From Xestospongia bergquistia (Eukaryota > Porifera > Demospongiae > Haplosclerida > Petrosiidae), in the NCBI GenBank assembly GCA_963965975.1, contig OZ014424.1, positions 3,844,001-3,908,000 on the forward strand: a stretch of DNA of 64,000 nt. The letters are read 5' to 3'. The notes beneath the pieces are model-generated. The model had not been told where the DNA came from, did not search any database, and saw nothing but the letters and a program-made list of their open reading frames with translations. Shown here piece by piece: positions 1 through 64,000 of the stretch. The position numbers were made by a program, and so were the translations under genes. The number at the start of each line of letters is the position of its first letter. Positions within the stretch are counted from its first letter, which is position 1.

Positions 1-2876
1 ATGGTGGAACAGTAACAGGAAATATATTAGTGATATTTTATAATGGTATGGTTAACTCTCAACTGTCACTGACAGATACTGATATACCTAATGGATATCT
101 TTTTCCTTCAACTAATCAAATTGGTGGTGGATGTCTTACTATTATCTCAACTTTGTGTCAAATATGTCCTTTTATTGGTACTAAAGAATTTCCAGTTTGG
201 ACACCAATTTCTTTAAATAATGTCCAAATATATGCTTGTGGGTCTGGGAGTAGCATGGGAACAGAAGAAACGTTTGTCAAATATGGAGAAGGATTCTCTC
301 TAAACATTCTTGAATTTTGTGGAGCTAGATCAATTGTCTTGCTACTTAAAAGAGTGCAATACAGAAGAAACTATGCTTACAAATCTGGATCATCTCTTTA
401 TGCATTTGTAACCAATTCTGTCTTAAGAGACAACAATATATCTCTAATAATAGAAGATGCTAACATAACATTTAGTTATAAAGGTGCTGCTACTTATACA
501 CTCTATTCTACAGTTGCAGGTTTAACATTAATTAATTGGAGCAATGTTACATTTAGAGGCAACAGCCAGTTTACTGAAAATAACTCGCCAATGATTGCAG
601 CATATAACAGTAATATACACATGACAGGACAACTATTGTTTAGAAAGAATACTGGTACCATGGGTGCTGCCATACAGTTATTTTCTTCATTCCTTATTCT
701 TCATGAACCACTGAATGCTACATTCCTTGATAATAGTGCTTTATTATATGGTGGAGCTATATATGGTGATAATGTAGTGATCCCTGGTCATCATAGATGT
801 GTAATACAAATTAATACTAAAAAAACAGACCTACACAAAATAGACATCATATTGAAATTTAAAGGGAACATTGCAGGACTTGCAGGAAACAACATTTATG
901 CTACTCCTCTCTACAACTGTTCCTTTCTTTATCAACAACATGATAAGTTTCAATTAGTCCACTTTGACTGGAAATCAATTGCACATTTTAATACACCAAA
1001 CTCTCTCAACAATGGACTGGAACCAATGTCTTCTAAACCAGTCAAAATATGCTCTTGTCATTTTAACAACAACACAAATAAAGTAGTCAAAAAATGTTCA
1101 CAATTTTATGCTATTCCTAATGTCATTAACACATATGCTGGTAAGACAGTAACCACATCATTGTGTGCAGTTGATGATCCTGGTACTATTGTTTACTCCC
1201 CTGCTGTTCTTTCTATCACAAATTATCACTATAAACAAGATAAATTGTCAGAAAATGGATTGTATTTAAAGCAAGGACAAACACTTGTACCTTTGTCAGG
1301 AAGTAACTGCACACAAATCCATTACATTGTCCTTAGTAAACTAGATGAACTCAAACATGGAAGGCTTCACATTGCAGCACCAGGTAGTCCACCATCTTGG
1401 TCAGCTGAACTTTATATACATCCTTGTCCAATGGGATTTATGTTAAAAGAAGATGAGTGTGTATGTGATAGTTTCATTGTTGACATGTTACCCTCTACAA
1501 AATGTAATATTACTACAACAACTATTACAATATATTTTGGTCAATGGTTGGGTCATATATCTTCTGACAATAAAAGTAAATTGGTATTTGCCTCAGTTTG
1601 TCCTTCTGGTAACTGTAAAATTGACACTCTACTATTTAATGTGACAGATCCCTTCTCTATTTGTGAGTCCAGTAAGATGGGGATACTCTGTTCACAATGT
1701 CAACATAATATGAGTGTTGTATTTGGTAGTACAGAATGTAGAACATGCTCTGATATGTGGTTAATTACAATAGTGGGATATGCTTTATCTGGTCTGCTAT
1801 TGGTAGCAATAATGCTTGCATTGCCTCTGACTATATCAGAAGGACCATTAGCTGGTATTATAATAGCTATGAATATCACTTCTGTTTCAACTATTGACTA
1901 TTTGGATAGTAAAAATTGGTTTGTGTACACTGCTAGAATCTTTGTTTCCCTCATGAACCTTAATCTAGGTTTTCCAATGTGTTTGTACAATGGAATGACA
2001 CCAACTGTTAAAACTGTTATACAATTTGTTTATCCAGTGTACTTGTGGGTTTTGATAATTGGATTCATCATATTCAGTCATTACTCAACTAGAATCTCAA
2101 ACAGAACAGCAAGCTATTCTGTTCAAGTCCTGGCTAGTCTCATCCACCTCTCCTTCTCCAAAGTTCTCATCACTTGTATAGACATCATAGCTTATGTTCC
2201 TGTTCATACAGCAGAAGAAGGAACAATGGTAGTGTGGTATGGTGATGGTAATGTAGAATATCTCTCCAGTCCTCAACATATTGTTCTGTTTACTGTAGCT
2301 ATGATAAGTTTGTTGTTGTATATAGTACCTTATATATTGTTTGTTAGTTTGGGTAGATATTGTATGAGATGGAGATGTGTAAATAAGTACTTGCGTCCAT
2401 TTCTAGAGGCTTTTCAAGGTCCTTACAAACAAGAACAAGGTTACTGGTATGGAGTGAGGATGATAACTGTTGTATATGTCTATTTGATGTGGGCAGTTTT
2501 TAGAGGATATAATTTTAACATAATGTTGTTAATGCAACTAACACCAGTTCTTATATTATGCATCATCCAGGCATCTCTTAAACCATTTCGTAGTTCCAGG
2601 TTAAACCATGTTGATACATTTTGTCTGATATTGTCCATATGTCAAATTCTGTTGGCTCTTGTTTTTGGTTATAGATATTACTGGTTGTCTTTTGTGATGG
2701 CTTCATTTAACTACATAATTCTTATTTTATTAATGGTTGTGATTGGATGTCAATGTTTGCAGAAATTGAAATGCAAGTTAAGAAGAAAAAGAAGCCATAG
2801 TCATGGTCATGTAATTATCCCATCAGATGAAGAGGATGATGAGATGAGACAAGCTCTTTTATTATCTACTGATTAA
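1..2876 (+). CDS. Beta-helix multipass receptor-like protein, copy A (5' partial)
   Basis: The frame is open from base 3, without a start; the first residues (GGTVTGN) match residue about 288 of the complete copies, so about 290 N-terminal residues lie outside the window. What remains is the second half of a glycosylated ectodomain with Pmp-like repeats (FRKNTGTMGAAI, FLDNSALLYGGAI), a Cys-rich stalk (CPMGFMLKEDECVCD, then GILCSQCQ and CRTCSD), 9-10 hydrophobic segments, and a tail with a basic KCKLRRKR stretch and an acidic DEEDDEMRQALLL end. I recognise the architecture but no named family; a surface receptor or adhesion role is inference. Its variable segment DANITFSYKGAA is the type found in copy E, unlike B and D. 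No lesion is visible. Confidence 0.85.
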   Translation, partial: GGTVTGNILVIFYNGMVNSQLSLTDTDIPNGYLFPSTNQIGGGCLTIISTLCQICPFIGTKEFPVWTPISLNNVQIYACGSGSSMGTEETFVKYGEGFSLNILEFCGARSIVLLLKRVQYRRNYAYKSGSSLYAFVTNSVLRDNNISLIIEDANITFSYKGAATYTLYSTVAGLTLINWSNVTFRGNSQFTENNSPMIAAYNSNIHMTGQLLFRKNTGTMGAAIQLFSSFLILHEPLNATFLDNSALLYGGAIYGDNVVIPGHHRCVIQINTKKTDLHKIDIILKFKGNIAGLAGNNIYATPLYNCSFLYQQHDKFQLVHFDWKSIAHFNTPNSLNNGLEPMSSKPVKICSCHFNNNTNKVVKKCSQFYAIPNVINTYAGKTVTTSLCAVDDPGTIVYSPAVLSITNYHYKQDKLSENGLYLKQGQTLVPLSGSNCTQIHYIVLSKLDELKHGRLHIAAPGSPPSWSAELYIHPCPMGFMLKEDECVCDSFIVDMLPSTKCNITTTTITIYFGQWLGHISSDNKSKLVFASVCPSGNCKIDTLLFNVTDPFSICESSKMGILCSQCQHNMSVVFGSTECRTCSDMWLITIVGYALSGLLLVAIMLALPLTISEGPLAGIIIAMNITSVSTIDYLDSKNWFVYTARIFVSLMNLNLGFPMCLYNGMTPTVKTVIQFVYPVYLWVLIIGFIIFSHYSTRISNRTASYSVQVLASLIHLSFSKVLITCIDIIAYVPVHTAEEGTMVVWYGDGNVEYLSSPQHIVLFTVAMISLLLYIVPYILFVSLGRYCMRWRCVNKYLRPFLEAFQGPYKQEQGYWYGVRMITVVYVYLMWAVFRGYNFNIMLLMQLTPVLILCIIQASLKPFRSSRLNHVDTFCLILSICQILLALVFGYRYYWLSFVMASFNYIILILLMVVIGCQCLQKLKCKLRRKRSHSHGHVIIPSDEEDDEMRQALLLSTD

Positions 2877-4060
2877 GTTTAGTCATATCCTTAGTTATAT
2901 GTATTAGAAAGTTTGTATGTAATTTTGTAGTTTAGATATAATAATGATTCTTCTAAAATTTTATAAACAAATTCATGAATGATGAGTGTTTCAAGTTAAT
3001 CAATGTACACTAGCTTACCTCCTTAACCAGTTACACAACCCCTACAACACAATTAAAGAATTGTAATTAATTATGGTAGTATGTTAATTGACTTATCATA
3101 GGGAAGCTCTGTATGCAGATCAGTAGTTCTTAAACTAGGTAACTATTTTGGCTTTATACCTTCTTAGAAACTAATGATCATTATGGTTATTCTCCTTTAC
3201 TTATTATCAAAATATAATGATCCCTGCTGTATTAGCAGAAGACTTTGCTAACTTTGGAATAGATTATCCAAAGTCTTTGTAGAAGAAATACTCCTATGGA
3301 GATTGTTTTAGTCTGACATGACCAAGTCATACAGTCACTGGAATATCTACTTTTTACATTCCTCCTAATGTTTTTAAGGAATTCAATCCTACTATCTCTT
3401 TCAATTGTCAATAATTAATAAAGAAGTTGATGCAAAGAAATTTAATGCATTAGCGACACGCAAGATATAAGTGGGTATGGTCCATGAGAGATCAGAGCAA
3501 TTGAGTCACTTTATGATTATACTATATCATAATGACAAAGGCTGTTTCTGAGGACATTGCTGTTCAGGCTGCTGTCCATTTTGTGACTGATTCCCAATTT
3601 GTTTTCAAGTGTGTGGATGACCTTGATTATATCAACAGATACACTATTTACTTCTTCAGTGATCTGACACAAAATTTGGGCAAGTCACAGCTGTCGTTGC
3701 CATGCTTCAAAAGATATCTCTGATCATGTGGAGTGAAATCTATCTAGCAAATGTAAAGGGTGTAATAATTCTTGTAAAGGGAGAGAAGCTCCCAATAATT
3801 GGTAAGGTTTGGATAAATAATGTTTGCATCAAAAGAATTACCTTTACCAGCCAAACGCTCTCTTTGTCTGAATCTGGTGGTAACCCATCTAATGTAGAGC
3901 TTAACCAAATAGGTAAAGTGATCTGGTTATATTATTAGTGACAAGTATATTGGAAAGATAGCTCTTCATCAGACAATCAATCCTATTGATCAGAATATAG
4001 TTTACACATCTGTGTTAGACCAGAAGAAAGGCATATTTAATATTAGGTGAAAGCTGATAG
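2877..4060 (+). pseudogene. 3' flank of copy A plus methyltransferase relic
   Basis: The first 200 bases are a 3' flank shared with the other copies. From about 3100 the DNA matches the relic block seen after B, C, D and F but lacks the N-terminal part: it jumps from the YADQ-like start straight to the TNDHYGYSPLL / PAVLAEDFANFGIDYP region, then continues through VHFVTDSQFVFKC (3532-3720) and KVWINNVCIK (3810-3840) with stops and frameshifts. The same internal jump occurs after copy E. Best reading: a decayed tetrapyrrole-methylase-superfamily gene. Confidence 0.6.
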
Positions 4061-4179
4061 GATACTTTTAACAGTAATATATAGAGGCCATTGTTTTCTA
4101 ACCTGAGCAATAAACCATACAGTGATCATCACTACTACTTTACTCAGTGTCACTGTTGTATGTGGTACAATCAATGATA

Positions 4180-4885
4180 AATAACACAATATATCAGATC
4201 TAGCGATGTGATAGAGATAGGTCTCTTGTATGAACTCCCAACCATAACACCAATAACACAATGTAGTGACAATAAAAATGTACTAACAGTAACAAACTTC
4301 ACTCACCTTACACTAACTCAGTCAATATTATATTTTTTGGTTTTTTAGGTCCTTTTACCAAAGGGTTCTCTCCACTGTTAGGAACAATGATATTGAATAA
4401 ATCACAGGATAAATTTTGACATGGACAGCCATACCATATAATAAAGCACCTACACTAACTGACCACACTCTAGATAATATATACAAAGTATCAATGATAC
4501 TGCCATTGTTGATTCAGCATTTCCCAGACTGGAAACAATTGCTGTCAGAGGATTAAACGACCAGAATATACATGATAGCATCTTCAAGTGTTTAGGAAGA
4601 TTTTGTAATGTAAAAATCTTGTAAATTATCCAACCAGCATACACATCAAGTGTTATAAAGAGTGTTTTACCAAATGCAAGATGTTTAGGTATTAACAACC
4701 AAGCTATTATAGGGGTGTAGCGATAAGTAGGTCAGAGATAAGGGAAAGAGCCTTCAAGTACATACATGACATTATCTGAAGAAACCAATAATCAATATCA
4801 GTGAATTTGACAACCATTACTCTATCTTGCCATTCTCCATGGACAATAAGTCCAACTCTTAGTAACTACATATGAGATAGTGAAC
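4180..4885 (-). pseudogene. PIGM: GPI mannosyltransferase 1 (PIG-M) relic
   Basis: Read on the minus strand from 4885 downwards, consecutive pieces follow PIG-M order: VGLIVHGEWQDRVMVVKFTD (N-terminal lumenal region with the family's E-W-Q-D), KTLFITLDVYAGWIIYK, FNPLTAIVSSLGNAEST (family: NP...SSRGNAES), YGMAVHVKIYPVIY and YGWEFIQETYLYHIARSDI. In-frame stops and shifts interrupt it, and the C-terminal part is missing. PIG-M adds the first mannose to the GPI anchor in the ER. The R to L change in SSRGNAES and the stops show it is dead. A smaller remnant lies at 34585-34725, so this relic seems to have travelled with the receptor duplications. Confidence 0.75.
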
Positions 4886-5259
4886 AGTGTTCTTTTAGTT
4901 AACCATTGGTTCAATCTTACAGATAAGAAGACCATTTAGAAATGATAAATTTCAGCATCTTCTGTGATCTCATAAGTCATAACAATAAATATGTTTATGC
5001 ATTTAAAATGTGTAAACAGGGATATTTTACTTCATTATCACAGAGTAAGTTTGTAATTAGAGTATTAATAATATGCTATAGAATTGACCATTTCTGCTGC
5101 TAGTTCTCAGTGGTATGGAAACTTTGTTTAGCTCAGACAAAATACAAAGTTTGATATGCAAGATCTTTAAATCAGACTTTCAAAGACTTTGTTTTTAGCT
5201 TAATATACTGGTTGGTTATATCATATACAAGTTCTTTCTAATACCCACTTGCTGGATCA

Positions 5260-5405
5260 CATTCTCATTAGTAATTGCATTGCCTTTAATATAGTATTAC
5301 CAACAATACCAGTATTACCTATAATACCTGTATTTACTAACAACACTAATATTATCAACATTACCAGTATTACTTATAATATTAGTATTACTAACAATAC
5401 TGGAT
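5260..5405. repeat. Low-complexity TAYTA/AACAATA tract
   Basis: Irregular iteration of words such as AGTATTACC, AATACTG and AACAATAC. The short ORF through it (I/T/N-rich) reflects base composition only. Confidence 0.7.
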
Positions 5406-5479
5406 TATCTGCAACATTTCTTAACCCTATGATGTCATAGTGATGTTATCATAGGGCAAATTATACCATACACCAAACC

Positions 5480-5860
5480 TGATAGAAATTGAGAGTTAAA
5501 AATTCAGAATTAAATAACATATAAAAAGAAGTTGCTGCTTTACAATACAGACACAGAGGTTTAACAATTCACAATTAAGCAACAGAAACATGGGGTTAAT
5601 TGCTTTAAATGATGAACACAGAATGTCAACAATTACAATTATAAAACAGAAACAAAGGAGTTAACAAATCTGGCTTTTACAACAAAGACAGAAGATAAAC
5701 AATTTAGAATTATATGACAGACACAAGCTGGTTCAATAACATCTCAAGATGAAACAACAGCTATAACAAAATACAAAGTGATGGGATTTCTGCTTTACAT
5801 TAAATGAGAGTAGGCAATATGAGTCTATCCCATCAGAAAAGGCTTACATAATAACATAAT
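5480..5860. repeat. Degenerate 45-60-bp minisatellite
   Basis: Repeated CAACAGAAACA/GACACA...GGTTAAC-like units with high divergence. A related array lies at 53190-53330. Confidence 0.45.
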
Positions 5861-7059
5861 ATATACATGAGAGGGTCTGACATTAGGTTTATATCTATTA
5901 TCAGGGGGGTGGGTTATCATTACACATCCCTTATGATGTACTGTAGTAGTCTTGGGTGTAGCTAAACAAAAAACAAAGATGATTAGAATGTGCTATAGCA
6001 CAAGAAAATGAAGGAGGAGTATAATAAAGTAATGCAAAAATGTTCAAATCTCCACTCAGTTGCCTATCAATACTGAATACTCAAGAACGCACACAACCAA
6101 AATATGATATCTACAACCCATAAACTGATGTTTGATCATGTTCAAGACATAAAGCCATCAAATTTTATTATCTAAGAGAAGACACAACCTTAAGATCCAA
6201 GAGAAGCCACAACCAGTGATCGATATTATACACTTCTCCAGATCATCAAGCCACAAGCAGTTAATGATGTCCAGCATTAGTTGTAAATAAATGACACAAA
6301 AATAGGTGATATATAAAATATAAAAGTACATTAACATGTACAAGTATTAGGATACAGCTATCATCAAAAATATCATATATAGCACTAAGTTAAGGGACAC
6401 ACAAATAGAACATCAACTACAATATGAAAAGTAAAATAAAATTAATAAAAAGTATATAAAAGATCAATCTTACAAATAGAGTAGATATTGGGAGATTGTT
6501 AATAGATCATCTCTCCAGTCCAGTCAACAATGTCTGCCACTAATAAAGAATTAAAAAGACATTTTACTACAAGATTATCAATTAATAATATATCACAATT
6601 TACAGTCTAAGTTATCAGATAATCTCAATGTCTTGTGTACTAGTAGATGAAAGTCACGCTAAACAATTAAAATACACAACAATTAAAATAGATGTTTAGT
6701 ACAAGACTGTCTATATTATTTTATAACAGATATAACATACATTAGTCATCAGATAATGTAAGTGACCATCAACCTGTCCATCTTAATATATAGAACTAAA
6801 ACAGCTCAATAAACAATCAATATATCTAATAAGTTAACTTACAATAGTAGCTATTAACAAACGTCATCAGATCATCTCCAGTAGCTACAAATCAACCTAC
6901 TATAGGTAACAAAATTTGTTTTAAAAATATAGTTAGTATACAACTCACAAGTATTAGAACATTATTCTAACTTATAATTATGCTACAAAATAACAGAAAT
7001 ATGTAGTAAATTAGTTATATTTAATAATAGATATGACTTACTCATAATGGGATAAGTAT

Positions 7060-7870
7060 TGGAGTTTTTTGGTTTTAGTTAATTAACTATAACTAACTAA
7101 AATGAAATCTTAACTTCTCAAAACTAACTATAACTAGCTAAAACTGTCTGTAGCTCTTCAATAACTAACTATAACAAAGCTAAAATATTTTCATGCCTGA
7201 ACTAACTAAAATAACTCATTTTCTGAGACCTTAGAAGTGTGATGTAGAACTATCATGATATTTAGACTGTATTATACTATGTACAGTGGTGTAATTGTTC
7301 TGTATAGAATGAAGTATATTTGGTGTGTATAGATTGCAGCTGCATGTTTGCACATTGCCATTCAATTTCAATTGGCAGTGTGCTCCTAACATGGCATGCA
7401 TCTGGAAGGCCTAAAGCAAGTCGTGTATGGGAAAGCTTTGAATTCAGTGAATTGAAGAAGGAAACGAAGTATTTGTTGCTTAAAAAATGATTAAGGAATA
7501 TTGTGTAGTGCTAAAGTCAAGGGTAAAAATCCTGTTGAACGTATTTTCAACGGCAGGATATTTTGTGGAGCGTAGAAGAAATTGACTTAGTGGATCAAGT
7601 TTGAAAAATGAAGTGTTTCTTAAAACAAATAAACAATATGTTCCCTAATATTACATTCTTATTTGTACAATCATTATTACCTAACTACAATAGATTAAGT
7701 AGAAAAACTAATAAAAACTAAGCCAATAACTATAACTAACTAAATTGCTGTAGATTATAGTTAAATAACTAAATCTAATCTAAAACTATATATAAGCAAT
7801 AAAAAACTAACTAAAACTAAATTTCAAAATAGTAGTGTTGTTTAGTTAACTAAAACAACACTACTATTTA
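7060..7870 (+). mobile_element. Internally deleted hAT element relic
   Basis: A BED zinc-finger start (SRVWESFEFSELKKET) at about 7415-7465 is followed within 100 bp by a hAT C-terminal dimerisation segment (PVERIFSTAGYF, then LKNEVFLKTNKQY) at about 7530-7640, so the catalytic middle is deleted. Both flanks carry AACTAACTATAACTA-rich DNA and the right end holds a palindrome. Related C-terminal relics lie at 24101-24440. It sits inside the methylase relic whose remainder begins at 7878. Transposition-incompetent. Confidence 0.65.
7828..7868. repeat. Near-perfect 41-bp palindrome
   Basis: AATAGTAGTGTTGTTT and its reverse complement around a GTTAAC centre, with one unpaired T. Probably the fused or nested ends of the hAT/MITE element. 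Confidence 0.7.
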
Positions 7871-7877
7871 GTCTTTA

Positions 7878-8096
7878 CACACTCATAAAAAGTAATGATC
7901 ATTATGGTTATTCTCTTTTACTTAGGATCAAAGTATGTATGATCCCTGCTTTATCAGTAGAAGAATGTCTATTTGCTGACTTAAGAATAGATACATCATT
8001 TCCTGGTCTACAACTCTTGAAGCTACTGATCTACTATGTCATAACCCACCATATTGGTATCCAATATCCTACATATAAAGTTGTACATAAATAAAA
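7878..8096 (+). pseudogene. Methyltransferase relic fragment (unit lost)
   Basis: Reads AATGATCATTATGGTTATTC, then in pieces MIPALSVEE, LFADLRIDTSFPGLQLL and a Y-P-T-Y region. This is the middle of the tetrapyrrole-methylase-like relic found after the receptor copies, without a receptor gene next to it and cut off on the left by the hAT relic. Confidence 0.55.
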
Positions 8097-8279
8097 TCAC
8101 AGAAAGGGAAGTGGCCAATGAAAAAGTGGCTAAAACAGCATAATAAAGACACTAACTTGATTACCATTGTCCTATGGAATTGACTGTTTATCAAATGATA
8201 ATGATTTATTTTTTAAAACATAATTAGTTTTAACATTTTGTAGTCAGCCAATTTAATAGGACAATAGAAATCACAACAG

Positions 8280-9608
8280 CATTATGTTTGCTTTCAGTTT
8301 GTATCATGTAATCTCTAGTGATCATTGTATGCATGCTTATTTAGCAATGGATCCCTCATCATTTTTATAATCAACATGCTATCAGTGAGAAACTAGAGAA
8401 TGTGATATACATAGTATATAACTCTCACACACAGAGTAGTAATAACATTTAAGTTACATAAACTGACTAAGTTAAATTACCTTTATTCCTGTATCTTCAA
8501 CATGTAATCATCAAAATGAACACTTCCTTTGCTTAAACTCAACATGCATCACGCACACTCTATCAACTAAGTTATAGCTACGTCTACAACAACAAAATTA
8601 AAGACTATACACTAGTTTATGCTACATATAAAATAGTAAAATAATCTCATGTATATATATGTCTTTACATGCTCTTCATATTGTCATTCATGTGAGTAGT
8701 TACAAGTTGTATCTATTATCAACATGATTAATACATCTAATAATAATATCTGTATAACTGTGTATTGATTTCTTTCAGTACTATGTCTATACATGTTAAC
8801 ATTATAACTGACAGGTTATTGTCATATATAGCAGATGTTTACTGATGAATTATATAGAACATAAACAATATTCCTAATCATAGTAACATCTGTATAACTG
8901 TGTCCAAAATATATGTAGATGTATCTAGTTTGTTTTAATTCCAGTCTGTCAGTTGGACTATGTCTAGATCTCTACTGTTAACACATTATAGTTGACTGGT
9001 TGTTATCATAGCAGATATTTACTGATAACTTAAATAGAATATATAGTAACATTTTTAATCTGTGTAACATCTGTATAAACCTTAAATATATATGTTTATA
9101 TTCCAATATGTTAGTTTGACTATATCTCTACATGTTTACCTGATAAGTCAGTACATAGCTATAGTTTATGGATCACTTAGTTAATTTATAGCTATTACAA
9201 CAAATATTATAGACTATACATTAGTTTATGTTACATATAAAATATTAGACTTTATTTGAAATAATCCTATGTATATATATGTCTTTACATGTTGTTTAGA
9301 TAAAATGACAAACTGATAATTTTGTCTTTAGCATTAATTAACATAATTATTTTGTTATGAATATATTTACTAACAGCTTGTCTTTATATGAATATTCTAA
9401 AAGGCATAGTGGTTGCATGTAAACAGAACTTTCAAAATTAATTTGTCTATCAAAGAGCAAGGAGTGGAAATTTGTGAGTGACTTTATTAACATAGCTATT
9501 AACTTTAATTTAAATAACCAATAATTTTATTCTGTCATTTAAAGAAATATATATAAATATATAGGCTGTATTTTGTAAGTATTACATTCTTTGAGGACAG
9601 TTGTATTG
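8280..9608 (+). promoter_or_regulatory. Orphan copy of the receptor upstream block
   Basis: Homologous to the DNA upstream of copies D and E, including the block of about 175-bp tandem repeats and the conserved 5'UTR donor context (AAGGAGTGGAAATTT then GTGAGT at 9474). No receptor gene follows: after about 9608 the sequence jumps to TTATAGACCAG...TAACGTTAATAT, which in units B and C lies at the end of the downstream relic block. One whole gene unit appears to have been deleted. Confidence 0.6.
8700..9180. repeat. About 175-bp tandem repeat, 3 diverged units
   Basis: Units share CATCTGTATAACTGTG, CCAGTCTGTCAGTTGGAC, TCTACATGTTAACATTATA and GCAGATGTTTACTGATAA. The same array occurs at 35760-36230 and 47600-48070 upstream of D and E. 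Confidence 0.65.
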
Positions 9609-10470
9609 TTGTTATAGACCAGTCAGTGTTGATAATGTATTTACCATCTAACGTTAATATAACCATTCATTATATCATTTATATATATACATAATTCAAT
9701 AAGTTAAATTTCCCACTCTTAAGCTGGCTGGTCATTGTTCTAATTTGTAAAGGTGGCATGGCTCATTATTGAATCAGTTTCATACTTATAGAAGTTGCTA
9801 CTACTTTCATTTATCTATTGACATAATTAGAGTATACAAAAGCAGTAACAAGAACTGTACCTCAACTTTCCCAGTGTCTAGTCAACCAATTTAGGTAGCT
9901 CATTTGGGTAAGATCCCAAATTTGGTATGCGTTGATTGTTTACTCCAACTGTTAGACTATCCAATTGTTCTTTCTCGACATTTGCAGCATGCACCAATGC
10001 AGGCATATCTACTACATATAATATAGAATCATCACCAGAGTCTCTAAGTCAATATTGAGACTGTAGAAGTAAAGAACTGTGGTAGTCATATCTAATACAA
10101 CAACAGATATGCTTTCAGATTGCTGTGGCAATTGCTCGTCAAGAGAGGTGAAAACAGACAATTGAGGAAGAGAGTACATGTGATGAAAAAACATGTAGAA
10201 CACTTGGAAGTAAGGAATAATTCATTGACATTGTATATGCTGTAGCCTTCAATTGTCATTAATCTCTAATTAAAAAAACATAAGGATGCACACAATTAAA
10301 TACACTAAACTCAGTAGGAAGGGAGGTAAAAATTAGTGGAGGGGAGTGGCTAAAATAACAAGCAGCCATATAATCACTAACATTATGATGATTATGTAGT
10401 TCTTAAAGTAGATGATCATGATGCAAAATGAAATCTGACTTATAATGAACTAAATATGTGAAAGATCATT
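9609..10470. other. Spacer; block shared with 61590-61830
   Basis: Bases 9895-10115 (TTTAGGTAGCTCATTTGGGT onward) match 61605-61830, so the upstream DNA of B and G derives from one ancestor. No coding signal. Confidence 0.55.
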
Positions 10471-10641
10471 CAGACTTTATGTTAGTGTGGACAATCAATG
10501 CTAAAATCAACAAACAATACCAAGCTATCTACTCTATTCTAGCTAACTCATTGGCTGTTGCTATGGAGTCTTTAAATGTATTTTGATTGGTTGTTGTATT
10601 GTTGATTTTAGTATTGGTTGTCCAGACTTGCATAAAGTCTG
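10471..10641. mobile_element. MITE with about 50-bp inverted termini
   Basis: Starts CAGACTTTATG and ends CATAAAGTCTG. The arms stay complementary through GACAATCAATGCTAAAATCA / TGATTTTAGTATTGGTTGTC. About 170 bp, no coding capacity. Confidence 0.8.
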
Positions 10642-10914
10642 AAATGTCCTTTAACAACTGTTACGTTTCTATCTAAGACTTTTCAACAATGAACTAAATA
10701 ATTTTGTTTGATTATTAGGAAGCATATATTGTATTAGTTATTTAGCTATTTCATGTTTCCAAATGTTTTTTACACTATTATTAAAAATATGATTACTTAA
10801 ATACAACAAATGTCTCAAACTTATAAAATTGACTTCGTCAAGTATAAACATACATTTATAATAATGTCTACTTTTATATCTTAATATTGCAACCACCTTC
10901 CATTTCCAGTCAAT

Positions 10915-11163
10915 AATTGTGACCTGATTTGCAAAAAGGGATCACTTCTGTCAAAACATTTGTGACCTTACTTGTGAAAAAAAACATTGTTAAAAATACC
11001 CAAAAAAAATCAGTTTTACATGCATATAGAATAGTTATGCATATATAATAACTGTATGTATACAAAACTATTTTTTGATATGTTTTAACAGTTGGATTTT
11101 TGACAAATCAGGTCACAAATGTTTTGACAGAAGTAGTCCTTTTTTGCAAATCAGGTCACAATT
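10915..11163. mobile_element. MITE with about 61-bp inverted termini
   Basis: Left arm GTGACCTGATTTGCAAAAAG... and right arm ...TTTTTTGCAAATCAGGTCAC are nearly perfect reverse complements, including ACTTCTGTCAAAACATTTGTG. AATT flanks both ends. The interior is AT-rich and self-complementary. Confidence 0.85.
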
Positions 11164-11269
11164 ATGTTCATTTCATACACAAATTTAATAAATTCATACT
11201 TTTACATTTATAATATAATACATGTCAGTAATTTCTTAGTAAAGTGTAGCTTTTTCTGCTAGCCATTGT

Positions 11270-12155
11270 ATAAATAATCATAGTAACATCTGTTAAACTG
11301 TGTCCTAAATATATATAGATATACCTAGTTTGTTTTGATTCCAGTCAGTCAGTTAGAATATGTTTCTACATGTTTACATTATTACTTTTACTAGCAAATA
11401 GATACTAATAACATAATCAATATTTAGTATTCAGCTCTTTCATTGTTAATGTTAAAGGACATATCTTGTTTATGGATCAATTAATTAATTTATAGCTACT
11501 ACATCAAAGGTTGATTAAATATCCTAAATACATTAGGAATGAAATAGTGTGATATACATTATTAGTTTGTATCAAATAACTTTGCTACATACATAAAACC
11601 TGTATAACTATATAAAAAAATCAAAAACTTTAATCAATATAGTCAGTTCTTCAAATGAAAGGTCTTACTCATAATAATTCAATGTATATACTTATTTCTA
11701 ATATATGGCTACTACGACAAAGACTATAGACTATACACTAGTCTCTGTTACACATAAAATATTAGATTTTACTCAAAATAGTCCCATGTATATATATGTT
11801 GTTTAGATAAAATGACAAATAAACTGATAGTGTTGATTTTTGCATTAATTAATATATTTGTCATGAAAAATAACAGCTTGTCTTTATATGAACATTTCCT
11901 AAGAGGCACAATAGTTAGTGCAGATAGGACTTTCCAGTTAATTGTCTATCAAAGATCAAGGAGTGAAGATCTGTGAGTGACCTTATTAATATAGCCATTT
12001 GAATAATTAACAAATATATTCTATCATGAAGAGTACTGTATATGGGTGGTTTTGTAAGCACTACATATTAGAGTGCAATTATATACATATTCAAAGATTG
12101 TAGATCAATATTATTAATAACAGTCATTGTTCCTTGTAGGATATTGTTATAAACA
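11270..12155 (+). promoter_or_regulatory. Upstream block and 5'UTR intron of copy B
   Basis: Shared with the blocks before D, E and G. A conserved non-coding exon ends AAGGAGTGAAGATCT at 11972; GTGAGT at 11973 is a strong donor, and CATTGTTCCTTGTAG ending at 12139 a strong acceptor, giving a 167-nt 5'UTR intron. The second exon starts GATATTGTTATAAACA and reaches the ATG at 12156. Conservation of both sites in four copies supports splicing; the cap site is not visible. Confidence 0.6.
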
Positions 12156-15100
12156 ATGACATCATTTCATAGTACGGTATTGGTTATACTTGTTATTGGT
12201 TATTTAAACTTTATTAAACCACTTTCTACTCATATTGTCCAAATTAATACAAGTAATCAACTTTGGTTCTGGTTATGTAATGATAATATACCACTGCAAA
12301 ATAACTTGACACTTCATTTGACACAAAGTAACTACATACTTCATAACATGACCTTCTGTCTTATTGAAAATGTTAGTAATCTTACATTAAAAGGAGTGGG
12401 ATCTGATGAGAAATCATCAATTAAATGTCAATTACAATATGACTCAACTACTGGTTTTGGCTTTGTCAATATATCCAGTGTTACTTTAGAAAACTTAGAG
12501 TTTACTGGATGTGGAGCAACAATAACAAAGTCAGCTGTGGCATTCTTTAATGACACATACCCACATTTAGGATATAAACAGAAAGCATTACTGGTATTTA
12601 ACCATTGTCACAATATAACATTACAACATGTTAACATCACCAATTATATTGGATATGCTATCTTTATGTTAAATCCTCTCAACTCATCATTAATGAATTG
12701 TGTTAGAGTCACAGCAGGAACAGCTGGTGCTAGTGACTGTACTAATTCTAGTATGTTTGGTTGTGCTGGTAGTGGTATATTTGTAATGTTTAAAGACACT
12801 CAACAAACCTCTCCTGATATGGCACCAGTTAATGTTATATTGTCACATTCTGACCTTCAATTCAATTTCAACAATATACCAAATGTACCTCCCTTGACTC
12901 TTATAGGACATGATATATGTAGTCTTCCTGTGGTTGGTGCTGGTGGTCTAACTGTTTTGTTTAATCAGTCATTTCTGGCTAGATTTTCAAGTCAAAGTAC
13001 ACAGATTGGTTATGGTGTAGGTAATGGTGGAACAGTATCAGGAAATATATTAGTGATATTTTATAATGGTATGGTCAACTCTCAATTGTCACTGAGAGAT
13101 ACTGATATATTCAATGGAATTCTTTTGTCTCCAACTAATCAAATTGGTGGTGCATGTCTTACTATTATCTCAACTTTGTGTCAAACATGTCCTTTTATCA
13201 GTACTAAAGAATTGCCAGTTTGGACACCAATTTCTTTAAATGATGTCCATATGGTAGGTTGTGGTTTTGCAACTAATATGGCAACTGAAGAAATATTTAT
13301 CAAATATGGAGGAGGGTTCTATCTAAACATTTTTGAATTTTGCAGAACTATGTCAATTGTCTTGCTACTTAAAAGAGTGGAATACAGAAAAAACTATGCT
13401 TATAAATCTGGATCTTGTCTTTATGCTTTTGTAACAAACACTGTCTTAAGAGACAACAATATATCTATAATAATAGAAGATGTTGAAATAAGATCAAATC
13501 ATAAAGGTTCTGCTAAAAGGACACTCTATTCTACAATTGCAGGTTTAACATTAATTAATTGGAACAATGTTACATTTAGAGGCAACAGTCGTTTTACTGA
13601 AAATAACTCGCCAATGATTGCAGCATATAACAGTAATATACACATGACAGGACAACTATTGTTTAGAAAGAATACTGGTACCATGGGTGCTGCCATACAA
13701 TTATTTTCTTCATTCCTTATTCTTTATGAACCACTGAATGCTACATTCCTTGACAATAGTGCTTTATTATATGGTGGAGCTATATATGGTGATAATGTAG
13801 TGATCCCTGGTCATCATAGATGTGTTATACAAATTAACACTAACAAAACAGACTTACACAATATAGATATCATATTGAATTTTAAAGGGAACATAGCAGG
13901 ACTTGCAGGAAACAACATTTATGCTACTCCTCTCTACAACTGTTCCTTTCTTTATCCACAACATGATAAGTTTGAATTAGTCCACTTTGACTGGAAATCA
14001 ATTGCACATTTTGGTACATCAAACTCTCTCAGCAATGGACTAAAATCAATGTCTTCTAAACCAGTCAAAATATGCACTTGTCATCTTAACTACAATACAT
14101 ATAAAGTGGTCAAACATTGCTCCCATTCTTATTCTATTCCTAATATCATTAACACATATGCTGGTAAGACAGTAACCATATCATTGTGTGCTGTTGATGA
14201 TTCTGATACCATTGTTTACTCTCCTGCTGTTCTTTCTATCACAAATGATAATCATAAACGAAATGAATTGTCAAAAAACGTATTGTATTTAAAACAAGGA
14301 CAAACACTTGTACCTTTGTCAGGAAGTAACTGTACTCAATTACATTACATTGTCCTTAGTAAACTAGATGAATTCAAACATGGAAGGCTTAATATTGCAA
14401 CACCAGGTAGTCCACCATCTTGGTCAGCTGAACTTTATGTACATCCTTGTCCAATGGGATTTATGTTAAAAGAAGATGAGTGTGTATGTGATAGTTTCAT
14501 TGTTGACATGTCACCCTCTACAAAATGTAATATTACTACAACAACTATTACAATATATTCTGGTCAATGGTTGGGTCATATATCTTCTGACAATAAGAGT
14601 AAGTTGGTATTTGCTTCAGTTTGTCCTCCTGGTAACTGTAAAATTGACACTCTACTATTTAATGTGACAGATCCTTTCTCTATTTGTGAGTCCAATAAGA
14701 TGGGCATTCTCTGTTCACAATGTCAACATAATATGAGTGTTGTATTTGGTAGTACAGAATGCAGAACATGCTCTGATCTGTGGTTAATTACAATAGTAGG
14801 ATATGCTTTATTTGGTCTGCTGTTGGTAGCAACAATGCTTGCATTGCCTCTGACTATATCAGAAGGTCCATTAGCTGGTATCATAATAGTTATGAATGTC
14901 ACTTCTGTTTCAACTATTGACTATTTGGATAGTAACAATTGGTTTGTGTACATTACTAGAGTCTTTGTTTCCTTCATGAACCTTAATCTAGGTTTTCCAA
15001 TGTGTTTGTACAATGGAATGACACCAACTGTTAAAACTGTTATACAATTTGTTTATCCAGTGTACTTGTGGGTTTTGGTAATTGGATTCATCATATTCAG

Positions 15101-15899
15101 TCATTACTCAACTAGAATCTCAAACAGAACAGCAAGCTATTCTGTTCAAGTCCTGGCTAGCCTCATCCACCTCTCCTTCTCCAAAGTTCTCATCACTTGT
15201 ATAGACATCATAGCTTATGTTCCTGTTCATACAGCACAAGAAGGAACAGTGGTAGTGTGGTATGGTGATGGTAATGTTGAATATCTCTCCAGTCCTCAAC
15301 ATATTGTTCTGTTTACTGTAGCTGTGATAAGTTTGTTGTTGTATATAGTACCTTATATATTGTTTGTTACTTTGGGCAGATATTGTATGAGATGGAGATG
15401 TGTAAATAAGTACTTGCGTCCGTTTCTAGAGGCTTTTCAAGGTCCCTACAAACAAGAACAAGGTTATTGGTATGGAGTGAGGATGATAGCTGTTGTATAT
15501 GTCTATTTGATGTGGGCAGTTATTAGAGGATATAATTTTAACCTAATGTTGTTTATGCAACTAACACCAGTTATTATGTTGTGCATCATTCAGGCATTTA
15601 TTAAACCATTCCGTAGTTCCAAGATAAACCATGTTGATACATTTTGTCAAATATTGTCCATATGTCAAATCCTATTTGCACTTGTGTTTGGTGGTAGATA
15701 TTACTGGTTGTCTTTTGTGATGGCTTCATTTAACTACATAATTCTTATTTTATTAATGGTTGTGATTGGATGTCAATGTTTGCAGAAATTGAAATGCAAG
15801 TTAAGAAGAGAAAGAAGCCATGATTGTGGTCATGTGATTATCCCAATGGATGAAGAGGATGATGAGATGAGACAAGCTCTTTTATTACTTACTGATTAA
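12156..15899 (+). CDS. Beta-helix multipass receptor-like protein, copy B (complete)
   Basis: 1247 residues in one exon. Residues 1-24 form a signal peptide. Residues about 70-190 show the V-N-I-S-x-V-T-L-x-N-L-x-F rhythm of a right-handed beta-helix, with many N-x-S/T sites. Pmp-like repeats at about 500-545 (FRKNTGTMGAAI, FLDNSALLYGGAI) precede a Cys-rich stalk (764-790 and 850-873, GILCSQCQHNMSVVFGSTEC). Nine or ten hydrophobic segments span about 876-1207, ending in a tail of about 40 residues (KCKLRRERS then DEEDDEMRQALLLL). The start is fixed by the signal peptide and the acceptor 16 nt upstream. The fold assignment is from pattern only; it is not a canonical 7TM receptor. A surface receptor is the likely role. 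Confidence 0.88.
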   Translation: MTSFHSTVLVILVIGYLNFIKPLSTHIVQINTSNQLWFWLCNDNIPLQNNLTLHLTQSNYILHNMTFCLIENVSNLTLKGVGSDEKSSIKCQLQYDSTTGFGFVNISSVTLENLEFTGCGATITKSAVAFFNDTYPHLGYKQKALLVFNHCHNITLQHVNITNYIGYAIFMLNPLNSSLMNCVRVTAGTAGASDCTNSSMFGCAGSGIFVMFKDTQQTSPDMAPVNVILSHSDLQFNFNNIPNVPPLTLIGHDICSLPVVGAGGLTVLFNQSFLARFSSQSTQIGYGVGNGGTVSGNILVIFYNGMVNSQLSLRDTDIFNGILLSPTNQIGGACLTIISTLCQTCPFISTKELPVWTPISLNDVHMVGCGFATNMATEEIFIKYGGGFYLNIFEFCRTMSIVLLLKRVEYRKNYAYKSGSCLYAFVTNTVLRDNNISIIIEDVEIRSNHKGSAKRTLYSTIAGLTLINWNNVTFRGNSRFTENNSPMIAAYNSNIHMTGQLLFRKNTGTMGAAIQLFSSFLILYEPLNATFLDNSALLYGGAIYGDNVVIPGHHRCVIQINTNKTDLHNIDIILNFKGNIAGLAGNNIYATPLYNCSFLYPQHDKFELVHFDWKSIAHFGTSNSLSNGLKSMSSKPVKICTCHLNYNTYKVVKHCSHSYSIPNIINTYAGKTVTISLCAVDDSDTIVYSPAVLSITNDNHKRNELSKNVLYLKQGQTLVPLSGSNCTQLHYIVLSKLDEFKHGRLNIATPGSPPSWSAELYVHPCPMGFMLKEDECVCDSFIVDMSPSTKCNITTTTITIYSGQWLGHISSDNKSKLVFASVCPPGNCKIDTLLFNVTDPFSICESNKMGILCSQCQHNMSVVFGSTECRTCSDLWLITIVGYALFGLLLVATMLALPLTISEGPLAGIIIVMNVTSVSTIDYLDSNNWFVYITRVFVSFMNLNLGFPMCLYNGMTPTVKTVIQFVYPVYLWVLVIGFIIFSHYSTRISNRTASYSVQVLASLIHLSFSKVLITCIDIIAYVPVHTAQEGTVVVWYGDGNVEYLSSPQHIVLFTVAVISLLLYIVPYILFVTLGRYCMRWRCVNKYLRPFLEAFQGPYKQEQGYWYGVRMIAVVYVYLMWAVIRGYNFNLMLFMQLTPVIMLCIIQAFIKPFRSSKINHVDTFCQILSICQILFALVFGGRYYWLSFVMASFNYIILILLMVVIGCQCLQKLKCKLRRERSHDCGHVIIPMDEEDDEMRQALLLLTD

Positions 15900-16389
15900 A
15901 TTTAGTCATATCCTCAGTTATATGTATTAGAAAGTTTGTATTTGATTTTGTAGTTTAGATATAGTAATGATTTGTCTGAAATTTGTAAACAAATTCATGA
16001 ATGATGAGTGTTTACAAGTTCATCAATGCACACTGATCTAGTTCGTTATACAGTTATATAACCCCTGCAATAAGAGTTGTAATTAATAATGGTAGTATGT
16101 TAATTGATGATCATAAGGAAGCTCAGTCTGTAGATAAAGTCCTCTTCTGTGTGACTGGTCCAGCTACTGAAGTCTACATCAATGATATTTATGCAGATAC
16201 AATTTATCTGTATGCAGATGACAAGAAATGTTATGATACATATATCCTGATGGCTGAGGTATGTAATGTCCTTCATGTTGTTGCAATCTTCTATAGTAAT
16301 CCTGGAATTTACATCTCATTAAGCTATCAAAGTAGTTCTTAACAAGGTGACTATTTTGGCTTTATATCTTCTTAGAAACTAATGATCAT

Positions 16390-16637
16390 TAATTTATGAT
16401 ACCGGTTGTAATGAGTTAAATGAAAGTATTGTTATTAACTATAGAATGAACTGAAAGTTAACGGTTACAGAACTAAACTTATAAAGTTAAAACTGCGCTT
16501 TTCATATTGCTAGATTATATGCAGTTAAAATAGTTCTGGTCTGATTGGTCCCTCGCATCAGTTGCATTTCAACTAACGTATGGACAAATGTAATTGGTTG
16601 TTTCCGGTACCGCTCCTTGTCGAATCGAGCGTCGTCA
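16390..16637. mobile_element. Unclassified 248-bp insertion, CpG-rich
   Basis: Relics A, D, E and F run on from AATGATCATTA into the ...CCTTTACTTA sequence; here about 248 bp intervene. The insert is richer in CG (ACCGG, CCGGTACCGC, TCGAATCGAGCGTCGTC) than its surroundings. I see no clear inverted termini. Confidence 0.55.
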
Positions 16638-17445
16638 CAATGCCTTTACTTACTATCAAAGTATACATGATTCCTGCTGTATTAGCAGATGACTTTACTA
16701 ACTTGGGAATAGATTATCCAAAGTGTTTGGAGAAGAAATACTTCTATGCACATTCTTTGAGTCTGATATGGCCAAGTCATACAGTCATTGGAATATCTAC
16801 ATTTTACACTCCTCCTAATATTTTTAAGGAAGTCAATTCTACTATCTTTTCAATTGGAAATAATTAGTAAAGTTGATGCAAAGAAATTTAACGCATTAAT
16901 AACAAACAAGATATAAGTGGGTATGGTAATGTTTTTGATGGAAACATTATTTATCCAAACCTTCCCAACTAATAGCACCTTCTCTTCCTTCACAAGAATT
17001 GTTACACCCTTTACATTAGTTGGATAGATTCCACTCCACATGATCAGAGATGTCTTTTGAACCATGGCAATGGCAACTGTGATTTGATCAAATATTGTGT
17101 CATATCACTGAAGAAGTAATTAGTGTATCTTCTTTATACAATCAAGATCATCTACATACTCGAAAACAAATTGAGAATCAGTCACAAAATGGACAGCAGC
17201 TTTCTCTGCAATGTACCAGTAACAGCCTTTGTCATTATGATACTCATAAAGTGAGTCAATTGCCCTGATCTCTCATGAACCATACAAACTCCCTCTTGGT
17301 CTAAATCTAGTGGTAACCCATCTAATGTAGACCTTAACTTTATAAGTAAATGTTATCAGGTTTATGGTATTAGTGGCAAGTATTAGAGAGATCATTCTTC
17401 AAAGCCATCTTCAGACAATCTTACTAGTCATGCAGAATATAGTTT

Positions 17446-17779
17446 ACACATCTGTGTTTAACAAGAAGGCATATTTGATACTAGGTATAAGCAATAATGT
17501 TGACCTCATTTATATATACATACCAATTTAATAAATTAATATTTTTACATTCATATTATCATACATGTATTAACTCCATTAACTTTTTTGTTAAAGTATG
17601 GCTTTTTCTGATAGCTATAATATACATAATCATAGTAACACCTGTATAACGACATGTGTCCTAAATATATTCCTAGTTTGTTTTGACTCCAGTCTGTCAG
17701 TTAGACAGACTGGAGTCAAAACACATCTGTGTTTAACAAGAAAGCATATTTGATACTAGGTATAAGCAATAATGTTGAC
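17446..17779. repeat. 59-bp direct repeats around foreign segment and hairpin
   Basis: ACACATCTGTGTTTAACAAG... at 17446-17504 recurs at 17721-17779 with one mismatch. Between them lie about 200 bp of receptor-upstream DNA (compare 11170-11350) and a perfect hairpin at 17681-17721: 18-bp arms TTTTGACTCCAGTCTGTC with a 5-nt loop. Confidence 0.8.
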
Positions 17780-18240
17780 TTCGCTATTAAGAAAGCTTTA
17801 GATCTGGTGAAAAGAAATATAGCTGTTACATTTATTACTGTGCTTATTAAGATCATTATTACCCTGTTACTTTTCCTCAAAGAGAATCTGACTATAAAAA
17901 TTAAAGCTAGCTCAATGTAGCAAGGGAAGATGTAGATGATGCTTCAAAGAGACAAGCACAATTTGAAGAGAATGTCAGCAATTTAAAATATATAACTAAA
18001 GAAATATTTCCCTGCAATTTGTGTGAAAATATTCTTCATAACTCTATAAAGCTTTACATGTATCTATACTTTGTTGACTTTTATTTAGTAAATAAAATAA
18101 GAGGTACAGCATTAAGTTCTCCTTACTCAAATTTGACAGTTTGTCAACAACAAGAATATTCAGTTTATAACTCATGTACCATAGATGTTATAGACCAGCC
18201 ATACAGTGTTCTTAAGGTAGCTACTACCTAACGTTAATAT

Positions 18241-19000
18241 GGCAAATCAGTATCTTCTATAAATCCAGTGATAGTCCTAACTTTTCCCAATATTGTATCA
18301 ACTTAAGAACTACCTCAAAGTTTGGTAGATACTGAGCAATATCTGGTACAGGTACAGCAAGACAGCACACTCCATAATTTTACAGTTTAATTCAATATTA
18401 ACCTAGCCTGATTGAACTAGAAGTGTCTTAGCAGACTTTGGTATTTCTTCCTTGTGAGATAATATAGATAAACTTTCAATCTCCTGACTTTTACCAGAGG
18501 ACACTTTTATGTATACATTTAATCTACGGAGATAAACTTGTATAAATCATACTTATATATATATACTTACTTTCTTCTAAGACTGATAATGTCTGGTTTG
18601 TTTTCTAGGGACTTAGATTCTATGACCATTACTTAGTAAGCAATGTTTTTTGTATTAATTCATCTAATACATCAATATACTGTGGATATAACAATTATAT
18701 ATTAAGAAGAGTCATTTTGTTACAGTGCTATACAGAGGTCTCCAATAAAAATTGCAATGCTAATCAGTTCACCTTTTCTTGAAGACCACTGGACTGCCAA
18801 ATAAGTTCCTTTATTTTCATTATACAGTCTATATTTGAGCTTCATTGCTAGATACAGTAATATTACTATATAGTTTGGTCAAATTCATTAACCACTGAGC
18901 CACCTAACATCTTCTACAAGGAAGAAGGAATGAATAGTTTAGGTATAACTACATACTTGTTGCAATGCTAATTAATAAGTCCTTTCATGTAGTTGATATA
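18241..19000. other. Spacer
   Basis: No gene recognised. On the minus strand at about 18880-18905, TGGCTCAGTGG resembles a tRNA/SINE A-box, but no B-box or cloverleaf follows. Confidence 0.4.
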
Positions 19001-19007
19001 TATGTAC

Positions 19008-19404
19008 CTTGATTTTGCTTAATAGCTAGGTGACAAGTCTTTGGTGATCCAACATACACTGTAGGTTGATCATGATCATCACTTCTTTCAAAGGTATGAT
19101 CATATAGATACTTGATAATGAAAATGAGCTCCTTCAATTGGCTGCATTCCATATCACATCTATATGTATAGTATCAATAATAATGTTTAAATTCATATAT
19201 AATCACTACTTTTACTAGTGCCTAGGATGAACACCTGGTATTAGTTCCTATGAGTCCCATCCAATTACTTTGTTTAGTAAAGTCAACATATACATCTTGT
19301 CCATTTCTGTTAATAGATCTCACTACACAAACACTAGCTTGAGGATGAGAACACAACCTTATTTGTACATAACAAGGACAAAAGACAAACAACAATTGCA
19401 ATCT
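19008..19404 (-). pseudogene. Possible exons of an unrecognised minus-strand gene
   Basis: Two stretches on the minus strand read like coding exons. One is about 19404-19232 (CSHPQASVCVVRSINRNGQD, DVYVDFTKQSNWMGLIG), bounded by TTTCTTGACATGAACAG and a CCAG|GTGTTC donor. The other is about 19160-19008 (MECSQLKELIFIIKYLYDH ... VYVGSPKTCHLAIKQNQ), ending at a possible donor. A GTAAGT donor near 19530 (after TCTCCAGCAA) may mark an upstream exon. The phases I tried do not join cleanly, so this may be a relic. Function unknown. Confidence 0.35.
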
Positions 19405-19729
19405 GTTCATGTCAAGAAATTGTATTCATAGTGAATCTATATGTGATCTAACGAACAATACAACCTTGTAAATTTCAGTACACCTCATGTCCAATCTTAT
19501 ATGTAGATATGATATAATGTACTTACTTGCTGGAGAGCTATGGCCTGTATTTTCAATTGAGCTATTTGTTATAACTAAATCTCTACCTTCTAATTAAATA
19601 TAATGTTGGATGTGTACCTTATTAAAATTTTCACTGAAGAAATTTAGTTCTGAATTTGCACAATACTGTTGTACTATACAGTACATACATATGTTACAAT
19701 ACTATTGTTGTATTATAAGATATAATATG

Positions 19730-20300
19730 ACCGGGTGTCAAGGGGTTCTGTATGTACATGTTGTATTATTAACAAGAGTATGCATGGTATAATGTAGGTC
19801 TTCCATATATTATAAACTTGTATACCAGTTACAAGAGTAGTTGTATTTACACACAACTGACTCACAGAGAGTTTCGTGTGTGTTATGGATGTTATGAGAT
19901 TCCCAAGTGGTATATTCATATGACATGTTATAATTATAGGACTCACAAAAGATTGCTATGTATACATGTTATCTCTTACATATTTATGGTACCTCATATA
20001 CCACGTATATAAATGTAGGTTACAACTGGTTAAAAGTAGGCTCAATAGAGACAGTATTTAGTTTAAGAAATAGGATAGATGTTATAAGGAAAGCATACTA
20101 GACACATACAAGACTTAGATAATGTTTTTGACTGTACTTTTAGTTATTATTGAAATGTATCTGGTTTAATTTGTAGTTCAATTGTTTAATATCTGAAAAA
20201 AATAAGTATTGACCACAGAGCACAAAGTTTACAATTATGAGGTCTAGTATGCTACATGATATAATACTAAGATACAAGAACATTACAGAAGGTTGAGTAT
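19730..20300. repeat. Dispersed repeat shared with 54500-55270
   Basis: Both copies share TATTAACAAGAGTATGCATG, ATAATGTAGGTCTTC, ACTGACTCAC, GGTTACAACTGGTTAAAA, AGGCTCAATAGAGACA and TTTAGTTATTATTGAAATG in the same order. No coding signal. Confidence 0.7.
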
Positions 20301-21008
20301 GTTTCAAATATTAGACACTGGGACACATAGAGCTCATGTACTTGGCAAGGAGGTTGTGCTAGCTATAAAAGTGATTATTACATTGTCTAAGGTAGTCCTG
20401 ATTAGCTGGATTGGCTTACATATTTTGCAATAAAGAGTAAACTTTTGCATGAAAACAAAATCAAATAGTCAGGGCTAGTAGCTAGGAACTTCTTTACATT
20501 AATGTCATTTAAAATACTAATATCAGTTATACTGGCATTCTACAGCTCTACAAAACAGCCAGCACTCACTGGATGATCCAAGCACAACTATTCACATTGC
20601 AGTGCTATAGGTTTAAGCAGCTATATAGTGTATTAGATAGAAGGCTCTAGGCTCACATGAAAAGGACTAGTTGCAGTTTGGTATCACTAGCTATCATACA
20701 TGATAATCAATTGATGATAGGAAGGCTATAGCATTTTACAAAGTTGGTTAGAGAAAGGTACCAAAATATTGTCCCACTTCATTAGACTAATGACTAAATT
20801 GTTTAGCATATGTAACAACCTAAGTGGAAAGTCTGCAAAGAATATTAATGAATGCTGTACTGCAGTATCTTAATGACTTTAAAATATCCAATGGTCATTA
20901 GATTAAAGTTATTATTTAAAAGAGAATTATTTAAAGTTAAAACTAAAATGAATATTAATAGACCAATAATTAATCAAAAACGAAACTCAACGAATAAACG
21001 TATTTTCT
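20301..21008. other. Spacer, nothing recognised
   Basis: AT-rich, no coding pattern or clear repeat. Confidence 0.5.
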
Positions 21009-22027
21009 TCAATGAACATATAGTTCAATGATATCTAGAGGAACATCTTCATCATTATAAACATCTCCACTAGCTCAGTTCAATATCATCTTGAGTCATA
21101 TCATCAAGTACTCGATAGAACCAAGGCATCATAGAGTTAGTACAACATGCAGCTTTACTACTGTCACAGCTCTTACCATCCCACAGAGGATCATTAACAT
21201 AGAGAATTGGTGTTAAACTTTTACCAGGATCAAGACCAGACACACAGTAGTAGTGATTACCAACAAAAGATGAAAGCACATTTGCACTGCCAGAGTAACC
21301 TGTATTACATGGGTAACTATATTGATGAACTCTGTCTTCCTGTCTTCCACCAGCATATGTCCAGATGTGTGTATGAGGGTTTTGTTCATAAACATCATGA
21401 ACATAATAAATGTCTATACCTTCACTGAGAGGCTCAAATGCATCAGGATTGCAATATTGATATCCTCTAACTTGTCCACACACTTTGGAGTATTTGAGAC
21501 CAAGAGTGGAAAATGTAGTTGAACTGCAACTACCCGAAGAGGAAGAAAAATGGTCGACCACATACTCCATGATCAATATTGATATATTGTTGTAATGAGA
21601 GTCCAGGAGGATAGGTAGCACTAGACTCAGTCATATTAAGATAAGCCACTCTAATCCAACCACCTTTCCCATCACAGTGGGTACTGTTCATGTATCATGT
21701 CACAGTAAACCTAAATATGTGATATGTAGGCATATCATTGAGTTATGATACATTCTAAATATGTTCTTAATAGAGTTGTATACAGTAGTTACCAATTGTT
21801 GAATGTCTCCATCAGTATATGTTGGATAATAACAGTTCTTCATAATACCCAAATCATACCAATCTTTACAGCTTCTAGGTAGAGGACAGTCTATAAAATA
21901 ATAATGAATAGAGGAAAATGATATATTTAAATGTAATACCTTGAGGACAGTTTCTATTGACAGTATTGATGGGAGTAATAGAGTATAACAGAGCTACTAC
22001 TACACACAGAAGGATGTTATACCTCAT
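21009..22027 (-). pseudogene. Secreted Cys-rich protein gene (sponge/cnidarian family), frameshifted
   Basis: Exon 1 (22027-21940) starts MRYNILLCVVVALLYSITP, a signal peptide. Exon 2 (21890-21793) encodes DCPLPRSCKDWYDLG. Exon 3 (21710-21009) encodes VYCDM, then GGWIRVAYLNMTESSA, LKYSKVCGQVRGYQY, HIWTYAGG, FVGNHYYC, DPLWDGKSC, ACCTNSMMPWFYR and DDIEL. Introns are 49 and 82 nt with GT-AG ends. I recall this motif series as a widespread, functionally uncharacterised secreted Cys-rich family of sponges and cnidarians. Three lesions: a 7-bp insertion near 21689-21698 (CATG-ATA-CATG duplication), a T-run shift near 21548, and a deletion near 21072 that loses the final Cys region. Probably a recent pseudogene. 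Confidence 0.7.
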
Positions 22028-22139
22028 GGTGATTGAAGAACTGTATTTTCCTGCTTGCCATTTCTTGTTAATCAGTCAGTTTCTTTTATACAAGAATATA
22101 AAAGAAACATAAGAACTCAGTACTAGTACATACATAAAT

Positions 22140-22505
22140 ACATATGTCACTGTAAAAATCGATTGGTTGATTTAACCAATATATGGTTGCATAGGTTGCA
22201 TGTATGTACCAAATTATTTGATGTAACTAAAAGTAGACATCGCACTGTTTTCATTCCTAACATAGAATTACAGTGATTTAGTGTAAGCCCAGGAAGACAT
22301 TACTAACAGAATATCATATTGACTAAACAGTTAATCTGATTATATGTCAGGAATGTTTAGTCAATCTAATATATGTTAGGAATTAAAACAGTATAATATT
22401 TATCTTCAGTTTGCAATTGTATCAAATAATTTGTTACATAAATGCAATGTGTATAACTATATATTGGTTAAACCAACCAATCAAGTTTTACAATGGCATG
22501 CATAT
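22140..22505. mobile_element. MITE with long inverted termini
   Basis: Left end CACTGTAAAAATCGATTGG, right end CCAATCAAGTTTTACAATGG. The arms extend through TTTAACCAATATAT / ATATATTGGTTAAA and, further in, inverted TCCTAACATA words. A related element or right half lies at 62279-62525. Confidence 0.75.
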
Positions 22506-23009
22506 CATCATTTGTGAAGTCACCTTTCTTGTTAATTCAAGCTGATTGACATAATGTTGAATATATTACCATCTTAAATATATTATATATGATTTGTATT
22601 TAAAGAAGGAGGCCATTCTTTAGTTCTGTCTTGTATGTTTGTTTTATATTAGATGAAGAGTTTATACAATAGTAGTGACATAATGAACTGACTATTTATT
22701 TCTTGTAAACAGGTTCATGGAGAAGTTATTCCTAAGTCAAACAGATAGCATCTGTTCGCATACTATCAATATACTATTACCATTTTTCTTTTTATCAAAA
22801 TAAAGTATTCATTACTAGTTCAAAGGTGTGTTTGATACAATTACTTGAAACAATTTAATAATAATAATACTCCAATTGTAATAATACTTTAATAGGCAGG
22901 TCCATGAGAGTCACTACAATAGAAAAAGTTGGATAATGTAACAAAGCTATATGAACAAATTAACCTATTACCTTAACTAAACATAGTTCATATATACACT
23001 ACATATCTA
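22506..23009. other. Spacer, nothing recognised
   Basis: AT-rich without ORF or clear repeat. Confidence 0.5.
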
Positions 23010-23355
23010 CCACCAGAGTAACCTGTATTACATGGAAAGCTATCAGCATCTAATAATTTTTCTGTTTGTCCAGCAGCATATGTCCAAATGTGTGTACAAG
23101 GATTTGTCAATAAATAATAGAAATACCATTAACATAATAAGTGTTACTGTAATCTACAAGGCATCAGGATCCTTATATTGATATCCTCTGATTTGTCTGC
23201 ACACTTGCAGTAATTGAGTCCAGGAGTGGACAACCAGTTGAAGAGGAAGAAGTAAATCGACCAGACAGTCTATGATTAATGTTGTTATATTGTTGTAGTG
23301 AGAGTCCAGGAGGACAGATAGCACCAGACTGAGTCATATTAAGATAAGTCACTCC
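23010..23355 (-). pseudogene. Older degenerate fragment of the secreted Cys-rich gene
   Basis: The minus strand matches exon 3 of the 21009-22027 gene in order (TYLNMTQSGA, PPGLSLQQYNNI, ICRQIRGYQY, HIWTYAAG, CNTGYSGG) with many indels. It lies directly upstream of that gene in the same orientation, so the pair arose by tandem duplication. Confidence 0.6.
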
Positions 23356-23399
23356 ACTTTCCTATCACAAGTGTTCATCAAAAGTAGTTCGCACATTTC

Positions 23400-23794
23400 T
23401 TGGAATTTGTTTTGTTCTAAACTTATAGTCATAACAATACAAATCTCAAAACCATTAGAACATCATATCATTATACTAGAGAACAATAAGTAGTTAGTAA
23501 ATTAATATTAATAATAGATTTGACTTACATATAATTATATCATAGAACCACGCAAGATCTAGATCATCTCAGGTTGGTGTAGAATAAGTTACTATAATGT
23601 TAATAGATAATAACTGGGCAATATTGTCCTGACAATCAATTTAAATGTATTAAAAGTAGAGAGTGCTACAAGTGTCTTCAGTATAGAAATCCAGTTAGAC
23701 AGTCCAAGATCAGCATATTTATTACTGATCCCTACTCTCTAAACCCTAATCACGAAATGTTAAAGTATGTGGCCCAAGGTTTGAAATGTCCCAC
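23400..23794. other. Spacer, nothing recognised
   Basis: No coding signal or strong repeat. Confidence 0.5.
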
Positions 23795-24100
23795 AGCTAT
23801 TACAGCTATACAAGTGAGCAGTAAGACCACATGTATACCTTTCACCTTGGGTGTATAATAGGGTAGAAGAGGAAGATAATAATGACAGTGCTATTACTGC
23901 TATACAAGTGAGCAGTAAGACCACGCGTACACGTTTCACCTTGGGTGTATAGTAGAGTAGAAGAGGAAGACATTACAGCTGATAATGATAGTGCTATTAC
24001 TGCTATACAATTAAGTGAGCAGTAAGACCACATGTATGCCTTTCAGCTTGGGGGTATAATAGGGTAGAAAAGAAAGATAATAATGACAGTGTTATTACTG
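23795..24100 (+). repeat. Triplicated segment of a hAT transposase relic
   Basis: About three units of 95-110 bp (CTATACAAGTGAGCAGTAAG, TTTCACCTTGGGTGTATA, GTAGAAGAGGAAGA, AATGACAGTGCTATTACTGC). In frame they read as an acidic ED/D-S-A-I-T-A-I linker like the one before the hAT C-terminus, which follows at once. Confidence 0.65.
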
Positions 24101-24440
24101 CTTTACAAGAGTATTTTTACACTAGATGACAACTACCCAATTAGATTTTTGGGTAGAAAATGAAAAGTTATATGCAACTTTAGCACATATGGCTCAGGAT
24201 ATTCTCATTATACCTGTCTCATAAACACCAGTTGAAAGATTTTTTTTCAAAGTTGAGTATGCATCAAGTGGTAGAAGAACCAATTGGTCGGTACAAACTT
24301 AGAGAAAGAAATACTTCTTAAGACAAACAAACAATACTTTTAGTTTAATACTACATGTAACTAAAATTATTCTTAAAGCAGAGAAACAAACTAAAATTAA
24401 TGCTCTTACAGAAAAACTAACTATAACTAACTAAAAGCTA
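24101..24440 (+). mobile_element. hAT transposase C-terminal relic
   Basis: Pieces read WVENEKLYATLAHMAQDILI, TPVERFFFKVEYASSGRR and LKTNKQY, the dimerisation end of hAT transposases, with an in-frame stop. The right flank has AACTAACTATAACTAACTAA as in the 7060-7870 element. It ends about 78 bp before the start codon of the Death/ankyrin gene. Confidence 0.7.
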
Positions 24441-24517
24441 GCATTGGGTTATGGTATTGTCATCAGATACCATATACCACTAAAAAGACCCCTTGTATCA
24501 CTGAAACCCCTGGATGG

Positions 24518-27500
24518 ATGAAGTCACAATTGACATTAGGAGATGAGGGTGGTGGTATTTTGATATTTTCTCTAGTTTTGTTTTTCTTACTTCTCCTCAT
24601 TTTATCAGGAGATATTGAACTTAACCCTGGACCTCAAACAGGTCAGTAAACATTAACACACAACTGATGTCTCATTTATTTCAATAGAATTGACATCAAA
24701 TAATGCTCTACAGCTTCTTGTTAAGAGTGGTTTTGTTGTTAAAGATAAATGGACTGAACTCACTAGTCTTCTAGGTGTATCATTGCAGGAGAGGAGAAGA
24801 CTCAACAAAATGGCCAGCAGTGATCAAGACTTTCACTCTGCTCTAGAGGAAGGTTTATAATGGTGGATTACAAACAGTACTGCTCCCTCTTGGGAAGAAC
24901 TTATCTCAGCAGTTGAAAGTTGTGGTAATGTGGATGTTGCTATTACACTAAGAATACAACTAGATATTAAAGATGAAGGTATCTACAATGTATAGTTCAT
25001 TATAATAATAATCAATGTAGTGTAATATATTTGTAAAGTATATAATAGACATTGAAGCTTTACTCTCAGAAAGTGATGGAAATGGCTTGACAGTTCCTTC
25101 CTTTCTTTAACAAGGGCAAATAAAAAGACAGACAGAAGGAACAAGTGATCAAGCTAGAAGGCCTTCATGTGGTAACTCTGTAGATCTTTCTAGTACCATA
25201 GCAAATGCCAGTGCTACAGAAAATGATGAAGTTCAAAAAATATTGAAGAGTATATTGACAAGTCATTTTGCTGACTTAAGTAACCAGTTAAGTAGATGTT
25301 TATCACGAGTTTCTGCAGCAATGTATTCTAAAAGACTGATAAGCGAATCAGTTAGAGATTCTCCAACTGTTTATAGTGTAATTGGTGAATTTGAAAGTGG
25401 AATGAATTTAGTGAACAATATTTCAAAGTTACAGAAACATTGTCAACTTTTCTTACAATGTCTATCCAGTGAAGGTGGTCCTACTAAATTAGCTGCTCAA
25501 AAGTTATGTCAAGAATGGGTTGATGAAGTCAAAAGGAAATGTGATATCTCACTAGATCTTACATGTGATGATCTTATACAACAGGATATAAAACAACAAG
25601 GTCAGTATTATAAAATGATCAGGCACTTGCATTTTTGAATGAAGCACAAAATATGTGTTGTTCTTTCTTTATGTTATTATAATAAAATTATGTTAGACAT
25701 GTTACAACGAATCCTCATATATCTGGACTTCTTTAATCTGAACTTTTAGATTATCTGAACAAGCTCATGATATTATTTATTCATGAATACATAATAATTA
25801 ATGGATTAATAAAGTCCACATGTTCCAGAACAATGGTTGAAGCTGATCCATACTAGCCAAATTTATTAGTATATCATGATATTGTTTTGATTACTAATAC
25901 ATGATGGAATTAACTGTTCGTGTAGCTAATTGTTAAAACTATGATGATTTTATAAATAGCTAGATCAGATGATGTTTATCTAACTACACAAACTGTCAAT
26001 TCCATAGTATCAGTAATCAAAACAGCATATGTTGTTAATACTTCATTGTATTTGTAGGAATGCATGAAACCTAAGTGACTGTATCAGTTAAAACAACTAT
26101 TTAATAGTGAATATAAAACCATTGGTATGTGTATATATGTATATATATACATACATATACACTGTATTTCCTTCATTAAATGCCTATATACTTCAAATAA
26201 ATGCCAGCCTTGAATAAACACCTGGAGCAAACACAAGTATTGTGCAAATAAACCCTACCCTGAATAAATGCCAGGTCTAGATTCAAATTACCCTGCTTTT
26301 TGTAAGTAGTGTAACCTTGACTAGTCATTTTACAAAGTGGGCGGGGTAGTAAACCATGTGCAAATCTTCTGAAAGAAATGAACACCTGCCATATTTAATG
26401 TCAGGTGGAAAATGGTTTGTTTTGATGCTTTTGGTATCCTTTATAAGTTGTTAATTTAGGCTAAACAAGGACTCTGTTTCATTAGTGCTTTCCATTTATG
26501 TAGGGATTAATTATCAAGAAATAACAGTTACTCCGGACTATCCTGTAGCTGAAAAATTGAAGAGTCTTCACAAAGAATATAATGATTTAGTTAAAAATAT
26601 TAAAAATGCCCTACGTAAACTAATTGATAATGGAAGACTTGAACTTATTGATATTTCTGATTATCTTGGAGAATATTTTAGAATAGAAGGATTAACAGAT
26701 TCTACAGATATTCCAAATCTATTTCAGCGACTTTGGCCATATTACAGCTACCTTGATGTTGAGGTATTAGAAGTTATCATTGACAATGATGACTTCCTAA
26801 TTGATGAGAGGATACAGAATGACATTTGTACTTATAAACAGCATCTTGAAGAATTTAAGCAATCAACAACACTTGAAAAATTCAAGAACGCAGTTGAAGA
26901 AGCATTGATACCAAATCCAGAAGTCACATTAATTACTTGTGAAGTGGTTATCAAACTTAATCGTGAATGGGGAAAAAAAACGTTGGAGAATTTCAAAACA
27001 CTAATTAACTACATGTTTCATCAAAGAATGACTCATATACGAGTGGAGGAAGGGTCATTATGTGTAACTCTACTTGTACTTCGATCGAGATTAGACTACA
27101 TCTTAGAAATTGCCACTCTAAAAAAATTAATGATTTTGCATTACTTTTTGGTATCTTTGAACTGACTATTGATGATCGACCTATCTTGAAAGAGAAAGAA
27201 GAAACTCATTTTTCTTTTGACCAAGCATTTCAAGAGGCTTCAAGACTTGGCAATAATGAAGCTGTTCAGTTCTTACTTAACTTATTTGATAGTATTAATT
27301 TTCAAAGCAAAGAGAGCAGTACAGCACTTATGCTAGCTAGTAAAGGTGGACATGAACAAGTTGTACAAACACTAATATCAGCTGGAGCTAATCCTAACAT
27401 TCAAGATAACACTGGCTATACTGCATTGATGCTAGCATGTGATACAAACTCCTACACTATAGTCAACTGCCTACTCCAGACTGGAGCTAATCCTGATATA

Positions 27501-30500
27501 CAAAGAAATGATGGAGATACAGCTATCATAATAGCATGTCGAAATAATCACTCTGATATTGTGAAGTTATTACTTCAATTTAATGCTGATCCACTTATTA
27601 CTACAAGAAATGATGATACAGCTCTCACTGTATCTGTACATGTAAACTCCATCGAGATAGTGGAAATGTTACTTGATAAACTGCTAGAGAGCCAGAAATC
27701 AAGTTTAGTGGTAACAGCTCTCACTACAGCATGTCAATATGGACACTCTCAACTTATTATCAGTTTATTAGTCCACTTACTAGACTATTTTACACAAGAG
27801 GAATTCCAACTTTTCATATTGTGTGCTGAAGGAGATTACATTTCTACAGCAACTCATATTTTTGACTCTACTGTTGATGTCAACTGTACACTAGTCAATG
27901 ATATCACTCCTCTTATGATAGCCTCATCTTGTGGACATATAGAGACAGCAGAAGTCCTCTTACAAGGTGGAGCTAATGTCAACAGTACAGACAGTGATGG
28001 GTACAGTCCACTAGTATATGCTATAACAGGACACAAGTCACTTCAAGTTATAGAACAACTACTTAAAGCTGGTGCTCAGTCTAATGTCTTCATTAATGAC
28101 CAGAGTATTGTTGATGAAGTAAGAAAAGAAGGAAGAGAACATATCTCTAAATTGTTACAACAGTTTAATGTTTTCAATATAACAGAAAAAGAAAAGGGGG
28201 AGGAACAACAGTTACAGATCTCTAGTGAATGTTTGATCATCTCTATTATTGAGGCTGCAAAAATAGGCAATACTGAGATGGTTAAATCACTACTCAAAAA
28301 GAATGCAGATGTTAATATTCAGTCTACAATTGGTGAAACTGCCTTAATGCTAGCTAGTCAATATGGTCATGCCCAGGTTGTCGAACTACTACTCAAAGAG
28401 AAAGCAGATGTTAATATTCAAAAAGAAGATCAATGGACTGCACTAATGCTAGCTAGTCGAAATGGTTGTACCCAGGTTGTTGAGCTGTTACTCAAAGAAA
28501 ATGCAGATGTTAATATTCAGTCTACAATTGGTGAAACTGCCTTAATGGTAGCTAGTCAATATGGTCATACCCAGGTTGTTAAACTACTACTCAAAGAGAA
28601 TGCAGATGTCAATATTCAAAAAGAAGACCAATGGACTGCATTAATGCTAGCTAGCCGAAATGGTCAAACCAAGGTTGTTGAGCTGTTACTCAAAGAGAAT
28701 ACAGATGTTAACATTCAGTCTACAATTGGTGAAACTGCCTTAATGCTAGCTAGTCAATATGGTCGTACCCCAGTTGTTGAACTACTACTCAAAGAGAATG
28801 CAGATGTTAATATTCAAAAAGAAGATCAATGGACTGCACTAATGCTAGCTAGTCGAAATGATCGTAACAAGGTTGTTGAGCTGTTACTCAAAGAGAATGC
28901 AGATGTTAATATTCAGTCTACAATTGGTGAAACTGCCTTAATGCTAGCTAGTCAATATGGTCGTATCCAGGTTGTTGAACTACTACTCAAAGGGAATGCA
29001 GATGTTAATATTCAAAAAGAAGATCAATGGACTGCCTTAATGCTGGTTAGTCGAATTGGTCATACCAATGTTGTTGAACTACTACTCAAAGCGAATGCAG
29101 ATGTTAATATTCAGTCTACGATTGGTGAAACCGCCTTAATGCTAGCTAGTCAATATGGTCATACTCAGGTTGTTGAACTACTACTCAAAGAGAATGCAGA
29201 TGTTAATATTCAAAAAGAAGATCAATGGACTGCACTAATGTTGGCTAGTCGAAATGATCGTATCAAGGCTGTTGAGCTGTTACTCAAAGAGAATGCAGAT
29301 GTTAGTATTCAGTCTACAAATGGTGAAACTGCCTTAATGCTTGCTAGTCAATATGGTCATATCCAGGTTGCTGAACTATTACTTAAAGAGAATGCAGATG
29401 TTAATATTCAAAAAGAAGATCAATGGACTGCACTAATGCTAGCTAGTCAAAACGGTCATACCCAGGTTGTTGAACTACTACTCAAAGAGAATGCAGATGT
29501 TAATATTCAAAAAGAAGATCGATGGACTGCCTTAATGCTAGTTAGTAGAAATGGTCATACCAAGGTTGTTGAACTACTACTCAAAGAGAATGCAGATGTT
29601 AATATTCAGTCTACAATTGGTGAAACTGCCTTAATGCTAGCTAGTCAATATGGTCATACCCAGGTTGTTGAACTACTGCTCAAAGAGAATGCAGATGTTA
29701 ATATTCGGTCTACGATTGGTGAAACTGCCTTAATGGTAGCTAGTCAATATGGTCATACCCAGGTTGTTGAACTACTACTCAAAGAGAATGCAGATGTTAA
29801 TCTTCAAAAAGAAGATGGATGGACTGCCTTAATGCTAGTTAGTCGAAATGGCCATTCCAAGGTTGTTGAACTACTACTCAAAGAGAATGCAGATGTTAAT
29901 ATTCAGTCTACAATTGGTGAAACTGCCTTAATGCTAGCTAGTCAATATGGTCATACCCAGGTTGTTGAACTACTACTCAAAGAGAATGCAGATGTTAATA
30001 TTCGGTCTACAATTGGTGAAACTGCCTTAATACTTGCTAGTCAATATGGTCATACCCAGGTTGTTGAATCAATACTCAAAGAAAATGCAGATGTTAATAT
30101 TCAGGATGAATATGGATGGACTGCCCTAATGCTAGCTAGCCAAAATGGTCATACTGGTGTTGTTGGACAACTACTCAAAGAGAATGCAAATGTTGATATT
30201 CAGTCTACAATTGGTGGAACTGCATTAATGCTAGCTAGTCAATATGGTCATACCCAGGTTGTTGAACTACTACTCAAAGAAAATGCAAATGTTAATATTC
30301 AGAATGAATATGGGTGGACTGCCCTAATAATGGCTAGTCTAGGTGATCATACAGAAGTTGCTGAACTATTACTCAAAAAGAATGCAGATGTTAATATTCA
30401 GAGCACAAATGGAGTGACTGCCTTAATGGTAGCTATTTTGAATGCAAATCTTGAATTAGTTGAATACTTACTACAATCAAAAGCAGATCCTCATATAGTA

Positions 30501-31322
30501 GTATATTTTGAAGGGTTTGAAATAACAGCATTGTCATTAGCAATTGTTTCTGGTAAAAGAGATATCGCTAAGATGCTCATTGACAAAATTGAACCCACTA
30601 CTAATGAGTTTGAAAAAAATGTAGTAACATCATGTTATTTTGGTGACCTTACTCTAATTACCTTCCTCTCAAACAAACTTCCACACTTCACTAATTATCA
30701 GAGAGAACTACTAGACTCATGTATTAATGGAGTTTTACATACAGTTGCATGGAAGGCATTAGATAGTCCAGATACTCCACTGGTATGTGATGTCACTCCA
30801 CTCATGGTAGCTTCATCATGTGGACATGTTGATATAGTGGATGCTCTCATACAAGCTGGAGCTGATGTTAATAAAGAAGAAAGTTATTGGGGGTTAACTC
30901 CTTTATACTTTGCAATATCTGGTGGACAATCCACTTCGATAGTAGAGATGCTCTTAAAGAATGATGCTAATCCTAATGTTATTGTTAACAATGAAACTCC
31001 GTTAGATGTAGCTAATAAGACTGAGCAGGAAACAATCATTGAGCTATTAATTAAATATGGAGGTAAAACAGCATCACAAGCATCTAATGAAACAATGAAC
31101 ATACCTACGTCTTCACTAACAACCAGTGAATTGACAAATGAAGTTAACAAGAAACAGACAAACAGAAATAGATTGCCAAATTTGGAGTCCATTAATTTAT
31201 TCACTTCACACATCTTAAATCGTACTCATACATTTAGAGATACCAGTGCAAAACAAGAAAAAATAAAACAAGACAACAAGGAAAAAGGTCAAGAAGATTA
31301 TCTTATTCCAATTACATCCTAA
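24518..31322 (+). CDS. 2A-leader, Death domain, ankyrin-repeat protein (two lesions)
   Basis: Exon 1 (24518-24641) encodes a 41-residue leader: hydrophobic GILIFSLVLFFLLLLILS, then GDIELNPGP. A 46-nt intron leads to exon 2 (24688-24978), a Death domain (DKWTELTSLLGVSLQERRRL ... SWEELISAVESCGNVDVAI) with an in-frame TAA at 24858. Intron 2 is 24979-25114; the pyrimidine-rich acceptor at 25114 keeps phase and skips a TAA at 25108, while an acceptor at 25048 would include it. Exon 3 (25115-25600) and, after a 903-nt intron, exon 4 (26504-31322) encode helical linkers I cannot name, then more than 30 ankyrin repeats and a polar tail. A shift in the T run near 27145 breaks the frame; a 44-nt intron at 27151-27194 is a weaker explanation. 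All introns are phase 1. A cytosolic adaptor or innate sensor is inferred. Damaged gene, allele error or recent pseudogene. Confidence 0.7.
24608..24634 (+). other. 2A-type ribosome-skipping motif
   Basis: Residues 31-39 of the leader read GDIELNPGP, an exact fit to the D-x-E-x-N-P-G-P 2A consensus, directly after a Leu-rich hydrophobic helix. In known 2A peptides the ribosome skips the Gly-Pro bond, releasing the upstream part and restarting with Pro. Here skipping would separate the leader (38 residues) from the Death/ankyrin body. Confidence 0.85.
25880..26029. mobile_element. MITE in intron 3 of the Death/ankyrin gene
   Basis: ATTGTTTTGATTACTAATAC...GTAG and CTAC...GTAATCAAAACAGCAT form imperfect inverted termini of about 45 bp around a 50-bp core. 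Confidence 0.75.
26128..26330. repeat. TA-rich tract and AATAAATGCC-type repeat
   Basis: TATATGTATATATATACATA at 26128-26160 is followed by three or four diverged TGAATAAAYGCCNGG words. Intronic. Confidence 0.5.
28323..30401 (+). repeat. Array of 21 near-identical 99-bp ankyrin units
   Basis: Exactly 21 units of 33 codons. Two types alternate: A (STIGETALMLASQYGH...) and B (KEDQWTALMLASRNG...), each ending VVELLLKENADVNIQ. Order ABABABABABABBAABAABAB: a 198-bp dimer for the first twelve units, then breaks. Near-identity at the DNA level contrasts with diverged ankyrin repeats on both sides. Consensus ankyrin positions (TALM, A, G, LL, GA/NADVN) are kept. Confidence 0.9.
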
Positions 31323-31475
31323 TATGGTGTGTATTTTTTTGTTTATATTTTTTATGCACTTTTTTCGTCCCTTTTAAATAGCCTTGTATTATCATTTAGA
31401 AATGATGTTATTACCATCTATTTTATTTGTATTTTTTTTTTCCGGTAAAGATAACTAAATATTACATTTAAATCT

Positions 31476-31481
31476 AATAAA
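31476..31481 (+). terminator. Candidate poly(A) signal of the Death/ankyrin gene
   Basis: AATAAA about 155 bp after the stop at 31322, in T-rich DNA. Consensus only. Confidence 0.45.
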
Positions 31482-31662
31482 ATTATTTACTTGTTTGCAA
31501 TATTTTCAAGTAGAAAAAGGACACCTGTCATAGCTCACAACAGAATATCATATAAATGTAACTATAACTAATGACTAATCCTATTGGTAATGTGTTATTT
31601 ACTAATACATTTTGATAGGTAATGCTACAGTGTTTGTCACATGTATATAATATTTCGCTTAC

Positions 31663-31815
31663 TTGATATAAATTCTGAAGCTCAGACACTTTTCTTGTCA
31701 AGGACTCAATCTGAGACTCCAATCTGCCTTGATCCTAAGCTAAACTAGCTCCTTGACTAGCTAGTTTTTGACACCAAAGTTTTCGTTCTTCATGAAGACC
31801 CTTAACAAGACACTG
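31663..31815 (-). pseudogene. Orphan coiled-coil exon
   Basis: The minus strand reads YQCLVKGLHEERKLWCQKLA, then a stop, then DQGRLESQIESLTRKVSELQ, ending TATCAA|GTAAGC at 31662, a good phase-0 donor. The heptad pattern and E/K/Q content indicate a coiled coil. The in-frame TAG and the position right at the truncation point of receptor fragment C suggest a fragment of an unrelated gene cut by the rearrangement. Parent gene not identified. Confidence 0.5.
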
Positions 31816-31829
31816 ATAACTTAGTGAAT

Positions 31830-32316
31830 AGACCATTTCTAGAGGCTTTTCAAGGTCCCTACAAACAAGGACAAGGTTACTGGTATGGAGTGAAGATGAT
31901 AACTGTTGTATATGTCTATTTGATGGGGGCAGTTTTTAGAGGATATAATTTTAACCTAATGTTGTTTTTGCAACTAACACCAGTTATTATATTGAGCATC
32001 ATTCAGGCATCTTTTAAACCATTTTGTAGTTTCTGGCTAAACCATGTTGATACATTTTGTCTGCTATTGTCCATATGTCAAATTCAGTCAGCTGTTGTGT
32101 TTGGTGGTAGGTATACTGGTTGTCTTTCGTGATGGCTTCATTTAACTACATAATTCTTATTTTATTAATGGACGTGATTGAATGTCAATGCTGGCAGAAA
32201 TTGCAATGCAAGTTGAGAAGAGAAAGAAGCCATGATCGTGGTCATGGTCATGTGATTATCCCATCACTGAAGAGGATGATGAGATAAGACAAGCTCTTTT
32301 ATTACTTACAGATTAA
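31830..32316 (+). pseudogene. Receptor copy C, 3' fragment
   Basis: Starts abruptly at CCATTTCTAGAGGC, equivalent to residue about 1088 of copy B, and covers the last membrane segments and tail. One base is missing near 32114 (GGTAGGTATACTGG) and another near 32269, so the tail is out of frame. Same strand and downstream block as the other units. The fragment has no start of its own. Confidence 0.8.
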
Positions 32317-34230
32317 GTTTAGTCATATCCTCAGTTATACGTATTAGAAAGTTTGTATGTAATTTTGTAGTTTAGATATAATAATGATTTGTTTGGAGTT
32401 TTGTAAAACAAATTCATGAGTGACCTAGTTCCTTATGCAGTTACACGATCCCTACAATTACAAGTTCAGTATGCAGACAAAGTCCTCTTTTGTGAAGCTG
32501 GTCCAGTTATTACTAAAGTTTACATTGAGGATATTTGACCAGATGCAATAAATCTGTATGTTTTTATACTGATGACTAGAAATGTCTTGATGTCTGTCTT
32601 ATGCATCTAAGGGTCTCCGTGTTGTTGCAATATTCTAAGGTCATCATGGAGTCTTTGTGACACCATCTCATTGAGCTATCAAAGCAGTCCTTAAATAAGG
32701 TGGCTATTTTGGCCTATTACATTCACAGAATCTAACAATCGTTATGCTTAGGATTAAAGCATACATTTTGTATGCTTTAAGAATGATACATCATTTCTAC
32801 AACTCTTGAAGCTATTGATCTATTCATAACCCACCATTTTGGTAATCAATATTCTACATGTAAAATGCTTATAAAAATGCTTCTATGTAGATTTTTTGAG
32901 TCATATACATGGCCAAGTCCTGCAGGCATTAGAATATTTACGTTCCTCCTAATGTTTTTATGAAACTCTTTACTTCTATCTCTTATAATTGGCATTAATT
33001 AATAAAGACGTTGATGCAAAGAATTGAATGCATTAAAGACAAACAATATATAAGTGGATATGTTTAATGAGAGATCAGTAAATTGACTCCCTTTATGACT
33101 ACACTGTTTCATGTATGTAGATAACCTTGATGGTATCAAGAAGATACACTAATTACTTCTTCAGTGATATGATACAACATTTGACTGAATCATAGTTACC
33201 ATGCCAAGCATCAAAAGATATCGCTGTTCATGTGGAGTGGAATCTATCCAACTAATGTAATGGGTATAACAAATCTTGTGAAGGGAAAGAAATTGCTATT
33301 AGTTGGCAAGGTTTTGATAAATAATATTTGCATCAAAAACTTTACCTTTGCAAACCAAAGTCTGAATCTGGTGTAACCCATCTAATGTGGAGCTTAAATA
33401 TATAAGTAAAGATAATGCTTTATGGTAATAGTGCTAAGACTGGAGAGATAATTCTTTAAAGCCATCTTCAGACAGTCTTATTGGTCAAAATATAGTTTAC
33501 ACATTTGTGTTAGACCAGGAGAAAGGCACATTTAATTCAAAGCCTTGTCCAGATCTTGAGCAATCTTGCAGTATCCGTGTCATCTGTTGTTACCTCTGAA
33601 AGTGGAAAGTCTACCAAAGGTTTTGAGTATAATGAAAATGGCATAGAAATGATGATACAGTCTGATATAGCAACAACACATTGACGATACCTTCTCAGGA
33701 TGACACCTTCATTGGATTAATGAAGCTTGTTATTCTTGTTGTGACTCAAAAAGGTGAAAGCAATAATGTTGATATTATAAGAAAGCTTAGATCTGGAGCA
33801 AGGAAATATGGTTCTTACTTTTGTTACTGTTTTCCTCAAAGAGAATCCAACTATGGAAAGTGAGGCTAAACTTAATCTACCAAAGAAAGATAAGATGTAG
33901 ATGACGCTTCAAAGAGACATGTACACGTTGAAGAGAATGTCAGCAACTTAAAATAAATATATAACTAAAGAAATGTTTCAATTGTATTTTGTCTACAAAT
34001 ATTTTTTGTAACTGTCTAAAACTTTACAGGTTGTTGAATTTTATTTGGCATATAAAGATAAGAGGAACAATACTTAGTTCAATAAGATTTCTTACTTAAA
34101 TTTGACAACTTCTCAACAGCCATTCCTGTAACTACTAACTTTGAGAGTACTCAGTTTATATATCATGTACCATAGTTGTTATAGACCAACCATACAGTGT
34201 TCTTAATGTAGTTACTGACTAACATCAATA
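32317..34230 (+). pseudogene. Methyltransferase relic block after copy C
   Basis: Remnants in order: DKVLFCEAGPVITKVYIEDI (32478), DDKKCLDVCL, then GVFVTPSH and AIKAVLK (32650-32690), PPFW (32830), ITFANQ (33340-33357), then a longer tail including 33690-33860 that I do not recognise. It ends near the TAACATCAATATGGC word at 34225. Stops and indels throughout. The best-preserved GVFVTPSH segment among the relics supports the tetrapyrrole-methylase reading. Confidence 0.6.
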
Positions 34231-34584
34231 TGGCAAGTAAGTACCATCTGTAAATGATGTACACATACATACTATATTAAGTTGAGACTACCCTGTTCCT
34301 ATTTTGCACCATGCAACAACTAAAATTCCATTAGCCAATCACAGTCTACAAAGAAGTGTATTTCAAATAATAGTGCATGCTAACAAAACACGAAAGTTAT
34401 TGATCATTAGTACACATATTGACATTTTGATTCATTACACATTATAATGTATAATTATACAACTAATACATTGCTATTATTGTAGTTTATTCTATTAGAA
34501 GTTAGGTAATTGCATTGATGATGTTATTTTGTGTTTCTAGTGGGATGTGTTACAATGACTACATTAATAAAAGAAGAACACACA
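34231..34584. other. Spacer, nothing recognised
   Basis: AT-rich, no coding signal. Confidence 0.5.
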
Positions 34585-34725
34585 ACTAGCGATATGTCCC
34601 TTGTATAAACTCCCAGCCATAACACCAATAGTCAATATTATATTGTGTTTTTTGCTTTTTTTCCCAAGGGTCTTGTCCACTGTTAGGGATAATGATATCG
34701 AATAAACGATATAAGTAACTACAAG
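34585..34725 (-). pseudogene. PIGM: Short PIG-M relic
   Basis: The minus strand reads VYSISLSLTVDKTLG and, in another frame, YWCYGWEFIQGTY, matching the last parts of the 4180-4885 relic at both DNA and protein level. Its place between unit C and unit D mirrors the place of the larger relic after unit A. Confidence 0.6.
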
Positions 34726-35759
34726 ACAATGCACAAGTAGTTGCTTGTTATAAATAATCATATGTAAGTCCTATTGATTAGCCATTGTTAATTAAAATAA
34801 TGAAATCAATATTATATAATAATATACACTTAATAACTCTGCCAAGGTACCCATTAAATCCTGTATATGTCTATGATTATGAAATAATCATATGTAAGTG
34901 ATCTCTCTCTTCTTCATAATCTAAAGACAATACATGTATGAAAAAAGGAAAAATAATATAAGAGAACAATAGTATTACAGACATATTGCTTTTTCAATTG
35001 TCCAATGCAATATCAGTTTTAAGATTATGCCCATGAGGTTTATCATGTGATATACATAGTATATTACTCACACACACATTAGTAATGAAGTTTAAGTCAC
35101 ATAAACTGACTAAGATATGCTACATTTATTCTTGTATCTTTCACATCAGTGCAATCATGAAAATGAACAAAGTAACTAACCTAAAAATTGAAAAAAAGAA
35201 AATAAATGTCACATATCCTACTTATTATATCTCCATGATCCTATTAATCTTCATTACCTCATGTCCCAGTATACCTTCCATCTCATCAACACATACAAGC
35301 TACCTATTGAAAAAAACTCATATTAAAAAGAAACATGACTCAAATGTAGTAGATTCACAATGAAATGTGTCAACCTGTGACTTTCAGTGAACTAAATAAT
35401 TTTGTTTTGATGGTTAGGAAGTGTATGATGTATTAGCAATTTAGTTATTAAAATTTGATGTTTTATGAACTAATTATTGTTATAGAAATATACTTTCTTT
35501 TTTAAATACAACATGTATCTCACTCACACTTTATTAGTTAATTTATAGTTACTACAACAAATATTATAGACTATACACTAGTTTATGTTACATATAAAAT
35601 ATTAGTCTTTATTTGAAATAATTCTATGTATATATATGTCTTTACATGTTGTTTAGATAAAATGACAAATAAACTGATAGTGTTGTTCTTAGCATTAATT
35701 AACATCTTTACTCAAAATAATCTTATGTATATATATGTCTTTATGTGCTCTTCATATTG

Positions 35760-36230
35760 TCGTTCATGTGAGTAGTAACAAATCACCTATACTCAACATG
35801 ATGTATACATCTAATAATGATATCTGTATAACTGTGTATTGATTTCTGTACTATGTCTCTACCTATTAACATTATAACTGACAGGTTGTTGTCATACATA
35901 GCAGATGTTTACTGATGAATTAAATAGAACATAAACAATATTCCTAATCATAGTAACATCTGTATAACTGTGTCCAAAATATATGTAGATGTGTCTAGTT
36001 TGTTTTAATTCCAGTCTGTCAGTTGGACTATGTCTAGATCTCTACTGTTAACACATTATAGTTGACTGGTTGTTGTGATAGCAGATGTTTACTGATAACT
36101 TAAATAGAATATAATAATATTCCTAATCACAGTAACATCAGTATAAGTCCTAAATACATGTGTTTATATTCTAATATGTCAATTTGACTATATCTCTACA
36201 TGTTTAGTCAGTGCATAGCTATAGTTCATG
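35760..36230. repeat. About 175-bp tandem repeat upstream of copy D
   Basis: Same units as at 8700-9180 and 47600-48070. Confidence 0.65.
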
Positions 36231-36596
36231 AATCATTTAGTTAATTTATAGTTACTACAACAAATATTATAGACTATACACTAGTTTATGTTACATATAA
36301 AATATTAGACTTTATTTGAAATAATCCTATGTATATATATGTCTTTACATATTGTTTAGATAAAATGACAAATAAACTGATAGTGTTGTCTTTAGCATTA
36401 ATTAACATATTTTGTCATAAATATATTTACTAACAGCTTGTTTTTTTGTGAGGCACAGTAGTTGCATGCAGATAGAACGTTCAAATTCATTGCCTATCAA
36501 AGATCAAGGAGTGGAGATTTGTGAGTGACTTTATTAATATAGCCATTAGGTTCCATTTAAATAATCAATAATCATATTCTGTCTTGAAGAGTAATA

Positions 36597-36880
36597 TATG
36601 TGACCTAAGTTGCGGAATGGGACCACTTCTGAATAAAAAAGTCGCTGAATTTGTTAACACCTTTTATTGCCGTGATCTGTTTATCGTATATCTTTAGACA
36701 AACTCGTGTTCCGCGTATTTATCGTATTCAACTTGTGCCGAGAACGTGAATGTCTCTACACGCTAAGCTAGAAAGAACTATAAATTACGAAAACCGCAGA
36801 CGGACATTCCAAAATCGTATGAAAAAAATCAAAATGATAGAAATGACTCAAGCGGTCCCTTTTGAATATCCAGTCACATA
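36597..36880. mobile_element. 284-bp insertion (MITE-like) in the 5'UTR intron of copy D
   Basis: Begins TATGTGACCTAAGTTG and ends CCAGTCACATA; the ends are imperfect inverted repeats (TATGTGAC, GGGACC/GGTCCC). Copy G has an uninterrupted site (GAGTAATATAATTATATAGG), so the insertion is clear. The interior is strikingly CpG-rich (CCGCGTATTTATCG, GCCGAGAACG, CCGCAGACGG) for this AT-rich DNA, suggesting a young insert. Confidence 0.75.
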
Positions 36881-36999
36881 TTAAATAAGTTGTATTTTGC
36901 AAGCACTACATTTTTAGGTACAATTGATACATACATATAGGTTTTAGATCATAATTAATTGATAAGCCATTGTTCCTTGTAGGATATTATTATTAAAAA

Positions 37000-39900
37000 A
37001 TGGCATCATTTCATAGTATAATATTGGTTATGCTTGTAACTGCTCTTTTAAACTTTATTAAACTACTTTCTACTCATATTGTCCAAATTAATACAAGTAA
37101 TCAACTTTGGTTCTGGTTATGTAGTGATAGTATACCACTGCAGAATAATTTGACACTTCATTTGACACAAAGTAACTACATACTTCATAACATGACCTTC
37201 TGTCTTATTGAAAATGTTAGTAATCTTACATTAAAAGGAATGGGATCTGATGGGAAATCATCAATTAAATGTCAATTACAACATGGCTCAACTACTGGTT
37301 TTGGCTTTGTCAATATATCCAATGTTACTTTAGAAAACTTAGAGTTTACTGGATGTGGAGCAACAATAACAAAGTCAGCTGTGGCATTCTTTAATGACAC
37401 CCACCCACATTTAGGATATAAACAGAAAGCATTACTGGTATTTAACCATTGTCACAATATAACAATACAACATGTTAACATCACCAATTATATTGGATAT
37501 GCTATCTTTATGTTAAATCCTCTTAACTCATCATTAATGAATCATATTATAGTCACAGCAGGAACACCTGGTACTAGCGACTGTACTAATTCTGATATGT
37601 TTACTTGTGTTGGTAGTGGTATATTTGTAATGTTTAAAGACACTCAACAAACCTCTCCTAATATGGCAACTGTTAATGTTATATTGTCAGATTCTAATGT
37701 TCGATTCAACTTCAACAATATACCAAATGTACCTCCCTTGACTCTTATAGGACATGATATATGTAGTCTTCCTTTAGTTGGTGCTGGTGGTCTAACAGTA
37801 TTGTTCAATCAGTCATTTCTGGCTAGATTTTCAAGTCAAAGTACACATATTGGTTATGGTGTAGGTAATGGTGGAACAGTAACAGGAAATATATTAGTGA
37901 TATTTTATAATGGTATGGTTAACTCTCAATTGTCACTGACAGATACTGATATATTCAATGGAATTCTTTTGTCTTCAACTAATCAAATTGGTGGTGCATG
38001 TCTTACTATTATCTCAACTTTGTGTCAAACATGTCCTTTTATCAGTACTAAAGAATTGCCAGTTTGGACACCAATTTCTTTAAAAGATGTCCAGATGGTA
38101 GGTTGTGGTTTTGCATCTAGTATGGCTACTGAAGAAATGTTTATCAAATATGGAGGAGGATTCTATTTAAACATTTTTGAATTTTGTGGGGCTAGATCAA
38201 TTGTCGTTCTACTCAAAAGAGTACAATACAAAAAAAACTATGCTTACAAATCTGGATCTTGTCTTTATGCTTTTGTAACAAACTCTGTCATAAGAGACAA
38301 CAATATATCTATAATAATAGAAGATGTTGACATAAGATCAAATTTTAAAGGTTCTGCTAAAAGGACACTCTATTCTACAGTTGCAGGTTTAACATTAATT
38401 AATTGGAACAATGTTACATTTAGAGGCAACAGCCAGTTTACTGAAAATAACTCGCCAATGATTGCAGCATATAACAGTAATATACACATGACAGGACAAC
38501 TATTGTTTAGAAAGAATACTGGTACAATGGGAGCTGCCATACAATTATTTTCTTCATTCCTTATTCTTCATGAACCACTGAATGCTACATTCCTTGACAA
38601 TAGTGCTTTATTATATGGTGGAGCTATATATGGTGATAATGTTGTGATCCCTGGTCATCATAGATGTGTAATACAAATTAACACTAACAAAACAGACCTA
38701 TACAATATAGACATCATATTGAAATTTAAAGGGAACATAGCAGGACTTGCAGGAAACAACATTTATGCTACTCCTCTCTACAACTGTTCCTTTCTTTATC
38801 CACAACACGATAAGTCTGAATTAGTCAACTTTAACTGGAAATCAATTGCACATTTTGATACACCAAACTCTCTCAACAATGGACTGAAACCAATGTCTTC
38901 TCAACCGGTCAAAATATGCTCTTGTTATCATAACCACAATACAAATAAATTGGTCAAAAACTGCTCTCATTCGTATGCTATTCCTAATGTCATTAACACA
39001 TATGCTGGTAAGACAGTAACCATATCATTGTGTGCTGTTGATGATTCTGATACCATTGTTTACTCTCCTGCTGTTCTTTCTATCACAAATTATCACAATA
39101 AACAAGATAAATTGTCAAAAAATGTATTGTATTTAAAACAAGGACAAACACTTGTACCTTTGTCAGGAAGTAACTGTACTCAAATCCATTACAATGTCCT
39201 TAGTAAACTAGATGAACTCAAACATGGAAGGCTTAACATTGCAACACCAGGTAGTCCACCATCTTGGTCAGCTGAACTTTATGTACATCCTTGTCCAATG
39301 GGATTCATGTTAAAAGGAGATGAGTGTGTATGTGATAGTTTTATTGTTGACATGTCATCCTCTACAAAATGTAATATTACTACAACAACTATTACAATAT
39401 ATTCTGGTCAATGGTTGGGTCATATATCTTCTGACAATAAAAGTAAATTGGGATTTGCCTCAGTTTGTCCTCCTGGTAACTGTAAAATTGACACTCTACT
39501 ATTTAATGTGACAGATCATTTCTCTCTTTGTGAGTCCAATAAGATGGGCATTCTCTGTTCACAATGTCAACATAATATGAGTGTTGTATTTGGTAGTACA
39601 GAATGTAGACCATGCTCTGATCTGTGGTTAATTACAATAGTAGGATATGCTTTATTTGGTCTGCTACTGGTAGTAGTAATGCTTGCATTACCTCTGACTA
39701 TATCAGAAGGACCATTAGGTGGTATCATTATAGTTATGAATATCACTTCTGTTTCAACTATTGACTATTTGGATAGTAACAATTGGTTTGTGTACACTGC
39801 TAGAGTCTTTGTCTCCCTCATGAACCTTAATCTAGGTTTTCCAATGTGTTTATACAATGGAATGACACCAACTGTTAAAACTGTTATACAATTTGTTTAT

Positions 39901-40743
39901 CCAATATACTTGTGTGTTTTGATAATTGGATTCATCATATTCAGTCATTACTCAACTAGAATCTCAAACAGAACAGCACATTATTCTGTTCAAGTCCTGG
40001 CTAGTCTCATCCACCTCTCCTTCTCCAAAGTTCTCATCACTTGTATAGACATCATAGCTTATGTTCCTGTTCATACAGCACAAGAAGGAACAGTGGTAGT
40101 GTGGTATGGTGATGGTAATGTTGAATATCTCTCCAGTCCTCAACATATTGTTCTGTTTACTGTAGCTGTGATAAGTTTGATGTTGTATATAGTACCTTAC
40201 ATATTTTTTGTTACTTTGGGTAGATATTGTATGAGATGGAGATGTGTAAATAAGTACTTGCGTCCATTTCTAGAGGCTTTTCAAGGTCCCTACAAGCAAG
40301 AACAAGGTTACTGGTATGGAGTGAGGATGATAACTGTTGTATATGTCTATTTGATGTGGGCAGTTATTAGAGGATATAATTTTAACCTAATGTTGTTCAT
40401 GCAAGTAACACCAGTTATTATATTGTGCATCATTCAGGCATCTCTTAAACCATTTCGTAGTTTCTGGCTAAACCATATTGATACATTTTGTCTAATATTG
40501 TCCATATGTCAAATTCAGTCAGCTCTTGAGTTTGGTGGTAGGTATTACTGGTTGTCTTTTGTGATAGCTTCATTTAACTACATAATTCTTATTTTATTAA
40601 TGGTTGTGATTGAATGTCAATGTTGGCAGAAATTGAAATGCAAGTTGAGAAGAGAAAGAAGCCATGATGGTGGTCATGTGATTATCCCATCTCATGAAGG
40701 ATACGATGACATGAGACAAGCTCTTTTATTACTTGCTGATTAA
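37000..40743 (+). CDS. Beta-helix multipass receptor-like protein, copy D (complete)
   Basis: 1247 residues, single exon, same length as copy B and very similar. The signal peptide (MASFHSIILVMLVTALLNF) sits 17 nt after the conserved 5'UTR acceptor. Ectodomain, Cys-rich stalk, nine to ten membrane segments and tail are all present. Differences from B cluster in short ectodomain stretches, for example HIIVTAGTPGTSDCTNSDMF (about 178-197), MVGCGFASSMATEEMF and CSCYHNHNTNKLVKNCS. The tail varies too: HEGYDDMRQALLLLAD replaces the DEEDDE cluster. No lesion visible; likely functional. Family function unknown. Confidence 0.88.
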   Translation: MASFHSIILVMLVTALLNFIKLLSTHIVQINTSNQLWFWLCSDSIPLQNNLTLHLTQSNYILHNMTFCLIENVSNLTLKGMGSDGKSSIKCQLQHGSTTGFGFVNISNVTLENLEFTGCGATITKSAVAFFNDTHPHLGYKQKALLVFNHCHNITIQHVNITNYIGYAIFMLNPLNSSLMNHIIVTAGTPGTSDCTNSDMFTCVGSGIFVMFKDTQQTSPNMATVNVILSDSNVRFNFNNIPNVPPLTLIGHDICSLPLVGAGGLTVLFNQSFLARFSSQSTHIGYGVGNGGTVTGNILVIFYNGMVNSQLSLTDTDIFNGILLSSTNQIGGACLTIISTLCQTCPFISTKELPVWTPISLKDVQMVGCGFASSMATEEMFIKYGGGFYLNIFEFCGARSIVVLLKRVQYKKNYAYKSGSCLYAFVTNSVIRDNNISIIIEDVDIRSNFKGSAKRTLYSTVAGLTLINWNNVTFRGNSQFTENNSPMIAAYNSNIHMTGQLLFRKNTGTMGAAIQLFSSFLILHEPLNATFLDNSALLYGGAIYGDNVVIPGHHRCVIQINTNKTDLYNIDIILKFKGNIAGLAGNNIYATPLYNCSFLYPQHDKSELVNFNWKSIAHFDTPNSLNNGLKPMSSQPVKICSCYHNHNTNKLVKNCSHSYAIPNVINTYAGKTVTISLCAVDDSDTIVYSPAVLSITNYHNKQDKLSKNVLYLKQGQTLVPLSGSNCTQIHYNVLSKLDELKHGRLNIATPGSPPSWSAELYVHPCPMGFMLKGDECVCDSFIVDMSSSTKCNITTTTITIYSGQWLGHISSDNKSKLGFASVCPPGNCKIDTLLFNVTDHFSLCESNKMGILCSQCQHNMSVVFGSTECRPCSDLWLITIVGYALFGLLLVVVMLALPLTISEGPLGGIIIVMNITSVSTIDYLDSNNWFVYTARVFVSLMNLNLGFPMCLYNGMTPTVKTVIQFVYPIYLCVLIIGFIIFSHYSTRISNRTAHYSVQVLASLIHLSFSKVLITCIDIIAYVPVHTAQEGTVVVWYGDGNVEYLSSPQHIVLFTVAVISLMLYIVPYIFFVTLGRYCMRWRCVNKYLRPFLEAFQGPYKQEQGYWYGVRMITVVYVYLMWAVIRGYNFNLMLFMQVTPVIILCIIQASLKPFRSFWLNHIDTFCLILSICQIQSALEFGGRYYWLSFVIASFNYIILILLMVVIECQCWQKLKCKLRRERSHDGGHVIIPSHEGYDDMRQALLLLAD

Positions 40744-41399
40744 ATTTAGTCATATCCTTAGTTATATGTATTAGAAAGTTTGTATGTAATTTTGTAGTTT
40801 GTAGTTTAATAATAATTGTTTGGAAATTTTATAAAACAAATTCATGAATGATGATTGTACTTTTGTATTCCACTTCAGTGAACACGCTCCTTAACATGTC
40901 GTTTGTTTGTTGTTATGCAGTTACATACCACTACAATACATTTAAATAATTGTAATAATGGTTGCTTGTTAATTAAATAACCATAAGTAAGCTTAGTCAC
41001 TTCTTATGTATTACAACTGTTGTAAATATAATTGATTATGCTTGTTACTTCAGACAGGATGACAATTAACAATATTAAAAGATCTTTTACTAAAACAGCA
41101 GAAATTTGATTATAGCTTTGTTTGAATGATTTATTTCCTATGCGATACAGACAATAATATTTCTCTAGCAGGTATCTTGTTATTTTAATGCTGATGATGC
41201 ACCTACAAAAAAACTCTCTGCTTCTCAATTCGAAAAAAACAGAAATGGAAGAGTCTTACAAATTTTACAAGTCATGATACAAAGGAAAGAGGCATTATAC
41301 ATTATGACATGTGATATGATGCATTTAATGTTTATTAGAAATATATTTTACACCTGTTATTTTACAATCTTGTAGATTATTTCAAATCAGATCCCCAAA
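40744..41399. other. 3' flank of copy D and spacer
   Basis: The first 120 bp match the 3' flanks of the other copies. The rest is unrecognised and not shared with relics A, B or E. Confidence 0.5.
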
Positions 41400-43050
41400 A
41401 CACAAAGAATTTGTGGCTGTGTTAGGTTCTAGGATCATTGTGTTGGCCAGTTTAGTTTGGAACTGATACCACACAGCAAGTATACAGATAAAGTCCTCTT
41501 CTGTGCTGTTGATCCAGTTACTTAAATTTACTTCAAGGATTTGTGTCAAGATGCAATAAATCTGTATGTTTTCTATACTGATTACAAGAAGTGTTATGGT
41601 CAATACATATGTTCTGATGGCTGATGAATGTCTGTTTAATGCTTATAAGGGTCTCCATGTTGTTGCAATCTTCCATGGTCAGCCTGAAGTCTTTGTGATG
41701 CCATTTCATTGAGCTATCAAAGTAGACCTTAAACAAGGTGACTATTTCAGCCCATATACATTTATTGAAACTAATGATCATTATGGTTATTGTCCTTTAA
41801 TTAGGTATCAAAGCAAACATGATCCCTGCTGTATCAGTAGATTTTCTCTTTGCTGACCTGGCAATAGATACATCATTTCCTGGTCTCCATCTCTTTAATT
41901 TACTGACATACTATTTAATCAACATTGTAGTATTTGGTTAAGTTGAAGTAATTTTAATGGATAGAATGAAACTCTAGTACAAGTAAAAACTAAATCCTAT
42001 TTATACAAAATCAAAAACAATAAGCAAAAGAGCTAAGTCACAAAAGTATTGAAACAATTAGCAACATTTTACAGTAGAGATACTAACTAACATAATTACA
42101 AGAAAATTTAAAAGAGTTGAAAGGATATCACAAACATCAAACCAGTTGTCACTATGCTCATGTCATTTTATGACAAGTTATACATCTTGGAGACTTTGGA
42201 TTTCAAAAAGCGCTATCTCAATGAGAATTTCCACATTCTAGATCTGAGTGGTTACTTGCAAAAAAAATATAGGAAGGTGACTACGTCATAACCCACTATA
42301 TATACCCAATACACTAGAAATAACTCTATTTAGGTTTTTTCAGTCTGGCATGGCCTAGTCAGTCAATGGAATATCTACATTCTGCATTCTTCCTAATGTT
42401 TTAAGAGATCAATTCTTCTATGGTTTTTAATTCATAATATTTGCTAAGGACGAGAAAGCAAGGAAGTGGAATATATAAGTGGGTATATTCATCAAAAGAT
42501 TAAAACTGTTGACTCACTTTCTGATTACACTGTTCCAATACCATATTCTCACTCAACATCAAGTAATGCTGCCTGTGCCCTTGAAGTACTTAGCTTAGCC
42601 AAGATTTGAAGCTTCTATGAGAGCATATGATCAAATCAGTTAGAACCATGGACAAATATGGTTTGAGTAACAATGAAGAACAAGTGGGCACAGTGGTGAT
42701 ATTAGCAAAATGGTAAAGGGTGATGTTGAGAACATTGCTGAACAAACTGCTGTCCATTTTGTGACAAATTCCCAGTTTGCTTCCAAATGTTACTTATGGA
42801 TGACCTTGCATTTGAAGGTATAAAGAACACACACAAATGGCTTTTTTTGGACATGATGTAACATTTGACATCATCACAGCTGCCAAGGTTCAAAAGACAC
42901 TTCTGATTATGTGTAGTGGAATCTATTAAACTAAGATGAGAGGCATAACAATTCTTGTTCTATGAATGAAGCTGCCATTAGCTGGCAAGGTTTAGGTAAA
43001 TAATGTTTGCATCAAAAGCATTACCTTTGCCGACCAAACTGAGGTATCAT
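41400..43050 (+). pseudogene. Longest methyltransferase relic (after copy D)
   Basis: Most complete of the relics. VGQFSLELIPH and TDKVLFCAVDPVT (41430-41520) give the N-terminal strand-helix-strand of a tetrapyrrole methylase. AINLYVFYTD, YKGLHVVAIFHGQPEVFV (family YGHPGVFV), FLFADLAIDTSFPGL and, after an apparent insertion at about 41925-42285, further pieces follow. The C-terminal part has SNAACALEVLSLAKI, MDKYGLSNNEEQ, VHFVTNSQFASKC and ITFADQT. Frames change often and several stops are present. The set resembles the tetrapyrrole-methylase subgroup that includes peptide backbone alpha-N-methyltransferases; the subgroup is from memory of motifs only. Confidence 0.65.
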
Positions 43051-45759
43051 TGTACTAACTTTTATTAGTCTTGTTATTGAAACAACTATTGATTTGGAAG
43101 ACAGAATAAATGTTTCAATTAAACCAAATCGCTCTTGATTTTTATCATTGTACATTACAACAAAATCTGTCATCTTCTTACTCCTTACATAACTTCTTTA
43201 TGTCAACAGATTGGTAATCGATGTTAATAGAAATGAGGAGCTAGTTCATATAACCAGTCAGGTTCAAGCTAATAATAGAAATATATAACAGATGCTCCAC
43301 TCTCAGTCTATTACTGAAGTACAAGGTCTTACCACAGTGATATCTTTCATGAATAACTTTGATGTTTGACTAACTTCATTGAAGAAAAACTTAAGATGAA
43401 ACATCAAAAGATGGAGTGAAACAACTTATGTTCAAACATACCACTGAGGATAACCTTTAAACTGGACTGATGATGGATGAATATGAATGTGATTTTACCT
43501 CTAATAGTTCTAATAGCATTGTAATGACAGGAACATATGAAGGTATTGTCAGAAATATTCACTTGTAACAACCTGTATAATAAAGACAAGTAGTATGGAC
43601 AAAGAAATACAATGTCTACTAGTAAAGGATCAGCTGAGAGAATGAGAGAGAGAGAGATATGATGGAATTACATAATTTAAAAGTGATTACCTAAATATGT
43701 CTTGTGAGAGAATGCTTTCAGCTTCACCAATCTGCAGTCAATTACTATCACATAAGAAATAAGATCTGTTATATGTACATATCATAAGGTAACATTTACA
43801 ATCCCATTTATTGTCATTGAGATCTCACTATGTTAGTAGCCACTCTAACCCTCACAAGAATGAGACTGTATTTAAAATAGAATTGAGAGTCAAGCTGGGA
43901 TTGAGCTCAGGACTCTCTGAATAACATTCACCTGAACCATTAAAAGCCATTAAAGCCTGGTGAGGAACATCAATATCACACACAGAATGTGAAGAATTAG
44001 TCAAGCAATTTAGGCTACTTCTAGGTAGTTCCATTGATGGTGATGGACTAAGTTTGGCCCAATATATTCATGCCCATTTGTATGTAAGTATATTGTCTTC
44101 ATTAACCAGGCTTAAGTCACTAAGATACAGAAGCTTGAGATCAGAATATTTTAATACAATCCCTATATGAAGTGTAGCCTGAAGTTTGGACTTTCCCACT
44201 GAGCCATGCTCAAAGGTCAGACTATTCCACTAGGCTTCATACTAAGGAGAGAGAGAGAGCTGACTTGAAGTCTTTGAGATTCACTTCTTTCATATAAGCA
44301 GAAAAATCCTGAGGAAGGGATTAAACATAGGACATTCTGCACACTAGTCAGATGCTCTGTTATATACCTGACAGTGAGCCAATGGAACTTGTATGAGAAA
44401 GTGGTGCATAATTATATACATAGAGACAACATTATCTAAATATCAAGAAGATAAACACCGGAGAGAGTTTCAGCTGTCAAGAAGAAGTGCTGTCTACTAA
44501 ATGAAAATTGTAACTATTCTATTTACCTAATAACTGTCTAAAGTCATTACATTTACCAGTACAAAGGTGATTAATAGGCAACAATATTCTGGTTGTACCT
44601 TTTGAGAGTTTGGAGGTGTTATTTGTAAAAGTAGCTGATGATATAGTTATGTGTATGTCATCTCTTTCTTCCAAATCTAAAGGAAATACATGTATGAAAA
44701 AACAAAAAATATAAGAGAACAATAGAATTACAAACATATTACACTTTAATAAATCTAAGACAAATAAATAGGAATAAAATAGATAGAAAGGCAACAACTA
44801 CAGATGCTAATAAAGAATTTATTATTTTCACACAATGTTTCAAACCTGATGGGTTCTCTTCAGATGTGATCATTTATCTGCTTTCGTAATGACTATGTTG
44901 TCTCTACTTATCAGGTCCTTTAGTGCTTTGGATTCTTCCCTGGAAAGATTGTTATGTCTTTTTTGTCAGGGTTCTGAGCCAAACTTTCATCTCCTAACTG
45001 TAATAATGTAAGACTCTAACCACTCATCTCTATCCTTTCTGGGCATCCAGGTAGACATAGGTCTAGAAGGAAGGACAGGATCACTCATGTGGTCTTAGAC
45101 TTCTAAAAAATTTTTCGAAGTCAGTTTCAATCCTACCTCTGTCAAGTTTAAAAAGTGTAGGGCAGAATGACAAGCCATTAGAGAGCAAACTAGTTTCTGC
45201 TTCCGAGAAATGTGTTTTAGAGAGGTTCACTACAAGACTTGACAAAGGTTGCCTCTTGAGACTGAGAACGTGTCTGAGACTGAGTACCATAGGTTAGATT
45301 ATAACAATGAATAATATAGAAGATAACAGACAAACTAACCTATTGAAGACTTGGAGATGTCTGCAGCACCTGATATGGTATATAAACTAATTCAATAACT
45401 TAACACTATACCTTCATTTAAACTGTTCTCTAGTTCTTCAGGCATTGTAAACAATGAGCAAACTATTTGCAGTATAATATAATAGTACCTTCATGATACT
45501 GGTTGGAAAGGTGCTAGACTTAAGATGAAATTATGCAAATATCTACCTCCAGTGGGATTGTTTGATGTAGATTGAGAACTGCTAATAGGGCCCGAACCAG
45601 TACAGGACTTTTTAGAGCAAAACCTTTCTATAATAATATTGATATGTTGTAGCAACTTCTATATGTATGAAATTGATTAAATAGTGAGCCAAGCCAGCTT
45701 TAAAAATTAGGACAATGATTAGCTAGCATAAGAAAAGGCAACTTAGTATGTACATGTAG
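43051..45759. other. Spacer with SINE-like fragments
   Basis: No gene recognised. Minus-strand words such as TGGCTCAGTGGGAAAG (about 44195-44212) and B-box-like CTGGGATTGAGCTCAGGA (43895-43912) suggest old tRNA-derived SINE fragments within 43840-45060. Bases 44640-44740 repeat part of the D/E upstream block (ATACATGTATGAAAAAA). Confidence 0.4.
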
Positions 45760-46770
45760 AAATGGTATAATGACTGGTCATATTGATGTTAGACAGTAAC
45801 TACATTATCAACTACATTATCAACACTGACTGGTCTACAACATCAATTGAAGCCACTGGAACTAAAGGAGGTCTGAAATTCATACTCAGTTTAGTTTTAT
45901 ATAATAAGTTTTTCACTGTATCTGCTAAGCTTTCTGGTATACTACAAGCTGAATTATCAGATCTTGGTAGTACTGTCAGTCTCATTCAAGCAACTATTGA
46001 CATCATTACAACAATCAGGTCAGAATGTCACTAGAATTTGTTGTGGCAGGAAGAAGTTGCTTTTGAACAATACAACAAAATTGGCATTGATTTATCCCAG
46101 AGACAACCTCCTCCACATACAGTTGATAATGCTCTACTAACAGCAGATAACATAGGAAGAAGAGATCTTGCTGGGTCATGTTCCTTACCAGAAAGTTGCA
46201 AGGTAAGTATTTACTATCCAAAAATTGACCTGATTGTCTCAGAAATGAGGGACTCAGTCAGTGAAGTCAGTCAGTCTTGATGAAAGCAATTGATACTCTT
46301 TGATCAATGTCCAATCATTTTCTCTAAGTCGAGTTAATGATGCCACTTTTAACGCACTATAACATCTCTTCCGATTGCTTTGCGCGAATTACATTACCAG
46401 AAGCTCCACAACACTTCATGGAGACCAAAAACAAGTTCCCAGTCTTCTTATAATGTTAGTTCCAGTTGGAGGAGCTTTCCCCATCCTTAGATTGTGTGCT
46501 ACTATGACATTTGGTATCTCAATGCTAGAGTTGAATGCAGTTTCTCCTTACTTTCTCGAATTAAAACATATCTTCAGTCGATGATACTATAATAGAGACT
46601 TGATAATTTATCTCTATTGTCCACAGAGAGATCTTCCTTCTCGTTTATTGGACAACTTAGTCGTAGAATTTGCTAACAGTCACGAAAATCCAGAAATCAC
46701 TTACCCTAACGAAATCAGTTTATACGGTTATAATATAATGGTTAAAGCAGTTAATAAGCTGGTTGATTAA
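45760..46770 (+). mobile_element. hAT-like transposase relic (ZMYM1/TTF type)
   Basis: From 45783 the frame reads TDWSTTSIEATGTKGGLKFI, LVLYNKFFTVSAKLSGILQA, then a TAG at 46032 and WQEEVAFEQYNKIGIDLSQR, VSIYYPKIDLIVSEM. Near 46524 a shifted frame gives ARVECSFSLLSRIKTYLQSM, the hAT C-terminal signature (xxCERSFSxLxxIKTxL), and RDLPSRLLDNLVVEFANSHE follows at about 46625. Multiple stops and shifts: inactive. Confidence 0.7.
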
Positions 46771-46789
46771 CCACAGTAAAAATAATAAA

Positions 46790-48581
46790 ATTAATGATTA
46801 ATAACATACACTTAATAACTCTGCCAAGGTACCCATTAAATCCTGTATATGTCTATGATTATGAAATAATCATATGTAAGTGATCTCTCTCTTCTTCATA
46901 ATCTAAAGACAATACATGTATGAAAAAAGGAACAATAATATGAGAGAACAATAGCATACTGCTTTTTCAATAGTCCAATGCAACATCAGTGTTGAGGTAA
47001 TGTCCATGAGCTTTATTGACTGTATAAATGATATGCTAGTCATGTTGTGATCATTGTACCATTGTAGCAATAGATCGCACATTATTGAAACTAGAGAAGG
47101 TGATATACATAGTATATAACTCACACACACACAGTAGTAATGAAGTTTAAGTTACATAAACTAAACTAAATTATGCTACCTTTATTCTTGTATCTTTCAC
47201 ATCAGTGCAATTATAAAAATGAACACAGTAACTAACCTAAAGATTGGAACACCTACCTATTGACAAATGTAGTTGATGAGTTCATCACACTGCAATCTGT
47301 CAACCTGTGACTTTCAGTGACTAAATAACTTTGTTTTGATGGTTAGGAAGTGTATGTTGTATTAGTAAGTTAGTTATTAATATTTGATGTTTCCCATGTT
47401 TTTTGGACTAATTATTGTTATAAAAATATACTCCTTTTCTTAAACACATCATATATCTCACTCACACTCTATTAATTAATTTACAGCTACTACAACAAAT
47501 AATAAAGACTATACACTAGTCTATGTTATATATAAAATATTAGACTATACTCAAAATAATCTCATGTATATGTATGTCTTTACATGCTCCTCATATTGTC
47601 ATTCATGTGAGTAGTTACAAGTTGTATCTATTATCTACATGATTAATACATCTAATAATAATATCTGTATAACTGTGTATTGATTTCAGTACTATGTCTA
47701 TACATGTTAACATTATAACTGACAGGTTGTTGTCATATATAGCAGATGTTTACTGATGAATTAAATAGAACATAAACAATATTTCTAATTATAGTAACAT
47801 CTGTATAACTGTGTCCAAAATATATGTAGATGTGTCTAGTTTGTTTTAATTCCAGTCTGTCAGTTGGATTATTTCTAGAACTCTACTGTTAACACATTAT
47901 AGTTGACTGGTTGTTGTGATAGCAGATGTTTATTGATAACTTAAATAGAATATAACATTTCTAATCACAGTAACATCTGTATAAGTCCTAAATATATGTG
48001 TTTATATTCCAATATGTCAGTTTGACTATATCTCTACATGTTTACCTGATAAGTCAGTACATAGCTTTGGATCACTTAGTTAATTTATAGTTACTACAAC
48101 AAATATTATAGACTATACACTAGTTTATGTTACATATAAAATATTAGACTTTATTTGAAATAATCTTATGTATATATATGCCTTAACATGTTGTTTAGAT
48201 AAAATGACAAATAAACTGATAGTGTTGTCTTTAGCATTAATTAACATATTTTGTCATAAATATATTTACTAACAGCTTGTTTTTATATCAAAAAATTTTT
48301 TAAAGGCTCACTAGCTGCATGCAGACAGAAATTCAAATTAATTATCTATCAAAGATCAAGGAGCGAAGATTTGTGAGTGAATTTATTAATATAGCTATTG
48401 AGTTTCATATAAACAATCAATAATCATATTCTGACATGAAGAGTAACATATATTATATATACATTGGCTTTATTTTATAAGCACTAGATTCTTAGAAGGT
48501 AGTTGTATACACACATGTAGGTTTTAAGTCAATATTATTTAATAATACTCATTGTTCCTTATAGGATATTGTCATTAAACA
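46790..48581 (+). promoter_or_regulatory. Upstream block and 5'UTR intron of copy E
   Basis: Collinear with 34795-36999. Contains the tandem repeat (47600-48070), donor GTGAGT at 48373 and acceptor ATTGTTCCTTATAG ending at 48564 (192-nt 5'UTR intron), then the ATG at 48582. Confidence 0.6.
47600..48070. repeat. About 175-bp tandem repeat upstream of copy E
   Basis: Same units as at 8700-9180 and 35760-36230. Confidence 0.65.
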
Positions 48582-51500
48582 ATGGCATCACTTCATAGTA
48601 TGATATTGGTTATTCTCGTTATTATTCTTTTAAACTTTCCTAAACCAATTTCTACTCATATTGTCCAAATTAATACAAGTAATCAACTTTGGTTCTGGTT
48701 ATGCAGTGATAATATACCACTGCAAAACAACTTGACACTTCATTTGACACAAAGTAACTACATACTTCATAACATGAGCTTCTGTCTTATTGAAAATGTT
48801 AGTAATCTTACATTAAAAGGAGTGGGATCTGATGGGAAATCATCAATTAAATGTCAATTACAACATGGCTCAACTACTGGTTTTGGCTTTGTCAATATAT
48901 CCAGTGTTGTTTTAGAAAACTTAGAGTTTACTGGATGTGGAGCAACAATAACAAAGTCAGCTGTGACATTCTTTAATGACACACACCCACATTTAGGATA
49001 TAAACAGAAAGCATTACTGGTATTTAACCATTGTCACAATATAACAATACAACATGTTAACATCACCAATTATATTGGATATGCTATCTTTATGTTAAAT
49101 CCTCTTAACTCATCATTAATGAATCATGTTATAGTCACAATAGGAAATGGTGCTAATGACTGTACTAATTCTGGTATGTTTGATTGTGCTGGTAGTGGTA
49201 TATTTGTAGTGTTTAAAGACACTCAACAACCTCTCCTAATATGGCACCTGTTAATGTTATATTGTCACATTATAGTCTTCAATGGAACTTCAACATTATA
49301 CCAAATATACCTCCCTTGACTCTTATAGGACATGACATATGTAGTCTTCCTTTGGTTGGTGCTGGTGGTCTAACAGTACTGTTTAATCAGTCATTTCTGG
49401 CTAAATTTTCAAGTCAAAGTGGTTATTGTTCTAGTAATGGTGGAACAGTAACAGGAAATATATTAGTGATATTTTATAATGGTATGGTCAACTCTCAATT
49501 GTCACTGACAGATACTGGTATATTTGATGGATATCTTCTTCCTGCAACTAATCAAATTGGTGGTGCATGTCTTACTATTATCTCAACTTTGTGTCAAATA
49601 TGTCCTTTTAGCAGTACTAAAGAATTGCCAGTTTGGACACCTATTTCTTTACATGATGTCCATATGGTTCATTGTGGTGTTGAAGCTAGTACAGCAAATG
49701 AATTTACTCATGTCAAATATGGAGGAGGATTATATCTAAATATTTTTGAATTTTGTGGAGCTAGATCAATTGTCTTGCTACTTAAAAAAGTACTATACAG
49801 AAGAAACTATGCTTACAAATCTGGATCATCTCTTTATGCTTTTGTAACAAACTCTGTCTTAAGAGACAACAATATATCTATAATAATAGAAGATGCTAAC
49901 ATAACATTTAGTTATAAAGGTGCTGCTAGTTATACACTCTCTTCTACAGTTGCAGGCTTAACATTAATTAACTGGAACAATGTTACATTTAGAGGTAACA
50001 GTCCTTTTAATGAAAACAACGCTCCAACAATTGCAGCATATAACAGCAATATACACATGACAGGACAACTATTGTTTAGAAAGAATACTGGTATCATGGG
50101 AGCTGCCATACAACTATTTTCTTCATTCCTTATTCTTAATGAACCACTGATTGCTACATTCCTTAACAATAGTGCTTTATTATATGGTGGAGCTATATAT
50201 GGTGATAATGTAGTGATCCCTGGTCATCATAGATGTGTAATACAAATTAACACTAACAAAACAGACCTACACAATATAGACATTATATTGAAATTTAAAG
50301 GGAACATAGCAGGATTTGCAGGAAACAACATTTATGCTACTCCTCTCTACAACTGTTTGTTTCTTTATCCACAACATGATAAGTTTGAATTAGTCTACTT
50401 TGACTGGAAATCAATTGCACATTTTGATACACCAAACTCTCTTAACAATGGACTGAAACCAATGTCTTCTCAACCAGTCAAAATATGCTCGTCATCTTAA
50501 CAACAACACAAATAAAGTGGTCAAAAACTGTTCACAATTGTATGCTATTCCTAATATTATTAACACTTATGCTGGTAAGATACTAACTATATCATTGTGT
50601 GCTGTTGATGATTATGATACCATTGTTTACTCTCCTGCTGTTCTTTCTATCACAAATTATCACAATAAACAAGATAATTTGTCAGAAAATGTATTGTATT
50701 TAAAACAAGGACAAACACTTGTACCTTTATCAGGAAGTAACTGTACACAAATCCATTACAATGTCCTTACTAAACTAGATGAACTCAAACATGGAAGGCT
50801 TAACATTGGTAGTCCACCATCTTGGTCAGCTGAACTTTATGTACATCCTTGTCCAATGCGATTTATATTAAAAGAAGATGAGTGTGTATGTGATAGTTTC
50901 ATTGTTGACATGTTACCCTCTACAAAATGTAATATTACTACAACAACTATTACAATATATTCTGGTCAATGGTTGGGTCATATATCTTCTGACAATAAAA
51001 GTAAGTTGGGATTTGCCTCTGTTTGTCCTCCTGGTAACTGTAAAATTGACACTCTACTATTTAATGTGACAGATCATTTCTCTCTTTGTGAGTCCAATAA
51101 GATGGGCATTCTCTGTTCACAATGTCAACATAATATGAGTGTTGTATTTGGTAGTACAGAATGTAGACCATGCTCTGATCTGTGGTTAATTACAATAGTA
51201 GGATATGCTTTATTTGGTCTGCTACTGGTAGCAATAATGCTTGCATTACCTCTGACTATATCAGAAGGACCATTAGCTGGTATCATAATAGCTATGAATA
51301 TCACTTCTGTTTCAACTATTGACTATTTGGATAGTAACAATTGGTTTGTGTACACTGCTAGAGTCTTTCCCTTATGAACCTTAATCTAGGTTTTCCAATG
51401 TGTTTGTACAATGGAATGACATCAACTGTTAAAACTGCTTTACAATATATTTATCCAGTGTACTTGTGGGTTTTGATAATTGGAGTCATCATATTCAGTC

Positions 51501-52296
51501 ATTATTCAACTAGAATCTCAAACAGAACAGCAAGTTATTCTGTTCAAGTCCTGGCTAGTCTCATCCACCTCTCCTTCTCCAAACTTCTCATCACTTGTAT
51601 AGACATCATAGCTTATGTTCCTGTTCATACAACACAAGAAGGAACAGTGGTAGTGTGGTATGGTGATGGTAATGTAGAATATCTCTCCAGTCCTCAACAT
51701 ATTGTTCTGTTTACTGTAGCTGTGATAAGTTTGATGTTGTATATAGTACCTTATATATTGTTTGTTAGTTTGGGTAGATATTGTTTGAGATGGAGATGTG
51801 TAAATAAATACTTGCGTCCATTTCTAGAGGCTTTTCAAGGTCCTTACAAACAAGGACAAGGTTACTGGTATGGAGTGAGGATGATAGCTGTTGTATATGT
51901 CTATTTGATGTGGGCAGTTATTAGAGGATATAATTTTAACCTAATGTTGTTCATGCAAGTAACACCAGTTATAATATTTTGCATCATTCAGACATCTCTT
52001 AAACCATTTCGTAGTTCCTGTTTAAACTATATAGACACATTTTGTCTGGTATTGTCTATATGTCAAATTCAGTCAGCTCTTGTGTTTGGTGGTAGATATT
52101 ACTGGTTATCTTTTGTGATTGCTTCATTTAACTACATAATTTTACTTTATTAATGGGTGTGATTGGATGTCAATGTTGGCAGAAATTGAACAGCAAGTTA
52201 AGAAGAGAAAGAAGCCATAGTCATGGTCATGTAATTATCCCATCAGATGAAGAGAATGATGAGATGAGACAAGCTCTTTTATTACTTACTGATTAA
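48582..52296 (+). pseudogene. Receptor copy E, four frameshifts
   Basis: Full-length homologue of copies B and D with start, signal peptide, ectodomain, membrane region and tail, but broken by a 1-bp loss near 49229 (CAACAACC for CAACAAACC), a 2-bp loss after 50490, a 4-bp loss near 51369 (GTCTTTCCC for GTCTTTGTTTCCC) and a 1-bp loss near 52145. Segments between them are open and well conserved, so the damage is recent or an assembly error. An in-frame four-codon loss near 50808 is tolerated. Variable segments are of the A type (DANITFSYKGAA). Confidence 0.8.
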
Positions 52297-52765
52297 GTTT
52301 AGTAATATCCTCAGTTATATGTATTAGAAAGTTTGTATGTAATTTTATAGTTTAGATATAATGATTGTTTGGAAATTTTATAAACAAATTCATGAATGAT
52401 GATTGTTTCAAGTTAATCAATGTACACTAGCTTACCGCTTTATCCAGTTACATAACCCCTACAACACAATTAAAGAATTGTAATTAATTATGGTAGTATG
52501 TTAATTGACTTATCATAGGAAAGCTCAGTATGCAGATCAGTAGTTCTTAAACTAGGTGACTATTTTGGCTGTATACCTTCTTAGAAACTAATGATCATTA
52601 TGCATGGTTATTCTCCTTTACTTATTATCAAAGTATAATGATCCCTGCTGTATTAGCAGAAGACTTTGCTAGCTTGAGAATAGATTATCCAAAGTCTTTG
52701 CAGAAGAAATACTTCTATGTAGATTATTTTAGTCTGACATGACCAATTCATACAGTCAACGCAAA
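52297..52765 (+). pseudogene. Truncated methyltransferase relic after copy E
   Basis: Shares the internal deletion of relic A (GCTCAGTATGCAGATCAGTAG joined to TTCTTAAACTAGG) and stops at about 52765 after SYTVNAKE-like sequence. Confidence 0.55.
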
Positions 52766-55540
52766 GGAATTCCTAAATATTACTTCAAATATAAGTAAAA
52801 GTGTCAATGCCATTAGACAAATCAAATCCTTGAGGTAATATAGCGAGCATAATCATGACAAAATAAATTCTAGAATCCTCAAAACTGATATAAACCTGGT
52901 AAATCCAAAATGCATGCCTGAAAAAGAATAACAAACATACTTACCAGACTAAAAAACAAGATCAGGTTTATGAAAACCTAGGAATTAGAACTAATGCTAA
53001 ATGAATACTAGATATCATAAAAAAATCCTAGAGACTAGTCAAGTAAAAAAGTAAGTAATGGATAGCAGTAAAATTCCAGAGATTTGTAAATATTGTTAGA
53101 CATCAATTAATAATGTACCAGTGTCATCACATCGAATACAGAATAGTAACACAAGAGAGATCAATAGACAATGGAAGTCCATGAGGTGGATATGGCAGAT
53201 ATAAATGTAATAATAAAATGACACAATGGTTTATATAACAGGATTATACAACAGACACAATGGGTTAATATGTCAAGATGATGCAACAGACACAAGGGGT
53301 TTATATATCAGGATTATACAAACACAAAGAAGTCTAATTTATACAACATTTTATCAGTAGTATATTATCAGTACTGTAATTGTACAAATAATAGATATAG
53401 CTTGTAGGAACACATAATGAACAAATGAGAACGCACAATGAACAAAACAAGAAACAGATTTAGACTGTGTGTATTGTATAGTGTATAGTACATGAGCTCT
53501 GTGGGTTATATATAGCAAGACCATACACATTTGTTTTGTAGAGTGGAAAACGGGCTCTACTGTACAACATTATAGGACTCAATGAAGGATTTCATAAAAT
53601 AATAGATGATAAAATAGGAAGAAAATAATGATAAGTATTGGTTAACATTGGTTAACATTGCAGGGATTAAGAGTTGGACATAAAGAAGAATTAAAAAATA
53701 CAAGAGTCATGATAGTCACATGAAATGATAGAAAGAACACGGGAACTATTATTAACCAAAAGTCTACCAAAGAATCATTGTCATATCAGTCACAATAATG
53801 GCAAAACACTCGAGACATTGTAACACTAGATAGAAAAGAGGGTCTATTACTAAACAATTAATACATTTAAGAGATAGTTAAATAAGATAGGACACAGGAG
53901 GTATTACTAAACATAACTCTAATAAATACTAGTGTTACAACAGTCACTAGAGGATAGTAACAAATTTAAGAGTTAGTTAAATAAGAGGATACAGAATGTA
54001 TTATTAAACGAAAACTGTAATAACTAAATTTACCATAAGAAACAAGAACCCAATATAACAGATAAGTATCTCTAAAAATAGCTTCCAGTAGATGTACCGT
54101 AAGCAGGAGATATACAACAGCATATTTAATTATAGTACAGGAGGTCACAGACTACAGAATTCATAATATGAAATGCAGACAACAAAATTTATAGATCATA
54201 ATATACACCAATACATTAGAGGTTTCAATAATAACTTTAATAGTGATAAGTGATGATCATTTTTTTATGTGGTTGGGTCACAACATGTTTGATGAGGTAT
54301 ATGTCACAAGATTTGGTTGCATTGAAGTCATAATACGTTTATGTAGATAGAGATCACAGGATTTGGCTATATTTAAAGTCACAATAGATTTGCTCAAATA
54401 TAAGTAACAGAATACGGTTGTATTAGGGTCATAACAAGGTACATTTCATAATACTAGGTTGTGTATTAGGATCATAAGAAGATTTGTGTGGATATATGTC
54501 ACCAAAATTATATTATGACCAGGTTATTGTATTATTAACAAGAGTATGCATGTTATAATGTAGGTCTTCATTTAAACTTGTAAATCAGTCAAAAGAGTAG
54601 TTGTATGTACACATGACTGACTCACTGAAAGTTTTACATACTATAGATATTATGGAATTTCATAGGTAATTATTAGTTATATTTACATGACATGTTATTG
54701 GACTCACAAGAGATTTGTACACGTAGGACTCACAACGATTGGTATATATACATGTAATACAAATCATGCATGTTTATTACAGGAGTGTCTGAATGATAGC
54801 TTATATATGACTTATATAAATATTGGTTACAACTGGTTAAAATAGGCTCAATAGAGACATTATCATGTTTTAACAACAAATAAATAGGAGTATGGTCACT
54901 AAAACAGACTTAAGGACTAGTGCACAATAGGACATGGACAAGTGATTACATATATAGTCTTGAATGTAAACATGACACAGTGTACATGTAGGTTATAAAG
55001 TGACTAGATATTATAGGGAAAGCATATGGACTAGACACATACAAGACTTGGATAATTTTTTTGACTATACTTTTAGTTATTATTGAAATGGTTCTGCTTT
55101 AATTTGTAGTTCAATTGTTTGATATCTGAAATAAAATAAGTATTCACCACAGAGCAACGATTACAAGGTCAAGTATGCTACATGTTATGACACCAAGGTT
55201 ATCCAGTATATACATATGTTATAATACTAAGATATAATAACATTACAGAAAGTTGAGTATGTTTTAAACATTAGACTTTTGGACCCACAGACCTTATAAC
55301 ATTAAATAGAATGTATTCTTACAAACATATTTAAACTCCAGACTTTTCCTATTCACAGACATTTGACTAACAAGTTTTATAAACTCAGTACAAGCCTGCA
55401 ATGCACAGTGAGAGAAGACAAGATTAAGTGTACAAGAGTCTTAGATATTCTTCATTATCAAGGAGTTAGTCTATAAACCTGACTATCTATATATTGTACT
55501 TCATTAATACCTGTGAACAAGAAACATATCAATCTTGTAA
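52766..55540. other. Spacer rich in degenerate repeats
   Basis: No gene recognised. 53190-53330: about 45-bp units (CAACAGACACAA...GGGTTAATAT). 53820-54010: TTTAAGAGATAGTTAAATAAG units. 54230-54520: about 60-bp units (GGTTGTATTAGGGTCATAAC). 54500-55270: copy of the 19730-20300 repeat. Confidence 0.55.
53340..53660. repeat. Dispersed repeat shared with 59990-60260
   Basis: Common words in order: GTAATTGTACAAATA, TAGATATAGCTTGTAG, CACACAATGAACAAAACAAG (or GCACAATG), TAGTACATGAGCTCTGTGGG and GGTTAACATTGCAGG. Confidence 0.75.
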
Positions 55541-55639
55541 GGTAGTACCAGTGACCTTTAATCCTTCTTCACTTCTTGCAGCTGTAATGTCAGTAATTTA
55601 ATATTTTGGTGGCAAACTGAGTGAATAGTAGTACATTGA

Positions 55640-55735
55640 CGTAGTGTACTGACTCAGTATACTACAACTCTGACCTGTAGTATACTGAGTCAGTATATTA
55701 CAACTCACGTGAACGTGTAAAATTTCCCGCCATAA
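55640..55735. promoter_or_regulatory. Promoter-like cluster with 20-bp palindrome
   Basis: Perfect inverted repeat TACTGACTCAGTATACTACA (55647-55666) / 55676-55695, each arm carrying a TGACTCA/TGAGTCA bZIP (AP-1) site. CACGTG follows at 55706 and TTTCCCGC (E2F-like) at 55723. It lies before the possible gene at 56559. Binding is inferred from consensus only. Confidence 0.4.
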
Positions 55736-55739
55736 TGTT

Positions 55740-56558
55740 CAAATATTGACATTTCTGTTGCAAGAATCAAAGAAGGTTTGAAGATCTCTCATTGCATCTT
55801 ATAAGATTGATATGAGTCTAGTTCACAGGTGTTAATGGAGTAGAACATATAGTCAGGTTTATGTGTTAACTTCTGGATGATGAAGAATATGTAAGACTGT
55901 GTTATAATTATTGGTGTGCTTTCTCTCAGTGTGTCACAGATCTATACTGAGTTTATACAATTGGTTATTCAAAACCTCACTCCTTGTAAGTCAGTATGAA
56001 CAGACTTGGATTTATATACTAGCACTGGTCAGTGGAATATTTGTAAGAGACTAGTCCATAAAATGTTGTACAATGTTCTATCAATATTACAGGTTGTAAT
56101 CTTCTGTAGACTACTGATAATAGGTTAGTCAACTTTAGTCTTACTCCTTGATTTAATTGTGTCTGTTTATCACACTATTCATGAAGACTTCATTCTATTC
56201 AATGACATCTCACATACTATATCTACAGGTATTGAACACTACACATATATGGATTGTGTATTAACTTATACATTATATCTTTATGTATCACTGTCAACAT
56301 AAGCAGATAATTAGGAAGTAAACATTTTCTCACATAGCATTGATGCGTTCTCTTTATTTATAGAACTACTCTTATCTCCTGGATAACAATGAAAAGTTAA
56401 ATAAATATTCTTGTTTTATATTCAGGTTTATACAACATAGCAAATAATATCCATTATTTACCTAGCTTTTGTACAACATCATATGGTAACATAATCTATT
56501 ACATAACAATAGACTGAATTATAATCACTGATACTGTGATTTCTTGTCCTTCATACAG
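55740..56558. other. Possible 5' non-coding exons
   Basis: Several acceptor-donor pairs, for example TGCTTTCTCTCAG to CTCCTT|GTAAGT (about 55930-55986) and AATATTACAG to ATAATAG|GTTAGT (about 56093-56124). No long ORF. Could be 5'UTR exons of the next entry. Confidence 0.3.
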
Positions 56559-56949
56559 TTGGGATATTAGTATAATGGTACATATATTTAATATTATATT
56601 GTATAACTTAGCAGTATTACCTTATCTTGTATGTCACATATACACACACTCACATAAAATTAATGCAGATGAAGGACCTTATAATTGGTAAGTATAACAA
56701 TTAAAAATATTAATTGGTACTTTGTTATCAAAGTCTAATACTATCAAAAGTAATACTACCAAATATAATACTGGCAAATATAATATTGTCAATATAATAT
56801 CGTAATATCAGTGTATAATACATTATTACTACTTATTTCTGGTTTATTTCTGTAGCATCATTGGATGTCAGGATCAAGGCTCAAGACATTACTCTATCTC
56901 AAAGTGTCCAGGGTGTAAGTTAACAGCATACAGTGCATTTGACATGTAA
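56559..56949 (+). CDS. Candidate small multi-exon gene
   Basis: Acceptor CTTGTCCTTCATACAG ends at 56558. ATG at 56575 opens MVHIFNIILYNLAVLPYLVC, which is signal-like. Exon end 56687 is followed by GTAAGT. The acceptor TTTATTTCTGTAG at 56855 joins in phase to IIGCQDQGSRHYSISKCPGC; the frame then closes at 56947, or exon 2 ends at 56914 before another GTAAGT. A 14-nt microexon (57074-57087, CTCTAG|...|GTAAGT) may follow. The closely spaced Cys/His residues hint at a zinc-binding or disulfide module. Family not recognised; three consecutive GTAAGT donors are the main support. Confidence 0.35.
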
Positions 56950-57087
56950 TGTAAAAAGTTGTGTATCTGTATGTATACTTCCTTATATATCATACACAAT
57001 TATATAATATCTAATAGTAGGTAAAAGTGTGTATTAAGAATTATTTAAAGTGTTAAACAAATATATCCTCTAGACCAAAGGACAATG

Positions 57088-57500
57088 GTAAGTGTATTGT
57101 CTAGCAAAAGAGCTAGATAAATCTAATTAATAGTCTTGTGGTCAGTCCAAACATACCAAGAAATGTTAGGTGGGAAATGACACTACCTAGGGCATTAATT
57201 AAAACATGACGTGTATCTAAATAAACCACACCCAAAATTGTTAGTACTATTAAAGTTTAATGAGTGGGTTTGGTGATTGTAGTTAGATACAGATTTAAGG
57301 TTGTAGTTTTATTAATAGGACATGATTATAGTATACCTGACTCACTGCCACTATCTCCTTACATTATTTCCTGAGGATATAATATAGTTATCATCTAGCT
57401 TGATCTAGTGCTTTTAGTTGTATTTACCTTATTTAATTTTCTTTTTTGTATTTTGGAATTCGGGTTATTGCATTTATATTTTAGGAGTTTTGGGCTTTGG
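57088..57500. other. Spacer before copy F
   Basis: No homology to the receptor. A pyrimidine-rich run ends in TTTATATTTTAG at about 57482, a possible acceptor leading into copy F. Confidence 0.4.
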
Positions 57501-59105
57501 GCAGAAAATGTATTGTATTTAAAACAAGGACAAACACTTGTACCTTTGTCAGGAAGTAACTGTACTCAAATCCATTACATTGTAGATGAACTCAAACAAG
57601 GAAGACTTAACATTGCAACACCAGGTAGTCCACCATCTTGGTCAGCTGAACTTTATGTACATCCTTGTCCAATGGGATTTATGTTAAAAGAAGATGAGTG
57701 TGTATGTGATACTTTCATTGTTGACGTGTCACCCTCTACAAAATGTAATATTAGTACAACAACTATTACAATATACTCTGGTCAATGGTTGGGTCATATA
57801 TCTTCTGACAATAAAAGTAAATTGGCATTTGCCTCAGTTTGTCCTCCTGGTAACTGTAAAATTGGCACTCTGCTATTTAATGTGACAGATCCCTTCTTTA
57901 TTTGTGAGTCCAATAAGATGGGCATTCTCTGTTCACAATGTCAACATAATATGAGTGTTGTATTTGGTAGTACAGAATGTAGACAATGCTCTGATCTGTG
58001 GTTAATTACAATAGTGGGATATGGTTTATCTTGTCTGCTACTGGTAGCAATAATGCTTGCAATACCTCTGACTATATCAGAAGGACCATTAGCTGGTATC
58101 ATAATAGTTATGAATATCACTTCTGTTTCCACTATTGACTACTTGCATAATAACAATTGGTTTGTGTACACTGCTAGAGTCTTTGTTTCCCTCATGAACC
58201 TTAATCTAGGTTTTCCAATGTGTTTCTACAATGGAATGACACCAACTGTTAAAACTGCTATACAATTTGTTTATCCAGTGTACTTGTGGGTTTTGGTAAT
58301 TGGATTCATCATATTCAGTCATTACTCAACTAGAATCTCAAACAGAACAGCACATTATTCTGTTCAAGTCCTGGCTAGTCTCATCCACCTCTCCTTCTCA
58401 TAAGTTCTCATCACTTGTATAGACATCATAGCTTATGTTCTTGTTCATACAGTACAAGAAGGAACATTGGTAGTGTGGTATGGTGATGGTAATGTTGAAT
58501 ATCTCTCCAGTCCTCAACATATTGTTCTGTTTACTGTAGCTATGATAAGTTTGTTGTTGTATATAGTACCTTATATATTGTTTGTTACTTTGGGCAGATA
58601 TTGTATGAGATGGAGATGTGTAAATAAGTACTTGCATCCATTTCTAGAGGCTTTTCAAGGTCCTTACAAACAAGAACAAGTTTACTGGTATGGATTGAGG
58701 ATGATAGCTGTTGTATATGTCTATTTGATGTGGGCAGTTTTTAGAGGATATAATTTTAACATAATGTTGTTAATGCAACTAACACCAGTTACTATATTGT
58801 ATATCATTCAGGCATCTCTTAAACCATTTCATAGTTCCAGGCTAAATCTTGTTGATACATTTTGTCTGATATTGTCCCCGTGTCAACTTCAGTCAGCTCT
58901 TCTGTTTCGTGATGGATATTACTGGCTGTCTTTTGTGATTGCTTCATTTAACCACATAATTCTTATTTTATTAATGGGTGTGATTGGATGTCAATGTTGG
59001 TAGAAATTAAGAAGAGAAAGAAGCCATAGTTGTGGCCATGTGATTGTCCCATCAGTAGAAGAGGATGATGAGATTAGACAAGCTCTTTTATTACTTACTG
59101 ATTAA
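57501..59105 (+). pseudogene. Receptor copy F, 3' half with nonsense codons
   Basis: Homology starts at GCAGAAAATGTATTG, equivalent to residue about 705 of copy B, so signal peptide and most of the ectodomain are missing. The Cys-rich stalk and membrane region remain. AAA has become TAA at 58401, and CAG has become TAG at 59001 beside a 12-bp deletion. An in-frame 15-bp loss lies near 57583. An upstream ATG at 57414 (57408 would be a TTG start) adds unrelated hydrophobic residues in frame; this is probably chance unless splicing joins the exons near 56.6 kb. Confidence 0.75.
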
Positions 59106-59960
59106 GTTTAATTATATCCTCAGTTAGAAAGTTTGTAGTTCTGTAGCTTAGATATAAAAATGATTTATTTGGAATTTTTGTAAAACAAATTTATGAGTGA
59201 TGAGCATCTACAAGTTCATCACAACACACACTGATCTAATTCCTTATGCAGTTACACAAACCCTACAACACAAGCTCAATATGCAGACAAAGTCCTCTTC
59301 CTTGCAGCTGGTTCAACTAGTGAAGTTCAAGGAGATGCCTCCAGATGCAATTGATCTGTATGTTTTCTCTAATGATGACAAGAAGCGTTATGATACATGT
59401 ATCATGGCTAAAGCATGTCTGTCTTATGCTTGTAAGGATCTCCATGCTGTTGTCTTCTACAGTTATTCTGGATCTTCCAACTGATTAAGCTATCAAAGTA
59501 GTCCTTAAACCCGGTGACTATTTTGGCCTTTTACATTCATAGAAACTAATGATCATTATGGCTATTCTCCTTTACTTAGTATCAAAGCATACATGATCCC
59601 TGCTGTATCAGCAGAAGACTTTGCTAACTTGGGAATTGATACATCTCTCCAGGTCTATGCCTCTTGAAGCTACTGACTTACTCTACGTTATAAGCCACCA
59701 TTTTGGTACCCAATATCCTACATGCAAAGTGCTTGTAGAAGAAATACCTCTATGTAGATTCTTTTGAGTCTGACATGGCCAAGTCATACAAATCATTGGA
59801 ATATGTACATTTGACATTCCTCCTGTTGTTTTTAAGAAAGTCTATCCTTCTATCTCTTTCAATTGGCAATAGTTGGTAAAGAAGTTGATGTATAGAAATT
59901 AATGTATTAATGACAAACAAGATATAAATGGGTATAGTCTATGAGAGATCAGAGCATTTG
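59106..59960 (+). pseudogene. Methyltransferase relic block after copy F
   Basis: Fairly well preserved in pieces: PPDAIDLYVFSNDDKKRYDT (59334), CLSYACKDLHAVVFY, then IKAYMIPAVSAEDFANLGID (59583), PFWYP and an IP-rich segment to about 59860. Same order as the other relics. Confidence 0.6.
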
Positions 59961-59989
59961 ACTCATTTTTGACTACAATAATCCAATAC

Positions 59990-60260
59990 CACATTATGAG
60001 TATTGTAATTGTACAAATAGTAGATATAGCTTGTAGAAACACAAAATAAAAAAATGGGAACACACAATGAACAAAACAAGACAAAGAGATTTAGACTGTT
60101 TGTGTTGTATAGTGTGTAGTACATGAGCTCTGTGGGTTATATAAGCAAGACATACTGTATGATATTATAGGACCGAATGAATGATTATATAAAATAATAG
60201 AGGATACAATAGAAAAAAAATAATCCTATTCATTGGTTAACATTGCAGGAAATAAGAATT
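59990..60260. repeat. Dispersed repeat shared with 53340-53660
   Basis: Second copy of the repeat described at 53340, beginning GAGTATTGTAATTGTACAAA. Confidence 0.75.
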
Positions 60261-61589
60261 ATGTTATTATCATCGTTAGTTAGCTACAACATAATTCAAG
60301 AAGAAACAATCATAATAATTTTTAGGTTACAGCAATAACAATGGTTACACTACCAGTATCCTGTTATATGGGGTGATTGTACTCATTATCACCTTTGATT
60401 TAATTAGAACTATTATATACCTTATAAATTGCATATAATATGTTCTTTGAAAAAGTTTTGTCATTAATTTATATATGTCTAACAGAGGTACTGTGTTTTC
60501 TCTTTTTGCTGGCTATTGACAACATCGAATACAATGTGATATTCCAGTATGTCATATGAGTTTGATTTATTATCATCACTTGTTTTGATATTAGATATTT
60601 TCCCAATGCAGCAATGAGGCCATTTGTTCATTTTTTAGTATATTTTCTCTTATTGTTGGTAATATTGAGACCTTCTACATAATTATAAATTTATAATGTC
60701 TAGTATAGCTATTTATTTTGATGTGTGTGTGTCTTTCACACCAAGCAATAAAGCCATTTGTACTTTTTAGCACATTTTTCTTATTAATGGGTTTATTGAG
60801 TCACTCATTATAAAGTACAATGTGATATTCAAGTGTAACAAATGATTATAACTATCGTTGTTGTTGGGTTTTAAGAACATAACATGTTCAAACCAGATGG
60901 ATAAAGAATAAATTTGGCCTGAGTGACAGTGAGAGGCAAGTCATTAAGAGTGGACACGGTGGTCATATTGACATAATTACATTTAAATTCAATAGCAAAT
61001 ATACATTAAATAAATGCTGTATTAGTAGGTAAAACTTTCTTAGGAGAAGCCTTTTATTATGATCATGATAATAATGTGGGTGGACAAATCAATCAATTTT
61101 CTTAAATTAACTGATGATAGTAATAGAAGTTTCCAGTTTCCTGAAATAGTGAGTGCTGCTATTCCTTGTAAAAGTGGCAAAAATATTGTGGCACTTATTA
61201 GAAAGAAGACATGTCTTGTGGATCATGTTAGATCTACTGATAAATGTATACATGTATAATTATTAATGATATCATTGTTATTGTTTATATTTGTAAGTGA
61301 AATGAAGGAGCTGTGTTCAATGGAACTTCATAAACCATACAACAGATATAATGATGTTAAGTGTGACAGTATAGGAAGGATAATAGGCTGGAACATTGGG
61401 TCTAGACAATGTTTTAATGTGGAATAGTTTCATCACATTTTTAATACAGAAATTTATGAATTTATACTTCTATAGAAAATAATTTATATTTCAAATAGAC
61501 ATCTTACAAAATTAAATTTCGTTCTTAATTAAGTACCCCTCACTAAGATGATGACAAGATATCTAAGATGATAGTCCAAAATGATTGTC
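60261..61589. other. Spacer, one weak ORF
   Basis: Nothing firm. 61059-61259 could encode about 66 residues (FQFPEIVSAAIPCKSGKNIV, RKKTCLVDHVRSTD) with less biased composition than its surroundings, but no domain or splice context supports it. Confidence 0.35.
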
Positions 61590-61830
61590 TAGTCAAATAA
61601 TTCAGGTAGCTTATTGGGTAAGATCCCAAATGTGGTGTGTATTGATTCTTCTTTCTAACTTTTAGACTATCCAATTGTTCTTTCTCATCATTTTCAACAT
61701 ATACTGGGTGCACATATATCTACATGTAATATAGAATCATTACCAGAGTCTGTGAGTCCATGTTGACACTGTGGAGGTGAAGAACTGTGGTAGTCATTTC
61801 TAATACAACAACAGATATGCTATTAGATTT
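61590..61830. repeat. Block shared with 9895-10115
   Basis: CAGGTAGCTTATTGGGTAAG, TTAGACTATCCAATTGTTCT and AAGAACTGTGGTAGTCAT occur in the same order in both places. Confidence 0.7.
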
Positions 61831-62278
61831 ATTTGCTTGTCTAGATAGGCCAAAACAGACAAAAGATTATGGGAGTGGCTATAATAACTAGCATCCAATG
61901 ACATCATGATAATTGTGTACTTAGTCAATGATCAAGATGCTAAATGAAATTTATCAACATTTGACTTGTAATGAACTATGTATAATTTTGCTTGATAATT
62001 AGGAAGCATATATTGTATTAATTATTTAGCTATTTTAATTTCTCATGTTTACTGCAATTGTTAAAATGTGATTTCATTACTTTAATACAGGATATGTCTC
62101 AAACTTAGTTTTATAAATTGACTTTTGTCAAGTCTAAATATACATTTATAATAATGTCTACTTTTATATCTTAATATTGGAATCACCTTCCATTTCCAGT
62201 CATTTATATATGTGCAAATTTAATAAATTCATATTTTTACATTCAAATTACATACTATCTATTAATGTTTTGTTAAAG

Positions 62279-62525
62279 TATGATGCAAACTGAAAGTAAA
62301 CATTATACTGTTTTCATTCCTAACATACTTTCAGATTGATTGTTTCATTACACTGTTTACATTCCTAACATACTATCACATTAACTGAATATTGTAAGTA
62401 CACTAGGAATGAAAACAATGTTATGTTTACTTTTAGTTTGTATTAAATAATTTGCTACATACATATAACCTGTATAGACATATATTGGTTAAACTAACCA
62501 ATTAATTTTACAGTGACATACATTA
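62279..62525. mobile_element. MITE related to 22140-22505
   Basis: AAACTGAAAGTAAACATTAT, CATTCCTAACATAC and the end ATATTGGTTAAACTAACCAA followed by TTTTACAGTGACAT match the 22140 element in reverse-complement arrangement. The left terminus is not clear. Confidence 0.55.
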
Positions 62526-62639
62526 TCTTACTTCAAATAATTCAATGTATTGTTTAGATAAAATGACAAACAAACTGAAAGTGTTGTCTTTAGTATCAAT
62601 TAGAATATTTTGTAATGAATATATTTAACAACAGCTTAT

Positions 62640-62928
62640 TTTTAAGTAACATTTCTGAAAAACAGAGTAGTTGTATGCAGATATAGAACTTTCAACATAT
62701 CAATGATCAAAGAGTGGAGATTTGTGAGTGACTTTATTAATATATATAGCTATTGAGTTTAATTTAAATAATCAATGAGAATATTCTCTCATAAGGAGTA
62801 ATATAATTATATAGGTTGTATTTTGTAATCACTACATATTAGAGTGCAGTTGTATAATATATATTTGAAGTTTTAGATCAATATTATTAATGGAAATTAT
62901 TGTTCCTTGTAGGATATCATTATAAAGA
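62640..62928 (+). promoter_or_regulatory. Upstream block and 5'UTR intron of copy G
   Basis: Conserved AAGAGTGGAGATTT then GTGAGT at 62724, and TTGTTCCTTGTAG ending at 62912; 189-nt 5'UTR intron. Supplies the empty site for the 36597 insertion. Confidence 0.6.
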
Positions 62929-64000
62929 ATGGCATCATTTCATAGTATGATTTTGGTGATACTTGTTATTGCTCTTTTAAACTTTATTAAACTACTTTCT
63001 ACTCATATTGTCCAAATTAATACAAGTAATCAACTTTGGTTCTGGTTATGTAGTGATAATATACCATTGCAAAATAACTTGACACTTCATTTGACACAAA
63101 GTAACTACATACTTCATAACATGAGCTTCTGTCTTATTGAAAATGTTAGTAATCTTACATTAAAAGGAATGGGATCTGATGGGAAATCATCAATTAAATG
63201 TCAATTACAAGATGACTCAACTACTGGTTTTGGCTTTGTCAATATATCCAGTGTTACTTTAGAAAACTTAGAGTTTACTGGATGTGGAGCAACAATAACA
63301 AAGTCAGCTGTGACATTCTTTAATAACACCCACCCACATTTAGGATATAAACAGAAAGCATTACTGGTATTTAACCATTGTCACAATATAACAATACAAC
63401 ATGTTAACATCACCAATTATATTGGATATGCTATCTTCATGTTAAATCCTCTTAACTCGTCATTAATGAATCATGTTAGAGTCACAATGGGAACAGCTGG
63501 TGCTAGTGACTGTACTGATTCTAGTATGTTTGGTTGTGCTGGTAGTGGTATATTTATAATATTTAAAGACACTCAACAAACCTCTCCTAATATGGCACCT
63601 GTTAATGTTATATTATCACATTCTAACCTTCAATTCAACTTCAACATTATACCAAATATACCTCCCTTGACTCTTATAGGACATGACATATGTAGTTTTC
63701 CTGTGGTTGGTGCTGGTGGTCTAACAGTACTTTTTAATCAGTCATTTCTGGCAAGATTTTCAAGTCAAAGTGTGCTAATTGGTTATGGTTTAGGTAATGG
63801 TGGAACAGTAACAGGAAATATATTAGTGATATTTTATAATGGTATGGTCAACTCTCAACTGTCACTGACAGATACTGATATACCTAATGGATATCTTTTT
63901 CCTTCAACTAATCAAATTGGTGGTGCATGTCTTACTATTATCTCAACTTTGTGTCAAACATGTCCTTTTATTGGTACTAAAGAATTTCCGGTTTGGACAC
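62929..64000 (+). CDS. Beta-helix multipass receptor-like protein, copy G (3' partial)
   Basis: Starts MASFHSMILVILVIALLNF after the conserved 5'UTR acceptor and stays open for 357 codons to the window edge. Covers signal peptide and first ectodomain part with beta-helix rhythm (VNISSVTLENLEFTGCG, HCHNITIQHVNITNYIGYAI). The end (TDIPNGYLFPSTNQIGG) is almost identical to the start of copy A rather than B or D. No lesion in the visible part. Confidence 0.85.
   Translation, partial: MASFHSMILVILVIALLNFIKLLSTHIVQINTSNQLWFWLCSDNIPLQNNLTLHLTQSNYILHNMSFCLIENVSNLTLKGMGSDGKSSIKCQLQDDSTTGFGFVNISSVTLENLEFTGCGATITKSAVTFFNNTHPHLGYKQKALLVFNHCHNITIQHVNITNYIGYAIFMLNPLNSSLMNHVRVTMGTAGASDCTDSSMFGCAGSGIFIIFKDTQQTSPNMAPVNVILSHSNLQFNFNIIPNIPPLTLIGHDICSFPVVGAGGLTVLFNQSFLARFSSQSVLIGYGLGNGGTVTGNILVIFYNGMVNSQLSLTDTDIPNGYLFPSTNQIGGACLTIISTLCQTCPFIGTKEFPVWT

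Follow-up and report, generated by a model that had tools for sequence, protein, structure and literature searches.

A predicted StopGo element ends a leader exon repeated on Death-, NACHT- and ankyrin-type genes of the sponge Xestospongia bergquistia

Introduction

What is a putative ribosome-skipping signal doing in front of a Death domain in a sponge? In the 64,000 nucleotides of Xestospongia bergquistia DNA analysed here (contig OZ014424.1, positions 3,844,001 to 3,908,000, forward strand; hereafter the window), the translation of 24611-24634 reads DIELNPGP and follows a Leu-rich helix. Such 2A (StopGo) elements have been described chiefly in viruses and in sea urchins, and Li et al. 2026 (PMC12846837) describe StopGo as rare in cellular genes. 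In the sea urchin Strongylocentrotus purpuratus, 2A-like sequences are reported in 85 of 241 NLRs (SpNLR2A; Roulston et al. 2016, PMC4981915). In reporters expressed in mammalian and plant cells, wild-type SpNLR2A6 skips, and most of its P3A mutant ends up in the Golgi (PMC4981915).

We think it probable that the sponge feature is the StopGo terminus of a portable leader exon, which would leave a cytosolic receptor when skipped and direct it to membranes when fused, and that the copy in the window is broken. In intact members, the ribosome would make a membrane-prone leader of approximately 73 residues that is released at NPG, and would then resume at Pro to give a free cytosolic receptor (Death-ankyrin, Death-NACHT or CARD-like-NACHT). 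The non-skipping fraction would keep the hydrophobic leader and go to membranes, as for sea-urchin NLRs; by analogy with those, dual targeting is the best model. The motif, its layout, the family, the downstream domains, the conservation and the lesions described below are read from the genome sequence itself.

Results

The 2A motif and the exons around it

Upstream of the motif, LLLLILSG precedes the Asp, with Gly at p11 and Asp at p12, which in a by-eye comparison fits the active upstream class as described in PMC12846837; DIELNPGP itself (24611-24634) matches the core (D/G/C/N)(V/I)ExNPGP. The complete element, SG-DIELNPGP, occupies 24605..24634 (+) and is of the LLLLSG-type upstream class of the same source, with skipping predicted between the Gly and the last Pro. 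A search of all six frames of the window returned no second NPGP. The initial annotation had called an exact 2A at the leader end, and the call holds: genome-wide, the degenerate pattern DxExNPGP finds 154 sites, compared to 0 for the reversed-pattern control, so that chance is not the explanation. The motif is preceded by the hydrophobic stretch ILIFSLVLFFLLLLIL (24557..24604, +). The ORF in which both were first noticed (24518..24641, +; translation MKSQLTLGDEGGGILIFSLVLFFLLLLILSGDIELNPGPQT) has a Kyte-Doolittle 19-residue maximum of 2.87 and begins at an internal Met. Extended upstream, 24437..24641 (+) is a leader-exon remnant, ..ASIGLWYCHQIPYTTKKTPCITETPGWMKSQ..NPGPQT downstream of an in-frame stop, in which residues 6-76 of the family leader query are matched with 1 TAA inside.

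Behind the leader, a GT-AG intron of 46 nt and phase 1 is predicted at 24642..24687 (+) from sequence only, with the donor AG/GTCAGT at 24641/24642 and the acceptor TTTCAATAG/AATTG at 24687/24688. It is followed by the Death-domain exon (24688..24978, +), which is broken in the window copy, and by a probable third exon (25111..25600, +) coding for a domain common to other Death-ankyrin copies. No Pfam family scores above its cut-off for this domain, and its 16-21% identity to the CARD-like exons of NLR paralogues is a hint only. An N-terminal part and a long ankyrin array then extend over 26455..31322 (+), in two frames in the window and as one 1620-aa stop-to-stop ORF in a near-identical twin copy. 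The window gene is of the Death-ankyrin type, and no NACHT was seen at it. The window also holds units of a tandem family of approximately 4 kb (5-2989, 12153-15899, 36997-40743, 48579-52153, 57399-59126, and 62930-64000). Two of these have intact 1248-aa ORFs with, by eye, a long ectodomain-like part, a Cys-rich stretch and several C-terminal hydrophobic segments; the only Pfam hit of this family is DUF1137, under its cut-off.

The first reading of exon 2 as a Death domain stands in part. A Death-like exon is indeed present at 24688-24978; an in-frame TAA at 24858-24860 had been missed, and the 57 residues before this stop give no Pfam match up to E = 1. The exon of the twin reaches 21.3 bits with Pfam Death, just under the cut-off of 22.6. 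Two paralogue exons pass it (22.7 and 24.8 bits), another has 21.3 bits and one is without a match, and Death-type exons of further members have 17.8 bits, 13.9 bits or no match. Several members thus have little or no Pfam support. Run against the PDB, a profile built from 11 relatives matches the Death domains of PIDD (7e-4) and FADD (0.02) along most of the domain. At the level of sequence profiles, the Death-fold match is made by the family; the broken window exon on its own gives none.

A leader family in more than 100 copies

Two narrower patterns (62 + 91 sites) list 153 of the 154 DxExNPGP sites, and (V/I/M)ExNPGP with other x residues adds 10 sites compared to 1 in the control. Two groups of three (V/I)ESNPGP sites each lie at C1:10.94-11.10 Mb and C7:5.98-6.00 Mb. 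A 76-aa leader query gave 193 candidates, of which 150 places were scored; 133 of the 150 are near full length (from query residue 1-3 through 74 or beyond), and 128 of these 133 are stop-free. At 20 of the 153 2A sites, there was no match to the leader. An upstream Met together with a WRxx(I/V)G block was present in 73 of 99 fetched sites, yielding 71 distinct leaders with a median Met-to-NPGP length of 74 aa; the 26 sites dropped (12 without the Met, 14 without the block) were lost partly through short fetched sequence. The consensus leader, approximately 74 aa long, is MIDxxQWRxxIGLW...hydrophobic...SGDIELNPGP. By these sequence matches, the genome carries more than 100 copies of the leader, and immune-receptor genes account for many of them.

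The exact 2A is kept in 124 of the 128 stop-free near-full-length leaders, compared to 1 of the 5 with stops (Fisher p = 3e-5); one of the four stop-free exceptions, at C1:2163794, reads VERNPGP. Among the 71 distinct leaders, the 2A core has a dN/dS of 0.10 and the SG one of 0.13; the N-terminal block (0.24) and the hydrophobic stretch (0.28) follow, and the linker reaches 0.75. Since these leaders were collected by a 2A pattern, the invariance of NPGP within this set is circular; the test on stop-free leaders is less biased, even if the 2A was part of its query as well. W7, R8 and G12 are invariant in 71/71 leaders, which is again partly circular because they were in the regular expression that collected the 71.

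All 71 leaders have a hydrophobic stretch, with 19-aa hydropathy maxima of 1.73-3.17 that start at residues 35-52 (median 49). The Leu-rich helix had been suggested as a possible signal peptide. Its start near residue 11 holds only in the ORF starting at 24518, whereas in the full leader the stretch begins around residue 49, which would make the leader a less typical signal peptide. A donor GT lies 7 nt past the 2A codons, in phase 1, in 85 of the 99 fetched sites, the window included (mostly KT-G/GT); in a C8 group of five further sites, it lies one codon earlier. With such a phase-1 end so soon after the 2A, the leader exon would be joinable to different adaptor exons. Just upstream of the family ATG, loci L011, L027 and L028 read TTGTTTGTAG followed by GTCATT or GCCATT; this could be a 5'UTR splice acceptor, in which case another exon may precede the leader exon.

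The conservation of the N-terminal block MIDxxQWRxxIGLW suggests that the leader has a job beyond the 2A. It is possible, if on balance unlikely, that the StopGo serves only to detach the leader and that the peptide is a product of its own, a small membrane peptide made 1:1 with the receptor, with no dual targeting. The low dN/dS of the block and the 133 near-full-length copies that match from residue 1-3 onwards fit such a product. However, this reading would require the leader to be stable once released, and in the sea urchin a fused leader can target (PMC4981915).

What the leader precedes

The occurrence of this leader on other Death, NLR and ankyrin genes, proposed as a check by the initial annotation, is borne out genome-wide. 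Of the 153 2A sites, at least 65 have a Death exon in the 1.3 kb downstream (usually 45-70 nt away) and at least 48 have a NACHT in the 6 kb downstream; for at least 88 of the 153, there is a Death exon and/or a NACHT. In 500 rotations of the sites, at most 4 (Death) and 5 (NACHT) were obtained. Conversely, an exact 2A site is upstream of 70 of 76 Death-exon matches and missing for 6, among those listed (76 rows among the 150 listed of 173 matches). One Death locus without an exact 2A, L014, has an ORF that matches the hAT transposase at its cut-off.

For NACHT, 47 of 95 matches, a lower bound (at least 95 in the genome), have a same-strand 2A site within 6 kb upstream. Within that distance, an exact 2A site is lacking for the remaining 48 of 95, among them every one of the 29 on C2, so the leader is not a general requirement of NLRs. 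The cluster of 29 NACHT matches without an upstream 2A at C2:8.83-9.15 Mb is a natural comparison group.

Pfam identified ankyrin arrays in all five loci scanned for them (L011, L015, L026 and L028 on C14 and L025 on C1) and NACHT in L012, L013, L016, L020 and L022. With our own profiles, 98 fetched sites (the window left out) contain 65 Death-type exons and 1 CARD-like exon, the latter, at L048, with 18.4 bits under the CARD cut-off of 23.9. The three profiles found no Death or CARD exon at the other 32 of the 98, where often only 600-800 nt downstream were covered, and some of these show another helical exon before the NACHT. At L030, a WRxxIG-2A leader is followed by a TPR exon. In the leader tree, close leaders within one clade precede different adaptor exons (labels set by hand; L017_8537 is labelled Death yet carries the other helical exon). 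This pattern suggests that the leader exon has been exchanged among adaptor exons.

A single leader on several receptor classes would also give them common control. The leader-2A might then be a sensor of the translation state, with stalling or failure at the 2A lowering or redirecting receptor output; Roulston et al. (PMC4981915) postulate that the 2A outcome is regulated via eEF2 and stress. The sensor proposal is purely inferential, and we regard it as improbable.

The copy in the window, a probable pseudogene of recent origin

The twin (L009, C14:3931001) is approximately 99% identical to the window copy, and its 2A is 63 kb downstream of that of the window. Collinear blastn blocks pair L009 1-375 with window 24062-24436 and L009 833-8815 with window 24436-32423. 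The junction at 24436..24437 (+) thus marks a deletion of 457 bp in the window (L009 376-832) that takes away the upstream region, the family ATG and the MIDISQWR codons. In the twin, this family start is 35 codons upstream of the position equivalent to 24518, and the family start codon is read in L009, L011, L013, L016, L020, L027 and L028. We therefore rejected 24518, which had been taken as the leader start, as the true one: the family start lies upstream, and that Met is mostly Ile or Val in the listed paralogues.

Two further lesions follow. The TAA at 24858..24860 (+) splits the Death exon and is CAA in the twin; it is derived in the window copy, as the outgroup copy L015 has C at this site; a regular expression matched 39 other Death exons, and 38 of them have CAA. 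A 5-bp insertion relative to the twin at 27124..27128 (+) shifts the ankyrin frame; the outgroup gives no match there, so the change is not polarised. In total, the copies differ over 6.9 kb by 38 substitutions (including the CAA>TAA) and one further 2-bp indel, and the twin retains an open 112-aa Death frame and the 1620-aa ankyrin ORF. Changes derived in the window copy are 10 non-synonymous and 4 synonymous, compared to 8 and 7 in the twin, numbers too small to support a claim of relaxed selection; within the exon-2 frame, those at 24940 and 24955 are both non-synonymous.

The window copy has neither the family start codon nor an open frame. With the start deleted, a nonsense codon and a frameshift, it is most likely a pseudogene, a recent broken duplicate that is probably silent, and the proposal that a skipping switch controls this particular Death/ankyrin gene is not supported. 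Part of the damage could be assembly error, since single-base and 5-bp differences can be errors. That the stop and frameshift are both errors of assembly or sequencing and the gene works is nevertheless very improbable: there are three lesions, one of them a clean 457-bp deletion, within an otherwise near-identical copy, and the stop is derived relative to the outgroup.

A retrotransposon origin finds little footing

The initial annotation had named, as the finding that would count against it, a leader that belongs only to a retrotransposon ORF. We give almost no credence to the leader being part of such an ORF, or inert transposon remains next to immune genes. Non-LTR retrotransposons can carry 2A elements (PMC11512398), and a separate group in this genome has a 2A and then a PHD finger, but the three PHD-type sites read (L034, L036 and L102) lack the WRxxIG leader. 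Reverse transcriptase (RT) matches show no enrichment around the 2A sites: for the 150 scored of 1023 RT candidates, 2 of the 153 sites have one within 8 kb, compared to 2.5 expected by chance. The register from leader to Death exon is near constant at mostly 45-70 nt, and purifying selection acts on the 2A core. In the leader family itself, no linkage to the 150 scored RT matches or to a PHD-type ORF was found; ankyrin or NACHT ORFs lie downstream instead.

The PHD-type sites (L102 at C4:8614254, L034 and L036), in which the PHD finger follows the 2A directly, look transposon-like. Ten 2A motif sites are located at C4:8.60-8.91 Mb, of which one was read. In viral contigs, 98 pattern stretches turned up, and none was confirmed as a relative.

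Discussion

The observation that prompted this study was partly confirmed, and its interpretation is partly supported: the 2A motif and its placement on a Death-type family are real. For intact family members, transcription, splicing, skipping and targeting are what we infer from the genome. Extending the proposal, a single StopGo leader exon, exchangeable between genes and bearing the conserved N-terminal block, might, on about a hundred Death/CARD-like, NACHT and ankyrin genes, constitute a common gate that sets how much of each receptor is in the cytosol or at membranes, possibly tuned by translation stress; we put this forward tentatively and consider it doubtful. If it were true, some "transmembrane NLRs" reported in sponges could be unskipped gene models. 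Sponge NLR architectures with transmembrane domains were reported in 2026 (PMC12909245), and their transmembrane segments may be leaders of this kind; the main text of that paper contains none of the terms 2A-like, ribosome skipping, StopGo or NPGP.

In the texts accessible to our literature search, we recognised no description of 2A leaders in sponges; one paper that contains both "2A-like" and Amphimedon uses the former in a gene name. Rao et al. 2025 (Cell Rep) reportedly survey 2A across eukaryotes and viruses, and leaders of this type may already be described there. One leader in front of 47 of 95 NACHT matches (at least 95) and 70 of the 76 listed Death-exon matches would be a second, broader natural case beside the sea urchin, and its many natural variants offer material for testing the role of a leader-2A on immune receptors.

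Besides the sponge NLRs, three known systems invite comparison. APE-type non-LTR retrotransposons have a 2A in a transposon ORF (Odon et al. 2013, cited in PMC11512398), and the PHD-type 2A sites of this genome look like such elements; the Death/NACHT family has a different leader, and no RT linkage was found. With the viral L-rich, LLLLSG-like StopGo (Li et al. 2026, PMC12846837), the sponge leaders have in common the L-rich stretch, Gly at p11, Asp at p12 and (V/I)ExNPGP. Their L-rich upstream type resembles viral motif 6, the wild type of which is active in the assay of that study. Unlike the viral elements, the sponge set is a cellular multigene family with N-terminal placement, and x in ExNPGP is mostly Leu (67/71), whereas PMC12846837 associates this motif type with Ser.

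The parallel with the sea urchin was already drawn when the locus was first described, and it agrees with the leaders published in PMC4981915. SpNLR2A and the sponge family both have a hydrophobic N-terminal leader that ends in a 2A before Death-NACHT receptors, both exist in many copies, and in both the leader sits on NLR genes (in the sponge, the fraction of NACHT matches given above). The sponge leader is longer, at approximately 74 aa compared to 26 aa as described for the sea urchin, and its hydrophobic stretch comes late, at a median of residue 49. It further differs in the conserved block MIDxxQWRxxIGLW, in the predicted phase-1 exon end and in being found on Death-ankyrin genes as well.
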